Assembly: GCA_947499635.1 (NCBI GenBank) | Contig: CANMPD010000006.1 | Coordinates: 124,001-188,000 of the forward strand | Direction of reading: 5' to 3' | DNA from: an uncultured Paracoccaceae bacterium | Lineage (GTDB): Bacteria > Pseudomonadota > Alphaproteobacteria > Rhodobacterales > Rhodobacteraceae | Length of the DNA: 64,000 nucleotides | Made by a program: the position numbers and the translations under genes | Shown here: one piece after another, positions 1-64,000 of the stretch | Layout of the letters: every line of letters starts with the position of its first letter | How positions within the stretch are numbered: position 1 is the stretch's first letter | Notes under the pieces: model-generated | The model's input: the letters and a program-made list of their open reading frames with translations, nothing else | What the model was told of the DNA's origin: nothing | Database searches by the model: none

Positions 1-252
1 CTGCATGGTAAGCTTTGTCAAAACGACGGTTGTCGCACCTCTGGCACCTGGAGGCCCAAAACCTGGGCCGCCGCCAGGACCACCGGGGCCACCTGGACCA
101 CCCGGAGGAGCAAAACCCTGCCCCCCTGGGCCTTGCGCCTCAGAGGCGCGGTTCGTCTGACCAGAGAGGAATATCTCTGGAATACCAAACGACCAAAGAT
201 AAGCGCCGGCAACAATTGCAAGCGAGACGAGAACGGAGAGTGTCTTTTTCAT
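1..252 (-). CDS. RND efflux periplasmic adaptor (membrane fusion protein), N-terminal part
   Basis: Only the first 84 codons lie in the window; the gene runs off the left edge. The product starts with a short basic segment and a hydrophobic helix (residues 3-22, MKKTLSVLVSLAIVAGAYLW), as in inner-membrane-anchored adaptor proteins. A long Gly/Pro-rich linker follows (residues 38-68, repeated GPGG and PPG), and then ATTVVLTK, which resembles the first beta-strand of the adaptor barrel. Such adaptors connect an RND pump to an outer-membrane channel. The TetR-type gene immediately upstream on the same strand fits an efflux operon with a local repressor. The family call rests on a short N-terminus plus context, so it is moderate. 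Confidence 0.55.
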   Translation of the reverse strand, partial: MKKTLSVLVSLAIVAGAYLWSFGIPEIFLSGQTNRASEAQGPGGQGFAPPGGPGGPGGPGGGPGFGPPGARGATTVVLTKLTMQ

Positions 253-384
253 ATTTTAGCCTTTCGTTGAACTACAGGCACGTGTGTCTTAGGATTTCAA
301 ATTTGCGATTTGCCCTCGGGCAACAGAAACCAGTCCAGTTGGCTTCACGCTGAATTAACAAATTGAACGATGTAATGTGGTGTT

Positions 385-402
385 AGGAACGGCGACGTTC
401 CT
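385..402. promoter_or_regulatory. inverted repeat, candidate TetR-type operator
   Basis: The 7-bp arms AGGAACG and CGTTCCT are perfect and separated by GCGA. The site lies in the 183-bp gap between the TetR-type gene and the efflux adaptor that follows it, about 130 bp upstream of the adaptor start. Size and position suit a TetR-family dimer site. Binding is inferred from position only. Confidence 0.45.
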
Positions 403-435
403 TTACACAACTATTCGGGGTCATAAATGATGGCA

Positions 436-1035
436 TCATTTTTCCCGCTCAGTATTTGCAGACAAAAGAAGGCGTGATGCCTCTATCAAACCTTCCCAAA
501 CGGCATCCAGAGCATCAGCCAAAGACATGTCTTGTGAATGTTCCCAGAGAGCAATTGCGCCGCCGATTGTGTCGACAGCATTTTTAGCAAATGCAGTGGC
601 CGTTTGGCGGTTTTCTATTCGGTTGCATAAAACCTCAGTGAGTTCATCACGTTGACCAATAAGGAACCTATCGAGGAGACCGCGTACTTTCTCATTTGAT
701 CTCAGGAAATTACCCAGATCTTTTAGAATGGCTTCATCTGCCGTCAATGTTTCCATGTGCTTGTCCAAAAACACTTTGATATCGACGGCCAGTGTCCCGG
801 TTCCCTCACGCAGGGCATCTTTTGCCTCTTGTGAAAAGTTCGGAGGGTGCCCAATCACTGCTGCTTCTTTGTTGGGGTAATAGTTGAAAAACGTCCTTTT
901 GCTGACGCCCGCCGCGGCGGCGATTTCCTCAGTCGTAATAACCTCAAGATTCTTACGCAGAGCTAAATCCAGCGTAGTCTTCTGAATTTCACGCGCCGTT
1001 TCCTGACGCCGTTTTTGCCTTAGCGGGGAGATCAA
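436..1035 (-). CDS. TetR/AcrR family transcriptional regulator
   Basis: A 199-residue protein with a classical N-terminal TetR helix-turn-helix (about residues 15-60; key segment EEIAAAAGVSKRTFFNYYPN). The C-terminal helical ligand-binding domain has no recognisable specificity. The start is a TTG at 1035, because an in-frame stop lies directly upstream and AAGGA sits 8 nt before the TTG. It precedes the efflux adaptor on the same strand with a palindrome in the gap, so it most likely represses that pump and responds to a pump substrate. On the other side it is divergent from the DUF1499 gene across 78 bp, so that promoter could also be under its control. Confidence 0.85.
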   Translation of the reverse strand: MISPLRQKRRQETAREIQKTTLDLALRKNLEVITTEEIAAAAGVSKRTFFNYYPNKEAAVIGHPPNFSQEAKDALREGTGTLAVDIKVFLDKHMETLTADEAILKDLGNFLRSNEKVRGLLDRFLIGQRDELTEVLCNRIENRQTATAFAKNAVDTIGGAIALWEHSQDMSLADALDAVWEGLIEASRLLLSANTEREK

Positions 1036-1113
1036 CTATCTAATCCTTGCATATTGTGCAAAATTTACATACCAAGCACATTAAGTTTAGGCAAGTCACG
1101 TATTGAGGTCCCG

Positions 1114-1839
1114 ATGAAACATGCAGGTAAGATTGCACTTATAGTAACCCTAGTCGGAGCAGGATGCATAACCTTGATGCTCTTTGGCGCATGTTTGGGT
1201 CTTTGGGGGCCGACAGTTGGCTTTGGCCTTTATCGTAACTACTTCAACCCATTGAGCATGCTTATCACGAGCGTAGGCTTGATCGCTTTGGTTATTCACT
1301 TGATCCGTAAAGAAAAAGCTAAGGCTACTCTCGGAGGGATTGCACTCATCTTTGGCGCAGCCTGCTTGGTGCCTATGATCTCGGCGACATTGAATCCCCC
1401 CAAACGAGGGGCACCAATCCACAACATTTCCACCGACACAATCAATCCTCCGGCTTTTCTAGTCTTAGATGAAAGTCGTGCCGGTGCACGTAATTCACTT
1501 GAGTACGGAGGGGCAGAACAGGCCGCTATCCAAGCCGCAGCCTATCCTGACATCGGGCCGGTTGAGACAGATTTGCCAAAGGACGCAGCGTTTCAACGGG
1601 CATTGACCGTCGCACAGGAGATGGGATGGGAGATCGTTGCCTCAGATCCGGAAACGCTCCGCTTTGAAGCAACTGCGCGCACTCCCGTCTTTTACTTTGC
1701 GGATGATGTTGTGATTGTGGTCACACCTCAAGAAAGTGGCAGCCGTGTTGATATGAGAAGCGTCTCGCGGGTTGGTCGAAGCGACCGTGGCATGAACGCC
1801 GCCCGTATTCGAGCCTTTCAACAACAATTCGGCGCATAA
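1114..1839 (+). CDS. DUF1499 family membrane protein
   Basis: A 241-residue protein with three hydrophobic segments in the first 105 residues, followed by a soluble DUF1499 domain. The hallmark pieces are visible: IHNISTDTINPPAF, YPDIGPV, MGWEIVASDP, FEATARTPVF and a C-terminal RVDMRSVSRVGRSDRGMNAA. The frame is open 20 codons further upstream, but ATG 1114 is preceded by GAGG at 7 nt and begins a normal signal-anchor (MKHAGKIALIVTLVG), so it is preferred. DUF1499 proteins are envelope proteins of unknown biochemical role. It is divergent from the TetR-type gene. Confidence 0.8.
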   Translation: MKHAGKIALIVTLVGAGCITLMLFGACLGLWGPTVGFGLYRNYFNPLSMLITSVGLIALVIHLIRKEKAKATLGGIALIFGAACLVPMISATLNPPKRGAPIHNISTDTINPPAFLVLDESRAGARNSLEYGGAEQAAIQAAAYPDIGPVETDLPKDAAFQRALTVAQEMGWEIVASDPETLRFEATARTPVFYFADDVVIVVTPQESGSRVDMRSVSRVGRSDRGMNAARIRAFQQQFGA

Positions 1840-1976
1840 GTATCAAACGCCAATTTCCATACCAACACTTGGTTATCCACAAGAAACTGCGGCAGAGAGT
1901 TTTACGGGAATGGAATTTGTTGATCACGTGCCCTGGTTTGAGACCCCTCAAGCGATTAAAAAAAGTCATTTTTCAT

Positions 1977-1999
1977 GATATCATAGGGTTGTGCGTGTA
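1977..1999 (-). repeat. 23-bp direct repeat copy 1 (relic of an ardA 5' end)
   Basis: This 23-bp stretch matches the ardA coding start region at 14740-14762 at 22 of 23 positions, in the same orientation. Read on the minus strand it lies just after an ATG at 2016, as in ardA, but the frame is closed within a dozen codons. It is the left border of the SPARSA module. Nothing else that looks coding is seen between 1840 and 2119. Confidence 0.7.
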
Positions 2000-2119
2000 C
2001 CTACCGTTGTTGTCATATGCCGCGATGCGCAGCAGAAAGTCTGCCCGTAAGCTCGCATGAGTTTGAATGAAACACGCTTAAATTGCAAGATTATCTGGTT
2101 GATTTTGTTCCAATATTCT

Positions 2120-3532
2120 TCACATGAAAAATCGGAAATCATAAACACGATCGACCATATCTGGGTTTTGCTGAAGAATCTCGGCGAATGCCTTTGAGTA
2201 TCCAAGTGTCACGGGCAACTTCTTGTAAAGCGTGTTGTTGTTCCAGTCCATCTTGGTTAAACCAAGAACCCCTGAACAGGTATCATGCCACCCACCTTCA
2301 CCTGAGAAGCGTCGCAGTAGAACAGGAGATGGTGTCGGTTTGAGTCCGCCTTCCTTGTAGACATTGTAGCGAGGGTTATCGACGTGAACTCCTTGCACGC
2401 TGCCTTGTGTCCAGAGTAAAGCTTCGTTTTTACTGAGGGGAACATACGTGCCCCTATCTACTGGATATCCATGAGCTGCGAGTGGCGAACCCTCAAAGCG
2501 AACACCTTTCCAGTCCGTGCTCTTAACAATTTGTACAAGCTCGACTTCTGTACCATCCCGAAAACTGTCAAGCGCGCCAAGTATTTCTTCTTCCTTGAAC
2601 GGTGTGTTCTTGTGAATTGTTACTTTTTTCGGGATCGCGCCTAAGTGGCCGCGCTGGTAGATTTCGAGACTGCGGGTCAACACGGACTGAATTTCATAAT
2701 ATGACAAGTAGGGGTTTCGCTGCTGGTCTTGCGTGAATTCTCGAGCATCATAGGCAACAAACTTAAACCCTGTGCCATCTGGATCAAATACTTGGCTGCA
2801 ACAGGTACTATACTGCGTTCCAGTTTTTTTGTCGGTTTTCATGGCATAGCTAATGCCGATGAAGGCCTCATCCACATTAAGACCGGCTAGTTTCCAAGGG
2901 ATTCCACCGGCTTTTGCATAGATGGCGACACTCAACCCCCACATGACGTTGGCGCGGCATTGTCTTTTAAAACTGGCTTCTCGAACAATTTGGATTGGAA
3001 TATTTGAAGGTGCGCAGTATGCCTTCAGATAGTCATGAAAGTTGAAATTTTCACCGTCAAAGCAAGCCGCCCAGCTATCTGGTAGGTACACCAAAGCAAC
3101 ATCAAAATTGCTAACCTGCTTTTGCAAAGTAGCAATGTGTTGAAAAAGTCCTTGAGCCAAACCAACCTCATCTCGCTTTTGGGCAAATGCGTCGAGTTCC
3201 TGAGGGAACGCTAACATCAAAGCATCGTCTTGGTTGGCAATTGGCACTCTAAAGAGATTGTTGAAACCCGGGTAATCAGGGTAATAATTTTTTGCTTCTC
3301 GCGGGCGAACTGTTCGGTTCATCTCCGTCGTAAGACTTCGAAGCCGATCCATATCGGCCTGTGGAGCTAGAAGAGCAAAACGAACAGATGCCGGAAACCC
3401 AAGCTTTAATCCGTAGGGTCCATGTTGGATTAAGCCAAGTAGGGGATGTTTGTGTTGCCTGCCATCGTTGAATATTAATTCAGGCTCAGCAATACGTGAG
3501 TATCCTCCAAGAGCGTTGTCTGATGCAGCCAT
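2120..3532 (-). CDS. short prokaryotic Argonaute (MID-PIWI) of a SPARSA system
   Basis: A 470-residue protein with the length and layout of short pAgos, which have only MID and PIWI domains. The MID guide-phosphate pocket is recognisable around residues 187-212 (FKRQC..N, then GGIPWKL). The PIWI part begins near residue 220 ([12 protein letters not shown]) and shows no Asp at the usual first catalytic position, as expected for nuclease-inactive short pAgos. In this family the pAgo forms a heterodimer with the SIR2-APAZ partner, uses a guide RNA to detect invading DNA, and switches on NAD+ destruction. The ATG overlaps the stop of the SIR2-APAZ gene by one base (TAATG), so the two are translationally coupled. 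Confidence 0.9.
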
Positions 3533-5295
3533 TACACCAACCTCTTTGCAAAAGCAGTTCGTGTTCCAATCAAGAACTCTGGGTTCTCTGCTTGGCCACC
3601 ATCGTCGAAAGCAGATAGTTTAACTTCAGTGTTCCGCTCATTTGTACCTAAAGCAATACGAACCCAAGCATCGAGTAACGCATCAAATGTCTTGTTGAAA
3701 CGGTTGGAGCGGCGCTTATCCAAAATCGGAATAGCATCCCGTCTTGCCCTCGGTGGCCAGACCCAGATATCAGGTTCAATTTGCAACCAAGCCTGCCCAT
3801 TTTTAACTTCTAAAGAGACGCGTGCTGCTTCTGCCCACCTCACCTGTTCTTGATGGGGATGGTCGTTGGTAACTTCCGTAAAAAGCCCCGAAATCTTCGC
3901 AGAGAAACTTCCTACGACTGACTTTAAGGGATTGAGCTGATCCAAATCATCACTGTGAGGGTCAACAATTAGCCAAGATGCGTAGCGGGTCGACCTTGAA
4001 AGAAGCGGTTTATCTTTGGCAAGGGCCTTACATAGAGCAGCTTCAATGAAACCTTTTACATGTAGGCTCTCTGGTGCTGTTGGATCGTTAGGCAAATTGA
4101 CTTCACCAATAGAGGAAATCTCGTTTTCAAAATGTTCCTGTACTAGTGATCGCCGCCCCCAGCACCATACATCCTCGGCCTTGGTGAAAATGAGATCTCC
4201 GTCAGCGTCACTCTGCGACTTGCGGAGATCGGACCAGTCCTTCGGATTTTTGAAATCTAGTGAGAGACAAGTCTTCGGAAGGGATTTGATTGGAAGAGCA
4301 TTGAAGCGCACCAACGGGTTCGCTGTTCCCACTGGCGGCATAGGAATAGAAACAGTCGCGGCGCTAGATTTCCTAACCTGGAGGTCCAATTTCGCTGTTT
4401 TGTCTTCTATGTTCCGCCAAATACGTGAAAGCAGTGAATCAAAAGTTTCAACTGGCACGTAGTGTGCTACAATGCCCTTCTGGGTCGCTTGATCCAGTAA
4501 ACTCTGGACTGCAGGAAGTGGGCGGCTCCCTTTCATTCCGGTCCAGAATAAGCCATGAGGAAAGGGATTTGACCCTTCGAGCGCAGAACTGAATAGCGCC
4601 ATGACACTCTCATCACGCCCACTATATCCTGTAACAACGAAACCAAATCGGCTACTCGCATTTTCCAAACAACTAGATAGATCCCTGTTTTGGCTCGCGA
4701 GATCAGCGGACAGATTTTTCAGGCTGTCATACCGGAAATCGCCATGGAGCTTGCAGTAGATTGGATATTCTTCGTTGTTGAGCGCGTCGATTGCGGAATG
4801 AGAACCTTCTATATGAAATGCGGACAAAGACATGGCTCCAACTTCGGCCACCGCTTTTTCGATTACACTGTCAAAATTGGTGGTGAAAACAGCACGCGTC
4901 ATCTTAGATGATAGCATTGCGCCGAAAACTCGGTGCCCAACAGATAGCGATACTTTTTCTTCCGATAACTTGGCTTTCAAATATTTACGCTGCCGCTCTC
5001 GGTCTTCACCAAAGATTTTCTCAAAACACAGAGAATATTCTTCATCATCCCACAAAGGCGGAAACCCTCTAGTCAACAAAAATGATTGGATCTTCTCTTG
5101 CACTGGTGCCAGCTGCATGTCTTGACGAGATATTTCTTGATTTTCTTCCCTACAGTAATATCGTCTCTTCATGTCCCACAGCAGATCGGTAGCGGTTGGA
5201 AGACCTGCCGATCGAGATGAGCCTGCTCCCAGAAACCAAGCGAAGTTTTCCGGGCGTTCACATATTAATGCTGTTAATTGTGCTTGATCGATCAA
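3532..5295 (-). CDS. SIR2-APAZ protein, NADase effector of a SPARSA system
   Basis: A 587-residue protein with an N-terminal SIR2 domain and a C-terminal APAZ region (about residues 300-587) that pairs with short Argonautes. SIR2 landmarks: GAGSS at 23-27, the TTNFD motif with candidate catalytic Asn140, KLHGD with candidate catalytic His184, and GYSGRDE near residue 223. Known SPARSA effectors hydrolyse NAD+ when the pAgo partner finds plasmid or phage DNA, causing dormancy or death. The start is the TTG at 5295: a stop codon lies eight codons upstream and no ATG or GTG occurs between. It is the first gene of a two-gene operon. Confidence 0.9.
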
Positions 5296-5619
5296 ATTAC
5301 TTTTTCTACCACAATACTAGTTGGACTCTCACGACCGCTAGCATAGATTGTATCCGCCGACATTTCCACAACAAGATGCAGTAAAAAAGTGAAAGTGGTG
5401 AGCCTATTTGATGGTTATTACCCTTTTCGCTTCATCTAATATCGTGGGCCCTTTCCTCCATTGTTACGGCTTGCGTGGCTGTCGTGCGTTCGCCAATTCC
5501 GGGTAATGCTGCGCCATGTTCGAACGACTAGCAAAGCATGGAACGGAAATATTACGCCCCCAGAGTCTGACGGTTCAAATGGTCATAATCGACCTGTCCG
5601 CTAATGAGATCACGGCGCG
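5296..5619. other. non-coding region upstream of the SPARSA operon
   Basis: This stretch separates the SPARSA start from the ardA relic. I see no convincing coding frame, tRNA or strong terminator. It should hold the SPARSA promoter, reading leftward, but no clear -35/-10 pair stands out. Confidence 0.4.
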
Positions 5620-5621
5620 TG

Positions 5622-5660
5622 CGTAATATCATAAGGTTGAGCGTGTAAAATCGTGGTCAT
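5622..5660 (-). pseudogene. ardA: truncated 5' end of a second ardA copy
   Basis: The minus strand reads ATG and 13 codons, MTTILHAQPYDIT, identical at protein level to the start of the complete ardA at 14775. The match then breaks off and a stop follows after three more codons. The ribosome-binding region and leader upstream (5661-5822) are also conserved with the complete gene. It contains copy 2 of the 23-bp direct repeat (5625-5647). It is a remnant that marks a recombination junction on the right of the SPARSA module. Confidence 0.8.
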
Positions 5661-5681
5661 TTCCTTTCCCTCCTTGGACTT

Positions 5682-5822
5682 GGGTTGCGCCTGCAACCCT
5701 TGGCCCTCGCCGAGAGTCGGGGGTGAAAACGGAAGGAAAAATCGGCGAAAGAATCTCTTCGTTATTGGTGGAGGCCTTAAGGAGGTCCCGACAACGAAAG
5801 ATTCTTTGCGATCTATTTTTCT
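5682..5822 (-). promoter_or_regulatory. ardA-type leader with long foldback, copy 1
   Basis: Upstream of the truncated ardA start lie a small hairpin (GGGTTGC, loop GCCT, GCAACCC; 5682-5699) and then a long imperfect inverted repeat with arms 5736-5761 and 5795-5822. The complete ardA has the same two elements at matching places although the arm sequences differ. That suggests the structure itself is kept. The intervening DNA (5762-5794) holds nothing recognisable. Confidence 0.5.
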
Positions 5823-5961
5823 TGAAGTGCGCCAGGGGTGAAACCCCAAGTCGCTTGGAGATAGTCCGAGAGAGTAGATCGGGGACGAAGGTGCGCTCTT
5901 GTTCTTCCCATAAGTTGCGCGAATGAAGGCCAACTCTGCTGGAGTTTGTTTCCCTTTTGTG

Positions 5962-5967
5962 TATAGT
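5962..5967 (+). promoter_or_regulatory. candidate -10 element of the GHKL gene, possibly leaderless
   Basis: TATAGT lies 6 nt before the preferred ATG at 5974, and no ribosome-binding sequence is visible there. If this is the -10 box, the transcript would begin at or next to the start codon. No good -35 hexamer is seen 17 bp upstream, so the call is weak. Confidence 0.25.
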
Positions 5968-5973
5968 AATTGC

Positions 5974-7737
5974 ATGGAGAGAACTGCAAATTTTTTAGTA
6001 AACCCGAGATTAACGCGCCTATTGGGAGAAACGTATCGGTCAAGCGAAGCAGCTCTAAAGGAGTTGATAGATAACGCTTGGGATGCAGACGCATCGAGTG
6101 TTACGATCAACCTGCCTAAGCCGATGACGCAAGATCCAATCGTGGTGCAGGATGATGGGTGCGGAATGTCCGAGGGGCAGTTGCGACAAGAGTACCTTGA
6201 AATCGCCCGAGACAAACGCCGAACGCAGGGCGCGCGGACCACGCGTTATAACAGGAAAACAAAAGGGCGCAAAGGTATAGGCAAGTTTGCTGGTTTGAGC
6301 ATCGCTTCTGAAATGCGTTTAGACTCAACCAAGGATGGGATGACTTGCCGCCTTGTCCTAGACAAAGTGAAACTCACGAACACAGAAGACGACCTAGAAA
6401 CAATCCCACTGGATTTGGAAGTTCTGCCTCAACCGCAGGGTTCTGACGGAACCACAGTTGTATTAAGTGACCTAGATCAAACACTGAATTTTCCTAGACC
6501 CGAAACTCTCAAACAACTTTTGTATAGAGAATATGGGCGAGAGCAAGATTTCGCGATCTTTGTCGATGGTGAAGAGATCGGGTTTAAAGACCTTTCCGGG
6601 ACACATTTTCGGAACAACGCGAAAGACGAGAGCAGCGGGAACAGTTTGTCGTTCACGATCACCGATGAGAAATCGAAGCCTAGATCTCCCGGAATAGCTC
6701 TAAGAGTCGACGGAAAGATCGTAGGCAAGCCTTCGTTTTATGGCTTAGAAGACGATCCCGAAATTCCTGCAAAACTTCTAAGGAGCGTTGTCGGTGAAAT
6801 CGAAGTGCCGGATACTCCAGGCCTTGTCACCGCAGATTGGGGCGGTGTGAACGAGAGCAGCAAGGCATATACAGAAATAGCCGAACAAATTCGAACCGCT
6901 GTGAAAGAAAAGTTGTCAGTGACTCACAAGCGCCAGATATCAGCTCAGAAGGCCAGACTGCAAAAACAGATCAATGCGCGATTGGCGAAATTACCTGAAA
7001 ACAAGCGGGAGTTCGCAGAGAAAGCACTTCATCGCATCTTGGGTCGATTTTATGGCGAAAGTGATGAGCGAATTGGTGTTATCGTCGATGTCGCTTTGGA
7101 CGCAATCGAGTTGGACGGTTACTGGGCGGTCTTGAACAAAATTAATGATGCTAGCCGAGGTGCTGTCATAGACTTTGCAGACGCGTTAGCGGATTTTGGT
7201 TTGCTCGAGCTTTCAAATTTGGGAGTTCAGGCCAGAAATCGCGATTTTTTCTTGACGCACCTTCAGCATCTGACCGAGGACACCTCGACTCTTGAAGTAA
7301 CCATGCACCGCGCGTTGGAGGAGAATCTTTGGGTTTTCGGCCTGAAGAGAGCACTCATCTCATCAAACGCGACGCTTAAACGCATGCTCGAAACTTACCT
7401 ATCCAAGGAATACAAAGGGAGCCGTGCGGAAGAGCGGCCAGATCTTTTCTTGGGTGAAGCCATGGACGGAAGTTATCTTCTGATCGAGTTCAAGAGGCCA
7501 TCCAAGGTAATTGGGCGCAAAGAAATTTCGCAAGCTGAGGGCTATCGGGATGACTTGCAGAAACAACTCGCATCAGATGCAATTATCGAAGTTATCGTGG
7601 TGGGTAAGAACCGAGATCCAAGTATCCGACCGGACAACCTCGCAGCTGGTGTCATAGTTGAAAGCTACTCAAGTTCGATTTCAAGATCGCGAACGGAAAT
7701 ATCTTGGCTCCTTCGACAGCTTAAAGAGCATGCCTAG
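5974..7737 (+). CDS. GHKL (Hsp90/MORC-like) ATPase fused to a PD-(D/E)XK-type nuclease domain
   Basis: A 587-residue protein. The N-terminal GHKL ATPase motifs are clear: ALKELIDNAWDAD (N box, residues 27-39), DDGCGM (60-65) and GRKGIGKFAG (98-107). The middle is helical. The C-terminus has D490, E505 and K507 in the arrangement of a PD-(D/E)XK nuclease (PDLFLGE...LLIEFKRP) followed by QAEGYRDDL. MORC-like GHKL proteins are known in bacterial restriction and other defence loci. ATG 5974 is preferred over ATG 5923 because homologous domains normally begin with a segment like ERTANFLVNPRLTRLL. It lies in the defence island next to SPARSA; its stop TAG overlaps the stop of the convergent gene in a CTAG. 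The exact system is not known to me. Confidence 0.7.
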   Translation: MERTANFLVNPRLTRLLGETYRSSEAALKELIDNAWDADASSVTINLPKPMTQDPIVVQDDGCGMSEGQLRQEYLEIARDKRRTQGARTTRYNRKTKGRKGIGKFAGLSIASEMRLDSTKDGMTCRLVLDKVKLTNTEDDLETIPLDLEVLPQPQGSDGTTVVLSDLDQTLNFPRPETLKQLLYREYGREQDFAIFVDGEEIGFKDLSGTHFRNNAKDESSGNSLSFTITDEKSKPRSPGIALRVDGKIVGKPSFYGLEDDPEIPAKLLRSVVGEIEVPDTPGLVTADWGGVNESSKAYTEIAEQIRTAVKEKLSVTHKRQISAQKARLQKQINARLAKLPENKREFAEKALHRILGRFYGESDERIGVIVDVALDAIELDGYWAVLNKINDASRGAVIDFADALADFGLLELSNLGVQARNRDFFLTHLQHLTEDTSTLEVTMHRALEENLWVFGLKRALISSNATLKRMLETYLSKEYKGSRAEERPDLFLGEAMDGSYLLIEFKRPSKVIGRKEISQAEGYRDDLQKQLASDAIIEVIVVGKNRDPSIRPDNLAAGVIVESYSSSISRSRTEISWLLRQLKEHA

Positions 7738-8210
7738 GACTGGCATACCCCTCGCATCTTTTCTACGAAGTAGGAAGGGAAAACAGCCACTGAAGACATC
7801 CAGTCATCTGAATTACTTCTGAAAACGGCCTTTAGCGTTGCTCTGTCTGCAATGGGAAATTGTTCCAAGGCGTCGAACAAGTGAAGTGTGACTACTCTGT
7901 CAGTAAAGCCAATTTCAAATAGAGAAACGCAAGTTTGATTTGGTAAGCCATACTTAAGCTTCTTTAAGTGCAATTGAAGCCGCTCGATCAAGCTCTGATC
8001 ATCTGCGTCGTCCAATTGTTGCTGGTCAATTAATTCGATTAAGGCACCAATGATCAGCGTTCCATCAAATGAGAAGGCACCATCACACAAGTTTATAATG
8101 TGTTGAATCGTGAGGTTTCTGAATTTCGAACCCCAAGTCAGTTTCGCTCCCGACGATCTTAGGTAGTCCCAAATCTCAAAGTACGAATGACCATTTACCC
8201 ACATTTTCAT
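7734..8210 (-). pseudogene. C-terminal fragment of a probable DEAD/DEAH-type helicase
   Basis: A 158-codon frame with ATG 8210, but the frame is open further upstream into a block duplicated from the transfer region, without a good start there. The segment MKMWVNGHSYFEIWDYL...IINLCDGAFSFDGTLIIGALIELID resembles, from memory, the C-terminal tail of some helicases in defence loci; no helicase motifs remain. The most likely reading is a gene whose 5' part was removed when the duplicated block arrived at about 8231. An intact small protein of unknown function is the alternative. Convergent with the GHKL gene, stops overlapping by 4 bp. Confidence 0.4.
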
Positions 8211-8234
8211 AACATGGGGTAGTAATTCGGGTTG

Positions 8235-8401
8235 GCACGCCCCATGGGATTGTCAGCTACCGCTATATTGGATCGGCTTACCGACCGGTATCCGAGCGGC
8301 GCTATACGCAGTGCAGCTATCTCGGCTGGACCGGCGTGGTCACGGTGCCCGCCACAGACGGGCGTTGCCTCTGGGTGCGCCTCTTTAAGGAGGGCTCCTA
8401 A
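8235..8401 (+). pseudogene. 3' fragment of the small membrane protein gene found at 27093
   Basis: The frame reads GTPHGIVSYRYIGSAYRPVS to the stop at 8399-8401 and matches the C-terminal two thirds of the 78-residue product of 27093-27329. The start codon and membrane segment are missing because the duplication begins inside the gene. Confidence 0.75.
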
Positions 8402-8667
8402 TGGATGCGGCGCAGATATTGCGCCTCGGGTGGCTCGTAGAGGCGGTCGTTCAGATCAAAGCGGATCTGCATCTCAACGCGCGCCATGTTTTTGAGGCAA
8501 AAGAGCAGGCTTTCGGGATCAATATCACCCGCTGCAACGACCTGGTCGTAATGAGCCCGGTCATCGCCCGAGAAGATCTCCCAAGGCGCTACAGCTTTCC
8601 AAAATGCGCCGTAATCACAAGGGGCCAGCCAGTCTTCCACGTCTTGAATGTCTTCAAAAATCGTCAT
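8398..8667 (-). CDS. small acidic hypothetical protein, copy 1
   Basis: An 89-residue acidic protein (MTIFEDIQDVEDWLAPCDYG...), about 93 percent identical to the product of 27326-27595. Both copies are complete, and the substitutions leave the frame open, so it is a real gene although it runs against its neighbours. No known domain is recognised. Small acidic proteins near ardA on mobile elements are sometimes anti-defence proteins or DNA mimics, but here that is only a guess. Its stop overlaps the truncated plus-strand gene by 4 bp. Confidence 0.65.
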   Translation of the reverse strand: MTIFEDIQDVEDWLAPCDYGAFWKAVAPWEIFSGDDRAHYDQVVAAGDIDPESLLFCLKNMARVEMQIRFDLNDRLYEPPEAQYLRRIH

Positions 8668-8834
8668 GGCCCCAGTCTAACAGATCACGCCCCCAGCGCG
8701 CAAATTTGAGGAGACATATCATGTCGTTAGCCAATGCGCCGCCCTGATGGTCTTGTGGTATGTGCATTCATAGAAACATTGTGATGGTTAACAGCCATGT
8801 GACAAGTCCTCCTGCGGGTGCGATTTCTGCTTTC

Positions 8835-8852
8835 CAAAAGGGTTCCCTTTTG
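8835..8852. promoter_or_regulatory. palindrome 1 of a pair
   Basis: CAAAAGGG-TT-CCCTTTTG, with perfect 8-bp arms. A second palindrome with the same arms and centre AA lies at 8952-8969. The pair sits in the promoter region of the two-gene unit at 8995. They could be operators, resolution or partition sites, or small hairpins. Confidence 0.55.
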
Positions 8853-8951
8853 AACGTAGGGTGGAAGTGGGTTTCACGGCATTGGCCCTCATTGATTTTC
8901 TTGTGGAAAACTGGATGGCGTGACGTGAAAGCGGTGATGTGATAGCTGTAC

Positions 8952-8969
8952 CAAAAGGGAACCCTTTTG
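8952..8969. promoter_or_regulatory. palindrome 2 of a pair
   Basis: CAAAAGGG-AA-CCCTTTTG; same arms as the palindrome at 8835 and 117 bp from it, ending 26 bp before the ATG at 8995. It would block or loop the promoter of that unit if bound by a repressor. Confidence 0.55.
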
Positions 8970-8994
8970 AACCTCAATTCCTAAGAGGTTCCAT

Positions 8995-9189
8995 ATGCTT
9001 ACCGGATTTTTAGCCTATTGCGCGTTGATGTCGGCATTGTTTGCGGCATTGTCGGGCTGGGCCTTTGCGATTTATGCGCAAGAAACCCCGCGCGATGTGA
9101 ATATGCTGGGCTGGACCAGTGTTTCGACAACATTATTCACGGGGCTGACGCTGTTTTTGGTGCGGGTGATTCAGGTGTCTTTGGCATGA
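8995..9189 (+). CDS. small inner-membrane protein
   Basis: A 64-residue protein with two hydrophobic helices (about residues 4-27 and 43-62), MLTGFLAYCALMSALFAALS at its start. AGAGG lies 7 nt before the ATG. The stop overlaps the next start (ATGA), so the two genes are co-translated. Not recognised; a membrane accessory protein of the mobile element is plausible. Confidence 0.6.
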   Translation: MLTGFLAYCALMSALFAALSGWAFAIYAQETPRDVNMLGWTSVSTTLFTGLTLFLVRVIQVSLA

Positions 9190-9407
9190 CGCAATGGCAT
9201 TTGCACAAGACATGGAGCCGCTGTGTTGGCATGTATTTGTTGGAAGTGCGGCAAATGCAGGCTGAGGTTTATAATTGGCGCGTGTTGGATGTTTCGCAAA
9301 ACGCAACGGTGGGCGAGCTTGTCGCGCAAGGGTCAACACCAACATGCGACAAGGCCAAAACCACAGCCCAAGATGTTGTGGATCGTGTAGGTCAATATCA
9401 AGGTTGA
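9186..9407 (+). CDS. small hypothetical protein coupled to the membrane protein
   Basis: A 73-residue soluble-looking protein (MTQWHLHKTWSRCVGMYLLE...). The start is the ATG that overlaps the preceding stop as ATGA; the same frame is open upstream but translational coupling makes this start better. Not recognised. It converges on the truncated ardA with a 2-bp gap. Confidence 0.55.
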   Translation: MTQWHLHKTWSRCVGMYLLEVRQMQAEVYNWRVLDVSQNATVGELVAQGSTPTCDKAKTTAQDVVDRVGQYQG

Positions 9408-9409
9408 TG

Positions 9410-9682
9410 TCACGCCGCGCGATAGATCAGCCGCTCGCCTGCAATCTCTGCTTCAGTGTAATCAAAAGACAAATCGCGGGCGATGGCGTCCATGTCGATA
9501 TAGTGTTCCAGATGTTGAGGGATATCGCCGAATAATCCTTCGTCGACAAATTGTTGGGCCAGTTCCTTCATGCTGTCGGTGTGGTAGATATCCACGTCAA
9601 AATCATTGGTTGAGACTGTCTCAGGATCAAAATCATATCCGATCTCACCAACGGCAATGATAAACAGCCTTGATGGGTTCAT
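9410..9682 (-). pseudogene. ardA: 3' half of an ardA-type antirestriction gene
   Basis: The 90 codons correspond to the C-terminal half of the complete ArdA at 14269 (shared pattern: FDVDIY, KELAQQFVDEGLFGDIPQHL, YIDMDAIARDLS.DY, ending YRAA). The N-terminal 75 or so residues are absent: the homology ends at about 9672, where relaxase sequence of the opposite strand begins, and the ATG at 9682 lies in that foreign sequence. It is a diverged paralogue and not a recent copy. ArdA is a DNA mimic that inhibits type I restriction; half a protein is unlikely to dimerise normally. Confidence 0.7.
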
Positions 9683-12284
9683 TGCCGAGGATCTGTTTGG
9701 GGCCTTTTCTGAAGCCGAGGCGATCAGTCAGGCGACTCAATGCCAGAAATACCTGTTTTCCCTGTCGCTCAATCCACCCCCGGATGAGGAGGTCTCGGTT
9801 GAGGAATTCGAGCAGGCCATTGCGCGTGCGGAAATGCAGCTTGGATTATCTGGTCAGCCCCGCGCCATCGTCTTTCATGAGAAAAACGGGCGTCGTCATG
9901 CCCATGCAGTATGGTCGCGAATTGATGGGCAGAAATTACGTGCGATCAATCTCCCCCACTACAAGCGTAAACTCTGCGGCTTATCGCGTGAGCTCTATCA
10001 AAGCCATGACTGGCAAATGCCAGAGGGGTTCAAAGACGCTGAAAAACGCGATCCGCTGAACTTTTCCCAACAAGAGGCAGGCCAAGCCAAACGGGAAAAG
10101 CGTGATCCCAAGGCCGTAAAGGCGATGTTTCGGGGATGTTGGGAGGCCTCAGATTCCAAGGCAGGATTTCAGGCGGCTTTGAGAGAACAGGGATTTGCCC
10201 TTGCCCGTGGAACCCGGCGTGGCTTTGTTGCCATGGATGCGAATGGCAAGATTTGGTCCCTGTCGCGCTGGTGCGGTGTTGCGCCAAAAGCGATGCGGGC
10301 GCGGCTGGGGTCTGAAATGGATCTGCCGTCTGTCCAAGATGTCTCTGACCAACTACATGATCTACCCAAGCAGCCAGCGCCCCCATCGCAAAGCGTCTTT
10401 GAAGCGCGCCGCGCCAAGCTGGTGGCCCATCAGCGGTCCGAGCGTGCGACCTTGCTGAAAGCGCAGGAAACACAGCGCATTACTGAGACGAAAGCCCGCC
10501 AAGCCCGCGTGCCAACCGGCCTGCGCGCGTTGCTATCCCGCGCGACGGGACAATATGAGGTAATGATCCAGCGCTTGAAAGATGAGGCAGACGCCGCTCA
10601 AGCGCGAGATCGCAAGGCCCAGCACGCGCTTGTCCGCAAACATCTGAGCGAACGAAAAGCGCTCAGCCGCGAAGGTCAGGCACACGGCGTCTCCCCAGCA
10701 TTCCTAGAGCAAGCGCGCCCTGACCCAAGGCAGCAATTACAACAGCGTGACGATGGCTTGGCCCAACCCAAAGCGCAACTTCTGCGCAGGCCAGATCAGG
10801 TGCTGGATCACCTCTCGCAAAACAAAGCATCCTTTAAGCGCATCGATGTGCTGCGCGCACTAGCACAAAAAATCGATGATCCGATGCAATTGCAGCAGGC
10901 TGCAGATCAGGCGCTGAAATCACCGCAATTAGTCCGCCTGCCTAGCCACGGGAGTGCGCCTGTATTTACCACAAAAGACTATCAGCAGGCCGAACGTAGC
11001 TTGGCTCAGGCAAGCTCTGCGATGGCTGCTAAATCTGGCTTTGCCGTACACGCCTCTCACATCAATGAGGCCGCGCGGGTTCAAAATGCCAAGATGCGCA
11101 AGGACTTCGGCGGAGAACTCAGCACCGAACAACGCGCCGCGCTCAATCATGTATTGGGTAAACAGCAATTATCGTCTGTGGTCGGCCTCGCCGGTGCTGG
11201 CAAAAGCACTTTGCTGGCGACAGCTCGCGATGCTTGGGCGCGCCAAGGCACAACTGTGCATGGCGCGGCGCTTGCCGGGAAAGCTGCCGAGGAACTCCAA
11301 AGCGCATCAGGTATCAACAGCCGCACGCTGGCATCCCTCGAGATGACCTGGAAAAACGGTCACACGCCCATCAACAAGGGTGATGTCTTGGTTGTTGATG
11401 AGGCTGGTATGATCGGCACGCGCCAGCTTGCGCGGGTGGCTAATCAAATGAATGAAATAGGTGCAAAGCTGGTTCTGGTGGGAGATCCTGATCAGCTCCA
11501 ACCTATTGAGGCAGGCACACCCTTCCGTGAAATCACCCAAGATCACGGGGCCGCGCGCCTGACCGAGATCCACCGGCAAAAACAGGCATGGCAGAAACAA
11601 GCCTCCCGTGATCTGGCGAGCGGAGATTTGGTGCAGGCCGTCGCGCAATACGACGCCAAGCAAACGGTCACACGCGCGCAACGCCACGGTGAAGCCATCG
11701 ATGCCCTGGTTGAGACCTATGCCATGGATGTGGCCGCCAATGGCCCTGATAAATCCCGTCTCGCATTTGCCCATAAACGCAAGGATGTGCATGCCCTAAA
11801 CCAAGCTATCCGCGCCGCCCTTAGGTCCGATGACACCGCGCCGCCCGAGGTCATGTTCGCTACAGATACCGGCAACCGCGCCTTTGCGGCCAAAGACCGT
11901 TTGGTCTTCACCCGCAATGACAAAGACATTGGCGTCAAGAACGGCATGCTGGGCACGGTTGTGACGGCCAAGACAGGCGAACTCTCCGTCGCACTGGATG
12001 GAGACACCGACCGGTTGGTCAGCTTTGACCCGCGCGCGTTCAATCACTTCGATCACGGATACGCCGTCACCATCCATAAATCCCAAGGCGCGACCGTGGA
12101 TCACGGCTATGTCCTGGCGTCTCGCTCCATGGACCGCCACCTCGCCTATGTCGCCATGACCCGCCACCGAGACGACATGCGGCTGTTTGTAAGCAATGAA
12201 GACAGGCCAAAGTGGGCTGATGGCCGTCAACACCAGATCCAGCCAACACGCAGCCGCGCAAGGGATGGGCCATCTATGGGATAG
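9657..12284 (+). CDS. 5'-truncated relaxase-helicase (MobA/TraA type)
   Basis: The frame encodes the conjugative DNA-processing enzyme that nicks the transfer origin and unwinds DNA, but starts abruptly inside the nuclease domain. The HxH metal-binding motif is present (EKNGRRHAHAVWSRID), as is a C-terminal SF1 helicase: GLAGAGKSTLL (Walker A), VLVVDEAGM (Walker B), GDPDQLQPIE, and IHKSQGATVDH with AYVAMTRHRDD. Family members begin about 35-40 residues earlier with the segment carrying the catalytic tyrosine; here that part is replaced by antisense ardA sequence, the junction being at about 9675. ATG 9657 is the nearest start. Nicking is probably lost, while the helicase part may remain functional. 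Confidence 0.75.
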   Translation: MINSLDGFIAEDLFGAFSEAEAISQATQCQKYLFSLSLNPPPDEEVSVEEFEQAIARAEMQLGLSGQPRAIVFHEKNGRRHAHAVWSRIDGQKLRAINLPHYKRKLCGLSRELYQSHDWQMPEGFKDAEKRDPLNFSQQEAGQAKREKRDPKAVKAMFRGCWEASDSKAGFQAALREQGFALARGTRRGFVAMDANGKIWSLSRWCGVAPKAMRARLGSEMDLPSVQDVSDQLHDLPKQPAPPSQSVFEARRAKLVAHQRSERATLLKAQETQRITETKARQARVPTGLRALLSRATGQYEVMIQRLKDEADAAQARDRKAQHALVRKHLSERKALSREGQAHGVSPAFLEQARPDPRQQLQQRDDGLAQPKAQLLRRPDQVLDHLSQNKASFKRIDVLRALAQKIDDPMQLQQAADQALKSPQLVRLPSHGSAPVFTTKDYQQAERSLAQASSAMAAKSGFAVHASHINEAARVQNAKMRKDFGGELSTEQRAALNHVLGKQQLSSVVGLAGAGKSTLLATARDAWARQGTTVHGAALAGKAAEELQSASGINSRTLASLEMTWKNGHTPINKGDVLVVDEAGMIGTRQLARVANQMNEIGAKLVLVGDPDQLQPIEAGTPFREITQDHGAARLTEIHRQKQAWQKQASRDLASGDLVQAVAQYDAKQTVTRAQRHGEAIDALVETYAMDVAANGPDKSRLAFAHKRKDVHALNQAIRAALRSDDTAPPEVMFATDTGNRAFAAKDRLVFTRNDKDIGVKNGMLGTVVTAKTGELSVALDGDTDRLVSFDPRAFNHFDHGYAVTIHKSQGATVDHGYVLASRSMDRHLAYVAMTRHRDDMRLFVSNEDRPKWADGRQHQIQPTRSRARDGPSMG

Positions 12285-12364
12285 CTGCTTTCGGTCGTGA
12301 CAAGTTTGCGCCACAGCCACAACCTATGGTAAGATATTGGCAGTTATAGATTTTACGGAGACCT

Positions 12365-13108
12365 ATGGAAGACGGGCTGATATCACTGGAACGGGCAAAA
12401 GAGGCTGATGCACGCCTGCGCTTAGATCGCGAAGATTACAATGATGCGATTGCGGGTCGAGACTCTGGGCGTATGATCCGCTTCGGTGGTAAGTCTCACG
12501 CCAGGCGTGAGATTGAGAAAAAGAAAGCGGAGCAAGCCTTCCGCGATGCGTTAGAATTGTTGCTGCAAGATCCCGAATATCGGGCCTTATATGAAGAGTT
12601 AGGAAGCCGACTTGCGAGCGCGGAAATTGAGGCTGATACGGTCATCGCGGATTTAGAGGCCGCCTTACAAGATTTTGATGCACAGATCGCGGACATGGAA
12701 GCGCGTGCGGCCAAAGGGCCCGATGGAAATCCGGTGTTCAAATTGGATAATGGCCGCGTCGTTGATGCCAATGGCGAAGATTTACCACCAGAGATTGCCG
12801 ATGGGATTATCTGGCCGTCAAATGGACCAAGTGGCGATGACTATTTCGACATAAAGGCACGCAGGTCAGATAACGCTGATTTGCTATCGCGCTGGCAGGA
12901 TTACCGTCATGATACACTTGGCGGCATTCGGGATCGCTACGATGATCGTGAGAACCCACAGGCCATAGATGGTTTGCGGGGTGATTTGGATGCTATTGAG
13001 GCTATTCGCCCCTCAGAATTTTCCTTGCAGTCCGCTGGACCGAAAGATGTCACGGCAGCACTCCCGAACCCCACGGCCTTTCCAACTATTGGCGGCATGG
13101 GTAACTAG
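12365..13108 (+). CDS. coiled-coil hypothetical protein of the mobile element
   Basis: A 247-residue, highly charged protein. Residues 1-125 are predicted to be helical and coiled-coil-like (REIEKKKAEQAFRDALELLL, DLEAALQDFDAQIADMEARA). The rest is acidic and Gly/Pro-rich without known motifs. ACGGAG lies 6 nt before the ATG. It follows the relaxase in the same direction by 80 bp, so a role in DNA processing or relaxosome assembly is possible, but I do not recognise the family. Confidence 0.6.
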   Translation: MEDGLISLERAKEADARLRLDREDYNDAIAGRDSGRMIRFGGKSHARREIEKKKAEQAFRDALELLLQDPEYRALYEELGSRLASAEIEADTVIADLEAALQDFDAQIADMEARAAKGPDGNPVFKLDNGRVVDANGEDLPPEIADGIIWPSNGPSGDDYFDIKARRSDNADLLSRWQDYRHDTLGGIRDRYDDRENPQAIDGLRGDLDAIEAIRPSEFSLQSAGPKDVTAALPNPTAFPTIGGMGN

Positions 13109-13112
13109 GACC

Positions 13113-13457
13113 TCAATAGAATTTCCCACAGGTGGCTTCGATCACGGCAACCAATACAGTGCTGGGGTGATAGCTTTGATATTGTTCAACATTGGCGATG
13201 AGATCGTTTAGCTGTGCGTCTGTCAAACCCGTCTCTGAAAAATAGTTGTCGGCGATACAGCGCGCCATTTCCGGTTTGTCACGCGTGACAATCGTCGACG
13301 CCATAACGACTTGGCTGTTGATGTATGCTGTTTGGTCCGCCTTCGACCATTCCAAAAACTCGACGCCCGTGAACCCTTCCGCCACAGAAACCTGTGGACA
13401 GGTAAGCGCCGCAAGTACGACAGCCTGTCCGAGCCATCCTCGAAATGTTCCAATCAA
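13113..13457 (-). CDS. secreted small hypothetical protein
   Basis: A 114-residue protein with a probable signal peptide (MIGTFRGWLGQAVVLAALTC, cleavage after SVA). The mature part is about 88 residues with two cysteines near the middle and the C-terminus that could form a disulfide. The likely start is the TTG at 13457, since a stop lies close upstream. Size and layout recall small periplasmic immunity or stress proteins, but no specific match is claimed. Convergent with the coiled-coil gene. Confidence 0.45.
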   Translation of the reverse strand: MIGTFRGWLGQAVVLAALTCPQVSVAEGFTGVEFLEWSKADQTAYINSQVVMASTIVTRDKPEMARCIADNYFSETGLTDAQLNDLIANVEQYQSYHPSTVLVAVIEATCGKFY

Positions 13458-13577
13458 AACCGAAGGTTATTGACTATGGAGGATATGTGCGACGAGATGA
13501 ATATCAGGTGAAACGCGGGCGAGGAAAATCAAGGAATTCCGGCAAACGCGGCAAGCAGGGGAAAGATACATGGGCAA

Positions 13578-13603
13578 CTGGCAAAAACCTTCCTTTTTGC
13601 CAG
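13578..13603. promoter_or_regulatory. perfect 10-bp inverted repeat upstream of the resolvase
   Basis: CTGGCAAAAA, loop CCTTCC, TTTTTGCCAG. It ends 12 nt before the resolvase ATG at 13616. Resolvases of this class often bind and regulate at sites next to their own gene, so this may be an operator or part of a res site. As RNA it would form a hairpin just upstream of the start codon. Confidence 0.5.
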
Positions 13604-13615
13604 CGAGAAACACCA

Positions 13616-14260
13616 ATGACACCGCCCGAAACTCCACCGCTTGCGTTGTGGCCGCCTAAACTCGCGCCAGCGGCTGCGGGCGCACGGATCTTTGGTTATG
13701 CCCGCGTCTCAACGGATGATCAGCGTCTGGATATGCAGTTGGATGCATTGGCGCATACCGGCTGTGCGCAGGTGTTTTATGATCATGGCATCTCTGGCGC
13801 GAAGGCCGCGCGGCCTGGGTTAGAAAAGGCGCTTGCCGTGTTGCAGGCGGGCGATACGCTTGTCGTCTATAAACTAGATCGGCTGGGACGGTCGGTTCTG
13901 CATTTGGCTGATTTGCTCACGCGACTTGATCGGGACGGCGTGCATTTTTGCTCTCTTACTGAGGGCATCAACACGGCAACGCCGGGCGGTAAGCTGATCT
14001 TTCATATCTTTGCGGCGATTGCAGAATTCCACCGCGATCTGATCCGCGAGAATACCCGCAACGGCCTTGCCGCCGCTCGTAAGCGTGGTGCGCGCTTAGG
14101 GCGACCACCGAAGTTGAGCATAGAAGACACGGTCGAGGCGCATCGCTTGTTGTATCAAGAGGGTTGGGCGTTGCAGCGTCTATTGACCCGCTTTGGCGTC
14201 TCGGAAAGCACGCTCTTGCGGGGCTTTCGTCGCCTACGTCAACCAGAAGATACGCCGTGA
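13616..14260 (+). CDS. small serine recombinase (resolvase/invertase family)
   Basis: A 214-residue protein with the resolvase catalytic domain: FGYARVSTDDQRLDMQLDAL (catalytic Ser in RVST), the YDHGISGAK and LDRLGRS motifs, EGINTATPGGKL and the E-helix IAEFHRDLIRENTRNGL. A C-terminal helix-turn-helix follows (LLTRFGVSESTLLRGF). The family resolves cointegrates or inverts DNA at short paired sites. The frame is open to 13445, but ATG 13616 gives the standard length. It lies inside the interval bounded by direct repeat copies 2 and 3 and faces ardA convergently, 8 bp away. It could have driven the rearrangements seen here. Confidence 0.88.
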   Translation: MTPPETPPLALWPPKLAPAAAGARIFGYARVSTDDQRLDMQLDALAHTGCAQVFYDHGISGAKAARPGLEKALAVLQAGDTLVVYKLDRLGRSVLHLADLLTRLDRDGVHFCSLTEGINTATPGGKLIFHIFAAIAEFHRDLIRENTRNGLAAARKRGARLGRPPKLSIEDTVEAHRLLYQEGWALQRLLTRFGVSESTLLRGFRRLRQPEDTP

Positions 14261-14268
14261 GCCGGACA

Positions 14269-14775
14269 TCAGCCTGCACGATACACATAATGGCAGCCCG
14301 CAATCTCGATGCATGAATAGTCCATCGACAGATCCCGCGCGATGGCGTCATAGTCGATGTAAGATTGCAGATGATCGGGGGTTTCGCCAAACAATCCCTC
14401 TTCAACGAACTGTTCTGCCAATTCACGAAGGCTCGCCACCTCATAGATATCAATGTCGAAATCGCTGGACTGCGTCTGATCGGTGAACGCATAACCACAC
14501 TCGCCGGTGGCAATGATCACAACCCGCTTCTCGTGCGTGTCCCACGTTTCAACCGCATCAAAATACTGCCCGATATTGCTTTGATTGAGCCCGATAGCCT
14601 TTGCCAATTCGCAATCGATGTGATCCCCGTCAATGAACTGGATTTCGAATTCCTCGACAGGTTCGCCATAGTCATTGCGCAGATCACGCGCCTTGACTTG
14701 GTATTCCTCAAGCGTCTCAAAATAAAAGCCATTGGCCGTGATATCATAGGGTTGAGCGTGTAAAATCGTGGTCAT
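14269..14775 (-). CDS. ardA: ArdA antirestriction protein
   Basis: A 168-residue acidic protein, the usual ArdA length. It starts MTTILHAQPYDITANGFYF and keeps the family's three-part layout with Asp/Glu-rich strands; the C-terminus includes FDIDIYEVASL, FVEEGLFGETPDHL and YIDYDAIARDLS. ArdA dimers mimic bent B-DNA and block type I restriction complexes, protecting an incoming plasmid. ATG 14775 is chosen because GGAGG stands 10 nt upstream; the frame is open a little further. The leader carries a long foldback shared with the relic at 5.7 kb. This is the only complete ardA in the window; three partial relics lie to the left. Confidence 0.9.
   Translation of the reverse strand: MTTILHAQPYDITANGFYFETLEEYQVKARDLRNDYGEPVEEFEIQFIDGDHIDCELAKAIGLNQSNIGQYFDAVETWDTHEKRVVIIATGECGYAFTDQTQSSDFDIDIYEVASLRELAEQFVEEGLFGETPDHLQSYIDYDAIARDLSMDYSCIEIAGCHYVYRAG
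14740..14762 (-). repeat. 23-bp direct repeat copy 3 (inside ardA)
   Basis: Codons 5-12 of the intact ardA. Copies 1 (1977-1999) and 2 (5625-5647) match it at 22 and 21 of 23 positions in the same orientation. It is the right border of the second interval of the island. Confidence 0.75.
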
Positions 14776-14850
14776 TTCCTTTCCCTCCTTGGACTTAGGT
14801 TGCGCCTGCAACCCTTGGCCCTCGCCGAGAGTGGAGATGGGAGGGTAAAA

Positions 14851-14995
14851 GAGAAATCGACGAAAGAGGCTCTGCCTTTAACGGAGGATCACTGCCCCAG
14901 CGCAATCCGAAAAGTGGGAACCGGTTTTCGGAGCAAATTGCGCGCAAAACAGGCAGGGAAACCGTTAAAGCAAGCGTCTCTTCGGCCTATTTCTC
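14851..14995 (-). promoter_or_regulatory. ardA leader foldback, copy 2
   Basis: The arms 14851-14884 and 14962-14995 are 34 nt each and complementary at about 25 positions. A separate palindromic element occupies the loop. The smaller hairpin (GGTTGC, GCCT, GCAACC) lies nearer the gene at about 14799-14814. The same arrangement precedes the ardA relic at 5.7 kb. Position upstream of a leading-region type gene suggests a structure-dependent promoter or leader RNA. Confidence 0.5.
14900..14943. repeat. RIME-like palindromic intergenic element
   Basis: Nested arms GCGCAAT/ATTGCGC and CCGAAAA/TTTTCGG enclose GTGGGAACCGG. This pattern is that of the short palindromic intergenic elements common in alphaproteobacteria, mainly rhizobia. 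It appears to have inserted into the loop of the ardA leader foldback, because copy 1 at 5.7 kb lacks it. Confidence 0.5.
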
Positions 14996-15571
14996 TTTCG
15001 GGGAGAGAAGAGGCAAAGCCTCTCGGCCTCCCCGTAAAATTACAAGAAAACGACCGAAGGTCTCATGTAGGTAGATTTGTAGAAAGAGCATGCACACCGT
15101 TATTTGCAGTGCAGAAATCTGCACCAATGGGCGGACAGCTGCCGTTCTCTGCAATCGCAAAGGCAGAGCGTTGCCCCGACCAAAGCGGCCATTCAAGCCC
15201 TACCGAAGCGGAACCTACTCGCTGCGCTGAGTATCAACGTCAGAAGAAAGCTGGCTTTGCAAAGTTACGGAAATTGCTAGCAGGGCAATAAGCATATGCT
15301 GCACGCGCACTTGAAAAAGCGTCCTTTCGCCGGAAGTCTAACCTCCCATCGTTCCCAGGAAGATGACTGCTTGCGACAAACCGGACTTGCTGTGGGACAG
15401 ATATCGATGACTGATTCTGCCAGGTAGTGGGCATTGCGATCAACTAAGTTTGGGGAAATTTAGTTCCCTCTCATGATTTAAACTTTTTGCATTAACGGCT
15501 AAGGATGGACTTGACGGAAGTAGAGTCGACACCCAGTGATTAGGAAATAGTATAACAGGTGAGATCAATTC
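14996..15571. other. non-coding region with one short hairpin
   Basis: The frame open over 14800-15291 has no ribosome-binding site, runs through the palindrome and foldback, and its product resembles nothing. A hairpin AGAGGC-AAA-GCCTCT lies at 15009-15023. The promoter of the repeat protein at 15572 should be within the last 100 bp. I see nothing else. Confidence 0.4.
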
Positions 15572-16282
15572 ATGTCTACGAACGCAAGTTCCAGTCTAGT
15601 TTTTATTGAGGACGATGGTGATGAGGCGCTTTATAGCGATCTTGGCAATAACGATGCCTATGTATTTACCAATGCCGATGACGCCTTGATCCAGATCACC
15701 ACCAGTGGCGCGACGGTCAACCCTTCAAGCTTTGCAAACACACAGGCCCGCCATATCGCGGCCAACGGGGACGGAACCTACACCTTGCTGTGGGAGGTCG
15801 GTGATGGTGAGCGTATCGATCTTTGGACCTTGGATGCAAACGGAGCCTATATCGGCGGGCGAAATGGCTTGACGGATACAGAGCTGGCAGAGTTTGAAGC
15901 GCAGTTCCAAAGCGACCTAAATGGCGATGGCAGCGTGCTTGCACTCATTGAGGACGATGGTGATGAGGCGCTTTATAGCGATCTTGGCAATAACGATGCC
16001 TATGTATTTACCAATGCCGATGACGCCTTGATCCAGATCACCACCAGTGGCGCGACGGTCAACCCTTCAAGCTTTGCAAACACACAGGCCCGCCATATCG
16101 CGGCCAACGGGGACGGAACATACACCTTGCTGTGGGAGGTCGGTGATGGTGAGCGTATCGATCTTTGGACCTTGGATGCAAACGGAGCCTATATCGGCGG
16201 GCGAAATGGCTTGACGGATACAGAGCTGGCAGAGCTTGAAGCGCAGTTCCAAAGCGACCTAAATGGCGATGGCCTTTTCTGA
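15572..16282 (+). CDS. tandem-duplicated tryptophan-containing repeat protein (W_rich_C-like)
   Basis: A 236-residue acidic protein made of two almost identical 114-residue units (DNA repeat of 342 bp, 15605-15946 and 15947-16282). Each unit has beta-strand-rich sequence with LLWEVGDGERIDLWTLDANG and ends in ELAEFEAQFQSDLNGDG, a Ca-binding-like DxNxDG loop. This is the pattern of the tryptophan-rich C-terminal domain seen in large secreted proteins and adhesins. There is no signal peptide and no RTX nonapeptide, so the gene may be a detached fragment of a secreted protein. Only a handful of base differences separate the units, so the duplication is recent. Confidence 0.6.
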   Translation: MSTNASSSLVFIEDDGDEALYSDLGNNDAYVFTNADDALIQITTSGATVNPSSFANTQARHIAANGDGTYTLLWEVGDGERIDLWTLDANGAYIGGRNGLTDTELAEFEAQFQSDLNGDGSVLALIEDDGDEALYSDLGNNDAYVFTNADDALIQITTSGATVNPSSFANTQARHIAANGDGTYTLLWEVGDGERIDLWTLDANGAYIGGRNGLTDTELAELEAQFQSDLNGDGLF

Positions 16283-16789
16283 CCTTTCGTAAAATAGACA
16301 AATGAGTGCTTACTACAATTTAATAGTAGGCATTCAGAAATTACTCCTTACCTTGATCAGCCCTGACTAAGTGGACCAAGTGCGGGCAGATCGAGGACGA
16401 TGCGCGATTGAAGTGCCGTCCAATCAAACTCATCGACTCCCAGTCCTGCCACCGATCCCGCATCACGGATTGCTGCTTGTCCGAGTAAAACATCCCCGTC
16501 CGAGACTTCATCTCTCACACTCCATCTTTCCCAAAAGACTAAAGCGTTGCGCTCACCCGTTGAAACCGTTCCCGCACAGCCGACGCCTGGGTGATTCCAA
16601 TGCCGCCATTGGTGCCTTTGCAGCGAAGGAACGCTTTGTCCAGCGACCTGTGAGTTCGAACAGGTTGGGATTGTTGCAGTGCGGCGAAAGTCCGGTCTGG
16701 CGGGCCGCGGCGCGGCAGTGACAGTGACAGTGACAGTGACAGTGACAGTGACAGTGGGAGGCAAAGGTCCGCAATGGGCCGTTCAACAC
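16283..16789. other. non-coding region with a hexanucleotide microsatellite
   Basis: No supported gene. The frames open here on the minus strand translate the microsatellite as alternating residues (TVTVTV or CHCHCH) and have no start signals. Part of the sequence may be a decayed repeat of the genome, but nothing specific is recognised. Confidence 0.4.
16716..16756. repeat. CAGTGA hexanucleotide tandem repeat
   Basis: Six perfect CAGTGA units followed by CAGTG. It is uninterrupted, so it is probably length-variable by slippage. It is not inside a supported gene; the nearest start is more than 250 bp away. Confidence 0.9.
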
Positions 16790-17071
16790 CTAAGAGGATT
16801 TACCCCTTCTTTTGTGTTCTCTAGCGATAATGCTGCTAGCCTTGCCTAAGATCAGAACGAAAAAGCCACCGATCCAGCCCGCGACAAACGAATTTATCGC
16901 AAAAGCAGTGCCCATCAACGCTAACCCTATGTTTCCAACAAATACGGTGAACGCAATTGCGCATAGGACAGGTACGATCAAAAGTAGTTGAATGAAAATC
17001 GAGTAACCACGAAATCTCTTCCAAATAGCAGCGGCAAAAAGTTTGGTTCGTTCGAACATATGATAACCCAT
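16790..17071 (-). CDS. small hypothetical membrane protein
   Basis: A 93-residue protein with two hydrophobic helices (GYSIFIQLLLIVPVLCAIAF and a second, Gly-rich one ending FFVLILGKASSIIA) and a basic tail REHKRRGKSS. The frame extends 32 codons further upstream, but ATG 17071 follows a weak GGGG and a later ATG at 17059 is also possible. Not recognised. Confidence 0.4.
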   Translation of the reverse strand: MGYHMFERTKLFAAAIWKRFRGYSIFIQLLLIVPVLCAIAFTVFVGNIGLALMGTAFAINSFVAGWIGGFFVLILGKASSIIAREHKRRGKSS

Positions 17072-17426
17072 TGATGACTGCCCCGACAACAAATGTGCGA
17101 CTGAACTGGTGAACCCAATGGCGAGCTTAGATAGTGTGACACTTGGTGACCACCAAATTTCGCGCATGCAGCGAAAACCGGTTTGGCAAGCTGCATCGCA
17201 GCAACTCGAATGGGTGGTGAATGTCTCTTGTGGGCCGTTTGTTCATCAACAGTTGAATAATTGGGGGATGCAACGGGGGGCTTTGCCCCCCTTGCCAAGG
17301 ATGTTTTGTATTACAAATACACATCTTGCGTATATTCTTCTTAGCTCAATTCTTTGCAACAATTGAGCTGCCAGGTGAGCCACTTAGCGCATGATCTGGA
17401 TCGAACACATCTTCGGCCATAAAGGG
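17072..17426. other. intergenic region with two hairpins
   Basis: No gene is supported. A very strong GC hairpin (GGGGGG-CTTTG-CCCCCC) is at 17275-17291. A second inverted repeat (AGCTCAATT, 9-nt loop, AATTGAGCT) is at 17343-17369, about 60 bp after the STAND gene stop. Confidence 0.5.
17343..17369 (-). terminator. hairpin downstream of the STAND gene
   Basis: A perfect 9-bp stem AGCTCAATT/AATTGAGCT with a 9-nt loop, 58 bp after the stop of the minus-strand STAND gene. A T-run is missing, so termination is only probable. Confidence 0.35.
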
Positions 17427-20400
17427 TCATGTATCAGCATCGTGTGCGGTTTCATCAAATTGCAACTCTTTAAGTGGGGATCTAGTTATTCCATTGTATC
17501 GCCGCCTAAGGATCGCAAGATCCTCAGCGATGAGATCATCGTCAACCATGTCGACCATCCCAGTATCATGAACCACAAAGTTCGCGCCGAGGAGCACATC
17601 GCCGTATAGAACAGTTGCACTCAGACCATGACTGTTCTTCTGTGGGGATACAAAGGGTACCGGCGTCGCGATATATGACGCGCGTTCTGGCAAACTGGAC
17701 CTAGCTTCAGTCTCGGAAAATGGAATATCTCCAACATCCGTGACAATTTGGAAGGGACCGTTATCCGCATGAACAAAGGTGCAGAATAATCTTAGATACT
17801 CCTCCTGCGCGGTATCTGTTTGAATGTTGAGTGCGACAGAATTCACATGGTGGAACCGTCTGGACGTGCCATCCAGAAGAACTGCGCCTGTCGCAGATAT
17901 TAACGCGCTAACAAGTAAGGTGTCAGCGCCCTCGGCAGATATTTGAAGATCGACAAGTCGCAGATCTGGATAGCATGAAAAAAGAGCCTGCCGCATTCCA
18001 GTGACGGTTGCCCCTTCGAAAGCGTCAAACTCTCTTTCGAAATGTGCCGCTTTACAGATTTTTCCGAGCACCGCTTCGGCATCAGGAATATCATTCCATT
18101 CCGCCTTAATTGGCGGATTATCTTCCCATTCGTTCGCGAGTTGGAGCAGCGGAGCGCTATGAACGCCCCCCCCGTTTTCGGGTAACTCGAGACAAAGAGC
18201 TGCGGTGAGCGCTGCCAATGGAATACGTGCTGAATCCGCCCCGTCGTCTATGGCCTCCTGATAGAGTTCCATGGCACGCTTGGGGTCCGCCACCTCCACG
18301 CCAATGCCTCTCTCGAGGTTATAGGCGAAGTTGAACTTGGCCCCAACGTCACCGTCGTCCATGGCCTCCTGATAGAGTTCCATGGCACGCTTGGGGTCCG
18401 CCACCTCCACGCCAATGCCTCTCTCGAGGTTATAGGCGAAGTTGACCCTGGCCCCAACGTGACCGTCGTCCATGGCCTCCTGATAGAGTTCCATGGCACG
18501 CTTGGGGTCCGCCGCCTCCACGCCAATGCCTTTTTGTAAGCAAATCGCATAATTGCGTTTCGCAGCAGGCCATTTCAGATTGGAGGCCCCCTTCCAAAGA
18601 CGAGCCGCGACAACATCAGATTTCTCGACGCCATACCCCTTCCAATGACAATAGCCTAGAGCGGATTTTGCACGTGCATTGCCTTGATCTGACGCAAGCT
18701 GTAACGCCGCTAGCGCCGAGGCTGGGCAGTCTTCATCTGCATCAAGATATGCACTCACAATCGCCGCAGCATGTTCGCAGTATGCATTTCGGGCTGCCTC
18801 TGTTTCATTCCAACCCACCGCATTCAACAGTTCGCCAGTGAAACTTTCTTTGGGAAAGTCCTGCGCGATACGCAGCATAAAGCTCGCAGTTGCCTCCGGA
18901 TCAACTGTCCAACACCAGCAAATTAATCGTTCGTAGACATCAGGTTGGCAATGTAGACCTTGTAACACGAACCATTCTCCAAGCAGGTCAGGTAGCAGGC
19001 CCGGAATAAGGCCACTGAGGCCACCAATCCCCCCGCCACGCGGTGCACCGTTTATGATCAACGCCGCTTTGTCATCCGTTCCGGGTTTATACTGATTTAA
19101 GGGCCAGGTCTTGAGTTTCGACAGATCAAGCGCGCGCAGGATGGTTGCTGCGACAGCGATGTGAAGACCTGTGTGATCTTCATACAATTCAGGAGGATCA
19201 TCCGCAAATTCTCCAGACCAGCGCCGTTTCCGGTAAATCGTCAAAATACGGTCTAAGAGCTCTGTTTTGTCCCAACTTGACTGAAAACTGTTATCTGCCA
19301 AAGCGAGGCCAAGGAAATACGCGTATAGGGGACGACCGGCATTATCGAACCTTGCCAGTGAGCTTTCAATGGACTTATCGCTGTGCTTGATCACGCTCTC
19401 AGGGTTCTGATGCCGTGCTATTTGTTTAGCTAATTCTCGCAATTCAACGGGTTTCAAAGCCTTGAGTTCGACCACGCCATCCTGCCCGAATTGATACTGC
19501 TTTGCGGCTAGATTAATTTTCCCAAGGACTTCGTAACGTTGTGATGATTTGATAAATTCACGTTTATCAAGTTCCATCTGTTCGAACCATGCTGCATAGA
19601 CGCTTGAAAGTTCAAAATCAGCTTCAGTTCCACCTTCTCGCATGATTTGGGTAGAGGCTGATTTCTTACCCGATTTTTGCGTGGATGCCGTCTTGGGGCT
19701 GTACTTTCTTATGCCACCACGATCCCAACGTTGACGTTCCAACAACAAGAAACGGACAGGGTGTTTTAGTTCCTTTGAACGATGCGCCAATATTGCCATA
19801 GCCGGTCCAATGCGCTTTCCAGGCTCGTGAACATAGTCGACCACAATAAGCGTCGGTTCGACTGGTTGCCAGTCGAACCAATCTTCTGCGAACTCGGCTA
19901 GGCTCTCTGCATTCATATAGCCCGCATTGAAACCAAAATCGGGACGCGCTCGCTGAACCAAATCATATGCAAGACGGCTCTTGCCTTGGCCTGCGGATCC
20001 TGCAAGCTGGAGCCAAAGGAAACGACGCTCGTCACGCAGGAAATGCTCGAGCTCGCTAATTTGAGCATCTCTACCAAGTACATCTATTCGATTGTCTGCA
20101 TCAGACGCGTAGTGCAGGATCTGGTTCTCCTGCGTAAACTCTGTTTCCGCGTCGGTGAGCCTTGGCTGTAATCTGTCGAGGCGAATGAAAGCTTGCTTCT
20201 TGTAAGTCGAAAGGATGTCATCGAAAGTCAAATCGCCATCAAGGGCGTGTTTGGTGATGGAAATTTTTCCAGTGGCGTACTTGCTGTTAACCCGTGAAAG
20301 AAAGGCAAGTTCAATTGCACGCTCCACGGCACTGCCACCGCCTTTGAGTTTCTTGAGAAGATCGTCCATATTGCTGATTGCGATATTTTTGCCTATCGCG

Positions 20401-20558
20401 GCTTCACAATCGGTATGCAGCGTTATCAACTTGTCTTCACGCACAACTGCAGGATGACCTTGGAAAAAAGTGCCGACACCTTGTCTGAACCGTTTTCCTC
20501 TATCCTTGTCATCTCCAATGTAGAGCAGAATGCATTCGCAAAAAACGGCGTAATCCAA
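17427..20558 (-). CDS. STAND NTPase with Sel1-like repeats, predicted antiviral sensor
   Basis: A 1043-residue protein. Residues 1-150 are an unrecognised N-terminal domain. A STAND-type NTPase follows: VLGRDAQISELEHFL, P-loop AGSAGQGKSRLA (187-198) and Walker B TLIVVDYV near 238. From about residue 640 to 790 there are Sel1-like helical repeats, three of which are nearly identical at DNA level. The last 250 residues form a further unrecognised domain. N-terminal effector, central STAND switch and C-terminal repeat sensor is the layout of Avs-type phage-detection proteins, so defence is a reasonable inference but not shown. TTG 20558 is the start, with GAGAGG 6 nt upstream. It follows the MORN-like gene by 54 bp. 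Confidence 0.65.
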   Translation of the reverse strand: MDYAVFCECILLYIGDDKDRGKRFRQGVGTFFQGHPAVVREDKLITLHTDCEAAIGKNIAISNMDDLLKKLKGGGSAVERAIELAFLSRVNSKYATGKISITKHALDGDLTFDDILSTYKKQAFIRLDRLQPRLTDAETEFTQENQILHYASDADNRIDVLGRDAQISELEHFLRDERRFLWLQLAGSAGQGKSRLAYDLVQRARPDFGFNAGYMNAESLAEFAEDWFDWQPVEPTLIVVDYVHEPGKRIGPAMAILAHRSKELKHPVRFLLLERQRWDRGGIRKYSPKTASTQKSGKKSASTQIMREGGTEADFELSSVYAAWFEQMELDKREFIKSSQRYEVLGKINLAAKQYQFGQDGVVELKALKPVELRELAKQIARHQNPESVIKHSDKSIESSLARFDNAGRPLYAYFLGLALADNSFQSSWDKTELLDRILTIYRKRRWSGEFADDPPELYEDHTGLHIAVAATILRALDLSKLKTWPLNQYKPGTDDKAALIINGAPRGGGIGGLSGLIPGLLPDLLGEWFVLQGLHCQPDVYERLICWCWTVDPEATASFMLRIAQDFPKESFTGELLNAVGWNETEAARNAYCEHAAAIVSAYLDADEDCPASALAALQLASDQGNARAKSALGYCHWKGYGVEKSDVVAARLWKGASNLKWPAAKRNYAICLQKGIGVEAADPKRAMELYQEAMDDGHVGARVNFAYNLERGIGVEVADPKRAMELYQEAMDDGDVGAKFNFAYNLERGIGVEVADPKRAMELYQEAIDDGADSARIPLAALTAALCLELPENGGGVHSAPLLQLANEWEDNPPIKAEWNDIPDAEAVLGKICKAAHFEREFDAFEGATVTGMRQALFSCYPDLRLVDLQISAEGADTLLVSALISATGAVLLDGTSRRFHHVNSVALNIQTDTAQEEYLRLFCTFVHADNGPFQIVTDVGDIPFSETEARSSLPERASYIATPVPFVSPQKNSHGLSATVLYGDVLLGANFVVHDTGMVDMVDDDLIAEDLAILRRRYNGITRSPLKELQFDETAHDADT
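18251..18583 (-). repeat. three near-identical 111-bp repeats coding Sel1-like units
   Basis: Units of 111 bp (37 residues, GIGVE.ADPKRAMELYQEAM...) begin at about 18251, 18362 and 18473. They differ by very few bases, much less than the codon drift expected of old repeats, so they arose by recent tandem duplication or are homogenised. Confidence 0.85.
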
Positions 20559-20612
20559 TTGTAGCCTCTCAGAAGTCTAATACCTAATAATTGAGAGTAC
20601 GATAGCTAACTG

Positions 20613-21086
20613 TTAGAACGGGTCAACCGTTTGCCCGTTGATCCAAAACTCAAAAGTTTCCAGACTGCCAGTGACTTCATCGTAATTTTCTATGGCAGGC
20701 CCATCTGTGCGATGGTAATCCCCGGCGACACGAAACTTTTTCTGAAGTAGAGAGCCATCCTTCGCTCGATAAATGACTGCCGGTTTATTCTCTTCACGGC
20801 TTACACTCCCGTCTATGGCATAGACGCGATCAGTTTCTTCGCCGGTTTCGGGATCATATCGTAAAACGGCAGGCTGATCACCGTCACGATGCACTTTGTT
20901 GTCCTGAAACCATGATGTCTGTGTAATTCGCCCTGTGTAGGGACAGTAACGCGTTATCGCAGGTCTATCGCCTGGGCGACCAAGATTATCGTTTTCGTCT
21001 CTCCAACACTCTGCGACTACATTGCCGGTTTCATCGTCAATTTCAATCTCCACTGAATACTCTAGTGAAGTGGTCCTTCTAATCAT
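20613..21086 (-). CDS. MORN-like repeat protein preceding the STAND gene
   Basis: A 157-residue acidic protein with four to five short repeats of the type RDGDQPAVLRYDPETG and HRTDGPAIENYDEVTG, i.e. MORN/YwqK-like beta-hairpin repeats as found in many toxin-immunity and effector proteins. ATG 21086 begins MIRRTTSLEYSVEIEIDDETG; an upstream TTG at 21104 is less likely. It is co-directional with the STAND NTPase 54 bp downstream, so a shared transcript is likely. It might regulate, sense for, or neutralise the STAND protein. No exact family assignment. Confidence 0.5.
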   Translation of the reverse strand: MIRRTTSLEYSVEIEIDDETGNVVAECWRDENDNLGRPGDRPAITRYCPYTGRITQTSWFQDNKVHRDGDQPAVLRYDPETGEETDRVYAIDGSVSREENKPAVIYRAKDGSLLQKKFRVAGDYHRTDGPAIENYDEVTGSLETFEFWINGQTVDPF

Positions 21087-21409
21087 GCACCCATACTGCA
21101 CCAAATTACACGAAGAGTCAAATTATTAATATATTTCAGAATGATACACGATGGTGTCAATGCGAATTTTTGCACTTCGAATGCCGTGGAATGCACCGGA
21201 TTTCTGCGGTTTTCTGAGGTTGCCGACCCAAGCGATTGGGCGGTCTTAACGGCCACTAAGTTTCGTTCAAACCCGGAGCGCTCCCCAGACACAGGGATCA
21301 AAAAATGTGTCCTAAAGTTCACGTATCACCAGTCAGCAGACTGCGTGATCCTCTCCATGCCAGCTTTTTGGCTGGCGTTCACAAGCCAACTGCCCCAACT
21401 GCGAACCTA
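21087..21409. other. divergent intergenic region, no gene seen
   Basis: Between the MORN-like gene and the next plus-strand gene. The open frame at 21141-21410 has no ribosome-binding site and no recognisable product. Promoters for both directions are expected. The 5' limit of element-like sequence lies around 21360-21410. Confidence 0.35.
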
Positions 21410-21823
21410 ATGCTTCAACGCGCTATGTCTCGAGTCATTGAGTTCTCCAAACAGGGCGGTGAGATCATTCACGATGGCGCAGAGACACGGCTGAGTTGCA
21501 GTCGAAACATCAAATCCCCGCAACAGGTGCTCGACATCGCGCGGATGGAACGTTTCGGAGAAGCATCGCTCTATGACATCAAGGGGCAGCGGGTGTTTCT
21601 CATTCGTGACTTCAAAGATGAGGCGTTAGAGCAACCCAAGGGCCTTACCCTGCCTCTGATCCGCATGGATGATGCCTGGCGGATGAACAGCCGCCGGACA
21701 ATCAACCGCCATTACGAAAAAATCGAACGCCCGTCTCAGCGTGCGGTTGATCGCAGATTGCTATCGATGCAGTTCTGGCTCGATGCGTCAGCGCAAATCC
21801 TAAACCTCAACGCGGGTGCGTAG
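21410..21823 (+). CDS. hypothetical protein of the mobile element
   Basis: A 137-residue basic protein (MLQRAMSRVIEFSKQGGEII...) with clear codon-like composition. The frame continues upstream to 21305 without a convincing start, so the gene could be 5'-truncated at a junction. Not recognised. It precedes the transfer accessory genes in the same direction, 122 bp before the next. Confidence 0.45.
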   Translation: MLQRAMSRVIEFSKQGGEIIHDGAETRLSCSRNIKSPQQVLDIARMERFGEASLYDIKGQRVFLIRDFKDEALEQPKGLTLPLIRMDDAWRMNSRRTINRHYEKIERPSQRAVDRRLLSMQFWLDASAQILNLNAGA

Positions 21824-21945
21824 GCCCTACGCAGCGGGTTGTTCAATCCCCTCGGGCGGTCGTTGAACCGCCCATCATACGCCCCAGTCATCGCCCGATC
21901 TCTGCTTTTGAGGTCGGGCGATGGCAGTATTGGAGAGGGCCTATC

Positions 21946-22266
21946 ATGTCTGTCTTGATCTCAGGGGTGATTATTTTTGCAAACACGGCTCTGTCGGTGG
22001 CGGGATCACTGGCGTTAAAACATGCCGCTCAGAGTGGGAATGCGATCTATGCCATTCTCGGCTGTTTAGCTTGGGCCGGAACTGCCCTTGGGGTCTTTGC
22101 CTTGCTGAACCGCGCGCATGATTTGAGCTCCATTGCAGTAATCAGCCAAGGTCTTGGCCTTATAGCCGTGCTCGTCTTGTCTTGTGTCTTTTACGGGGAG
22201 CCGTTTCCCGCCCGCCGGGTCCTGGCCGTTGCCTTGCTGCTCGCAAGCCTTGTCCTTTCGGTCTGA
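21946..22266 (+). CDS. small four-helix membrane protein (DMT/SMR-like half transporter)
   Basis: A 106-residue protein with four hydrophobic helices (ISGVIIFANTALSVAGSLAL, AIYAILGCLAWAGTALGVFA, ISQGLGLIAVLVLSCVFYG, VLAVALLLASLVLSV). The fold size and the GEPFP..R turn before the last helix resemble the half-size drug/metabolite or EmrE-like family. GGAGAGGG lies 8 nt before the ATG. No conserved EmrE Glu14 equivalent is seen, so substrate and even transport are uncertain. Confidence 0.5.
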   Translation: MSVLISGVIIFANTALSVAGSLALKHAAQSGNAIYAILGCLAWAGTALGVFALLNRAHDLSSIAVISQGLGLIAVLVLSCVFYGEPFPARRVLAVALLLASLVLSV

Positions 22267-22374
22267 AAGAACAGCTTCATAATCCGCCCGCAGACGCCCC
22301 ATCGGCTCAGCTCAATCGTCCTACACCGATCTCACGCAGATGGTTTGCGTGAGTTTTGGGAAGGACCCACTTTC

Positions 22375-23394
22375 ATGAAAGATATCGACTATGAGCTGCC
22401 CGATGAGGTCGGGCCGATTGAGCGGCCAGAGCGCGATGCGATCTGGTTGGACTATGGCTTTATTGGTGCAGATGCCACGCGTGTCGGGGACACCGCCGCG
22501 CGTGAGTTTCGGGCAGCGAACCCCAATATCACTTGGACGTTTAAAATCGCGGCCCTTGAGAACGCCGCCAAGGCCCATGAGGCGTGCTTAAAAAAGCTGA
22601 TTGCGCAATATTATGCAACGGATGCCTTCGACACGGTGATCAGCACGGAACAGGTTGCCAAGCCGCATTGGGCAATCCGGCTGTCCGGTCTGGCCATTGG
22701 TGCAATTGGTATTGGCCTCATGATCCCCGTCCCTTTGGTCATAGGTTTTGGGATTCATGAGAGTCTCTTGATTGAAAAAACCGTGGAATTTCCTTGGCTT
22801 GCGACCCTCTATGGTTTTGCCCCGATGGCGGCTCCGCTTGCGGCACATGGTCTGCGCGATGCGCTCAAGACGGATCAGTCCCGCCGTGTCTTTGACCTTG
22901 CGGTCTATACCAGCACTTTGGTGGCCTTCGGGGCCTGGGCCTGGGCCTGGGCCTGGAGCTTTGGACCGACGTTCTTGGTCGATGTGCTGGCCGATCCCAG
23001 TGCCGCCGCAAACGCCGGGTCGTTGGCCGAGTTCTACGGTTTCCAGCTCCTGCTTGAGGTCAGCGCGGCAGCAAGCGCCTATTGCGCCGCCATGCACCTG
23101 TTGACCACTGGGGCAAAGCGGGTCTCAGCGCCGTCACAAGCCCGCAAGCTGCTTGCCGAGGCCATAGAGGCCGAGATCCAAACAGGTGAAGAGATCGCCC
23201 ATAAACGCGATCTTTTGAACGTGACCTCGGATAGCTACGGCGCGGCGCAATCGGCCTATCAGGATCACGCCCTCCTCAAAACCGAAGTCGCGGCCAAGCT
23301 CTTTGCCGCACAATCCTCCCGCGACAGCGTCGAAATGCTGACTGAGCTGCGCGCGGCCCTTATTCCCCAAACCACAGGAGCCTCAAATGTCTAA
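22375..23394 (+). CDS. membrane protein of the transfer region, unknown function
   Basis: A 339-residue protein: soluble acidic N-terminus (about 1-115), four predicted helices (about 125-245) and a helical C-terminus. ATG 22375 has GGAAGGA upstream; the frame starts 10 codons earlier. A tandem GGGCCT run (22931-22954) codes an AWAWAWAW stretch within a helix. It overlaps the next start by 8 bp, so the genes form an operon. No domain is recognised. Confidence 0.55.
   Translation: MKDIDYELPDEVGPIERPERDAIWLDYGFIGADATRVGDTAAREFRAANPNITWTFKIAALENAAKAHEACLKKLIAQYYATDAFDTVISTEQVAKPHWAIRLSGLAIGAIGIGLMIPVPLVIGFGIHESLLIEKTVEFPWLATLYGFAPMAAPLAAHGLRDALKTDQSRRVFDLAVYTSTLVAFGAWAWAWAWSFGPTFLVDVLADPSAAANAGSLAEFYGFQLLLEVSAAASAYCAAMHLLTTGAKRVSAPSQARKLLAEAIEAEIQTGEEIAHKRDLLNVTSDSYGAAQSAYQDHALLKTEVAAKLFAAQSSRDSVEMLTELRAALIPQTTGASNV
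22931..22954 (+). repeat. GGGCCT x4 microsatellite inside a gene
   Basis: Four perfect GGGCCT units keep the frame and encode alternating Ala-Trp within a membrane helix. Length changes would add or remove Ala-Trp pairs without frameshift. Confidence 0.85.
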
Positions 23395-24517
23395 GATGCT
23401 TTCCGCCATGGCCCTTGCCGCCAGCATGATCACCGTCACACCTGCAATTGCGACCGCAGAGAATTGGAGCGTCGCACTCCCCCAAGCTATGCCCGGCGGC
23501 GGCGCACCGGTCAAAGACGCGCTGTGGCAGTTCTTTCTGCACGACCTTGGCCCGGGTGATCGCTACAGCGTGCTCAATGCCTCCGTGCCGGGCCAGGTGG
23601 CAGTGGTGCAAATCCCCGATGAGGCCAAATACACCCGCGCAAAATGGCGCGCCAAGAGCTTTGCCCGAGAGAACATGCGCGTTGGGCGCTTTGTGGATCA
23701 GATTGCGGATGCGCCTGCTGATATTGATCTGATGGGCACGCTGCGTCATGTGGCACTCAATCGTTTGGATGACGCGCCCATGAATCTGATGATCATCGGC
23801 AGTGTGGTGCAAGAGTTTCCCGATGCGCCCGCTTTCTCGATGCTCCAGGGCGCAACCGCATTGGTGCCATCGCCTGCGCATCTAAGTGCCTCTGTCGCGC
23901 AAACGCCCTACGGCATGGGCAGCGAAGGAACGGATGGGCTGGCCAATTCCTATATCCATATCTGCCCTATCGGGGATGGTCTGAGTTCCGAGGCGGAAGC
24001 CGCCTATCAGCAGTTCTTTGGCCACTATCTTGCGCGACGTGGCGGCAACCTTGTGACCTGGACCGAGGATCTAGGGACCTGCGTTGAACGCTTTGGCGCG
24101 CAGGTGCGCCAGCCGATTGCAACGGAGCCATTCGACCACGCGGATGACGCCTTGGTGATGCGCGACATCACCCGGCAGTCTGTGGCCATCGAAGAGCCAA
24201 CTGAGACCATCCTCAATGGGGTCACCGTTGATCAGTTCAATATCTTTGCCAGCGCCGCGCACCCATCGCTGGGCGGTGTGCAAGTCACCACGGGTGTGGC
24301 TTACGCCCCAGGCAAATATCCCGATATCTATGAGGCGGCCTATTGCTACTTCAATGTCGCAAGTGACGGGGCCAGCATTCGGATTGACCTTGGCGATAAA
24401 AGCTTTGACCAACCCGTGGTCTGGGACACGCCAAAGGCGGCTGCGCTGCGCGCTGCTGGGGTGTCCAAACGCGAGGTTCACGCCGGTCAATCGGCCTGCC
24501 AGTGGCCAACGCCCTGA
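23387..24517 (+). CDS. secreted protein of the transfer region, unknown function
   Basis: A 376-residue protein with a clear signal peptide (MSKMLSAMALAASMITVTPAIATA, cleavage after ATA). The mature part has alternating strands and helices; the segment APMNLMIIGSVVQEFPDAPAF recalls a von Willebrand A-like core, but the metal site is not evident. Several cysteines suggest disulfides. CAGGAG precedes the ATG. It is the last gene before a strong terminator. Confidence 0.55.
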   Translation: MSKMLSAMALAASMITVTPAIATAENWSVALPQAMPGGGAPVKDALWQFFLHDLGPGDRYSVLNASVPGQVAVVQIPDEAKYTRAKWRAKSFARENMRVGRFVDQIADAPADIDLMGTLRHVALNRLDDAPMNLMIIGSVVQEFPDAPAFSMLQGATALVPSPAHLSASVAQTPYGMGSEGTDGLANSYIHICPIGDGLSSEAEAAYQQFFGHYLARRGGNLVTWTEDLGTCVERFGAQVRQPIATEPFDHADDALVMRDITRQSVAIEEPTETILNGVTVDQFNIFASAAHPSLGGVQVTTGVAYAPGKYPDIYEAAYCYFNVASDGASIRIDLGDKSFDQPVVWDTPKAAALRAAGVSKREVHAGQSACQWPTP

Positions 24518-24551
24518 CGGACACAGTGGATGATGTCACGCGAGATGAGCA

Positions 24552-24580
24552 AGAGCGCCTTCGGGCGCTCTTTGTGTTTT
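24552..24580 (+). terminator. rho-independent terminator
   Basis: AGAGCGCC, TTCG tetraloop, GGCGCTCT, then TTGTGTTTT. It ends the operon 21410-24517. Confidence 0.85.
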
Positions 24581-24707
24581 ATGTCAGCATGTTAAGTGAC
24601 CCTAATCCGCCCGCATAGTGCCCTGCACAAGCCCGCCCCAAAATCGAAACCCCCGCAGTCTCGACCTCATGACAAGGCCGTCTTGGCCCATAGCATGGAG
24701 GTCATAA

Positions 24708-25274
24708 ATGAAACGCAGGGATTTCCTCATCAGCGCATCCTGTGCCGCGCTCAGCTTAGACAGCGCGCAGGCAGACACCGGATTTTATTCTGGCTACCCA
24801 GATCAGATTACGGGCTGGTCCGCCAAGCATTTTAAGCCGCAAGAATTTGCCTCCAAGGGCAACGGCTATGTCCGAGTTCGCAAAGAGATGATCTTCTCTT
24901 TGGATCGTGTTCGCAGTGCCGTCGCGCATCCAGTTTATATTACCTCTGCTTATCGCGATCAGGCGCATAATGCTCTTGTAGGCGGTGTAAAACACTCGCG
25001 GCATTTGATCTCGGACGCGGTTGATATCAATCTGCGCGGTCTGAGTGCACAGCAGCGGCATCGCTTAATGTGGCACCTGCTGGCTGAGGGCTTCACCAGC
25101 TTTGGCTCCTATTCTCACATCCCAAACATGTTGCATGCCGATATGCGCCCCAATGCCCGCATTTGGCATCGCGGTGGCGGGTCACATCCTGTGTGGTTCC
25201 GTCAGGCCCTGACGGATTGGGGTTGGCAGCGAGATCGCGGGGCCACCCGCAGACCCGCCACTTTCCGCATCTAA
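24708..25274 (+). CDS. M15-type peptidase, probable peptidoglycan hydrolase
   Basis: A 188-residue protein with an N-terminal twin-arginine-like signal (MKRRDFLISASCAALSLDSA). The peptidase M15A pattern follows: TSAYRDQAHN, SRHLISDAVDI (Zn-binding His and Asp) and MLHADMRP (second His site). The family cleaves D-Ala-containing peptide cross-links; in mobile elements such enzymes open the wall for the transfer apparatus. GGAGG precedes the ATG. Transcribed after the terminator, in line with the coupling-protein genes. Confidence 0.75.
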   Translation: MKRRDFLISASCAALSLDSAQADTGFYSGYPDQITGWSAKHFKPQEFASKGNGYVRVRKEMIFSLDRVRSAVAHPVYITSAYRDQAHNALVGGVKHSRHLISDAVDINLRGLSAQQRHRLMWHLLAEGFTSFGSYSHIPNMLHADMRPNARIWHRGGGSHPVWFRQALTDWGWQRDRGATRRPATFRI

Positions 25275-25369
25275 GGCTCGGCCCGCTCTTCACCTGGTGG
25301 AGAGCGGCGCGCCACCCTTCGCCCTTTCGAACCCACATCCTGACATAGGCCAAACAAAGGAATTCCCTA

Positions 25370-25675
25370 ATGTCCGATAAACCCTCCTTCAAAGTCATCT
25401 TCAAGATTAACGGGCTGTTCCTTCGCGCACTGATCAGTGCCGGGGTCGCCTGGTTGTTTTGGCAAGGCTACAGGTCTGGCTCCTTTGTGATGGGCGGATT
25501 TGCGGGCATGTTCGCCGCAACCGGTGGTTTTTTACTGCTCAAAGCCCTGTTTGAGCTCTTTACCCTCAGCCTGCGCATCACCCATTGGGGCCGGTTTAAA
25601 CGTAAAGGCGCTGCGCCAAAGGCCGATCCAGTGGCCCGGCAAGAGGAACTGCGCGCAAAGGGCCTCATCCGATGA
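25370..25675 (+). CDS. small membrane protein coupled to the coupling protein
   Basis: A 101-residue protein with two helices (about 14-31 and 38-62) and a basic C-terminal tail. Its stop overlaps the start of the coupling-protein gene (ATGA), which implies co-translation. T4CPs of this type often have a separate small membrane partner that supplies the transmembrane anchor, and the following T4CP lacks obvious N-terminal helices, so that role fits. Confidence 0.6.
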   Translation: MSDKPSFKVIFKINGLFLRALISAGVAWLFWQGYRSGSFVMGGFAGMFAATGGFLLLKALFELFTLSLRITHWGRFKRKGAAPKADPVARQEELRAKGLIR

Positions 25676-27096
25676 TGCGCTGGCCTAAATCCCGTGCGCC
25701 GGACCCTATTGACCCGCAGGGGCGGCGCATCATTGGTCTCACGATTGAGGATGGGCATCCGATCCTTGCCCCCGAAGGCCATAGTCTGCTGCTGAGCGCC
25801 AATGGCGGTGGGAAGACCCGGCGTGGCGCAATGCCTTGGCTGTTTTCTTTTCTCTCCTCCTCCCCCAAAGACGCGATTTTAATTGCGGATAGTAAAAACG
25901 GCGAAGTCAGCATTCAGGCTGCGAAGATGGCGGCGGATATGGGGCGCAAGGTCGCCGTCATCGACGATATGGGCATCTGGCCAGAGCTCGCCCCCTATCG
26001 CGTATCGATCAATCCCTTTGGCGCGGCGGTCTCGGCCTATCGACGTGATCCCCGCGATGTGCTGTTTGCCACAGAGACCATCAATGCCGCGCTTATTCCC
26101 GAACCCGCAGGCGGAGACGCAAAGAACAAATACTTTCGCGATGCCCCCCGGGATCTGCTTGAGTTCGTGCAAAACACGCTCTTGAAACGCAACCCAGAGG
26201 CTACAACGCCCGGTGCCACTTCCGTTATCGTGAATGACCCCGATCTCTTGCGCAGCTACGCGGAGATTGAGGCCGAGGAAGGCGAACCGATGCTTATGTC
26301 GCAAGCCAAAAACCTGCTCGAGATGAGCGGTCATGAGCATTGGCCGCAGCACCTCAAAGAAGCACAGCGTGCCATCAAACTCTTTGGTCCGGGCACCAGG
26401 CTGCATGAGGTTGGCGCTGAGGCCACGCTGACCTATGAGGACCTGATCCGCGAGGGGTATGTCATTTTCCTCGCGGGTCCACAGGCCTATATGAACCGGC
26501 TCGGCAATTACTACGCGCTGCATATTATGGGGTTTTGCGATGCGCTTTATCACGGCGCGGGCGTTTTGCGGGCGGTTTGCGATGAGTTCACCAACACCCC
26601 CCTGAAATCCCTCGTGGAATCCCTGACAACGCTTAGGGCCTTTGGCACGCAGATCCACATAATTGCCCAGTCCAGATCAGAAATCATCCGCCGCTTTGGT
26701 GAGCTGGAATGCCGCACCATCGAAGAGAACTGTATCGTGAAGCTGTGGTTCGGCTTTTCCTCATTTGAGGAAGCACAGCGCCTGTCAAAAGCCATGGGCG
26801 ATGAATTTGCCGTTGCAACCGCGCTTGGCGGCGACAGCGACGGCCTAAAGACCAGCACCAATCTCAGCCTGACCAAACAATCCCATATGACCCCCGCAGA
26901 ACTGATGGCGATGCCAAGCGATCAGGGTCTTGCCCATATCAAGGGGGTTGGCTTTGTCAGGTTCCGCACGCTCGGGCAGGAAAACATCGCACCCTATTGC
27001 CACCTGATTGCGCCCAATCCGCTGGAGGGTGGGCGCTTACTCCCTGATCCCAAAATCACCCTTGTAACGCCTAATATCACCGGAGGTCCCTCATGA
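25672..27096 (+). CDS. type IV coupling protein (VirD4/TraG/TraD family)
   Basis: A 474-residue ATPase: Walker A SANGGGKTRRG (42-52), Walker B AVCDEFTN with following Q-rich sensor HIIAQSRSEI, and TFGxx-like segments IADSKNGEVS and INPFGAAVS typical of VirD4-type proteins. These hexameric ATPases recruit the relaxase-DNA complex to a type IV secretion channel. N-terminal membrane helices are missing; the coupled small membrane protein upstream may compensate. It overlaps both neighbours by ATGA. No mating-channel genes are visible nearby. Confidence 0.85.
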   Translation: MMRWPKSRAPDPIDPQGRRIIGLTIEDGHPILAPEGHSLLLSANGGGKTRRGAMPWLFSFLSSSPKDAILIADSKNGEVSIQAAKMAADMGRKVAVIDDMGIWPELAPYRVSINPFGAAVSAYRRDPRDVLFATETINAALIPEPAGGDAKNKYFRDAPRDLLEFVQNTLLKRNPEATTPGATSVIVNDPDLLRSYAEIEAEEGEPMLMSQAKNLLEMSGHEHWPQHLKEAQRAIKLFGPGTRLHEVGAEATLTYEDLIREGYVIFLAGPQAYMNRLGNYYALHIMGFCDALYHGAGVLRAVCDEFTNTPLKSLVESLTTLRAFGTQIHIIAQSRSEIIRRFGELECRTIEENCIVKLWFGFSSFEEAQRLSKAMGDEFAVATALGGDSDGLKTSTNLSLTKQSHMTPAELMAMPSDQGLAHIKGVGFVRFRTLGQENIAPYCHLIAPNPLEGGRLLPDPKITLVTPNITGGPS

Positions 27097-27329
27097 GATT
27101 TGCAGCCTTGTTCCTATGGATATTGGTGCCCTTGGGGCTGTGGCTGGTGGTCGCGCAGTTTGGCACGCCCCATGGGATTGTCAGCTACCGCTATATTGGA
27201 TCAGCTTACCGCCCGGTATCCGAGCGGCGCTATACGCAGTGCAGCTATCTCGGCTGGATCGGCGTGGTCACGGTGCCCGCCACAGACGGGCGCTGCCCCT
27301 GGGTACGCCTCTTTAAGGAGGGCTCCTAA
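27093..27329 (+). CDS. small membrane-anchored protein after the coupling protein
   Basis: A 78-residue protein with an N-terminal helix (MRFAALFLWILVPLGLWLVV) and a soluble tail with two cysteines (SYRYIGSAYRPVSERRYTQC...). ATGA overlap with the coupling protein. A truncated copy lies at 8235. Possibly a periplasmic part of the transfer machinery. Confidence 0.6.
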   Translation: MRFAALFLWILVPLGLWLVVAQFGTPHGIVSYRYIGSAYRPVSERRYTQCSYLGWIGVVTVPATDGRCPWVRLFKEGS

Positions 27330-27655
27330 TGGACGCGACGCAGGTATTGCGCCTCGGCTGGCTCATAGAGGCGGTCTTTCAGACCAAAGCGGATCTGCAT
27401 TTCAACGCGCGCCATGTTTTTGAGGCAAAAGAGCAGGCTTTCGGGGTCAATATCACCCCCTGCAACGACCTGGTCGTAATGAGCCCGGTCATCGCCCGAG
27501 AAGATCTCCCAAGGCGCTACAGCTTTCCAAAATGCGCCGTAATCACAAGGGGCCAGCCAGTCTTCCACGTCCTGAATGTCTTCAAAAATCGTCATGGCCC
27601 CAGTCTAACAGATCACGCCCCCAGCGCGCAAATTTGAGGAGACATATCATGTCGT
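27163..27655 (+). repeat. duplicated transfer-region block, copy 2 (original context)
   Basis: Here the flanking genes are complete, so this is the parental copy of the block at 8232-8733. Roughly 18 differences in about 500 bp. Confidence 0.9.
27326..27595 (-). CDS. small acidic hypothetical protein, copy 2
   Basis: An 89-residue acidic protein, the counterpart of 8398-8667. It is placed against the direction of the transfer operon and overlaps the preceding gene by 4 bp. Differences between the two copies include synonymous and conservative changes (for example IRRH/VRRH at the end and DLND/GLKD inside). No known family; an anti-defence or regulatory role is conceivable but unsupported. 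Confidence 0.65.
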   Translation of the reverse strand: MTIFEDIQDVEDWLAPCDYGAFWKAVAPWEIFSGDDRAHYDQVVAGGDIDPESLLFCLKNMARVEMQIRFGLKDRLYEPAEAQYLRRVH

Positions 27656-28179
27656 TATCCATTGAATACACTGTTCGAGAAACCCACCGTGTGGCCTTGC
27701 AAGAAAACCTAAAACGCAAGCTTAAAACCCAAGCTGAGTTTGATCGCTACGGCGCAATTGCCCGCGATGCTGCGCAGCGGATTGACCAAGAAAAAGACGC
27801 CTATCGTGCGGATTATTCCAAACGCTTGAGCACGGCGCACGAAGTGGTCCTGCGCGAACAAACCGCCCGCCACTTAGAGCATCCCAAACCGGATTGGGCC
27901 GTCGATGCGCCACCAAGCGCGGATAGACTTGAGATCTTGGCCCGCAACCGCGTTCAGGCCGATCACGAACAGCGCATCGCGGCGATCCGCACGGATGAGG
28001 TCGATCAATATAAGGCCCTGCGCAACGACTGCCAAAGCCGAGCGGCGCGCGAGATCCAAGCCCGTGATCTGCGCCAAGATCACGCCAAAGAGGCCTTTGC
28101 CACCGCCAATCAAATCTCACCCCATGAGGCGCAGATGCGCGCGCAGGTCCAGCGCCGCTCTGGCCCCTCCCATTCCTAA
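27649..28179 (+). CDS. helical hypothetical protein of the mobile element
   Basis: A 176-residue, highly charged, almost entirely helical protein (MSLSIEYTVRETHRVALQEN..., many Arg/Glu/Gln). GAGGAGA lies 8 nt before the ATG. The frame opens earlier at 27532 but only in sequence antisense to the acidic gene. Not recognised; a DNA-processing accessory protein is possible. Its first three codons are repeated at 8721 by the block duplication. Confidence 0.55.
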   Translation: MSLSIEYTVRETHRVALQENLKRKLKTQAEFDRYGAIARDAAQRIDQEKDAYRADYSKRLSTAHEVVLREQTARHLEHPKPDWAVDAPPSADRLEILARNRVQADHEQRIAAIRTDEVDQYKALRNDCQSRAAREIQARDLRQDHAKEAFATANQISPHEAQMRAQVQRRSGPSHS

Positions 28180-28199
28180 CAAACTTGAAAGGACAGACG

Positions 28200-28814
28200 A
28201 TGACGCACCCAGCCGATGATAAAAGCAACTCCCTTCAGACGGCCCGCGAGAGCTTCTCAGGCAAAGGCATGAGCGAAACTCAACTGGTCACAGCGGTTGC
28301 GATTGCAGACATACTCCACGCTGAGATCCAAAACAGCGGCTCCTTTGTTGAGAAACTCACGGACTATAGTCACGCTTTTGCACGTAGCGAACGCTTTGAT
28401 GCCATGCGCGCAGAGACTATGATCCGCGATATCTACACGGCCACGCGCGGGCAATCGATGAATCAGACCCGCGAAGGGCTGAAGGCCGCAGAGCGCAATT
28501 TGCCAGAAAATGCCCAAACTCGGGCTTTAGCCTGCGCCGAAAGTATCGGCTCTCTGATCCAAGCGCCGCCAACACAGCCGTTTTACAAAGCCTATGATCG
28601 TGCCGCTGTCACCCTATCGCGCGAGTTCGCCATCACACAAGCCGCCGCCAAGACCATGATGAGTGATGCATACAAGGATATGCACGCACGCGATCTTTAT
28701 GAGGCCGGAAAAGAGCAAGAAGAGCAGTTCCACAAACCTGCACGCGCGGCGGAGATTGCGCAACGCAGGTCCTGCCAAGTTCAAAAACACTCCCCACGCC
28801 AAAGCCGCAGCTAG
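28200..28814 (+). CDS. helical hypothetical protein of the mobile element
   Basis: A 204-residue helical protein (MTHPADDKSNSLQTARESFS...). ATG 28200 is preceded by GAAAGGA; a TTG at 28185 is less likely. It follows the previous gene by 20 bp. Segments such as AETMIRDIYTATRGQSMNQT and FAITQAAAKTMMSDAYKDMH look like helical bundles. Not recognised. Confidence 0.5.
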   Translation: MTHPADDKSNSLQTARESFSGKGMSETQLVTAVAIADILHAEIQNSGSFVEKLTDYSHAFARSERFDAMRAETMIRDIYTATRGQSMNQTREGLKAAERNLPENAQTRALACAESIGSLIQAPPTQPFYKAYDRAAVTLSREFAITQAAAKTMMSDAYKDMHARDLYEAGKEQEEQFHKPARAAEIAQRRSCQVQKHSPRQSRS

Positions 28815-28947
28815 CAAGGCTCAGCGCGCAGGTCATTGAAACCAATACAGAAAACACTTGGCGGATCTCATATTTTATGTTCTCTTTTTGTACTTATCAG
28901 TTGAAGGGGATGAGCAAGCCAGAAAACATAAAGAGAAAGGACCAAAG

Positions 28948-29238
28948 ATGTCGCCCCCGAAGACACCACCTCCAAAACCCACACCGCCCAGCCTGCATCT
29001 AAACTGGCAGGACTGGCTGCCCTATCTGGAGGACAACGATGCAAGCGACGCGGAAAAGCGTCAGCTCATCGAAACCCTCTGGTCCATCATTCTCGGCTTC
29101 GTCGATCTCGGCTGGGAGGTCGGGAACGGCGCGCCCACTACTGATGAAACCGGTGGACAAACACTGGACATCACCGACGCTTTGCGCGCGGCTGTGCTAT
29201 ACTCAAAAGAACAAGACACAGAACAGGAGGCCCCATGA
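28948..29238 (+). CDS. small protein coupled to the large serine recombinase
   Basis: A 96-residue protein. The first 25 residues are Pro/Lys-rich (PPKTPPPKPTPPS), followed by an acidic helical part (LNWQDWLPYLEDNDASDAEK). AGGA is 5 nt before ATG 28948. Its stop overlaps the recombinase start (ATGA). Large serine integrases need a small directionality factor for excision, and a coupled upstream gene is a candidate, though no family is recognised. Confidence 0.5.
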   Translation: MSPPKTPPPKPTPPSLHLNWQDWLPYLEDNDASDAEKRQLIETLWSIILGFVDLGWEVGNGAPTTDETGGQTLDITDALRAAVLYSKEQDTEQEAP

Positions 29239-30857
29239 CCAATCAAAACCGTAAAGCATTGATTTATTGCAGGGTCTCCTCAAAGGGACAGGAAAAAGAC
29301 GGTCACGGTTTAGAATCCCAAGAAACCCGCTGCCGTCAATTTGCCGAAGCCAAAGGCTATGAGGTCGTCATGGTGTTTCCCGATACGATCTCAGGTGCGG
29401 GCAGCTTTATGAAGCGGCCCGGTATGGTGGCTTTGCTGTCGTTTTTAGATGCGCAGCCTGATGAAGAATTTGCGGTCATTTTTGACGATCTCAAGCGCGC
29501 AAGCCGCGACACACGCGCGTTTTTGGATCTGCGCGAAGCGTTCCGTCAGCGCAATGTCATCGTTGAATGTTTAAACTTCAAATTTGACGACACTCCAGAG
29601 GGGGAGTTCATTGAAACCATCATCGCCGCCCAAGGCGCGCTAGAGCGCAAGCAAAACCAACGGCAAGTCTCGCAGAAGATGAAGGCGCGGATGGAAAGCG
29701 GCTATTATGTGCATGCCGCTCCCATCGGCTACAAGTATGTATCAGTTAAAGGGCGGGGTAAAATGCTGTTCCCGGATGAGCCTTTGGCGAAGATCATTCG
29801 TGAAGCTTTTGACGGCTATGCCAATGGACGGTTCGGGTCGCAGGCCGAAGTAACGCGCTTCTTCGAGACATTCCCAGAGTTCCCCCGCAATAAGCATGGC
29901 CGTGTGGTGCAGCAGCGTACTGCCGATATCCTGACCCATCCGGTCTACACTGGCCATATTCATTCCGAGCACTACACCATCAACTGGCTCAAGGCCCAAC
30001 ATGAGGCCATCGTCTCGCTGGACACCTTTGAGCGTGTACAGGCCAAACGTCGCTGCGCAACCTACGCGCCCAAGCGGTCCAATATTGGAGACGACTTCGC
30101 CCTGCGCGGGACCATTGTCTGTGGCTGCTGCGATACCCCGCTACGGTCTTCCTGGAGCACCGGTCACAGCAAACGCTACCCCTATTATCTCTGTCAGACC
30201 AAAAGCTGCGAAGCCTATGGCAAGTCCATCCCGCGTGACAAGGTAGAAAGCCAAGTTGGCGATTTGATCAAAACGCTGCAGCCGACTCGCAACCTAATCA
30301 CACTCGCCACAGCCATGTTCCGCCAAGCTTGGGCTGCGCGTCAATCTCAGGCCCAAGCGGTACGCATATCGGCCAAAACGGAAGCCCTGCGCCTAGACAA
30401 AGAAATCAACGCTGTGCTCGACCGCATTATGTCTGCCAGTAACAACGCCATCATTCGACGCTATGAAGACAAGGTGGAAATGCTAGAACACCAGAAGGCC
30501 ATGATGCTTGAGAAATTGGACAATCAAAGCGAACCAAAAGGCGGGTTCGAAGAAAAACTAGAACTCGCGCTGCGATTCCTCGCAAACCCGGGGAAGATAT
30601 GGGAAAACGGAGGCATTCAAACCCGCAGACTGGTCCTAAAACTCGCCTTCACCACCCCCATTACATACTGCCCAAAAGAAGGTGCTAGAACTCCGGTATT
30701 ATCCTTACCGTTCAAAGCCTTAGACGCATGTAGACATGGGAAATTCTTAAATGGTGCGGTCGAGAAGACTCGAACTTCCACGGGTGTTACCCCACAGCGA
30801 CCTCAACGCTGCGCGTCTACCAATTCCGCCACGACCGCACTATATCAGGCTTGGTGA
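29235..30857 (+). CDS. large serine recombinase (integrase) of the element
   Basis: A 540-residue protein. N-terminal resolvase domain: YCRVSSKGQEKDGHGLESQE (catalytic Ser in RVSS), DDLKRASRD and GEFIETIIAAQGALERKQNQRQ. A recombinase domain follows, then a zinc-ribbon pair CGCCDTPL...CQTKSCEAYG near residues 296-330, and a coiled coil. The last about 32 residues (from NGAVEKTRTSTGV) are translated from the antisense of the tRNA-Leu gene, so insertion at the tRNA created or extended the C-terminus. This enzyme most likely integrates the element at that tRNA. Coupled to the upstream small gene by ATGA. Confidence 0.9.
   Translation: MTNQNRKALIYCRVSSKGQEKDGHGLESQETRCRQFAEAKGYEVVMVFPDTISGAGSFMKRPGMVALLSFLDAQPDEEFAVIFDDLKRASRDTRAFLDLREAFRQRNVIVECLNFKFDDTPEGEFIETIIAAQGALERKQNQRQVSQKMKARMESGYYVHAAPIGYKYVSVKGRGKMLFPDEPLAKIIREAFDGYANGRFGSQAEVTRFFETFPEFPRNKHGRVVQQRTADILTHPVYTGHIHSEHYTINWLKAQHEAIVSLDTFERVQAKRRCATYAPKRSNIGDDFALRGTIVCGCCDTPLRSSWSTGHSKRYPYYLCQTKSCEAYGKSIPRDKVESQVGDLIKTLQPTRNLITLATAMFRQAWAARQSQAQAVRISAKTEALRLDKEINAVLDRIMSASNNAIIRRYEDKVEMLEHQKAMMLEKLDNQSEPKGGFEEKLELALRFLANPGKIWENGGIQTRRLVLKLAFTTPITYCPKEGARTPVLSLPFKALDACRHGKFLNGAVEKTRTSTGVTPQRPQRCASTNSATTALYQAW
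30752..30838 (-). tRNA. tRNA-Leu(GAG)
   Basis: On the minus strand: acceptor GCGGTCG/CGACCGC, discriminator A, encoded CCA, D-loop GGTAGACG, anticodon stem CAGCG/CGCTG with loop TTGAGGT (anticodon GAG at 30802-30804), long type II variable arm and T-arm GTTCGAGTC. Length 87 nt. Its 3' end faces the accessory region, as expected when the tRNA 3' end is an attachment site. Confidence 0.97.
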
Positions 30858-31496
30858 GGGGCGTATAAACGAGCAGTTCGTCAATGTGAAGAGGGTAATG
30901 TTTGATATTCTTCGAAAATCGCCAATATTATAGGTAGTTTATTCAAGGTATACATCCCATATGCGGAAAATCTGTACCCATTCCCGCATATGGATATGGT
31001 TTGACATTGGTCGCCAAAACTAAAGCTTGGTAAAGTGACAGTTATTGGCATTGGTTGGGCTGGTAGGGTTCCTCCTCAATTTGCTGCCGCTTTGGGTAAT
31101 AAAACCTTCTCTGGCTGGCCTAGGGGAAATAGATGATTTGCTCCGCAGTTGAGTGATGTTCGTGCCGTGCTGTCGCAATTTTATGCCACCTCTCGTTCCC
31201 GCTTAAACGACTTTCCGTTCGAACGCGGTTGGGTTCCTTCAATTTAATGTCGGGTAGAATTTCCATGGATTCTAGAATTCACTAACGTAATCAAAGCTGC
31301 GTTAGGGTTATCTTCATGTACCGTGCTGGAGAGGCACGTAGTCAAGAGAGATGCGGCAACCGTTGCTTTTAATGACTTGGAAGTCATTGCAGACGCCTTT
31401 ATGCACAGGTTATTAGATATACGCGTTTAAGTGTAATCCGCTTATCTTGCTTAACCCCGCCGCGCTGCACGCGCAGTGACGTTGTAATAAGAGAGT
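30839..31496. other. intergenic region right of the tRNA
   Basis: No intact gene. An inverted repeat CATATGCGG/CCGCATATG (30958-30992, 17-nt spacer) lies 120 bp upstream of the tRNA. A decayed coding-like stretch follows at about 31277-31430. The tRNA promoter, reading left, should be just right of 30838. Confidence 0.45.
31277..31430 (+). pseudogene. possible decayed XRE-type HTH remnant
   Basis: One frame reads VIKAALGLSSCTVLERHVV and then AFNDLEVIADAFMHRLLDI to a stop, which resembles the end of an XRE helix-turn-helix domain (TLE.IADAL...L.DL). There is no start or upstream part. The similarity is short and by eye. Confidence 0.2.
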
Positions 31497-32156
31497 ATGC
31501 CTGTGGTAGAATGGATCAACTCTGATACCTTGGTTTCATACGAGGAAGCCGCAGAGTCTATGGAAGCGCGGGCCGAAGCGATCGCTGCAGGAGAGGCAGA
31601 GGAATGCATTTGGCTGCTTGAACATCCACCGCTTTATACCGCAGGTACGTCAGCCAAGCAGGAAGATCTGACAGATCCCGACCGCTTTCCGGTGTTCGCC
31701 ACCAAGCGGGGGGGGCAATATACATATCACGGGCCCGGTCAGCGTGTTGTCTATGTTATGCTGGATCTCAATAAACGTGGAAAAGATGTCCGCGATTTTG
31801 TCAAGAGATTGGAACGGTGGGTTATTCTGGCGTTAGAGGAATTTAACATCACCGGCCATATTCGTGATGGGCGCGTGGGGGTTTGGGTTGAGCGCCCTGA
31901 TAAGCCATTGATGCTGAACGGTCAGGTGAGCGAGGATAAAATCGCGGCCATTGGCATCAGGCTGCGTAAATGGGTCAGCTTTCACGGGATTTCCATCAAT
32001 GTAGAGCCCGATCTAGACCACTTTGATGGCATCGTTCCCTGTGGGATTACTGAATTTGGCGTAACCAGTCTTGTGGACTTAGGGTTGCCGGTTGGTATGG
32101 ATGAGGTCGATGTCGCCCTCAAACGGAGCTTTGAGATCGCATTTGCCCCTAATTAG
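31497..32156 (+). CDS. lipB: octanoyltransferase LipB
   Basis: A 219-residue protein that moves octanoyl groups from acyl carrier protein to lipoyl domains, the first step of de novo lipoate attachment. Hallmarks: [37 protein letters not shown] (conserved Lys) and GIVPCGI with the catalytic Cys. ATG 31497; a GTG two codons later is possible. First conserved core gene right of the tRNA-Leu. Confidence 0.96.
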
Positions 32157-32301
32157 TACTTTTTACTGAGGTCCCTAGCTTGTCATGATCTTCGGAGGCC
32201 TTAAGCGATTGCCTTTTGCTAAGCAGGGGTGGCCATCAGTTGCAGATAACGACAGATGTAGCGATAACTGATATGGATAGCTGTGTTGTGCCGCCGGAAT
32301 T

Positions 32302-32326
32302 CCCCGCCCAGATGAGGCGGGGTTTT
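32302..32326 (+). terminator. rho-independent terminator after lipB
   Basis: CCCCGCC, 7-nt loop, GGCGGGG, then TTTT. It lies between lipB and the convergent HIT gene. Confidence 0.75.
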
Positions 32327-32346
32327 GTCGTGATCGTATGAGGGCA

Positions 32347-32760
32347 TTACACAGCTGCGCGTATCATATCCCCGTGTTTTGCAATTGCTTCCATATCACC
32401 CATCTGCCCTGCAGGACGTAGAGCCACGCCGTCGAGACGCGGTAACACGTGGAAGTGTAAGTGAAAAACTTCCTGCCCTCCTGCAGTTTCGTTGAACTGT
32501 TGGATCGTCACACCGTCGGCATCAAAAGCAGCTTTAGACGCAATGGCAAGCTTTTGCACTGTGCGAATGACGGCCTCCAACTGGGCGGGAGATGCGTCCA
32601 GAGTATTGCGACAGGGGGTCTTAGGGATTACCAAAAGGTGACCGTCCGCGCGTGGCATGATATCCATAAAGGCCAGAGTTTCGTCATCTTCATAAACACG
32701 TGTTGCGGGGATTTCACCACGCAGGATTTTCGCAAAGATATTCTCGGGATCATAAGTCAT
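32347..32760 (-). CDS. HIT family (HinT-like) nucleotide-binding protein
   Basis: A 137-residue protein with the histidine triad HLHFHVLPR and the N-terminal NIFAKILRGEIPATRVYEDD typical of HinT/PKCI-type AMP-lysine phosphoramidases. ATG 32760 gives the family start (MTYDPENIFAKI) and has AGGTG upstream; an ATG five codons earlier is less likely. Cytosolic; physiological substrate unclear. Confidence 0.93.
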   Translation of the reverse strand: MTYDPENIFAKILRGEIPATRVYEDDETLAFMDIMPRADGHLLVIPKTPCRNTLDASPAQLEAVIRTVQKLAIASKAAFDADGVTIQQFNETAGGQEVFHLHFHVLPRLDGVALRPAGQMGDMEAIAKHGDMIRAAV

Positions 32761-32879
32761 ATTTGACACCTGCATTTCTTAGATATGGATTGTTCATGAT
32801 CTTTGCATGAGATGAGGTCAAGTTGGACCGTAAAACGCCCGCAAGAAACGCGTATGATGTTAGGGTGCGACAATTAAAC

Positions 32880-32893
32880 TTGATCTAGATCAA
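32880..32893. promoter_or_regulatory. FNR/FnrL-type binding site upstream of ctaD
   Basis: TTGAT-CTAG-ATCAA, a perfect match to the FNR consensus, 110 bp before the ctaD ATG. In Rhodobacter relatives FnrL controls oxidases according to oxygen, so low-oxygen repression of the aa3 oxidase is likely. Confidence 0.8.
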
Positions 32894-33002
32894 ACTCAAA
32901 CGTTGATGGGTTACGATTGGCACACTAGTCTTTGATAAGACGTAGCTTGTCGAGAGTGCTTCTCTGACAGCTTGGGGAGATCTATAAACGGAGGTACCGA
33001 AT

Positions 33003-34661
33003 ATGGTAGACGCAGCCATCCAAAGTGACGGCCACGCAGACGAACGAGATTTCTTTACGCGCTGGTTCATGAGTACGAACCATAAAGATATTGGAATTCT
33101 GTATCTCATAGTTTCCGCATTGACGGGATTTGTTTCGGTTGCATTCACCGTATATATGCGCCTCGAGCTAATGGAGCCGGGTGTCCAATACATGTGTATG
33201 GAGGGGTTCGCTTCTGATCCTTGTACACCGAACGGACATTTGTGGAATGTTTTGATCACAGGTCATGGCATCTTGATGATGTTCTTTGTGGTTATTCCGG
33301 CGCTATTTGGCGGCTTTGGTAACTATTTCATGCCGTTACAGATTGGCGCGCCAGATATGGCGTTCCCACGTCTCAATAACCTTAGTTTTTGGATGTATGT
33401 AACAGGTACAGCGCTTGCTATTTGTTCAGTATTTGCGCCTGGAGGAAATGATCAGCTTGGCTCTGGGGTCGGGTGGGTGCTCTATCCACCGCTGTCGGTG
33501 AATGAAGGCGGCTATTCGATGGACCTCGCGATCTTTGCGGTCCACGTGTCTGGTGCCTCATCTATCTTGGGTGCGATCAACATCATCACCACATTTCTGA
33601 ATATGCGTGCGCCGGGAATGACTCTGTTCAAAGTACCGCTGTTTGCATGGTCGGTCTTTGTGACGGCATGGTTGATTTTGCTGTCGTTACCCGTTTTGGC
33701 AGGCGCGATTACCATGCTTTTGATGGATCGCAATTTTGGGTTCACCTTCTTTGATCCTGCTGGTGGTGGTGATCCGATTTTGTATCAGCATATCTTGTGG
33801 TTCTTTGGCCATCCCGAGGTGTATATCGTTATCTTGCCAGGGTTTGGTATCATTAGCCATGTGATTGCAACATTTTCACGCAAGCCGGTATTTGGCTATT
33901 TGCCCATGGTTTGGGCTATTATTGCGATTGGTGTATTGGGGTTCGTCGTCTGGGCGCACCATATGTACACGGTCGGTATGTCGCTGAACCAACAGGCTTA
34001 TTTTATGTTGGCGACTATGGTCATTGCCGTGCCCACTGGCGTAAAAGTCTTTTCGTGGATCGCGACAATGTGGGGTGGGTCGATCGAGTTTAAGGCGCCG
34101 ATGATGTTCGCCTTTGGCTTTTTGTTCCTGTTCACGGTTGGCGGTGTCACCGGTGTGGTTCTGTCTCAGGCTGCGGTCGATCGTGCGTATCATGATACGT
34201 ATTATGTGGTTGCACATTTTCATTATGTGATGAGCTTAGGCGCCGTTTTTGCCATTTTCTCAGGGATCTATTTTTACTTCGGTAAAATGACGGGGCGCCA
34301 TTACAATGAACTAGGGGCGCAAATTCATTTCTGGATGTTTTTTGTAGGCGCAAACCTGACGTTCTTCCCTCAGCATTTCTTGGGACGCCAGGGCATGCCA
34401 CGGCGTTACATCGATTACCCTGAAGGCTTCGCATTCTGGAATGCGGTTTCGTCGTGGGGTGCGTTTTTGTCCTTTGCATCCTTTGTTTTGTTTTTCGGTG
34501 TTGTGATTTATTCCCTGATGCGCGGGGCACGTGTCACCGAGAACAATTATTGGAATGAATATGCTGATACGTTGGAATGGACACTACCATGCCCTCCGCC
34601 TGAGCATACATTCGAAACTCTGCCAAAGCAGGAAGACTGGGACAAGCAACACGCCCATTAA
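33003..34661 (+). CDS. ctaD: cytochrome c oxidase subunit I (aa3 type)
   Basis: A 552-residue, 12-helix haem-copper oxidase core subunit that reduces O2 to water and pumps protons. Visible ligands: GHGILMMFF (haem a His), [17 protein letters not shown] (CuB His and cross-linked Tyr), [10 protein letters not shown] (CuB His pair) and [16 protein letters not shown] (haem a3 and haem a His). GGAGG lies 8 nt before the ATG. Its gene stands alone with its own terminator; the other subunit genes are elsewhere, as usual in Rhodobacteraceae. Confidence 0.97.
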
Positions 34662-34682
34662 ATTTTTGGTAGAACATATTTT

Positions 34683-34712
34683 AAAGCCCTGGATTTTATC
34701 TGGGGCTTTTTG
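34683..34712 (+). terminator. terminator after ctaD
   Basis: AAAGCCC, 13-nt loop, GGGCTTT followed by TTT, about 20 bp after the ctaD stop. Confidence 0.75.
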
Positions 34713-34774
34713 CTTTGACTTGGTCTATTGCGATGTTGCGTTGACCTTACTGTATTTTTCCGGATAGTTAGCGG

Positions 34775-35434
34775 ATGCTTCAATATCCCACCTTATGGTC
34801 GTTTCGGCGATGCCCTTATGCGATGCGTGCCCGTCTGGGCATCTTATCTGCAGGGCTCAAGGTCGAATTGCGAGAGATTATTTTACGTGCCAAACCTGAG
34901 GCTTTTCTGGAGACATCGCCTTCGGCCACAGTTCCCGCATTACGGCTAAGTGATCAGGTTCTAGACGAAAGTTTGGATATTATGGTCTGGGCTTTGCGCC
35001 AAAACGATCCATTGGCGCTTTTGGATATGCCGGATGACGGGTGGGATCTTATCCAAGCTAACGATGGCCCGTATAAAGCTGCGCTGGATCATACGAAATA
35101 CGCCACGCGCTATCCTGACTTGGATCACGTTGCAGAACGTGCGGTGGCCAGCGCGTATCTCGTTGCTTTGGAGGAGCGTTTGCAAGGGCAGATGTGGCTG
35201 TTCGGAGAGCAACCTAAACTCGCAGATTTGGCGATTTTACCTTTTGTACGTCAATTCGCTAATATTGATCGTGCGTGGTTTGATGTTCAAGATTGGTCAA
35301 GCTTACGAGCATGGTTGGATCGTTTTACGGACAGTGTGATGTTTGCGCAAATTATGCCTAAGTTTCCCCCTTGGAGCCAAGGGGACGCGCCCGTATTGTT
35401 TGGTGACGTTGCGGACCATTCACAATCCGTATGA
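34775..35434 (+). CDS. glutathione S-transferase family protein
   Basis: A 219-residue protein with the thioredoxin-like N-terminus TLWSFRRCPYAMRARLGIL (CPYA redox-type motif as in glutaredoxin-like or omega GSTs), the ATVPALRL cis-Pro loop, DESLDIMVWAL (glutathione-binding Glu-Ser) and a helical C-terminal domain with LADLAILPFVRQF. Probably a thiol transferase; substrate unknown. Confidence 0.88.
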   Translation: MLQYPTLWSFRRCPYAMRARLGILSAGLKVELREIILRAKPEAFLETSPSATVPALRLSDQVLDESLDIMVWALRQNDPLALLDMPDDGWDLIQANDGPYKAALDHTKYATRYPDLDHVAERAVASAYLVALEERLQGQMWLFGEQPKLADLAILPFVRQFANIDRAWFDVQDWSSLRAWLDRFTDSVMFAQIMPKFPPWSQGDAPVLFGDVADHSQSV

Positions 35435-35486
35435 TCTACGCTAGGGCTGCGGCAACTACTCTAATGATCCGAAGTGGAACCGGGAA

Positions 35487-36608
35487 TTGCTGATCTCGCG
35501 ATATGATGGTTATATTCTGCGCCAAATGATCGCGATGTGGGGATTTGCGACGCTTGTCCTTGTTGGGGTGTTTTGGATTTCCCGTTCAATTGGTTTGTTT
35601 TCTACTCTTTTGGCAGGTGGACATTCGCCTTGGGTGTTTTTTGAGCTGACGGCCTTAACCCTGCCGACCCTTGTGCGTACCGTTATGCCAATGGCGATCT
35701 TTACTGCGGTTGTGTATGTCACAAACCGTGGCCGGCGTGAAAGCGAGCTGGTGGTGATGCAGTCCACAGGCTCGAGTGCTTTACGCCTTGCGCGTCCTGT
35801 TTTCTATTTTTCGGCCTTTTGTGCGGTGATGATCGGAGCGATTACATTGGTTCTGCGCCCGCAATCCTTGGCCTCTTATGAATTACGCGAGACGGAACTG
35901 GAAAACGATGTTGCTGCACAGCTTTTGCGTGAGGGGGATTTCCTGCACCCAATAGAAGGCGTCGTGCTTTATATTGGAAAAGTGGGGTTTGATAGCACAT
36001 TGCGGGATGTGTTCATTTCAGATCAACGCCAACCAAAGGAGCCACTTACGTATACAGCAGCTGAGGCGTATTTGGTTCCCCAAGGAAACGCGTTGTATGC
36101 AGTTCTGGTGAATGGAATGGCCACGCGATATAATGCCTCCCAAGAGATGTTGTCTGTGACTTGGTTCGAGGATTTCACCTTTGATTTGAGCCGCAATCAG
36201 CAATTAGACGACGGTGAACGACCTAAGCTAAATGCAGTGCCTTCTCGAGACTTGCTACTGAATGCTGATATACTGATTGATCGATATGGTTTTTCCAATG
36301 GCGACATCGTGGAAGAGTTCCATGAGCGGCTCTCGTGGATAGGGATTAGTATCGCTGTTGCATTGGTGGCCTTTGCTGCCTTGATGATGGGGGTGCACTC
36401 GCGGTTTGGGCTGTGGGGGCAAATTTCAGTGGCCTTTATTGTCCTAATCGGACTTGAGGCCTCACGGGGTGTCGTGGCTGGTGTCGTTGCGAACAACCCG
36501 TCAATATGGTGGTTGTACCATATTCCAGCACTTGCTGGGGTCTTGTGTTCGGTCTTATTGCTTAAATTTTCTGGACGTCCCCTGTTTAGAAAACGAACCA
36601 TTAGTTAA
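35487..36608 (+). CDS. lptF: LptF/LptG family permease (YjgP/YjgQ)
   Basis: A 373-residue inner-membrane protein with three N-terminal and three C-terminal helices and a periplasmic beta-jellyroll between them, the fold of the LptF/G subunits that extract lipopolysaccharide. The N-terminus SRYDGYILRQMIAMWGFATL and VMPMAIFTAVVYVTNRGRRE are characteristic. The start is a TTG at 35487, because no ATG or GTG is in frame between it and upstream stops. LptF versus LptG cannot be settled; a stand-alone location without its partner is unusual. Confidence 0.75.
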   Translation: MLISRYDGYILRQMIAMWGFATLVLVGVFWISRSIGLFSTLLAGGHSPWVFFELTALTLPTLVRTVMPMAIFTAVVYVTNRGRRESELVVMQSTGSSALRLARPVFYFSAFCAVMIGAITLVLRPQSLASYELRETELENDVAAQLLREGDFLHPIEGVVLYIGKVGFDSTLRDVFISDQRQPKEPLTYTAAEAYLVPQGNALYAVLVNGMATRYNASQEMLSVTWFEDFTFDLSRNQQLDDGERPKLNAVPSRDLLLNADILIDRYGFSNGDIVEEFHERLSWIGISIAVALVAFAALMMGVHSRFGLWGQISVAFIVLIGLEASRGVVAGVVANNPSIWWLYHIPALAGVLCSVLLLKFSGRPLFRKRTIS

Positions 36609-36633
36609 GCTGGGTTGACATCTCACGCTGGGG

Positions 36634-37554
36634 TTAGGCCTTTGGATGAGAGCGATTGTAAACATCCATCAAATGCGCAGTGTCCACGGCAGTATAGGCT
36701 TGAGTACTGGACAGGGATGCGTGTCCCAACAGCTCCTGAATCGCGCGTAAATCACCTCCAGCTTCTAAGAGATGCGTTGCAAAGCTATGTCTCAAAGCGT
36801 GAGGTGTGGCGCTGTCTGGTAAACCCAATTGCTGGCGCGCGTTGACCATCGCGCCTTGAATGGCGCCTGAGTTCAATGCTCCGCCACGGACCCCTCGAAA
36901 TAGCGGGCTAGCACTCTCAAGAGGGTGCGGGCATAGCTGCATATAACGTGCAACTGCATTACGTGCGACGGGCAGAACCGGTACCAGTCGTTCTTTGCCA
37001 CCTTTGCCGGTGATACGTAATGTCGAGGGAAGAGGGGCATCTTTAGCCATCAGCCCAAGCGCTTCGGAAATGCGTAAGCCGCAGCCATAAAGAAGTGTGA
37101 CAACGGCGACATCACGCGCAGCGACCCAATCTGTTTGTGATTGTAGTTCAACGGTTTCAATCACGGCACGTGCCGCATCAGGATCAAGGGGGCGAGGGAG
37201 TTTCTTTTGAAATTTTGGACTTCGAATGGATAAGACGGATGCGGGTTCAAAGTTCTCACGCTCGGCCAGCCAGCCATAAAAGCGTTTAACCGCTGACAGT
37301 TTTCGCGCTAACGACCGTGCGCCTGTTCCATTTTCACGGGCATTGGCCATCCATGCGCGCATGTCGGTCGTGGTGATGCGCGAGAGGGCTGCCAAACCGT
37401 TTGGCTGCCCAAAATGTAGAGTCATGAAAGACAAAAATTCTGTGACATCTCCACGATAGGCGATCTTGGTATTCTCTGCGATGCCTTCAAGCGCGCCTAG
37501 GGTGTCGAGCCAAGATTGCAATGCATCCCGTGCGGCTGGAGAAATTAAGCTCAT
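36634..37554 (-). CDS. xerC: tyrosine recombinase XerC
   Basis: A 306-residue recombinase that resolves chromosome dimers at dif with XerD. The catalytic residues are all present: Arg in GCGLRISEAL, Lys in GKGGKERLVPV, HxxR in HALRHSFATHL, His in LLGHASL and Tyr in TQAYTAVD. It follows a DUF484 gene with a 4-bp overlap, the standard xerC context. Confidence 0.95.
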   Translation of the reverse strand: MSLISPAARDALQSWLDTLGALEGIAENTKIAYRGDVTEFLSFMTLHFGQPNGLAALSRITTTDMRAWMANARENGTGARSLARKLSAVKRFYGWLAERENFEPASVLSIRSPKFQKKLPRPLDPDAARAVIETVELQSQTDWVAARDVAVVTLLYGCGLRISEALGLMAKDAPLPSTLRITGKGGKERLVPVLPVARNAVARYMQLCPHPLESASPLFRGVRGGALNSGAIQGAMVNARQQLGLPDSATPHALRHSFATHLLEAGGDLRAIQELLGHASLSSTQAYTAVDTAHLMDVYNRSHPKA

Positions 37555-38288
37555 GCCAGCCAGCGTCGCATGATCCGTTCAAAGACACCGCCAAAGAATG
37601 CCAATAGATCAGTGCCGTGTTGCGGCGTAAACTGTTGGCCATCCTTTGACCCTAGTATCAACAATCCAGGAAGACGGTTGGGGCCTAGATCGAGACGCAG
37701 GCAGGCTTCGGATTGGATGTACTTTGCATGATCCCCGTAGATTTGGGCTGTTCCAGATGACAGTTGGCGCAATACGATGGGTTGGTTACGGGAGGTCTTG
37801 GTGGTACTGCGTGTGACGTATTGGTGAACAAAGCCTGCTTGGACGATTTTTAACGCATCGTCCAAGGCTTTGACGTCAGGACTGGATTTGGCTTGTTCAC
37901 TTTCTAAAATCAAAGCCAATGCATCGACGCGCAGAATTTCGAGAACATCCTTACGTAGCACGGTTAAAAACGTATCAAAATCGACAGGATCCAACAGGCG
38001 GAGTATGGCGCGGTGCACTTGGTCAGTGCCTGCTATGTTTTCATACGCAGCAGAGATCACCGATCGATGTGTGTCTTCTAACCGATCCAGACGTGTCTCC
38101 AGACGTTCCATGGCAAGGCCACGCATGTCGACAATATTTGCCCCCATCATGCGTTCATTCTCTGATACCAAGGCGCGCATGATCACTGGATCGTTTAGGA
38201 TCATATCGGGATCGGATAGAATCCTGTCACGCGTGTCGTGGTTCAGCTCAGCTTGTGACTCTAAGGTATCGGTATTCATGTCGCCCAT
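37551..38288 (-). CDS. DUF484 family protein
   Basis: A 245-residue GAF-like protein (DPDMILNDPVIMRALV start region; RRWLA end) of the family often encoded just upstream of xerC. Function unknown. ATG 38288 is annotated, but ATG 38279 (MNTDTLESQ) with GGGCGA before it is equally possible. Confidence 0.9.
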   Translation of the reverse strand: MGDMNTDTLESQAELNHDTRDRILSDPDMILNDPVIMRALVSENERMMGANIVDMRGLAMERLETRLDRLEDTHRSVISAAYENIAGTDQVHRAILRLLDPVDFDTFLTVLRKDVLEILRVDALALILESEQAKSSPDVKALDDALKIVQAGFVHQYVTRSTTKTSRNQPIVLRQLSSGTAQIYGDHAKYIQSEACLRLDLGPNRLPGLLILGSKDGQQFTPQHGTDLLAFFGGVFERIMRRWLA

Positions 38289-38447
38289 ATTTTATGACTT
38301 GCTCGGTATTATCTCTACGCCTGTTCCGGCGGTGATTTGAACCAAGTATGACTTACTTTAAGGGCGAGACCAATAGCTTTGCATAAAGGGTTGCAAAGGG
38401 TGGCTTGTTTGTCGAGGCGCGTATTAAAACACAGTGTAATCTGAGAC

Positions 38448-38478
38448 GTTTCAGCCCTTAAAACAGCAGGGCTGAAAC
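38448..38478 (-). terminator. hairpin after the transaldolase gene
   Basis: A perfect 10-bp stem GTTTCAGCCC/GGGCTGAAAC with an 11-nt loop, 11 bp after the minus-strand stop. The U-run is poor, so termination is probable rather than certain. Confidence 0.5.
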
Positions 38479-38489
38479 ATGTGGTGGAT

Positions 38490-39143
38490 TTAAAGGATTT
38501 TGATATCGGCTGCTTTAATATCGGCAAGGAATGTGGCCAAGCCTTTATCTGTTAGCGGGTGGTTGATCATGGATTTGATTACCGCAGGAGGGGCCGTAAT
38601 GACGTCTGCTCCGGTACGGGCGCTGTCAAGAATATGGTTCACGGTACGAATCGATGCTGCAAGGATCTGAGTTTCAAAGCCGTAATTGTCATAAATGGTG
38701 CGGATATCTTCGATGAGTTCCATCCCATCAAGGTTGATATCATCCAAGCGCCCGATAAAAGGTGAGATGAATGTCGCACCGGCTTTCGCTGCAAGGAGGG
38801 CCTGATTGGCAGAAAAGCAGAGTGTTACATTGACCATATGGCCGTCATCGCTCAGTGTTTTACATGCCTTAAGCCCGTCCCATGTGAGTGGGACTTTGAC
38901 TGCAATGTTTTCCGCGATTTCAACGAGCTTACGCCCTTCGGCGATCATGGTTTCGGCATCCGTTGCTGTGACTTCTGCCGAAACAGGGCCGTCGACCAGT
39001 TCGCAGATTTCTTTTGTCACTTCGATAATGTCGCGACCGGATTTTTTGATCAGCGACGGATTGGTGGTTACACCGTCCACCATCCCCAGCGCATTGAGTT
39101 CGGCGATGGCGTCGATTTCGGCGGTGTCTACAAAGAATTTCAT
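38490..39143 (-). CDS. transaldolase / fructose-6-phosphate aldolase family
   Basis: A 217-residue single-domain TIM barrel of the short transaldolase type (TalC/Fsa). [17 protein letters not shown] start, [14 protein letters not shown], Schiff-base Lys in [11 protein letters not shown], and [11 protein letters not shown]. It works in non-oxidative pentose phosphate metabolism or as an aldolase; sequence does not separate these. Confidence 0.93.
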
Positions 39144-39302
39144 GGGCTTTAGTCCTCTGGGTGGCTGTGCCTTTATGGTGCTTGGCTTATCTGATCTGTG
39201 GCCTTACGAAAAGCGGCAATACGTACCAGTTGTGTTGCTATCGCACTTTGCTGAAACTGTTGATATTGAGAACTGATTAAAACCGGAGTGCATATTCAAA
39301 GC

Positions 39303-41504
39303 ATGAGCCCTTCTTCACCCGAATTTTTTGCAACCGGTGCACGTATCGCGGTCTTGACTGCGCAGCCGTTAGATCGGCTTTTGGACTACCGTGCGCCGGA
39401 AGGCGGGTGTCTGATAGGTGCATTTGTCGAGGTGCCGCTTGGCCCTCGCAAGGTGATTGGTGTGGTTTGGGGCGCAGGGGGCGGTGATTTCGATGCTGCC
39501 AAGTTGCGCTCAGTTATTCGTGTTTTGGATCTTGTGCCGATGCAGGCTGAGATGCGCGATTTTTTGCAACGCGCAGGCACTTATACGATGACACCGCTAT
39601 CCATGATGCTGCGTTTGGCTACGCGTGTGCCGGGGTTGGGTGACCCCCCATCTATGCGTAAGGTTCTGCAGCGCAGCAGCCATGACCCTGACCGAATGAC
39701 GGATGCTCGTGCGCGTGTTTTAGATGTGATGCAGGAATATGAGGGGGCGTCTTTTACTCCCAAAGAGCTTGCTGATTTGGCAGGGGTGACACCATCGGTC
39801 GTGAAAGGGCTTGTCAAACAAGGTGCTATCCACGAGGTCGAAGCCCCGCGCGATCAACCTTTTGCTACTCTTGATCCTCAGCGTGCCGGAAAAACCTTAT
39901 CCGCGGATCAAGCCAGGGCTGCAGAAGCGCTTGAGGCAGGAGTCGCGTCAGGTGCGTATGGCACTACGCTTTTAAAAGGGGTGACCGGATCTGGTAAAAC
40001 CGAAGTCTACCTTGAGGCGGTTGCCGCATGTTTACGCAAAGGACGTCAAGCATTGGTTTTGTTGCCGGAGATTGCACTGACGGCTGAATTTTTAAAACGT
40101 GTTGAGGCACGGTTTGGTGCATTGCCTGCCGAATGGCATTCAGGCGTTACGATGACCGAGCGGCGCAGAGTTTGGCGTATAGTCGGGCAGGGCGGGGCGC
40201 AATTGGTGATCGGAGCGAGATCTGCACTGTTTTTACCATATCGCGACCTAGGCTTGATTATCATCGATGAGGAACACGACACATCCTATAAACAGGATGA
40301 AGGCGTGTTGTATAATGCGCGCGATCTTGCGGTTTGGCGTGCATCTCTGTGTGCTGCGCAGGTGGTTTTAGCCTCTGCAACGCCATCGCTTGAAACTTGG
40401 GTGAATGCGCAAAACGGTAAGTACCGCCGTTTGGATTTGACCATGCGCTTTGGGAGCGCGGTGTTACCAAAGATGCAGGCTGTCGATATGCGTGCCGAAG
40501 ATTTACGACCTTCAACGTGGATCTCGCCGACCTTAAAGCAGGCGATGGAGCTACGCATTGAACGTGGTGAGCAATCTCTTTTGTTTTTAAATCGTCGCGG
40601 ATTTGCTCCGGTTACGATCTGTCGTGCATGTGGTGCGCAGGTGGTTTGTGATCATTGTGACGCCCGCATGGTTGAACACAGGTTTATGAAACGTCTGATG
40701 TGCCACCAATGCGGCGCAACCAAACCTATCCCTGATGAGTGCCCTTCGTGTAAAGTCGAAGGCAAAATGGCCCCTGTCGGCCCTGGAATTGAGCGTCTGG
40801 CAGAAGAAGCGACAGAGTTGTTTCCACAGGCGCGGATTGCGGTTCTCAGCTCAGATTTATTTGGATCGGCACGTGCGCTTAAAGCACGGGTAGAAGATAT
40901 CGCCAAGGGCGAGGCCGATATTGTTCTGGGGACGCAATTGGTTGCCAAAGGGCACAATTTTCCATTGTTGACCTTGGTTGGTGTGATTGATGCGGACTTG
41001 GGTTTGCAAGGGTCGGACTTGCGCGCAGCAGAGCGGACGTTTCAACTCATGCGTCAGGTATCGGGGCGCGCTGGGCGCGCAGAACGACAAGGCGAAGCTC
41101 TGTTGCAGAGTTTCCAGCCTGAACATCCGGTTATTCGTGCCATTTTATCTGGCGACGAAGAAAGTTTTTGGAAAGCAGAAGCAGCACAGCGCGAGGCCGC
41201 AGGTGTGCCACCTTATGGGCGGATGGCAGGTATAATCTTATCAGGAAGCGACTTGGCTCAGGTCTTTGATCTTGGTTCTGCATTGGCGCGCAATGATGGC
41301 CCGATGCGCGCTATTGGTGCACAGGTCTTTGGTCCAGCGCCTGCGCCTATTGCACGGGTGCGCGGGCGTCATCGTGTGCGGTTGTTGATCAAAGCAGGTA
41401 AGGGTGGGGCACTACAACACGCCATCGCGCAGTGGATTGCGCCTGCGCGCTTGTCAGGTGATCTACGGCTGAATGTAGACATTGATCCGCAAAATTTCTT
41501 TTAA
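39303..41504 (+). CDS. priA: primosomal replication helicase PriA
   Basis: A 733-residue SF2 helicase that restarts stalled forks. GVTGSGKTEVYLEAV (Walker A), IIDEEHD (Walker B), zinc clusters CRACG..VCDHCD and CHQCG..PDECPSC, and QLVAKGHNFPLLTLVG. ATG 39303 is chosen (MSPSSPEFFATGARIAVL); a GTG at 39288 is in frame. Confidence 0.95.
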   Translation: MSPSSPEFFATGARIAVLTAQPLDRLLDYRAPEGGCLIGAFVEVPLGPRKVIGVVWGAGGGDFDAAKLRSVIRVLDLVPMQAEMRDFLQRAGTYTMTPLSMMLRLATRVPGLGDPPSMRKVLQRSSHDPDRMTDARARVLDVMQEYEGASFTPKELADLAGVTPSVVKGLVKQGAIHEVEAPRDQPFATLDPQRAGKTLSADQARAAEALEAGVASGAYGTTLLKGVTGSGKTEVYLEAVAACLRKGRQALVLLPEIALTAEFLKRVEARFGALPAEWHSGVTMTERRRVWRIVGQGGAQLVIGARSALFLPYRDLGLIIIDEEHDTSYKQDEGVLYNARDLAVWRASLCAAQVVLASATPSLETWVNAQNGKYRRLDLTMRFGSAVLPKMQAVDMRAEDLRPSTWISPTLKQAMELRIERGEQSLLFLNRRGFAPVTICRACGAQVVCDHCDARMVEHRFMKRLMCHQCGATKPIPDECPSCKVEGKMAPVGPGIERLAEEATELFPQARIAVLSSDLFGSARALKARVEDIAKGEADIVLGTQLVAKGHNFPLLTLVGVIDADLGLQGSDLRAAERTFQLMRQVSGRAGRAERQGEALLQSFQPEHPVIRAILSGDEESFWKAEAAQREAAGVPPYGRMAGIILSGSDLAQVFDLGSALARNDGPMRAIGAQVFGPAPAPIARVRGRHRVRLLIKAGKGGALQHAIAQWIAPARLSGDLRLNVDIDPQNFF

Positions 41505-41655
41505 AGCTAAGGTGGTGTCGAAACTGATGGCGCATGTAAAGGGCCAGTTCGTGACTGTGTCAAAATATACAGATCGCGGTGTCCAACGGACATAAACACA
41601 AAAGAGTACAATTCTTTGCTCGCGTCTCACAGCTTTGCCCCGTAAACGAGAAACC

Positions 41656-42891
41656 ATGTTTAAGCCATATCCCCTCGCCCAAATCCAAAATTTACCTGCC
41701 TGGCGACAACCAGTTGTGTTGTTGTTCTTGATGGCGCTTGCTATGCCGGTCGCCTTTCGGACCTGGAGTGCTTTGTTGAATAATTTTGTCATCGAGATGG
41801 CAAATTTCGACGGAGCCGACATCGGGTTATTGCATACGGTCCGCGAAATCCCAGGGTTTTTGGCCATCGGCGTGATTTTGATCATCATGCTGATGCGTGA
41901 GCAGATTTTGGCAGTTCTCTCTCTGACTGTGCTTGGTTTGGCAACGGCTGTGACAGCTTGGTTCCCAAGTTATGGTGGAATTTTGCTGATCACATTAATC
42001 AGCTCTATCGGGTTTCATTATTACGAAACGGTCAACCAATCACTTCAATTGCAATGGTTGGATAAAAAACGCGCGCCGCAGACATTAGGTTGGATGGTCG
42101 CGGCGGGATCTGCAGCAACAGGTGTTGTTTATGTTATTGTCGTGGTCCTTTGGGAACCGCTGAATCTTACCTATAATATCGTATATATGGTCGCAGGGCT
42201 TGTGACGGCTGGGATTGCTTTGTTTTGCCTGTTGGCCTTTCCACAATTCGAAGCGCCAACGCCGCAGGTTAAAAAACTCATTTTGCGGCGTCGATATTGG
42301 TTGTATTATGCGATGCAATTCATGGCAGGCGCACGACGGCAGATTTTTGTCGTGTTCGCAGGTTTCATGATGGTCGAGCAATACGGATTTCAGGTGCATG
42401 AAATCACAGCACTCTATCTGGCCAACCTCGCCATAAATATTGTTGCGGCTCCCATGATCGGAAAATTGGTTGCACACTTTGGAGAGCGCCGAGCCCTGAT
42501 TATTGAATATACGGGGCTGGTTTTGGTGTTCCTAGCATATGGTGGTTTATATTGGTTCGGGTGGGGCTTTGTTATCGCATCTGTTTTATATGTGATTGAT
42601 CACATTCTGTTTTCCATGGCGATTGCCCTTAAGACCTATTTCCAAAAGATCGCAGACCCAGCCGATATTGCACCCACGGCGGCTGTTGCCTTTACGATCA
42701 ACCATATTGCTGCTGTTGGCTTGCCTGTTCCATTGGGGCTGTTGTGGTTGGTCGCTCCGGATGCTGTCTTTGTGGTTGCAGCAGCGATGGCGATGATTTC
42801 TTTGGGTTTGGCATGTCTTATCCCACGCCATCCAGAGCCAGGACACGAGACGATTTTCAAACATGTGGCAAAGACTGCCACGGCAAGATAA
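41656..42891 (+). CDS. MFS transporter
   Basis: A 411-residue membrane protein with about twelve hydrophobic helices and the MFS-like loop GKLVAHFGERRAL between helices in the second half. Substrate unknown. ATG 41656 starts MFKPYPLAQIQNLPAWRQPV; GAGAAA stands upstream and the frame extends 7 codons further. Confidence 0.8.
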   Translation: MFKPYPLAQIQNLPAWRQPVVLLFLMALAMPVAFRTWSALLNNFVIEMANFDGADIGLLHTVREIPGFLAIGVILIIMLMREQILAVLSLTVLGLATAVTAWFPSYGGILLITLISSIGFHYYETVNQSLQLQWLDKKRAPQTLGWMVAAGSAATGVVYVIVVVLWEPLNLTYNIVYMVAGLVTAGIALFCLLAFPQFEAPTPQVKKLILRRRYWLYYAMQFMAGARRQIFVVFAGFMMVEQYGFQVHEITALYLANLAINIVAAPMIGKLVAHFGERRALIIEYTGLVLVFLAYGGLYWFGWGFVIASVLYVIDHILFSMAIALKTYFQKIADPADIAPTAAVAFTINHIAAVGLPVPLGLLWLVAPDAVFVVAAAMAMISLGLACLIPRHPEPGHETIFKHVAKTATAR

Positions 42892-42969
42892 CGCAGTTTC
42901 GCTTGACCTTGCCGGCACAGCCGCTTAGGCGCGAGAAAATTGTACCATTCACGCCCATAGGAGCGAGCA

Positions 42970-43839
42970 ATGCCGACGTTTACTGCATCTACGACTTTGT
43001 CAGGAAAAGCCCATGCTGACGTTCTGGCTGAAGCGATGGAAGACTTATATCCAGAACCAACAGGTGTCGGTGTTTTCGAGGTCGAGGATGGCTCTGATCT
43101 GTGGGAAGTGAGTGGTTATTTCATTGAAGAACCAGATCAGGCAGGTCTTGCGCTGTTGACTGTGATCCACAAAGCAAAACCATTTACTGTGTCTGAGTTG
43201 CCCGAAACTGATTGGCTTGCCCATGTGCACAGTGAGTTGGCGCCGGTAGAGGCCGGGCGCTTTTTTGTATATGGTAGCCATGATGCCGATAAAGTCCCCG
43301 AAGACAAAATCCCACTTTTGATCGAAGCGGCGATGGCTTTTGGGACGGGACACCATGGCACGACCTTGGGGTGTCTGAAGGCGCTTGATAGCTTGATGAA
43401 CAATGGTTTTGCGGCTGGCAAGGTGGCGGATATCGGTTGCGGTACCGCCGTTTTGGCAATGGCGGCTGCACGTGTGTGGCAAGGGCAGTTCATTGCCTCC
43501 GATATCGACGAGGTCGCAGTTGAGGTTGCCGAGGCGAATTTAGAAGCCAATGGTATGGCAGGTGTCGTCACGTGTGTTGAAGCTGCGGGTTTCGATGCGG
43601 CGCCATTGGCGCAAGCGGCCCCGTTTGATTTGATCTTTGCCAATATTTTAAAAGGCCCGCTTGTGGCACTCAGCCCCGAAGTCGCTGCGCATTTACGTGA
43701 GGGAGGCTATGCGATTCTATCAGGTCTTTTGAACGAACAGGCAGATGAGGTGATCGAAGTTTATTTACAAAATGGCATCAATCTTGTGAAACGTGACGAG
43801 ATTGGTGAATGGACAACACTGACTTTGTGCCGGAATTAA
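42970..43839 (+). CDS. prmA: ribosomal protein L11 methyltransferase PrmA
   Basis: A 289-residue SAM-dependent methyltransferase. AMAFGTGHHGTTLGCLKAL, VADIGCGTAVLAMAAA (SAM site) and FANILKGPL (NxxxGPL-like active-site motif) identify PrmA, which trimethylates L11. ATG 42970 with GAGCGAG upstream. Confidence 0.93.
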   Translation: MPTFTASTTLSGKAHADVLAEAMEDLYPEPTGVGVFEVEDGSDLWEVSGYFIEEPDQAGLALLTVIHKAKPFTVSELPETDWLAHVHSELAPVEAGRFFVYGSHDADKVPEDKIPLLIEAAMAFGTGHHGTTLGCLKALDSLMNNGFAAGKVADIGCGTAVLAMAAARVWQGQFIASDIDEVAVEVAEANLEANGMAGVVTCVEAAGFDAAPLAQAAPFDLIFANILKGPLVALSPEVAAHLREGGYAILSGLLNEQADEVIEVYLQNGINLVKRDEIGEWTTLTLCRN

Positions 43840-43950
43840 CTGTTAAATACAGTTTGTAGCGGATTTTATTAAGTTTTTCTTGATGTCTAAAGATCGGCGT
43901 CTGAAAATGACATTCAGCCATTGGGCGAGATGTTGTTTGGAGCGCAGAGT

Positions 43951-44301
43951 ATGGATCAATCTAAGGTCGGTTTTCAAAAACGTTTGCGCGTTATCAACCG
44001 GCGTCACAAAGGGTTTGTACAAGATGGGTATCAGGCGCGTCTTCGTGGAGATGGCTTAATTGAACTGGTGCCTCGAAGAACGACACGGTCATGGATCTCG
44101 GCGCGTGCTGTTGTGTTTGTCATCGCGGCCATTTTTTCAGTTAAGGGATGTTTGATCGCGTTTCTTGGCAGCGAGAGCTACGATCTGAGAGTGCAAGATT
44201 TGTCTGAAGGTGTCTTTGTCGAACGCATGGGGGCCACGATCATGTCTGGTGAACCTGTTTCGCGATGGATTGCAGAAAAGATTACGCCGTACATTCGTTA
44301 A
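43951..44301 (+). CDS. conserved hypothetical single-pass membrane protein
   Basis: A 116-residue protein: basic N-terminus (MDQSKVGFQKRLRVINRRHK), one helix (about 55-75, ISARAVVFVIAAIFSVKGCL) and an extracytoplasmic tail. ATG 43951 has GGAG 8 nt before; a TTG at 43921 is also open. Function unknown. Confidence 0.7.
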   Translation: MDQSKVGFQKRLRVINRRHKGFVQDGYQARLRGDGLIELVPRRTTRSWISARAVVFVIAAIFSVKGCLIAFLGSESYDLRVQDLSEGVFVERMGATIMSGEPVSRWIAEKITPYIR

Positions 44302-44407
44302 TTGATAATTTTAGACGGCCCATTCTTAGAAGGCCCATTTATTGACTGACCTTGCTGATCTTCGTGTCCAGACTTGGACTGTAGAACGCATTTTATTCAT
44401 AGTATAT

Positions 44408-44447
44408 AATGCAGTGCACCGCATCCGGATTTGGGATGCGATGCATT
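44408..44447 (-). terminator. hairpin downstream of the DUF1127 gene
   Basis: CGCATCC-GGATTTG-GGATGCG stem with partly paired flanks (AATGCA...TGCATT), 22 bp after the minus-strand stop. A U-run is not evident. Confidence 0.4.
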
Positions 44448-44468
44448 ATTGACGGACACGCGTCGTGT

Positions 44469-44672
44469 TTATTTGATGAGCGCCTCGATTTCGCTGCGGC
44501 TTATGCCGATATCATCCAGTTCGCGATCAGACAAAGAGTTCAGCGCTTTTTGCGTGCGACGGTTGTCGTTCCATGCGGTCAGTGCAAGTCTTAGAAATGC
44601 CAATGCAGTACCGATACGGCCATACGTACCAGCGGTGCCACAGTTGCTGCGGGTGGTGTCAAGAATAGCCAT
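44469..44672 (-). CDS. DUF1127 (YjiS-like) small protein
   Basis: A 67-residue protein ending in the DUF1127 helical motif TQKALNSLSDRELDDIGISR. Small DUF1127 proteins in alphaproteobacteria affect RNA and phosphate metabolism. AGAGGA precedes the ATG. Confidence 0.9.
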   Translation of the reverse strand: MAILDTTRSNCGTAGTYGRIGTALAFLRLALTAWNDNRRTQKALNSLSDRELDDIGISRSEIEALIK

Positions 44673-45042
44673 GTCAGGTCCTCTTTCTTCAGTGTTTAAA
44701 AAATCATCGATTTGTTCCTAATGCAGCACATAGGTATGAATGATCGGGCCGGCAATTGGCAAAAATGCAATATACCTTTGCTTAAAATGCATGGCTTTTA
44801 GGTGGGATAATTAACCATAAATGAAGGTTTTATAAGGACTTGGATCGCGCGTGTCGTTTTTGACTATGTAAGTGTCGATACCGTTTCTTTATCGCCTAAA
44901 ACTTATCATCGATTTCGGTTTTTTATGCGGCGTGGATGAGCCGCGAAAAAATGTACGTGGACATGTTCTCTATTTGTGCTAGTTTGGATTGAGCTGGTCG
45001 AACAAAATAATAATGATTACAGCGTGAAGAAGGCGGGCATAT
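44673..45042. other. 370-bp divergent intergenic region (DUF1127 / ruvC)
   Basis: No gene seen. It contains TTAACCAT at 44811-44818, a match to the CtrA half-site, in AT-rich surroundings. The length is ample for promoters in both directions and possibly a small RNA, but no hairpin with U-run supports one. Confidence 0.35.
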
Positions 45043-45540
45043 ATGCGTATCTTAGGCATTGATCCGGGTTTGCGAACCCTCGGGTGGGGTGTGATCGAAT
45101 CTCATGGTACGCGCTTGACACATGTGGCCAATGGTCATTGTGTGTCCGACGGTGATGACTTGGGAGAGCGCCTGCTGTCTTTGTATAATCAAATTTCCGA
45201 AGTCATCGAAGCGTATCAGCCTGATCAAGCCGCGATTGAGCAGACTTTTGTTAATAAGGATGGGGCTGGAACGCTTAAGCTGGGGCAAGCCCGCGGGGTT
45301 GCTTTGCTGACCTTAGCAAAAGCTGGTCTATCTGTTGGAGAGTACGCGCCAAATCGCGTGAAGAAAACGGTTGTAGGAGTCGGACATGCAGACAAGGCAC
45401 AGGTTCTGCATATGGTGAAACTGCAACTGCCGGGGTGCGCCCCAAAAGGTGCGGATGCTGCGGATGCTCTGGCGATTGCGATTTGCCATGCCTATTATGG
45501 TGGTACACAGCAGCGACAATTACGAGAGAAACGCGCATGA
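45043..45540 (+). CDS. ruvC: Holliday junction endonuclease RuvC
   Basis: A 165-residue resolvase. [14 protein letters not shown] (catalytic Asp7), [12 protein letters not shown] (Glu) and [14 protein letters not shown] (catalytic Asp pair) are present. Stop overlaps ruvA start (ATGA). Confidence 0.97.
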
Positions 45541-46226
45541 TTGGCAAGTTAACTGGGCGATTGGACTACAGGGCACTTGATCATATCTTAATCGATGTGC
45601 GCGGTGTTGGTTATATTGTCTACTGTTCCGAACGCACGATGGCGACCCTGCCAGGTACTGGTGAAGCGGTGCAGCTGTATACTGATATGGTGGTGCGCGA
45701 AGATTTGATGCAACTCTTTGGCTTTACGTCTTTGGTTGAAAAGGAATGGCATCGCCTGTTGACCTCTGTGCAGGGTGTCGGGGCAAAAGTGTCTTTGGCA
45801 ATTTTGGGCACGTTGGGCACCGATGGTGTTAGTCGTGCGATTGCACTCGGGGATTGGGCGAGTGTTAAAGCGGCCAAAGGTGTTGGGCCAAAGACGGCAC
45901 AACGCATCGTTTTGGACCTTAAAGATAAAGCGCCAAGTGTAATGGCAATGGGAGGCAGTGTTCACGACGCTCTGAGTGGTGCTGAACTTGATGACGTGCT
46001 TGAGCCGGCTGATGCCGAAGTCAAACCTACACGCAAAGCCAAAACGGCGCCGAAACCTGCGAATAATGCGCAAGCTCAAGCCGGGGCTCTTTCAGCTTTG
46101 TCTAATCTTGGATATGGTCCGTCAGACGCTGCGGCCGCGGTTGCCGAAGCGGCAGCGTCGGATGTTGACTTGGGTGAGGCTGATCTTATCCGTGCGGCTT
46201 TACGGCTGTTGGCCCCGAAAGGCTAA
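45537..46226 (+). CDS. ruvA: Holliday junction branch migration protein RuvA
   Basis: A 229-residue protein: OB fold start [20 protein letters not shown], two HhH motifs ([13 protein letters not shown] and [19 protein letters not shown]), an Ala/Lys-rich linker and the C-terminal RuvB-binding domain. It binds junctions and loads RuvB. Confidence 0.97.
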
Positions 46227-46229
46227 ATC

Positions 46230-47249
46230 ATGATAGAGAGTGATCCGGCCCTGCGGCCCGAAAGTCTGCCCGAAGACAACGACCGAGCACTGCGTCCTCA
46301 GGGGCTTGGCGAGTTTATAGGTCAGGCAGAGGCGCGTGCAAATCTGCGTATCTTTATCGAAAGCGCGCGCCGGCGCGGCGAAGCCATGGATCATACGCTA
46401 TTTCATGGCCCACCCGGATTGGGGAAAACCACGCTTGCGCAGATCGTGGCGCGAGAATTGGGTGTGAATTTTCGTATGACGTCAGGTCCCGTTTTGGCGA
46501 AAGCAGGGGATTTGGCTGCGATTTTGACCAATCTTGAGGCACGGGATGTGCTGTTTATTGATGAAATTCACCGTCTCAATCCAGTTGTAGAAGAAATTCT
46601 ATATCCGGCACTAGAGGACTTCGAGCTCGATCTTGTTATTGGTGAAGGTCCTGCTGCACGGACAGTGCGGATCGAATTGCAGCCTTTCACCTTGGTGGGG
46701 GCAACCACGCGTATGGGCTTGCTGACCACCCCGTTGCGTGACCGTTTTGGTATCCCGACACGCTTGCAGTTTTATACAATTGATGAGCTCTTTGATATTG
46801 TGAGCCGAAACGCGCGTAAGCTTGGCGCACCAGCAGATGATGCTGGCGCCCGCGAGATCGCGCGGCGCGCCCGCGGCACCCCAAGGATCGCGGGACGGCT
46901 CTTGCGCCGCGTGGTGGACTTTGCGATTGTCGAGGGCGACGGGACAATCTCACGCGAGTTGGCGGACGGTGCTTTGACACGCTTAGGGGTTGATCAGTTG
47001 GGACTGGATGGTGCTGACCGTCGTTATCTAAGCCTGATTGCCGAAAACTACGGCGGCGGCCCTGTGGGGATTGAGACGATTTCTGCGGCTCTCTCCGAAA
47101 GTCGAGATGCGCTTGAGGAAGTGATTGAACCTTATTTACTACAACAAGGGTTAATCCAACGGACGCCGCGTGGCCGTATGCTTGCCCAGAAGGCTTGGGT
47201 GCATCTGGGTGTCGCGCCGCCGAAATCGCAAAGTGATTTGTTCAGCTAA
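46230..47249 (+). CDS. ruvB: Holliday junction ATPase RuvB
   Basis: A 339-residue AAA+ motor. [20 protein letters not shown] (Walker A), [11 protein letters not shown] (Walker B), [18 protein letters not shown] (sensor) and winged-helix C-terminus. Starts 4 bp after ruvA. Confidence 0.97.
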
Positions 47250-47342
47250 TTCCGAGATGTCGAGTGGTGACAGATCATGAATAGCCCCCTTGTCCTTGGC
47301 GTGTGTTCTCGGCATTAAGTGCCATGAAAACGGAGGGAAGAT

Positions 47343-48008
47343 ATGGGTGCGGTGACACCAGACCAAATCGAGGCACTGTTTACGCGCAGTGATGGCACTT
47401 ATGCATTTGCGCGGTGGGGACGACCGATTGCGCCGATTGTATTTGGTGTGGAAGAGGCGACACTGGCGACAATCAAAGGCGCAATCGAAGCGGTTGTAAC
47501 GTTGGCCGGACACCAAATGACGGACGCGGATCCTGAACTTGGTGCAAACCTTATGGTCTTCTTTTTTCGCGATTGGGCTGAGTTATTGGACGTGCCAGAT
47601 TTAGGGCGTATGATCCCTGATCTGGTGCCTTTGGTTGAGAGGCTTTCGTCAGGTCAGGCGCGCCAGTATCGGGCGTTTCGTTTTGATGAGCAGGGCGGTA
47701 TTCAGGTTTGTTTTGTCTTTTTACGTATGGACGCGGAGATGTTGAACATTCCTGCCGACACTCTTGCGCTCGCTCAAGCGGCTCAAGCGATGGTCACATG
47801 GTCTGACACTGCGTTTTCCACCGCTTCGCCATTGGTGGTGGTGCCAGAGACCAAGGCAACTATCCTAAGACCTGACGTCGCGGGAATTATTCTGGCGGCC
47901 TATGATCGAATGATGCCTGTATGCGCATCGGATGCCAGCCACGCGCTGCGTTTGTTTGCGCGCCTTCAGGCTCCGATTTTGCACGATGAGGTTCCCAATG
48001 CCACATGA
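47343..48008 (+). CDS. conserved hypothetical protein between ruvB and ybgC
   Basis: A 221-residue soluble protein (MGAVTPDQIEALFTRSDGTY...). GGAGGGA lies 5 nt before the ATG. It overlaps ybgC by 11 bp. The same placement is usual in Roseobacter genomes as far as I recall, but no function is known. Confidence 0.75.
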   Translation: MGAVTPDQIEALFTRSDGTYAFARWGRPIAPIVFGVEEATLATIKGAIEAVVTLAGHQMTDADPELGANLMVFFFRDWAELLDVPDLGRMIPDLVPLVERLSSGQARQYRAFRFDEQGGIQVCFVFLRMDAEMLNIPADTLALAQAAQAMVTWSDTAFSTASPLVVVPETKATILRPDVAGIILAAYDRMMPVCASDASHALRLFARLQAPILHDEVPNAT

Positions 48009-48384
48009 GTTTCCTGTCAGTGTCTATTATGAAGATACCGATATGGGAGGGATCGTATATCACGCGAACTATCTGCGTTTTATTGAACGTGCACGCAGTG
48101 CATTTGTTCGTGCGCAGGGTGTCGATCAAAATGCGTTACGTCATCGTGGCGTCGTATTCGTTGTGTCGCGGATCGAAGCTGATTTTGTTGCACCAGCGAA
48201 GTTTGAAGACGCGCTTGTCGTGAGGACGCAAATTGTAAAGCAATCACCAGTACGTCTGGTTTTGCAGCAAATGGTATTCAGGGATGATCTTGAGTTGTTT
48301 CGGGCGCGCGTCACGGTTGTGTCCATGGATATGGAGAGTGGGCGGCCGTTGCGATTACCGGCAGAACTTCGCGCATTGAGTTAA
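47998..48384 (+). CDS. ybgC: acyl-CoA thioesterase YbgC (Tol-Pal associated)
   Basis: A 128-residue hot-dog thioesterase with YYEDTDMGGIVYHANYLRFIE (catalytic Asp and family signature). It hydrolyses acyl-CoA and sits at the head of the tol-pal cluster in most proteobacteria. Confidence 0.93.
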   Translation: MPHEFPVSVYYEDTDMGGIVYHANYLRFIERARSAFVRAQGVDQNALRHRGVVFVVSRIEADFVAPAKFEDALVVRTQIVKQSPVRLVLQQMVFRDDLELFRARVTVVSMDMESGRPLRLPAELRALS

Positions 48385-48490
48385 CATTTGCGGCAACAGG
48401 ACGCTGTTTTTATGGCTTTCTGGTGCAACTGCTGTCATGCTAGGCGCAACAAGTCGTATTTAAAAACGACACAGGCGATAGAGCAGGTAG

Positions 48491-49186
48491 ATGGCAACAG
48501 AAACTCTGGTATTGGCGCAGGAGATTGATTTCTCCATGTGGGGTCTATTCGCACGTGCGACACTGACCGTAAAATTTGTGATGTTACTGTTGGTGATATC
48601 ATCCGTGTGGTCATGGTCTATTATCATTCAACGGACGTTGGTTTTTCGTCAAGCACGTGCCGAGGCTTTGCGGTTTGAGCAAGCCTTTTGGTCTGGTAAT
48701 CCCTTGGATGAACTTTTTGATCAAATTGGTTCTGACCCTGCCGGTCGGGCTGAACGTGTATTCGCTGCCGGAATGTCTGAATGGCGGCGCAGCCACAGGA
48801 CCGATGGGGCGTTGATTCCTGGGGTTCAGTCGCGCATAGATCGGACGATGGATGTAACGATTGCTAAAGAGAGCGAGAGTTTACAAACTGGATTACAGGT
48901 TCTCGCGACGGTTGGGTCCACGGCGCCTTTTGTCGGGTTGTTTGGGACCGTTTGGGGCATCATGAATGCCTTTGTCGAAATCGCTGAAGCGCAAAATACC
49001 AATCTTGCAGTTGTCGCGCCGGGTATTGCAGAGGCTTTATTGGCCACGGGCCTTGGGCTGTTGGCTGCAATCCCTGCGGTAATTTTTTACAATAAGCTAA
49101 GCGCAGATAGCGATAAGATTATCGCTGGCTATGAAGCGTTTGCAGATGAGTTTGCGACGATTTTCTCGCGCCAGCTGGATAGTTGA
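48491..49186 (+). CDS. tolQ: TolQ, proton channel subunit of the Tol-Pal system
   Basis: A 231-residue MotA/TolQ/ExbB protein with three helices; GSTAPFVGLFGTVWGIMNAF and APGIAEALLATGLGLLAAIP are the conserved channel segments. It energises outer-membrane constriction at division with TolR and TolA. Confidence 0.96.
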   Translation: MATETLVLAQEIDFSMWGLFARATLTVKFVMLLLVISSVWSWSIIIQRTLVFRQARAEALRFEQAFWSGNPLDELFDQIGSDPAGRAERVFAAGMSEWRRSHRTDGALIPGVQSRIDRTMDVTIAKESESLQTGLQVLATVGSTAPFVGLFGTVWGIMNAFVEIAEAQNTNLAVVAPGIAEALLATGLGLLAAIPAVIFYNKLSADSDKIIAGYEAFADEFATIFSRQLDS

Positions 49187-49189
49187 ACG

Positions 49190-49693
49190 ATGGGCGCTGC
49201 GATCCAAAGTAAAAATGCGGGCGGGGGCACGCGACGCGGGCGCAGGCGGTCTCGGGCGCGACCAATGGCGGAGATTAATGTAACACCGTTTGTGGACGTT
49301 ATGTTGGTTCTCTTGATTGTGTTTATGGTTGCGGCGCCGCTTTTGACCGTGGGTGTTCCTGTGGAATTGCCAAAAACTGCTGCAGGCGCTTTGTCTGGTG
49401 ATGAGGAAGAACCACTCAGTATCACTTTGACCGCCGCAGGTGAGGTTCAGATACAAACCACGCCTGTCCCGCGTGAAGACTTGATCTCGCGATTACGTGC
49501 GATCGCATCTGAACGCGAGTCTGATCGGGTTTTCTTACGAGCGGATGGTGCTGTGGCTTATGCTGACGTGATGCAAATCATGGGGGCGTTAAATGCTGGC
49601 GGTTTTTCGAATGTAGGCTTGGTGACAGATACCGGCGGTCCTGCACTGGATGGGTCTTCTGCGACGCTGCCTGCTGCAGCTGATCAAGAGTGA
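49190..49693 (+). CDS. tolR: TolR
   Basis: A 167-residue ExbD/TolR protein: basic N-terminus, INVTPFVDVMLVLLIVFMVA helix with the essential Asp, periplasmic domain. Starts 4 bp after tolQ. Confidence 0.95.
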   Translation: MGAAIQSKNAGGGTRRGRRRSRARPMAEINVTPFVDVMLVLLIVFMVAAPLLTVGVPVELPKTAAGALSGDEEEPLSITLTAAGEVQIQTTPVPREDLISRLRAIASERESDRVFLRADGAVAYADVMQIMGALNAGGFSNVGLVTDTGGPALDGSSATLPAAADQE

Positions 49694-49706
49694 CCGGGAG
49701 GTCTGC

Positions 49707-50849
49707 GTGCAAACCGGTACGAAAATCTCGCTTATTGGCCACGGCGCGCTGATCTCATGGGCGCTGGTGGGTGGGATCTTTCGTTCGGCACCTGATCCAG
49801 TTTCTGTACAGGAAGTCGCTGTGATTTCGTTGCAAGATTTCGAGCGTCTGAATGAACAAGTCACAAGTCCCGATGTGGTCGAGGCCCCGGAAACGCCTCA
49901 GGTGCCGGCAACAGTTTCAGATCTTCAGGTCGATGCAAGGCCACCAGATGACGTACCAGGCGATGTACTGCCCGAAGCGCCGGTCAAGCCAGAGCCGGAT
50001 CCTCTACCCGAACCCGTAGAGCCCGATCCTGAACCCGAGATTCAGCAAGTGGTACCGGAGGTCTCTGAACCACAACTCGATGATAGCCCTCTGCCTCAAC
50101 TGACAGAGCCAGAAGTCGGTCGTGCAATCGATCGTGTGGCGCCAACGCCGATTGCAGAGCCTGAGCCCGATGTCGCAATTGATGACGTTACCCAAGACGA
50201 GATAACCCCAGAAGCCGGCGCCGATGAGGTGCAACCGGCACAAGAGGCGACCGCGCAGGAAGCGGCGAGTGATCGCACGGTGACAGAAGCCGAAGCGCAA
50301 AGTGATGCGCTGTCGCTGCAAAATGCGCCACGTCCACGTATACGTCCCAAACGACCAACGCCTGTCGCTGATGAGCCCAAGCCTGAACCGCCGCAATCCG
50401 CGCCTCAGGACGATCCCGCCGAGGCTGAGCCAACACCAAGCCCCGCACCAGATGACGCCGCGATTGAACAAGCCTTGCAGGATGTGTTGGGGCAATCGGC
50501 ACAACCAGCTGAACAAAAAAGCGGCCCTCCTTTGACTTCAGGAGAGAAGGAGGGGCTGCGTGTGGCCGTGTCACAGTGTTGGAATGTTGGCGCGCTCTCA
50601 AGTGCGGCGCAACGGGTCACGGTTGTTGTTGCGTTGAATTTGACACCGGACGGTAAACCTGTTTCAGGCAGTCTTAAACTGGCCTCCAGTGAAGGCGGTG
50701 ACCAAGCCGCCGCAAATCAAGCATATCAAGCTGCGCGCCGCGCGATTTTACGCTGTGGGTCAAAAGGTTTTGATCTGCCTGCTGACAAATACGAGCAATG
50801 GCGTGATATAGAAATGACGTTTAACCCGGAAAGGATACGGAACAAATGA
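49707..50849 (+). CDS. tolA: TolA
   Basis: A 380-residue protein: N-terminal anchor ([19 protein letters not shown]), long acidic Pro/Glu-rich spacer (about residues 60-260), and a C-terminal domain with the TolA signature ([14 protein letters not shown] and [14 protein letters not shown]). The start is GTG 49707 with GGGAGG 7 nt before; the frame opens earlier inside tolR. It bridges the inner membrane to TolB and Pal. It overlaps tolB by ATGA. Confidence 0.92.
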
Positions 50850-52171
50850 GACATGCTTTGGTCGCAGCGCTATGCAGCCTCTCGCTTTTGTTGCCGAACG
50901 TAGGGCAAGCACAAGATGGTCCGCTACGCATTGAAATTACCGACGGTGTTATCGAACCTCTTCCCTTTGCTGTACCCGATTTCATAGCAACATCGCCTGC
51001 AGCCTCGCAATATGCGGAACAGTTGGCGCGGGTTGTGTCGCAAGATCTGGTCGGATCAGGTTTGTTTCGTGAAGTCTCCAAAGAGGCTTATATTTCCCAG
51101 TATACCGACTTTAATACACCAGTAAAATTCCCAGATTGGCGCGCAATCAATGCGCAGGCGCTGATAACGGGCGAGGTTACTTTGTCTGGTAACCAGTTGA
51201 CGGTTCGTTTTCGTGGGTATGATGTTTTCGCGGGCAAACAGTTGGATGGAGCAGGTCTGCAGTTGACTGGGACGACTGACGGTTGGCGTCGGATCGCCCA
51301 TAAAGTCGCGGATGCAATCTATTCGCAAATTACCGGCGAGGGTAAATATTTCGACAGCCGTGTTGTTTTCGTTTCGGAAAGTGGGCCTAAAAATAACCGC
51401 CAAAAACGCCTGGCTGTCATGGATTATGACGGCGAGAATGTGCAGTATCTTACGAACTCAAGCTCGATTGTTCTGGCACCTCGGTTTTCCCCATCGGGGG
51501 ATCGTGTCCTTTATACAAGCTACGAGAGTGGGTTTCCGCAGATTCACGTGTTGGATATCGGTCGTGTGCAGCAGCGGGTTTTATCCGCAGGCAATGGCGC
51601 TATGAGCTTTGCTCCGCGTTTTGCACCAGATGGACGGCGCGTTGTTTACTCTCAATCCGAAGGCGGCAATACGGACCTCTATAGCCTTGATATTGCAAGC
51701 GGGGCTACGCAGCGTTTGACAACATCGCCGTCTATTGAAACCGCGCCCTCATATTCGCCGGATGGTAGCCAGATCGTATTCGAGAGCGATCGCTCCGGTA
51801 CGCCGCAGATATATATTATGTCTGCGAATGGTGGGGCCGCGAAACGGATCAGTTCTGGGAAGGGCCGGTATGGTACGCCTGTATGGTCGCCACGTGGTGA
51901 CCTTGTTGCGTTTACCAAACAAAATGCAGGCCGTTTCCATATTGGCGTGATGCGGACAGATGGCAGTGAAGAACGTCTTCTGACGGCTTCCTTTTTGGAC
52001 GAAGGGCCCACTTGGTCGCCTAACGGACGTGTGATTATGTTCACACGTGAAACCCAAGGACCTACAGGGCGCGCGCTGTTATATTCAGTCGATATATCAG
52101 GTCGTAACCTCAAACCGGTACGGACCCCAGCTGGCGGATCTGATCCTGCTTGGTCACCTTTGCAAGAATGA
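50846..52171 (+). CDS. tolB: TolB beta-propeller protein
   Basis: A 441-residue periplasmic protein with a signal peptide ([18 protein letters not shown]), N-terminal domain and six-blade propeller shown by repeats such as [20 protein letters not shown]. It interacts with Pal and TolA. Confidence 0.97.
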
Positions 52172-52287
52172 GGCTTGCAGGGATGATGAAAAGCGGGGCA
52201 GTTTGTGCTAAATTTTATAGAAATAGCTCGAAACACCTTACTAAGGTCGAGCGTGCAACATCCCAAAGGGATGAAAGAGGCAGTGTG

Positions 52288-52800
52288 ATGAAGAGTTTTA
52301 AAGCGATCTTTTCGGTAGCCGTTGTGCTTGTCGTAGCCGGATGTTCACAAAGTAGATTTGATGACAGCAGTTATAATGCTGGCGCAAATGGCGTGAACGG
52401 AAATATTGGCGCAGGGGGGATCTCGGATCCGGCAAGCCCCGCGTATTTCCGCGAAACCGTTGGAGATCGGATTTTATTCCTGGTTGACCAATCCACCGTA
52501 AACCCGCAGGCACAAAGTGTGTTGCAAGGGCAAGCGCGATGGTTGGCAGCAAACCCTGAGTATACGATTACAATCGAAGGACACGCCGACGAGCAGGGGA
52601 CACGGGATTATAACCTTGCCTTGGGTGCGCGTCGCGCAAATGCGGCGCGGGAATATTTGATTTCTCTGGGTGTAGATGGTTCACGGATCAATGTGGTTAC
52701 CTTTGGTAAAGAACGTCCGGTCGAAATTTGTTCAAATGAAAGCTGCTACTCTCAAAACCGTCGCGCTGTGACCGTTTTGGCAAGCGGCTTATTGGGGTGA
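52288..52800 (+). CDS. pal: peptidoglycan-associated lipoprotein Pal
   Basis: A 170-residue lipoprotein: lipobox VVAGC, Gly/Asn-rich linker, then the OmpA-like domain TIEGHADEQGTRDYNLALGA. It anchors the outer membrane to peptidoglycan. AGAGG precedes ATG 52288; the longer frame overlaps tolB and is rejected. Confidence 0.96.
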   Translation: MKSFKAIFSVAVVLVVAGCSQSRFDDSSYNAGANGVNGNIGAGGISDPASPAYFRETVGDRILFLVDQSTVNPQAQSVLQGQARWLAANPEYTITIEGHADEQGTRDYNLALGARRANAAREYLISLGVDGSRINVVTFGKERPVEICSNESCYSQNRRAVTVLASGLLG

Positions 52801-52804
52801 TTCC

Positions 52805-53665
52805 ATGCCTTGTCTGCGCGCTTTTTTGAAAAGAACAGTTTTACCTTTTGGCCTCTGTATAGGTTTCACCCTCTCAGGTCTGTCGCCTTCAGTCGCGCAA
52901 TCACAGGAGCAGACATTGGCGGACATTCGCCAAGAGCTCACTGTGTTGCACCTGGATATTCAACGTTTACGGCGTGAATTGTCTACGACAGGCGCACCTA
53001 GCGTAAGCGGAGGAAACGGGTCGGTTTTGGCGCGCGTGGCCGCAATGGAAGGCGAGTTGCAGCATTTAACAGCGCAGACAGAGCAGCTAGATTTCCAGAT
53101 CCAAAACATTGTGCGTGACGGTACGAACCGGATCGGAGATCTTGAGTTTCGTTTGGTTGAACTCGAAGGGGGCGATCTCTCGACGTTGGGAGAAACATCA
53201 ACCTTAGGGGGAGATGTTTCCGCCAACGAAGAGATCAGCGAGGGTACCGATCCCGCACAAACTTCACCCAGTGAAGAACTTGCAGTCGGAGAACAGGCGG
53301 ATTTTGCATCGGCGATGGCGGATCTCGATGAGGCAAAGTTTCAATCCGCCGCAGACAAATTGGCAGCTTTTCAGGTGTCATACCCGGGAAGCCCTCTTGC
53401 CGCTGAAGTGGATTTAGCGCGCGGGAAAGCGTTAGACGGGTTGGGAGATACGCGAGAAGCTGCACGGTCTTATTTGGCAGGGTTTACGGCTGCGCCGACA
53501 GGCCCGAAGGCGCCCGAAGCCTTGTTTGAACTTGGTGCGGCTTTGGGCCGCTTAGACCAAGTCGATCAAGCTTGTATTACTCTTTCTGAGGTTGCGGTAC
53601 GTTTCCCAGCCAGTAATTCGGTGACTTTGGCGCAAACCGAACGGGCTAAATTGAGCTGCCCGTGA
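52805..53665 (+). CDS. cpoB: CpoB/YbgF, Tol-Pal coordinator
   Basis: A 286-residue periplasmic protein: signal peptide, coiled coil (about 35-110: DIRQELTVLHLDIQRLRREL) and C-terminal TPR repeats. It couples Tol function to cell-wall synthesis. Starts 4 bp after pal. Confidence 0.9.
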   Translation: MPCLRAFLKRTVLPFGLCIGFTLSGLSPSVAQSQEQTLADIRQELTVLHLDIQRLRRELSTTGAPSVSGGNGSVLARVAAMEGELQHLTAQTEQLDFQIQNIVRDGTNRIGDLEFRLVELEGGDLSTLGETSTLGGDVSANEEISEGTDPAQTSPSEELAVGEQADFASAMADLDEAKFQSAADKLAAFQVSYPGSPLAAEVDLARGKALDGLGDTREAARSYLAGFTAAPTGPKAPEALFELGAALGRLDQVDQACITLSEVAVRFPASNSVTLAQTERAKLSCP

Positions 53666-54915
53666 AGATAACGTCGCCAGAGAAATATGAAACCATTAAG
53701 GCGCACTTCGGAGATCCTTCTCCTGCTGCGATAGGGGTTGCTGTATCTGGCGGTAGCGACTCATTGGCTCTGTTGCATTTGCTACATGAGATTTTTGATT
53801 CTGATGTTGTTAAATTACATGTGGCGACTGTTGATCATGGGTTAAGAAAGGAGTCCAATGCTGAAGCGGTGCAAGTGGCTCGGATAGCTCAAGATCTTGG
53901 TTTGTCACACACAATTTTGCATTGGGAAGAGGGGCCGGGCTCCGGGAACTTGCAAGAGCAAGCCCGCGCGGCACGTTATCGGCTTTTAGCGCAGTGGGCG
54001 CGCGAAAACGATATTGCTGCGGTTGGATTGGGGCACACAGCCGATGATCAAGCCGAGACAGTGTTGATGCGCATGAGACGGGTGTCTGGTGTTCGTGGAC
54101 TTTCGGCAATGTCCGCACGTCGCATGCAAAACGGCATCTCTTTTGTTCGCCCCCTTTTGGATGTCCGTCGCGAAGAGTTGCGAGATTACTTACGAGCAAA
54201 TAATCTACAGTGGATCGAAGATCCGTCAAATTCTGATCACCGTTTCGAACGGGTTCGCACACGTGAAGCTCTCAAACATCTCGAACCTTTGGGACTAACT
54301 GTTGACGCGCTGCGTTCGGTTGCCGAAAATATGGGCCATGCACGGGATGCTTTGGATTGGTACAGTTTTACTGCGGCACGTGATATCGTAACCATTTCTG
54401 AATACGGTGTGTGTATCTGCCAACGTCAGTTTCGTACTTTGCCTGATGAAATTGCGCATCGCATTCTGTCGCAAGCGATCCGGTGGATTACGGGGTTGGA
54501 TTACCCTCCTCGACGCACCGCCATGATCGCAGCTTTGCGGTCCGTTCGTCATGGTGTTTCGTTTACGGTGGCTGGGTGTCAGATTTTAACGCGTCGGGGT
54601 ATGACTTGGGTGACCCGCGAGCTCAATGCGGTGACTGGAATCACTGGAGAGGTAGATGGAAAATGGGATCTATGGTGGCAAGTTTATGGACAAAAATTCG
54701 AAGATCATGAAGTTCGCGCTATAGGGCAAGACGGGCTGCATCAATTTAGCGAATGGCGCGCTTTAGACCTTCCTCGTATGGTTCTGGCGGTCACTCCTGG
54801 GGTATGGTCTGGCGAAAAGCTTTTGGCTGCACCTGCAGCAGGGCTTGACGCAGGCTGGAGTGTGCGCCATCTGAAGGACGCAGAAGAGTTCTATGGCGGT
54901 TTTTTATCTCATTGA
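53662..54915 (+). CDS. tilS: tRNA(Ile)-lysidine synthetase TilS
   Basis: A 417-residue ATPase with the PP-loop GVAVSGGSDSLALLHLLHEI and the family core GLGHTADDQAETVLMRMRRVSG. It makes lysidine at C34 of tRNA-Ile(CAU). The start is a GTG overlapping the cpoB stop (GTGA). Confidence 0.93.
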   Translation: MKITSPEKYETIKAHFGDPSPAAIGVAVSGGSDSLALLHLLHEIFDSDVVKLHVATVDHGLRKESNAEAVQVARIAQDLGLSHTILHWEEGPGSGNLQEQARAARYRLLAQWARENDIAAVGLGHTADDQAETVLMRMRRVSGVRGLSAMSARRMQNGISFVRPLLDVRREELRDYLRANNLQWIEDPSNSDHRFERVRTREALKHLEPLGLTVDALRSVAENMGHARDALDWYSFTAARDIVTISEYGVCICQRQFRTLPDEIAHRILSQAIRWITGLDYPPRRTAMIAALRSVRHGVSFTVAGCQILTRRGMTWVTRELNAVTGITGEVDGKWDLWWQVYGQKFEDHEVRAIGQDGLHQFSEWRALDLPRMVLAVTPGVWSGEKLLAAPAAGLDAGWSVRHLKDAEEFYGGFLSH

Positions 54916-54995
54916 ATCTGACCAAATCATCCCTATTTTAGAGGGAAATCATTGTCCCACTTTTGGGGCGCACCGACTTCTTTAGGAGAGCTTCC

Positions 54996-56909
54996 TTGGG
55001 CAACGCACGTAATTTCGCCTTTTGGGTTGTTCTGCTGCTGCTGGTCTTGGCCTTGTTTAACTTGTTTAACGGGTCCAGCAGCAATTTGCAGAGCCGCGAA
55101 AAATCTTACTCTGACTTTATCACCGATGTAGACAGCGGTAAGGTCAATGCCGTCACACTCGACGGCGAGCAGGTCAGATTCATTACAACTGACGGACAAA
55201 GTTACGTTGCAATCAAGCCCGGTGATACCGAGGTGACGTCTCTGTTGATTGAGAATAACATTCCTGTCCGTGCGGAAAAGCAGCAGCAGTCAGGGCTTCA
55301 GTCTTTCCTCGTCACTTTACTGCCTTTTGTTTTGCTGATCGGCGTTTGGGTTTATTTCATGAACCGAATGCAAGGGGGCGGCAAAGGCGGAGCGATGGGC
55401 TTTGGCAAATCCAAGGCTAAGATGCTGACCGAAAAACAAGGTCGTGTGACATTTGATGATGTAGCAGGTATCGACGAAGCCAAAGAAGAGCTCGAAGAAA
55501 TTGTAGAATTTTTGCGTAATCCACAGAAATTCTCGCGTCTCGGCGGTAAGATTCCTAAAGGTGCGTTGCTTGTGGGCCCTCCGGGTACTGGTAAAACTTT
55601 GCTGGCACGAGCAATCGCTGGTGAAGCAGGGGTGCCGTTTTTCACGATCTCAGGTTCTGACTTTGTTGAAATGTTTGTTGGCGTTGGTGCAAGCCGTGTT
55701 CGCGACATGTTTGAACAGGCGAAAAAGAATGCACCTTGTATCGTATTTATCGATGAAATCGACGCAGTTGGCCGTCACCGTGGTGCCGGATATGGCGGCG
55801 GGAACGACGAACGTGAGCAAACATTGAACCAGCTTTTGGTTGAGATGGATGGCTTTGAGGCCAACGAGGGTGTGATCATCCTTGCCGCGACAAACCGTCG
55901 TGATGTCCTTGATCCGGCACTTTTACGTCCAGGACGTTTTGACCGAAACGTTACTGTAGGCAACCCTGACATTAAGGGCCGTGAAAAAATCCTTGGTGTG
56001 CATGCACGTAAAACGCCGTTGGGTGGTGACGTTGATCTGCGTATTATTGCACGAGGGACACCTGGTTTTTCTGGTGCAGATCTTGCGAACCTCGTGAACG
56101 AAGCCGCATTGATGGCAGCACGTGTCGGCCGTCGTTTTGTAACAATGGAAGATTTTGAAAACGCAAAAGACAAGGTTATGATGGGCGCAGAGCGTCGCTC
56201 TATGGTTTTGACCGCGGATCAAAAAGAAAAAACAGCCTACCACGAAGCGGGTCATGCGGTGGTCGGGTTGGTATTGCCCGAGTGTGATCCTGTTTATAAA
56301 GCTACAATTATTCCTCGTGGTGGTGCTTTGGGTATGGTTGTGTCTCTGCCGGAAATGGATCGCTTGAATTGGCATCGCAATGAATGTGAGCAAAAAATTG
56401 CGATGACTATGGCGGGCAAAGCGGCTGAAATCATCAAATATGGTGAGGACAACGTCTCAAACGGTCCCGCAGGAGACATCCAACAGGCCAGCCAGTTGGC
56501 GCGCGCTATGGTGATGCGTTGGGGGATGTCGGACAAAGTCGGTGATATTGATTATGCTGAGGCGCATGAGGGATATTCTGGCAACACAACCGGTTTCTCG
56601 GTCTCTGCAAATACCAAAGAGACGATCGAGGGCGAGGTAAGACGCTTTATTCAAGAAGGCTATGACCGTGCCTTTAAGATATTGACCGATCATAACGAAG
56701 AGTGGGAGCGTTTGGCCCAAGGCTTGTTAGAATACGAAACCCTGACAGGCGAGGAAATCAAACGGGTAATGAACGGCGAGGCGCCAACCGTTGATGATGG
56801 TTCTGATGAGACCGAAGATAAGGGTGCATCAGTTACCGCAATTCCCAAAGCCACTGCCAAAAAAGCTCCGCCTGAAGGTGAGACGGGACAAGACAACCCC
56901 AACGAATAA
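54996..56909 (+). CDS. ftsH: ATP-dependent zinc metalloprotease FtsH
   Basis: A 637-residue membrane AAA+ protease. Two helices, [19 protein letters not shown] (Walker A), [16 protein letters not shown] (Walker B), second region of homology [19 protein letters not shown] and HEAGH zinc site. The start is a TTG at 54996 ([16 protein letters not shown]), with AGGAGA 7 nt upstream; the longer frame has no support. Confidence 0.95.
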
Positions 56910-56914
56910 ATAAA

Positions 56915-56947
56915 AACACCCCCGAAATCTCGGGGGTGTTTTTTTTT
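56915..56947 (+). terminator. strong terminator after ftsH
   Basis: An 11-bp stem AACACCCCCGA/TCGGGGGTGTT with loop AATC and a run of nine or more T. It ends the tol-pal-ftsH cluster. Confidence 0.93.
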
Positions 56948-56985
56948 GGTAAGTTGTCATTGGTGTGCGCCAGCTCAGCGTCGCG

Positions 56986-57330
56986 TTATTTGATCTCTAA
57001 ACGTTGGCGGATCGTGCCTGTTGTGGCGTCAAGAATGAGTATTACATTCTCAGTTGTTACAACCGCGACCCACCCATCACCAAATGTCACGGCTTGGGCA
57101 GTGACGCCATCTGGTAGGGTTAAGGTCTCAGGCAGTTGTGGGCCTGTGAATTTTGCATCTGTATCAGAGAGGCGGATGACAAGCAGTGTGATAACGACTA
57201 AAAGCCCGCCTACCATTACCACTGTAAGTGTGGTTACGAGTCTGCGTAAGAACCGCAGCTGTTTGGGTTCGTCGATGAGGTCGGACCCATTTGAATGATC
57301 TGATGAAGGATCGGGAGTAGGATGTGTCAT
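56986..57330 (-). CDS. DUF6476-like single-pass membrane protein
   Basis: A 114-residue protein: acidic N-terminus (MTHPTPDPSSDHSNGSD), one helix (TTLTVVMVGGLLVVITLLVI) and a periplasmic strand-rich tail (GDGWVAVVTTENVILILDAT). This is the layout of the small family next to rluD in Rhodobacteraceae. Its ATG overlaps the divergent rluD ATG by two bases. Confidence 0.75.
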   Translation of the reverse strand: MTHPTPDPSSDHSNGSDLIDEPKQLRFLRRLVTTLTVVMVGGLLVVITLLVIRLSDTDAKFTGPQLPETLTLPDGVTAQAVTFGDGWVAVVTTENVILILDATTGTIRQRLEIK

Positions 57331-58351
57331 GACAAACCGCATAGTTGAATTTGTGATCGGGGAAGCCCCGCCCAAGCGACTTGATAAAGCGGTTTCGCGT
57401 GATGTGCCAGAGGAAGCACAACTGTCTCGTACACGTCTGGCACGTCTCATTACGCAAGGGCACGTGCAAGTGAACGGTGAAACGGTCGTGGATGCCAAGG
57501 CACATGTCGAGATGGGAGCGCAGATCTCGATCATGATTGAAGAAGCTGACGACAGCCATATCGGTCCCGAAGATATTCCGCTGGATGTGGTGTTCGAAGA
57601 TGACGATTTAATTGTGGTGAATAAGCCCGCAGGTATGGTTGTTCATCCAGCGCCTGGATCTCCGTCTGGGACCTTAGTGAACGCATTGCTGCACCATTGT
57701 GGTGATAGCTTGTCGGGTGTGGGTGGCATTAAACGCCCGGGTATCGTGCATCGTATCGATAAGGAAACTTCGGGTCTCCTCGTTGTCGCGAAAACCGATG
57801 CGGCGCACCAGGGACTCGCGGCGCAGTTCGAGAAACACACCGTCGAACGCTATTATCGTGCGCTGTCGTATGGCGCGCCAAACGGGAATGATCCACGGCT
57901 GCGCGGTATCCGGGGAACGAGTTTCGAGGCGGGTAATATCCTAAAAGTCACGACGCAGTTAGCGCGCCATAAACATGATCGCCAGCGTCAGGCCGTCTTG
58001 TTTGATGGCGGGCGTCACGCTGTAACCCGTGTGCGGATTGTAGAGCCCTATGGCAATCCCGAAACGTTAGCTTTGATCGAGTGTTGGTTAGAGACCGGAC
58101 GTACACATCAGATCCGTGTTCATATGGCACATGTAGGGCATGGCTTGGTTGGAGACCCGACGTATGGCGGTAAACGCAAGCTGTCTTCTAAATCATTGCC
58201 AGCGGCTGCGATTGAGGCTGTTCAAAAATTTCCACGCCAAGCTTTACACGCTGCGGTTCTTGGATTTGAGCATCCTGTAAGCCGGGAAATGATGCGGTTC
58301 GAGGCGCCGATTCCTGATGATATGGCATCTCTAATTGAGCTGTTAAAATAA
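57329..58351 (+). CDS. rluD: RluA family pseudouridine synthase (RluD-like)
   Basis: A 340-residue enzyme: N-terminal S4 domain (LDKAVSRDVPEEAQLSRTRL, RLITQGHVQVNG), catalytic HRIDKETSGLLVVAKT (active-site Asp) and THQIRVHMAHVGHGLVGDPTYGG. RluD modifies helix 69 of 23S rRNA; assignment to RluD rather than RluC rests on the S4 domain and length. Confidence 0.9.
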   Translation: MTNRIVEFVIGEAPPKRLDKAVSRDVPEEAQLSRTRLARLITQGHVQVNGETVVDAKAHVEMGAQISIMIEEADDSHIGPEDIPLDVVFEDDDLIVVNKPAGMVVHPAPGSPSGTLVNALLHHCGDSLSGVGGIKRPGIVHRIDKETSGLLVVAKTDAAHQGLAAQFEKHTVERYYRALSYGAPNGNDPRLRGIRGTSFEAGNILKVTTQLARHKHDRQRQAVLFDGGRHAVTRVRIVEPYGNPETLALIECWLETGRTHQIRVHMAHVGHGLVGDPTYGGKRKLSSKSLPAAAIEAVQKFPRQALHAAVLGFEHPVSREMMRFEAPIPDDMASLIELLK

Positions 58352-58559
58352 CATCAGGTGATTTTCGTGATGTCTGTTGGAGGGTAAATTCATTACCTTT
58401 CAATAGTTTACGTGTATTTTTTGTAATTGTGAAGTGCGTCACAGTACGCGTTTGGATTGTGCCGTATATTACCTCTCATAGGCCACTTGAAAACTGGCGT
58501 CTCAGACTAAACATATATGATGTTAAGCCCTTATTTTGAGAAAGGGGAGGGAGAGACCG

Positions 58560-59456
58560 ATGGCAAACTATGCAAATCTACCGGCACCAACACCGGAAGG
58601 CGGGTTAAACCGTTATCTCCAAGAAATTCGTAAGTTCCCACTGCTTGAGCCAGAAGAAGAGTACATGCTGGCAAAGCGCTGGGTTGAAGAGCAAGATGCC
58701 AAGGCTGCGCACAAGATGGTGACGTCACATTTGCGATTGGCAGCTAAAATTGCGATGGGTTATCGGGGCTATGGTTTGCCCCAAGCCGAAGTCATTTCCG
58801 AAGCTAATGTCGGCTTGATGCAGGCGGTTAAACGTTTCGACCCCGAAAAAGGCTTTCGCTTAGCGACATATGCGATGTGGTGGATCCGAGCATCGATTCA
58901 GGAATACATCCTGCGCTCTTGGTCTTTGGTGAAAATGGGGACGACTTCGGCACAAAAGAAGTTGTTCTTTAACCTTCGCAAAGCCAAAGCACGTATCGGT
59001 GCGTTGGAAGATGGTGATATGCGCCCAGATGTGGTTGCTAAAATCGCTACAGATCTTGGTGTGACCGAGGACGAGGTCATCTCGATGAACCGTCGTATGT
59101 CTGGCGGTGATGCGTCACTGAACGCGATGGTTGGTGGTGACGGCGACAGCTCTATGCAGTGGCAGGATTGGCTCGAGGATCAAGATGCAGATCAGGCGGC
59201 CGATTACGAAGCTCAAGATGAGTTAAACGCGCGCCGTGAATTGTTAAGTGAAGCAATGGGTGTTCTAAATGACCGCGAGAAAAACATTCTAAGCCAGCGC
59301 CGTCTAGCTGAAAAACCAAAAACGCTGGAAGAGCTAAGTGCTATCTATAGCGTCAGTCGCGAACGTATTCGCCAAATCGAAGTGCGTGCGTTTGAAAAGT
59401 TGCAAACGAAGATGTGTGACCTTGCAGCTGAAAGTGGAATGATACGAGTTTCGTAG
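58560..59456 (+). CDS. rpoH: heat-shock sigma factor RpoH
   Basis: A 298-residue sigma-32 factor. MANYANLPAPTPEGGLNRYL start, region 2 (LRLAAKIAMGYRGYGLPQAE, FRLATYAMWWIRASIQEYIL), RpoH box (LVKMGTTSAQKKLFFNLRK) and region 4 (TLEELSAIYSVSRERIRQIE). ATG 58560 with GGGAGGGAGAG upstream; a TTG/GTG further up is not needed. The 208-bp gap upstream is A/T-rich and may hold promoters. Confidence 0.96.
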   Translation: MANYANLPAPTPEGGLNRYLQEIRKFPLLEPEEEYMLAKRWVEEQDAKAAHKMVTSHLRLAAKIAMGYRGYGLPQAEVISEANVGLMQAVKRFDPEKGFRLATYAMWWIRASIQEYILRSWSLVKMGTTSAQKKLFFNLRKAKARIGALEDGDMRPDVVAKIATDLGVTEDEVISMNRRMSGGDASLNAMVGGDGDSSMQWQDWLEDQDADQAADYEAQDELNARRELLSEAMGVLNDREKNILSQRRLAEKPKTLEELSAIYSVSRERIRQIEVRAFEKLQTKMCDLAAESGMIRVS

Positions 59457-59789
59457 CATACGTTTATTTCGCTGATTTTTATGAATTGATTTAAGGGGTG
59501 CGTTCGAGTGCCCCTTATTTTGTTGTAGTCAAATGAAAAGAAAGAAGCATCTGACAACCAGATAGGTGTCTCGCTCGCTGTCTTGCTGCATTGCTTGCTA
59601 TCTGGCTGGGTATCAAACCTTGCTGGATTACTTGCTATGTCGCGATCAAACTTGATTGCTTGCTTAAGTACCTTGATTCCCTGATACACCTCTCTGAAGT
59701 AATGCGCAAGAAAAATCATATATATCAAGTAGTTGACTGTTTTTGTAAGGAGATATCTATGCTGTAAGACGTCAGGGTCTGCAGCCGGA
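59457..59789. other. intergenic region with terminator and TTGCT-rich repeats
   Basis: The rpoH terminator is at 59493. From about 59570 to 59680 the sequence has several imperfect TTGCT or CTTGCT repeats. The minus-strand frame open here also covers the end of rpoH and is not a gene. Confidence 0.4.
59493..59522 (+). terminator. terminator after rpoH
   Basis: AAGGGG...CCCCTT stem extended by wobble pairs, loop GTTCGA, then TATTTTGTT. Confidence 0.75.
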
Positions 59790-60269
59790 TTATTTGTTTA
59801 AATCCATTCTCATAACCGTTTGTGGTCCGGCAATACCGCCAGTTTGAATGTCACCCGTATTGCGACAACCGGCATTGAGATAGCACCGCATTGCCGGATG
59901 ATTACGTAAGCAGACCATAAATACCAGTTGGTATGCTCTGGGATAGTGATGCCTGAGGTAGTCGGGCATCTGACGTAGTGCTTGTGTGCCAATACCACAA
60001 TTTTGCGCATTAATGTCGATCATCAATGCTCTTAAACCAAGGTCATTAGGTTGCGCGAAATCATAAGTTTGCGGGAATTTGTGGTCGATCTTAAAGAAGC
60101 CTACAACCTGAGCGTCTTGTATAATGATATGGAAGTCGACTCCTGCTTCGGGATGTTCAAAAGCCATGGCCACTGTACCTGCATAAACGACTTGTTCTGG
60201 TGCGACGCTAATGTGTTGCACGCGTGCATAATCGCTTTGCGAGATTGGTTGGAGTGTGAGTGGTTTCAT
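59790..60269 (-). CDS. GNAT family N-acetyltransferase
   Basis: A 159-residue protein with GNAT features: LGLRALMIDINAQNCGIGTQALRQM (strand 4 and acetyl-CoA loop, a variant of QxxGxG/A) and RNHPAMRCYLNAGCRNTGDI. ATG 60269 (MKPLTLQPISQSDYARVQHI). Substrate unknown. Confidence 0.85.
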   Translation of the reverse strand: MKPLTLQPISQSDYARVQHISVAPEQVVYAGTVAMAFEHPEAGVDFHIIIQDAQVVGFFKIDHKFPQTYDFAQPNDLGLRALMIDINAQNCGIGTQALRQMPDYLRHHYPRAYQLVFMVCLRNHPAMRCYLNAGCRNTGDIQTGGIAGPQTVMRMDLNK

Positions 60270-60287
60270 GATTACAAAGATGTAAAC

Positions 60288-60322
60288 AAAAAATGGCCTG
60301 AACCCAAGATGGGTACAGGCCA
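60288..60322 (-). terminator. terminator after pepF
   Basis: On the minus strand TGGCCTGTACCC, loop ATCTT, GGGTTCAGGCCA, then TTTTTTG. A 12-bp stem with one mismatch and a U-run. Confidence 0.9.
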
Positions 60323-60360
60323 ATCGATAAAATTACGCAAATATTTCGTAAATCCGTTAC

Positions 60361-62196
60361 TTAGTCTTCCATCGCTTCGAGCTCATCAATCATATCTGAG
60401 ATCATTGATAGGCCTTTGTCCCAAAATTTTGGATCCGAGGCATCTAACCCAAACGGAGCGAGCAGCTCTTTGTGATGTTTTGATCCGCCCGCTTTGAGCA
60501 TCTCAAAATACTTGTCTTCGAACCCTTCTGCCCCCTCAGCATAGACAGAGTATAGCGCGTTCACGAGGCCATCTCCAAAGGCGTATGCATACACATAGAA
60601 AGGAGAATGTACAAAATGCGGGATGTAGGCCCAGAATGTCTCATACCCCTCAACAAAATCAAATACAGGACCAAGGCTTTCTGCCTGAACGGACATCCAT
60701 AGGGCATTTATATCTTCGGGTGTGAGTTCGCCTTCTGCGCGGGCGGCGTGGAGTTTACACTCAAAATCGTAAAACGCGATTTGGCGTACAACCGTATTAA
60801 TCATGTCTTCGACTTTGCCAGCCAACAAGATTTTACGCTCCGCTTGGGTTTTGGCCCCATCCAGCATTTTACGGAAGGTCAGCATCTCACCAAATACGGA
60901 TGCGGTCTCAGCGAGGGTGAGAGGGGTCGACGACAGCATTTCACCTTGCTCCGCCGCAAGAACCTGGTGCACTCCATGGCCCAGTTCGTGGGCAAGGGTC
61001 ATAACGTCGCGTGGTTTGCCTAGATAGTTGAGCATGACGTAGGGGTGCACATCTGTGACGGTAGGGTGGGCAAAAGCACCGGGTGCTTTGCCAGGTTTTA
61101 CACCTGCGTCGATCCAACCTTTGTCAAAAAACGGGGTGGCGATATCGCCCATGCGCGGATCAAAGGCGTTATATGCATCCATCACGGTTGTACGTGCTTC
61201 GGTCCACGCAACGACACGATCGCTTTCGAGAGGGAGAGGAGCGTTGCGATCCCAGACCTGCATGCGGTCTAAGCCCAGCCATTTGCGTTTCAGGTCGTAA
61301 TAACGGTGCGACAGTTTTGGATAGGCCGCAACCACGGCCTCACGTAGAGCTTCGACCACTTCGGGTTCGACATGATTAGACAGGTGACGGCCCATTTGCG
61401 GGCTAGGCATCCCACGCCAACGGTCGAGGATCTCTTTCTCTTTGGCTTGAGTATTGTGTACGCGGGCAAAGATTTTGATATTTTCATCGAAAACGCGCGC
61501 CAGCTCGCGGGTTGCAGCCTCGCGTTTACTGCGGTCTTGTTCAGTGAGGAAGTTTAGGGTGCTTTCGATGTTATGCTCTTCGCCATCGATTTCAAAGGTC
61601 AATCCAGCAATGGTTTCGTCGAACAAACGTTCCCAAGCATCACCCACAACGCCGAGATCGTGCAGAAACTTTTCAATTTCATCCGACAATTGGTAGGGTT
61701 TCATTGATCTAATGCGATCAAACACAGGCTTATATCGCGCAAGGTCCGTATTTGCTGCAAAGTGTGCCTCAAGTACAGCGTCATCAAGGCGGTTTATTTC
61801 CAAAGTGAAAAAGACCAATGGCGTGGTGAAATTGGTGATTTTCTCTTGGCAATCAGCCATGAATTTGGCGCGTTCAGCATCTACTGTAAGCTGATAATAC
61901 CGCAGGCCCGCATAAGACATGATCCGGCCTGCTATCGCATTGATTTTCTCGTTACGATGCACGCAAGTCAAGAAATCGACGTCAGTCAAATTTGCCAATT
62001 TACCTTCGTAATCAGCGGCAAAAGCAGCACATTCTTTTTGTAACCAGGCCAAGTCTCGTTCTAACTCGGGTGCGTCTTGGCCGGTATAGAGATCGCTTAG
62101 ATCCCAATCAGGAAGGTTCCCCAGGCCATCCCCGTCTGGTGAAATATCACCTGCGCCAGCATTGATGTCATATAGGGGGAAGGGAAGCTGGAACAT
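60361..62196 (-). CDS. pepF: oligoendopeptidase F (M3 family)
   Basis: A 611-residue zinc peptidase. TLAHELGHGVHQVL carries the HExxH-type site (HELGH), and the third ligand Glu lies in LAETASVFGEMLT. ATG 62196 has GGAG 9 nt upstream; the frame opens 28 codons earlier without signals. Degrades oligopeptides in the cytosol. Confidence 0.94.
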   Translation of the reverse strand: MFQLPFPLYDINAGAGDISPDGDGLGNLPDWDLSDLYTGQDAPELERDLAWLQKECAAFAADYEGKLANLTDVDFLTCVHRNEKINAIAGRIMSYAGLRYYQLTVDAERAKFMADCQEKITNFTTPLVFFTLEINRLDDAVLEAHFAANTDLARYKPVFDRIRSMKPYQLSDEIEKFLHDLGVVGDAWERLFDETIAGLTFEIDGEEHNIESTLNFLTEQDRSKREAATRELARVFDENIKIFARVHNTQAKEKEILDRWRGMPSPQMGRHLSNHVEPEVVEALREAVVAAYPKLSHRYYDLKRKWLGLDRMQVWDRNAPLPLESDRVVAWTEARTTVMDAYNAFDPRMGDIATPFFDKGWIDAGVKPGKAPGAFAHPTVTDVHPYVMLNYLGKPRDVMTLAHELGHGVHQVLAAEQGEMLSSTPLTLAETASVFGEMLTFRKMLDGAKTQAERKILLAGKVEDMINTVVRQIAFYDFECKLHAARAEGELTPEDINALWMSVQAESLGPVFDFVEGYETFWAYIPHFVHSPFYVYAYAFGDGLVNALYSVYAEGAEGFEDKYFEMLKAGGSKHHKELLAPFGLDASDPKFWDKGLSMISDMIDELEAMED

Positions 62197-62278
62197 GTTA
62201 TCTCCGTAAAAGATTAGGTTCGTGCACTTTACACTGTGCGCTTTTGAAAAACATTTAGGCGGCGTGCGCCATGATAAC

Positions 62279-62328
62279 AAGCGGGTGGGATGAGTTTACG
62301 CAATGTGGTTGTGGTCTCTCACCCGCTT
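62279..62328 (-). terminator. hairpin after the alpha/beta hydrolase gene
   Basis: AAGCGGGTG/CACCCGCTT, a 9-bp stem with a 32-nt loop, 8 bp after the minus-strand stop. Confidence 0.4.
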
Positions 62329-62336
62329 TGTTCGTG

Positions 62337-63287
62337 CTATTCGCCGTGGCTTAAGTAGAAGTTGACGATCATTTCTGTGACCTCTTTACGCAGTGCAGGG
62401 ACCTCGATCAGCAATTCATGTCGCCCGTTCTCAATCGTGATGAGCTCGCCGTTGGCCCATCGCGCCATACGATCATGAATTGACGGTATGTCTACGATTT
62501 CCTCATTGGCGCCGACAAAAGTGGTGCAGGGCATTCTAGGCGATGCCACGGAGGCAAGCTCGGCACATTCTTTAATGGATTGGGATAACCAGCGTAAAGT
62601 TGGTCCGCCAAGGACGAGATCAGGGTGCTGTGCTAACTGATCTTGTAAGAAACGGTACATTTCCGGATCATTGGTGAGAGAGTTGCCTTCGAATGCATGT
62701 TCCTGAACGTATTGTTCCACGGTTGTGGTCGGAGCACGCATGTCGTCTAATCCGAATATATGCGCCGTTTTGCGAAGGATATCGGCAACGATACGCAAGG
62801 ATGGGCTGATACCGATACCCCACATGGGTGCGCTGAAACAGCAGGCCGTCACAGGCAGCCCCTGTGTCAACGCACGTAACCCGATGGCACCGCCCATCGA
62901 ATGTGCAAGAAGGTACCAAGGTTTGGGGAGTTCGTGCTCAGTTGCGTAATTCAGCACGCTTTGAACATCATATTGAAAATCACCAAATTGTTGGACATGG
63001 CCAAGCTTACGATCTGGCAGCATACGATCAGCGAGGCCTTGTCCGCGCCAGTCAACCGCGAGTGTGGTAAAGCCAAGCGCAGTTAGGTCGGTGGCTGTGG
63101 GGCCGTATTTTTCGATGTATTCGGTACGGCCGGGGAAAATAAAAATAGTCCCTCTGGGCGTCCCGCTTTGGGCGGGCCAATGACCTACGCGGATGCGCAG
63201 GCCATCTTGGGTGATCCTCCATTGGGCGCTGCCGCCATCAGGGCCGCGAGCGATTTGTGTTAGAAACGGGGCAGAGGATCTGTTCAT
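62337..63287 (-). CDS. alpha/beta hydrolase (lysophospholipase L2-like, S33)
   Basis: A 316-residue protein with the hydrolase fold: IFIFPGRTEYIEKYG, AVDWRGQGLADRM, nucleophile Ser in LAHSMGGAIGL, Asp in VDIPSIHD and His in NGRHELL. It is like PldB-type monoglyceride or lysophospholipid lipases. It follows the SCP2 gene by 11 bp. Confidence 0.88.
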   Translation of the reverse strand: MNRSSAPFLTQIARGPDGGSAQWRITQDGLRIRVGHWPAQSGTPRGTIFIFPGRTEYIEKYGPTATDLTALGFTTLAVDWRGQGLADRMLPDRKLGHVQQFGDFQYDVQSVLNYATEHELPKPWYLLAHSMGGAIGLRALTQGLPVTACCFSAPMWGIGISPSLRIVADILRKTAHIFGLDDMRAPTTTVEQYVQEHAFEGNSLTNDPEMYRFLQDQLAQHPDLVLGGPTLRWLSQSIKECAELASVASPRMPCTTFVGANEEIVDIPSIHDRMARWANGELITIENGRHELLIEVPALRKEVTEMIVNFYLSHGE

Positions 63288-63298
63288 AATATTGTCTC

Positions 63299-63589
63299 TT
63301 AACTTGCGAGGAAAGATGCCAGTTTCATTGCAATGCCCATATCGCCGTCGATGGACAGTTTCCCACTCATGAACGCAGATGTAGGGTTCAATTCGCCGGC
63401 CAGGAGTTCTTGAAATACCTCAGGATCGGCGGTGAGTGTGACTTCAGCCTCATCATCACAGACACTGACGCCCTCGCTGTTAAGAACTAAGGCGCCAAGG
63501 CCTGTCAGCACGAATTTGGCAGATGCATCAAAGCCGTCTGTGAGTTTTTCACTGAGGGCTGTTGCGGCTTGTTCTAAGATGTCGCTCAT
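63299..63589 (-). CDS. SCP2 sterol-binding domain protein
   Basis: A 96-residue SCP2-fold protein (GMSDILEQAATALSE-like start; FMSGKLSIDGDMGIAMKLAS end) that binds lipids in a hydrophobic tunnel. AAGGACA lies upstream of ATG 63589. It is the first gene of a two-gene unit with the lipase-like hydrolase. Confidence 0.9.
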   Translation of the reverse strand: MSDILEQAATALSEKLTDGFDASAKFVLTGLGALVLNSEGVSVCDDEAEVTLTADPEVFQELLAGELNPTSAFMSGKLSIDGDMGIAMKLASFLAS

Positions 63590-63715
63590 AATTTGTCCTT
63601 CTGACGCATGATATCTACGCTTATCCCAGAGTTTTGACACTGGTTGCAGCACAAATAAGTGAATGGAGGGCTGCAATGACTGGAAAATCAATGCAGCTAG
63701 ACTACAGTGTGATGT

Positions 63716-64000
63716 ATGATCGAATTGTTTCCAAATCTCAAATCTATCGTAACGGCAGTTTTTTGCTGTATAACTATCCTTCACATCAATCCTGCAAAGG
63801 CAGAAGTTGTACCGAGCGATATGTCAGATGCAATGTTGCTGACGGCATTGGCGGAGGCCGAGGTTGGCAGTGCCGTGCAATATACGCGTGAGCTCGAATC
63901 GCGGTGGAATAAAAGCGGCTCTGCGACGATGGATTTGCTATTGCGTCGTGGTGAAGATGCATGGAAGCGGCGCGATATCACCCAAGCTTTGCAGCATTTT
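63716..64000 (+). CDS. secreted TPR-type protein, N-terminal part
   Basis: The gene runs off the right edge; 95 codons are visible. A signal peptide (MIELFPNLKSIVTAVFCC...AKA, cleavage before EVVPSD) is followed by LLTALAEAEVGSAVQYTREL and TMDLLLRRGEDAWKRRDITQ, the helical start of a tetratricopeptide protein. The frame was found by reading; its ribosome-binding site is weak, and another start is possible. Confidence 0.65.
   Translation, partial: MIELFPNLKSIVTAVFCCITILHINPAKAEVVPSDMSDAMLLTALAEAEVGSAVQYTRELESRWNKSGSATMDLLLRRGEDAWKRRDITQALQHF

Follow-up and report, generated by a model that had tools for sequence, protein, structure and literature searches.

The 64,000-nt stretch of DNA analysed here (the window) harbors two adjoining genes that together probably form a conflict module of the STAND (NLR/Avs-like) kind and belong to the defence cargo of an alphaproteobacterial family of integrative mobilizable elements (rough probability 0.58). 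The anatomy of the two proteins, a large STAND-like NTPase and a small protein with DGPA repeats, the recurrence of the pair and its setting on a mobile element beside defence genes were all observed directly. ORF analysis affirmed that both reading frames are genuine and lie where the initial annotation had placed them, on the minus strand and 54 bp apart (Table 1).

Table 1. Features of the window, with positions counted from its first nucleotide.
Feature	Position	Strand	Evidence or remark
Short Argonaute + SIR2-APAZ	2120..5295	-	PADLOC E 3.9e-193 and 2.2e-193; neighbouring defence cargo
Relaxase-helicase, element backbone	9606..12284	+	Pfam Relaxase 5.8e-12, AAA_30 5.8e-54
A9-family backbone marker	13113..13457	-	in 10/337 class-sample genomes
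STAND-like NTPase gene	17427..20558	-	ORF, 1043 aa, TTG start; family searches
C-dom, residues ~850-1030	17469..18011	-	portable conserved domain
Sel1 repeats, residues ~626-785	18204..18683	-	Pfam Sel1, PDB Sel1 chains
Middle region of STAND protein, residues ~301-625	18684..19658	-	partly aligned with four homologues
P-loop NTPase core, residues ~156-300	19659..20093	-	Walker A 19977-20000; Walker-B-like 19833-19850
N-terminal region of STAND protein, residues 1-155	20094..20558	-	effector or adaptor by position
DGPA-repeat ("MORN-like") partner gene	20613..21086	-	ORF; homologues with downstream STAND-type NTPase
Type IV coupling protein, element backbone	25672..27096	+	Pfam TraG-D_C 4.6e-17
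Large serine recombinase	29235..30857	+	Pfam Resolvase, Recombinase; 3' end overlaps tRNA-Leu

The large protein contains the Walker A motif GSAGQGKS (residues 187-194), including the P-loop Lys193 at the position given by the initial annotation, and the Walker-B-like motif LIVVDY (residues 237-242). With these motifs and a C-terminal repeat region it was assigned to the STAND NTPase superfamily, the Pfam STAND models being sub-threshold: in the Pfam scan AAA_16 (E 0.011) and nSTAND_NTPase5 (E 0.013) both remained below the Pfam cut-offs. The NTPase profile A5 matched no PDB chain at E<=0.1. NTPases homologous to the core were found in other genomes, and a PDLLGE-like motif in the middle region is common to four aligned homologues. 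Sel1 repeats, previously proposed for the sensor-like part, were detected in four stretches by Pfam (E 7.6e-17) and by comparison with PDB Sel1 chains (best E 2.5e-16); at the DNA level, their coding part contains a tandem repeat of 111 bp (18241-18531; 2.6 copies, 97% matches). The N-terminal ~155 amino acids, earlier described as unrecognised, indeed had no match in Pfam, NCBIfam or PADLOC (residues 1-155). No homology was detectable between this N-terminus and those of the four other paired NTPases described below; a shared N-terminal motif amounted to a weak resemblance by eye and was dropped. No toxin or secretion domain was matched in the protein. Its reading as a transcription regulator was set aside, no DNA-binding domain having been matched. 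Close homologues of the whole protein were found neither in genome contigs, by an exact peptide-pattern search that reaches close relatives only, nor in plasmids, in which only Sel1, NTPase or C-dom pieces matched. The NTPase profile gave no match in viral contigs, and the N-terminal half and the C-dom gave none in phages.

The C-terminus had been called unrecognised as well. This holds for the Pfam and NCBIfam models, none of which matched, but about 180 amino acids of this part form a conserved, portable domain (C-dom), whose profile retrieved no PDB chain at E<=1 and no viral contig. C-dom is fused to nSTAND1-ankyrin modules in the genomes G006 and G288, and a second G288 protein carries it after nSTAND1. 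In Nioella it is encoded by the next gene after an nSTAND1-ankyrin module, and in G134 and Acidobacteria Mor1 its gene directly follows an NTPase gene. Micavibrio and further alphaproteobacterial MAGs encode it as a standalone protein. C-dom is not confined to STAND proteins: in nine of 16 genomes (two samples) no link to them was seen. As a domain in its own right and open to testing, it connects STAND proteins with VirD4-like ATPase loci and with the standalone protein of Micavibrio and the further alphaproteobacterial MAGs.

The small protein comprises 157 amino acids from its ATG, or 163 from an upstream TTG at 21104, and carries "HRxDGPA" repeats. Its former designation as MORN-like could not be upheld in the sense of family membership, since none of the Pfam MORN models matched at E<=1 and the repeat is of the DGPA type; the YwqK model was likewise not matched (Pfam, NCBIfam), and a viral relative reached MORN_2 at E 0.057 only. 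The DGPA-repeat profile found no PDB chain at E<=1. Plasmids yielded no match for the window's protein, and one record when the homologue of genome G596 was used as query. In a tree of the small proteins, into which the protein of locus L188 was entered twice and which omits those of G721 and G553, the window's protein formed a long branch without a resolved position relative to the paired clade. The tree did not unite the five paired proteins; only those of G122, G596, G400 and L188 clustered (100/99). Promoter and terminator scans gave results near the shuffled expectation.

Co-occurrence of the two genes across genomes, which the initial annotation had named as a check, was found: distantly related members of the class share the pair, which lies there on mobile elements. 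DGPA-repeat matches were obtained in 11 genomes, and the NTPase gene lies directly downstream in all five copies on related elements, i.e., loci sharing backbone genes with the element of the window. The remaining six genomes lack this arrangement. An NTPase matching the same profile as the window's follows the small gene on the same strand in G122 (44-bp gap), in G596 (76 bp) and, across a contig break, in G460, while G400 has a STAND-type P-loop NTPase 10 bp after the small gene (Pfam NPHP3_N E 3.2e-4, below the cut-off). Over the matched part the paired NTPases share 26-34% identity with that of the window, unless they belong to another STAND-like family. Their repeats differ as well, with Sel1 in the window and ankyrin (19 stretches) in G460, a diversity to be expected of STAND sensors. 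Fisher's test of pairing against location on a related element gave p 0.002 post hoc; by this statistic, pairing is more frequent than chance would have it. A hypergeometric value of 4e-7 was dropped because the marker profile A9 had been built from G000, G460 and G400, so that G000 and G460 match by construction; the independent matches are G122 and G596 only, the marker of G122 lying on another contig. In these two genomes the NTPase ORF is interrupted, and thus the copies may be dead or mis-assembled. Unpaired homologues had been named beforehand as evidence against a module. This applied in part: distant NTPase homologues lack the small gene at six of the ten loci matching profile A5. Conversely, a sixth copy of the small gene, on a related element of the same kind (L188), lies behind a resolvase, and this element lacks an NTPase. 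The complete STAND protein had no close homologue in the collections searched.

The surrounding DNA bears an integrase, a relaxase, a coupling protein and a tRNA gene alongside (tRNA-Leu, 30752-30838), by which it was classified as a putative integrative mobilizable element. Its large serine recombinase is 48% identical to that of G400. A search for att sites, comparing 400 bp of the tRNA side with the left flank and the rest of the window, turned up no direct repeats, the best match having E 0.10 and lying in inverted orientation. Other loci with the marker contain Gabija genes (G760), HamB of Hachiman (G146) and SIR2-APAZ/pAgo (G543), as determined by PADLOC on eight proteins picked by eye from four of the nine marker loci fetched. 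Since the pair recurs in distant members of the class and relatives of the element carry known defence systems, the earlier proposal of a defence system made up of a sensor or effector and a regulator stands as a candidate sensor-plus-partner module, whereas membership in Avs or in toxin-immunity systems was not supported. Counted against a defence module were the missing PADLOC and N-terminal effector matches, the sub-threshold Pfam STAND reading, the unpaired small gene of L188, the unpaired A5 loci, the interrupted ORFs, the placement of the small protein in the tree and the occurrence of C-dom without a STAND link.

Among known systems, Avs/AVAST and especially Avs5 resemble the large protein by an N-terminal effector position, a STAND NTPase and a C-terminal repeat sensor; for Avs5, passages of PMC12931631 report Sel1-like, TPR and PPR repeats. 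Sel1-type sensors in STAND defence are, according to the same passages, already known; the novelty lies in the recurring partner and in C-dom, both of which distinguish the window's system from Avs. The window's protein further differs by lacking a match to SIR2 or another known effector. Of the Avs-type reading, the three-part plan was retained, while no recognised effector and no PADLOC Avs match were found: PADLOC, whose library we take to include Avs models, returned no family for either protein at E<=1. Sections of PMC12799240 likewise describe an extra gene, usually located upstream, that various immune NTPases have acquired, in that nuclease-protease pairs recur with the unrelated immune systems Hachiman and AVAST; unlike these, the upstream DGPA-repeat protein matches no enzyme family. 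Bacterial conflict systems in which STAND NTPases bear superstructure-forming repeats appear in parts of PMC7159879, and the combination of an NTPase with a repeat solenoid for ligand sensing is common to them and the window's protein. The term MORN does not occur in the main text of that paper.

For the pair we infer a defence function, oligomerisation, a ligand, an effector activity and a role of the partner, which could be combined as follows. In the uninfected cell the STAND protein would be held off. Its C-terminal Sel1 solenoid and C-dom would bind a ligand, either a protein of the invader or a host factor that has been perturbed, whereupon the NTPase core may assemble and the N-terminal ~155 amino acids may trigger or recruit a toxic output. 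The DGPA-repeat protein would act with the STAND protein, most likely by binding it as a negative regulator or sensor adaptor.

The two genes could also be linked without acting jointly, the DGPA gene being an independent gene of the element, perhaps derived from a phage and serving, e.g., anti-defence or recipient interaction, and the STAND gene a separate adjoining cargo. The solitary small gene of L188 fits this explanation, as does the frequency of DGPA repeats in viral contigs, where they often form tandem paralogues; moreover, all five pairs reside on related elements, so that shared ancestry could account for some of the linkage. We nevertheless regard it as unlikely, because order, strand and tight spacing (10-76 bp) were kept despite the divergence of the NTPases, and because the small gene is missing from six of the ten marker-bearing genomes of the class sample and hence is not part of the element backbone. 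Still less probable is a toxin-antitoxin or polymorphic toxin-immunity system with the STAND protein as toxin and the small protein as antitoxin or immunity protein. The small gene does lie closely upstream of the large one, an orphan antitoxin-like copy as in L188 would be tolerable, and YwqK appears in a paper on LXG toxins (PMC8321402). However, neither a MORN nor a YwqK model was matched, no toxin family was found in the STAND protein or in the ORF 21305-21823 (NCBIfam), and relatives of the NTPase exist without the small gene; the toxin-immunity context suggested by the initial annotation was accordingly not supported.

A further explanation takes up the likeness of the partner, by its HRxDGPA repeats, to viral proteins from IMG/VR and from the phages P12053L and Atu_ph07. 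The DGPA protein might imitate phage DGPA proteins and serve as a bait that the STAND protein guards; alternatively, engagement by the phage homologue or its target might release the STAND protein. The window's protein is about as near to a protein of two IMG/VR contigs (L180/L181; 31% over 134 amino acids, 60 bits) as to the homologue from the G460 pair (59 bits). A viral DGPA protein used as query reached two named phages of alphaproteobacteria, Agrobacterium phage Atu_ph07 and Celeribacter phage P12053L; in the latter the best match falls in a small gene that precedes the primase-helicase gene. On the other hand, a search of 50,697 phage records with the window's protein was negative at E<=0.01, that of G596 had no match in phages at 1e-3, single-protein queries with these two proteins found no relative in viral contigs, and the similarity of the repeats is possibly generic. 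Unlike the locus of the window, the 80 viral-contig loci with DGPA repeats lack an NTPase of profile A5. We know of no phage with a DGPA protein that infects this host. The bait explanation, marked down slightly on account of the negative direct phage searches with the partner proteins, appears very improbable.

Beyond the two-gene STAND conflict module preferred here, there is a slim chance that such pairs represent a partnered class of bacterial NLRs. In this class, STAND sensors drawn from several families, their Sel1, ankyrin or other sensor repeats being exchangeable, would have in common a small DGPA partner that derives from or mimics phage proteins and acts as a bait or phage-displaceable off-switch; in parallel, C-dom would be a new STAND-associated domain with a separate standalone role in Micavibrio and its relatives. 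Were this so, the NLR-like sensors of bacteria would be accompanied time and again by a small protein akin to repeat proteins that viruses encode in tandem arrays. This would give a handle on what NLR-like sensors perceive and on the function of the abundant, unexplained viral DGPA proteins.

The window contains two adjacent ORFs separated by 54 bp, as the initial annotation had stated, and the larger one encodes Sel1 repeats (Pfam, E 7.6e-17) and a Walker A motif (residues 187-194) including Lys193, with the sequence LIVVDY at residues 237-242. Its NTPase part gave only sub-threshold Pfam matches (AAA_16, 0.011; nSTAND_NTPase5, 0.013). At E<=1, neither protein was matched in PADLOC, and in NCBIfam the large protein disclosed a single match below the cut-off (E 0.035) within the Sel1 part, the small protein being unmatched. 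The label "MORN-like" for the small protein is not supported as family membership: its repeat is HRxDGPA (here DGPA) and not Pfam MORN, and Pfam assigned it to no family (best match DUF2963, 0.019).

Features located in the window
Feature	Coordinates	Strand	Remarks
Small DGPA-repeat protein	21086-20613	-	ORF, 157 aa from ATG
Large STAND-like NTPase	20558-17427	-	ORF, 1043 aa, TTG start
Short Argonaute + SIR2-APAZ pair (SPARSA-like), on the element	2120-5295	-	PADLOC
HATPase_c_3 protein	5923-7737	+	Weak C-terminal Shedu-like (SduA_C) match; beside SPARSA-like pair
Tryptophan-rich (W_rich_C) protein	15572-16282	+	Largely two 342-bp tandem copies, 99% matches
Direct 309-bp copies	8401-8709 and 27329-27637		298/309 bases identical, about 19 kb apart within the element

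DGPA-repeat genes were searched in overlapping samples of 195, 337, 349, 21 and 21 genomes, of which 2, 7, 4, 4 and 1, respectively, contained a match. Out of the 11 distinct genomes, the window's own genome (G000), G122, G460, G596 and G400 possess loci sharing backbone genes with the window's element, and in the same five a STAND-type NTPase gene is located directly downstream on the same strand. Co-occurrence of both genes was recovered in 5/11 DGPA genomes, always on related elements. The spacing is 44 bp in G122, 76 bp in G596 and 10 bp in G400, while in G460 the small gene is split across two contigs with non-overlapping ends, its C-terminal fragment residing just before the NTPase gene. 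No NTPase gene adjoins the small gene in G635, G721, G553, G332, G770 and G776, the contig of G332 stopping about 1 kb downstream of it. For element versus NTPase pairing, Fisher's test gave p 0.002, or 0.008 if L188, a related element lacking the NTPase, is counted, with a grouping set post hoc once the data were known; among the six genomes lacking the pair, the mobile-element setting was covered for G770 and G776. The NTPase of G400 is from a different STAND-like family (Pfam NPHP3_N at 3.2e-4, short of the cut-off), that of G460 exhibits 19 ankyrin stretches, and the NTPase ORFs of G122 and G596 are interrupted in the assembly. In a tree, the small proteins of G122, G596, G400 and L188 cluster (100/99) and that of the window forms a long, unresolved branch.

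The initial annotation stated that STAND homologues occurring without the small gene and outside defence islands would argue against its proposal. The small gene was lacking at 6/10 loci matching the NTPase profile A5 (window, G122, G596, G460, SC52 plasmid, G153, G134, G128, Mor1 and G760; five of them served to build the profile) and present at the other four. The N-terminal 600 residues of the large protein gave matches in 5/195 related genomes, own genome included, and the C-terminal 214 residues in 10. By tblastn against 72,556 plasmid records, the large protein matched 15, each over one piece only (Sel1 part 12, C-terminus 2, NTPase 1). The DGPA copies inspected on plasmids of Miltoncostaea (some of the places), Curtobacterium (one record) and Frigidibacter had no STAND-annotated neighbour; upstream of one Miltoncostaea copy lies an "AAA family ATPase" gene.

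DGPA proteins are also encoded on viral contigs (IMG/VR). A degenerate pattern derived from alignment A6 matched at least 600 viral-contig stretches, at least 139 of which encode relatives. The 80 loci retained, some from one and the same contig or from near-identical ones, contain 236 profile-matching ORFs, frequently adjoining paralogues, and none of their ORFs matches the NTPase or the C-terminal domain described below. One of these "viral" contigs, L188, is an integrative mobile element of the window's kind with a coupling protein, whose serine recombinase and resolvase are 39% and 43% identical to those of the window's element; it harbors the small gene. The viral protein of L206 matched Celeribacter phage P12053L and Agrobacterium phage Atu_ph07 (two records each). 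Speaking against a phage link, the small proteins of the window and G596, each as single query, matched neither phage records nor viral contigs. That of the window is equally close to L180/L181 and to its counterpart in G460.

The C-terminus of the large protein had been called unrecognised. Homologue searches revealed a conserved domain there (C-dom, residues about 850-1030) with the core YLRFFC..V.G..GPF.IV and a G.VEM..D motif; it is covered by no Pfam family in the proteins scanned, and its profile did not match any PDB chain. C-dom was detected in 9/349 genomes of the phylum sample and, together with the related-genome matches, in 16 genomes. In three of them it forms part of a STAND protein, namely in the window, G006 (nSTAND1-ankyrin) and G288 (two fusions, one nSTAND1-ankyrin, the other nSTAND1 with no repeat family matched). 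In two, G134 and G499 (Nioella sp. MMSF_3534, L141), a separate C-dom gene comes straight after one of STAND type, which in G499 is nSTAND1-ankyrin. In G084 C-dom follows TPRs, the ORF being truncated where the contig begins, and in G485 its gene lies upstream of a VirD4-like ATPase gene. A STAND link was not seen in the remaining nine, for four of which (G160, G151, G146, G436) gene calls gave no neighbours. Outside the samples, C-dom resides in a Thiodictyon plasmid protein annotated TPR with a P-loop-like start (by eye), follows an A5-matching NTPase gene in Acidobacteria Mor1 (L110), and precedes a VirD4-like ATPase on a S. medicae plasmid (L005). A C-dom gene with a VirD4/TraG-like ATPase gene right behind it was seen in two genomes in all (L005, 5719-8019; L059, 4994-7197).

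GTDB contigs contained 109 C-dom relatives. Among the best 80, mostly from Micavibrio or Alphaproteobacteria, a C-dom gene was called in 78, 75 of 200-235 aa. The standalone protein, mostly about 206 aa, occurs in Micavibrio and other alphaproteobacterial MAGs (L064-L143 except L110 and L141). Since an adjoining gene of >=400 aa with a P-loop pattern was present at only 4/78 loci, in two of which (Mor1 and Nioella) that neighbour is of STAND type, we concluded that C-dom is not STAND-specific. Its position in the protein suggests that it may recognise ligands.

No literature joining "morn repeat", "stand" and "anti-phage" was found, which is weak evidence as most subscription papers were not covered. 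"MORN" is absent from PMC7159879, appears only as a surname in PMC10910872, and is absent from the examined part of PMC3482391, whose full text counts one occurrence. The searches made yielded no earlier description of the DGPA-repeat partner, nor, judged by Pfam, NCBIfam and PDB, of C-dom. A Sel1 sensor is not novel because Avs5, according to sections of PMC12931631, already has Sel1-like, TPR or PPR repeats. Parts of two further articles describe recurrent acquisition of upstream genes by Hachiman and AVAST (PMC12799240) and indirect sensing by bNACHT25 (PMC12169576). If the large protein works as other STAND proteins in defence do, its C-terminal repeats would serve for sensing, the NTPase core as the switch and the N-terminus as the acting part.

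At its right end, the window's element has a serine recombinase overlapping tRNA-Leu, followed by chromosomal genes (cytochrome oxidase, PriA, FtsH). The host probably belongs to the Rhodobacteraceae, given that Nioella is listed in its family. The HATPase_c_3 gene beside the SPARSA-like pair is possibly a further defence gene. On contig C8 of the own genome, a second element (L274) with homologues of backbone genes encodes two large proteins, one of 1035 aa with Sel1 repeats and an SMC/AAA-like one of 1029 aa. The backbone marker A9 occurred at 12 places in 10/337 genomes of the class sample, including 4/4 pair-carrying genomes, two of which belonged to its training set; in G122 it lies on another contig. 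Nine A9 loci were fetched, and PADLOC, applied to eight chosen proteins from four of them, disclosed GajA and GajB (G760), HamB (G146) and SIR2-APAZ/pAgo (G543). From the distribution of A9 and these defence genes we therefore concluded that the pair is cargo, not backbone, of a defence-carrying element family. The pair is real, recurrent and in a defence setting and, as judged from sequence, constitutes a putative STAND conflict module.
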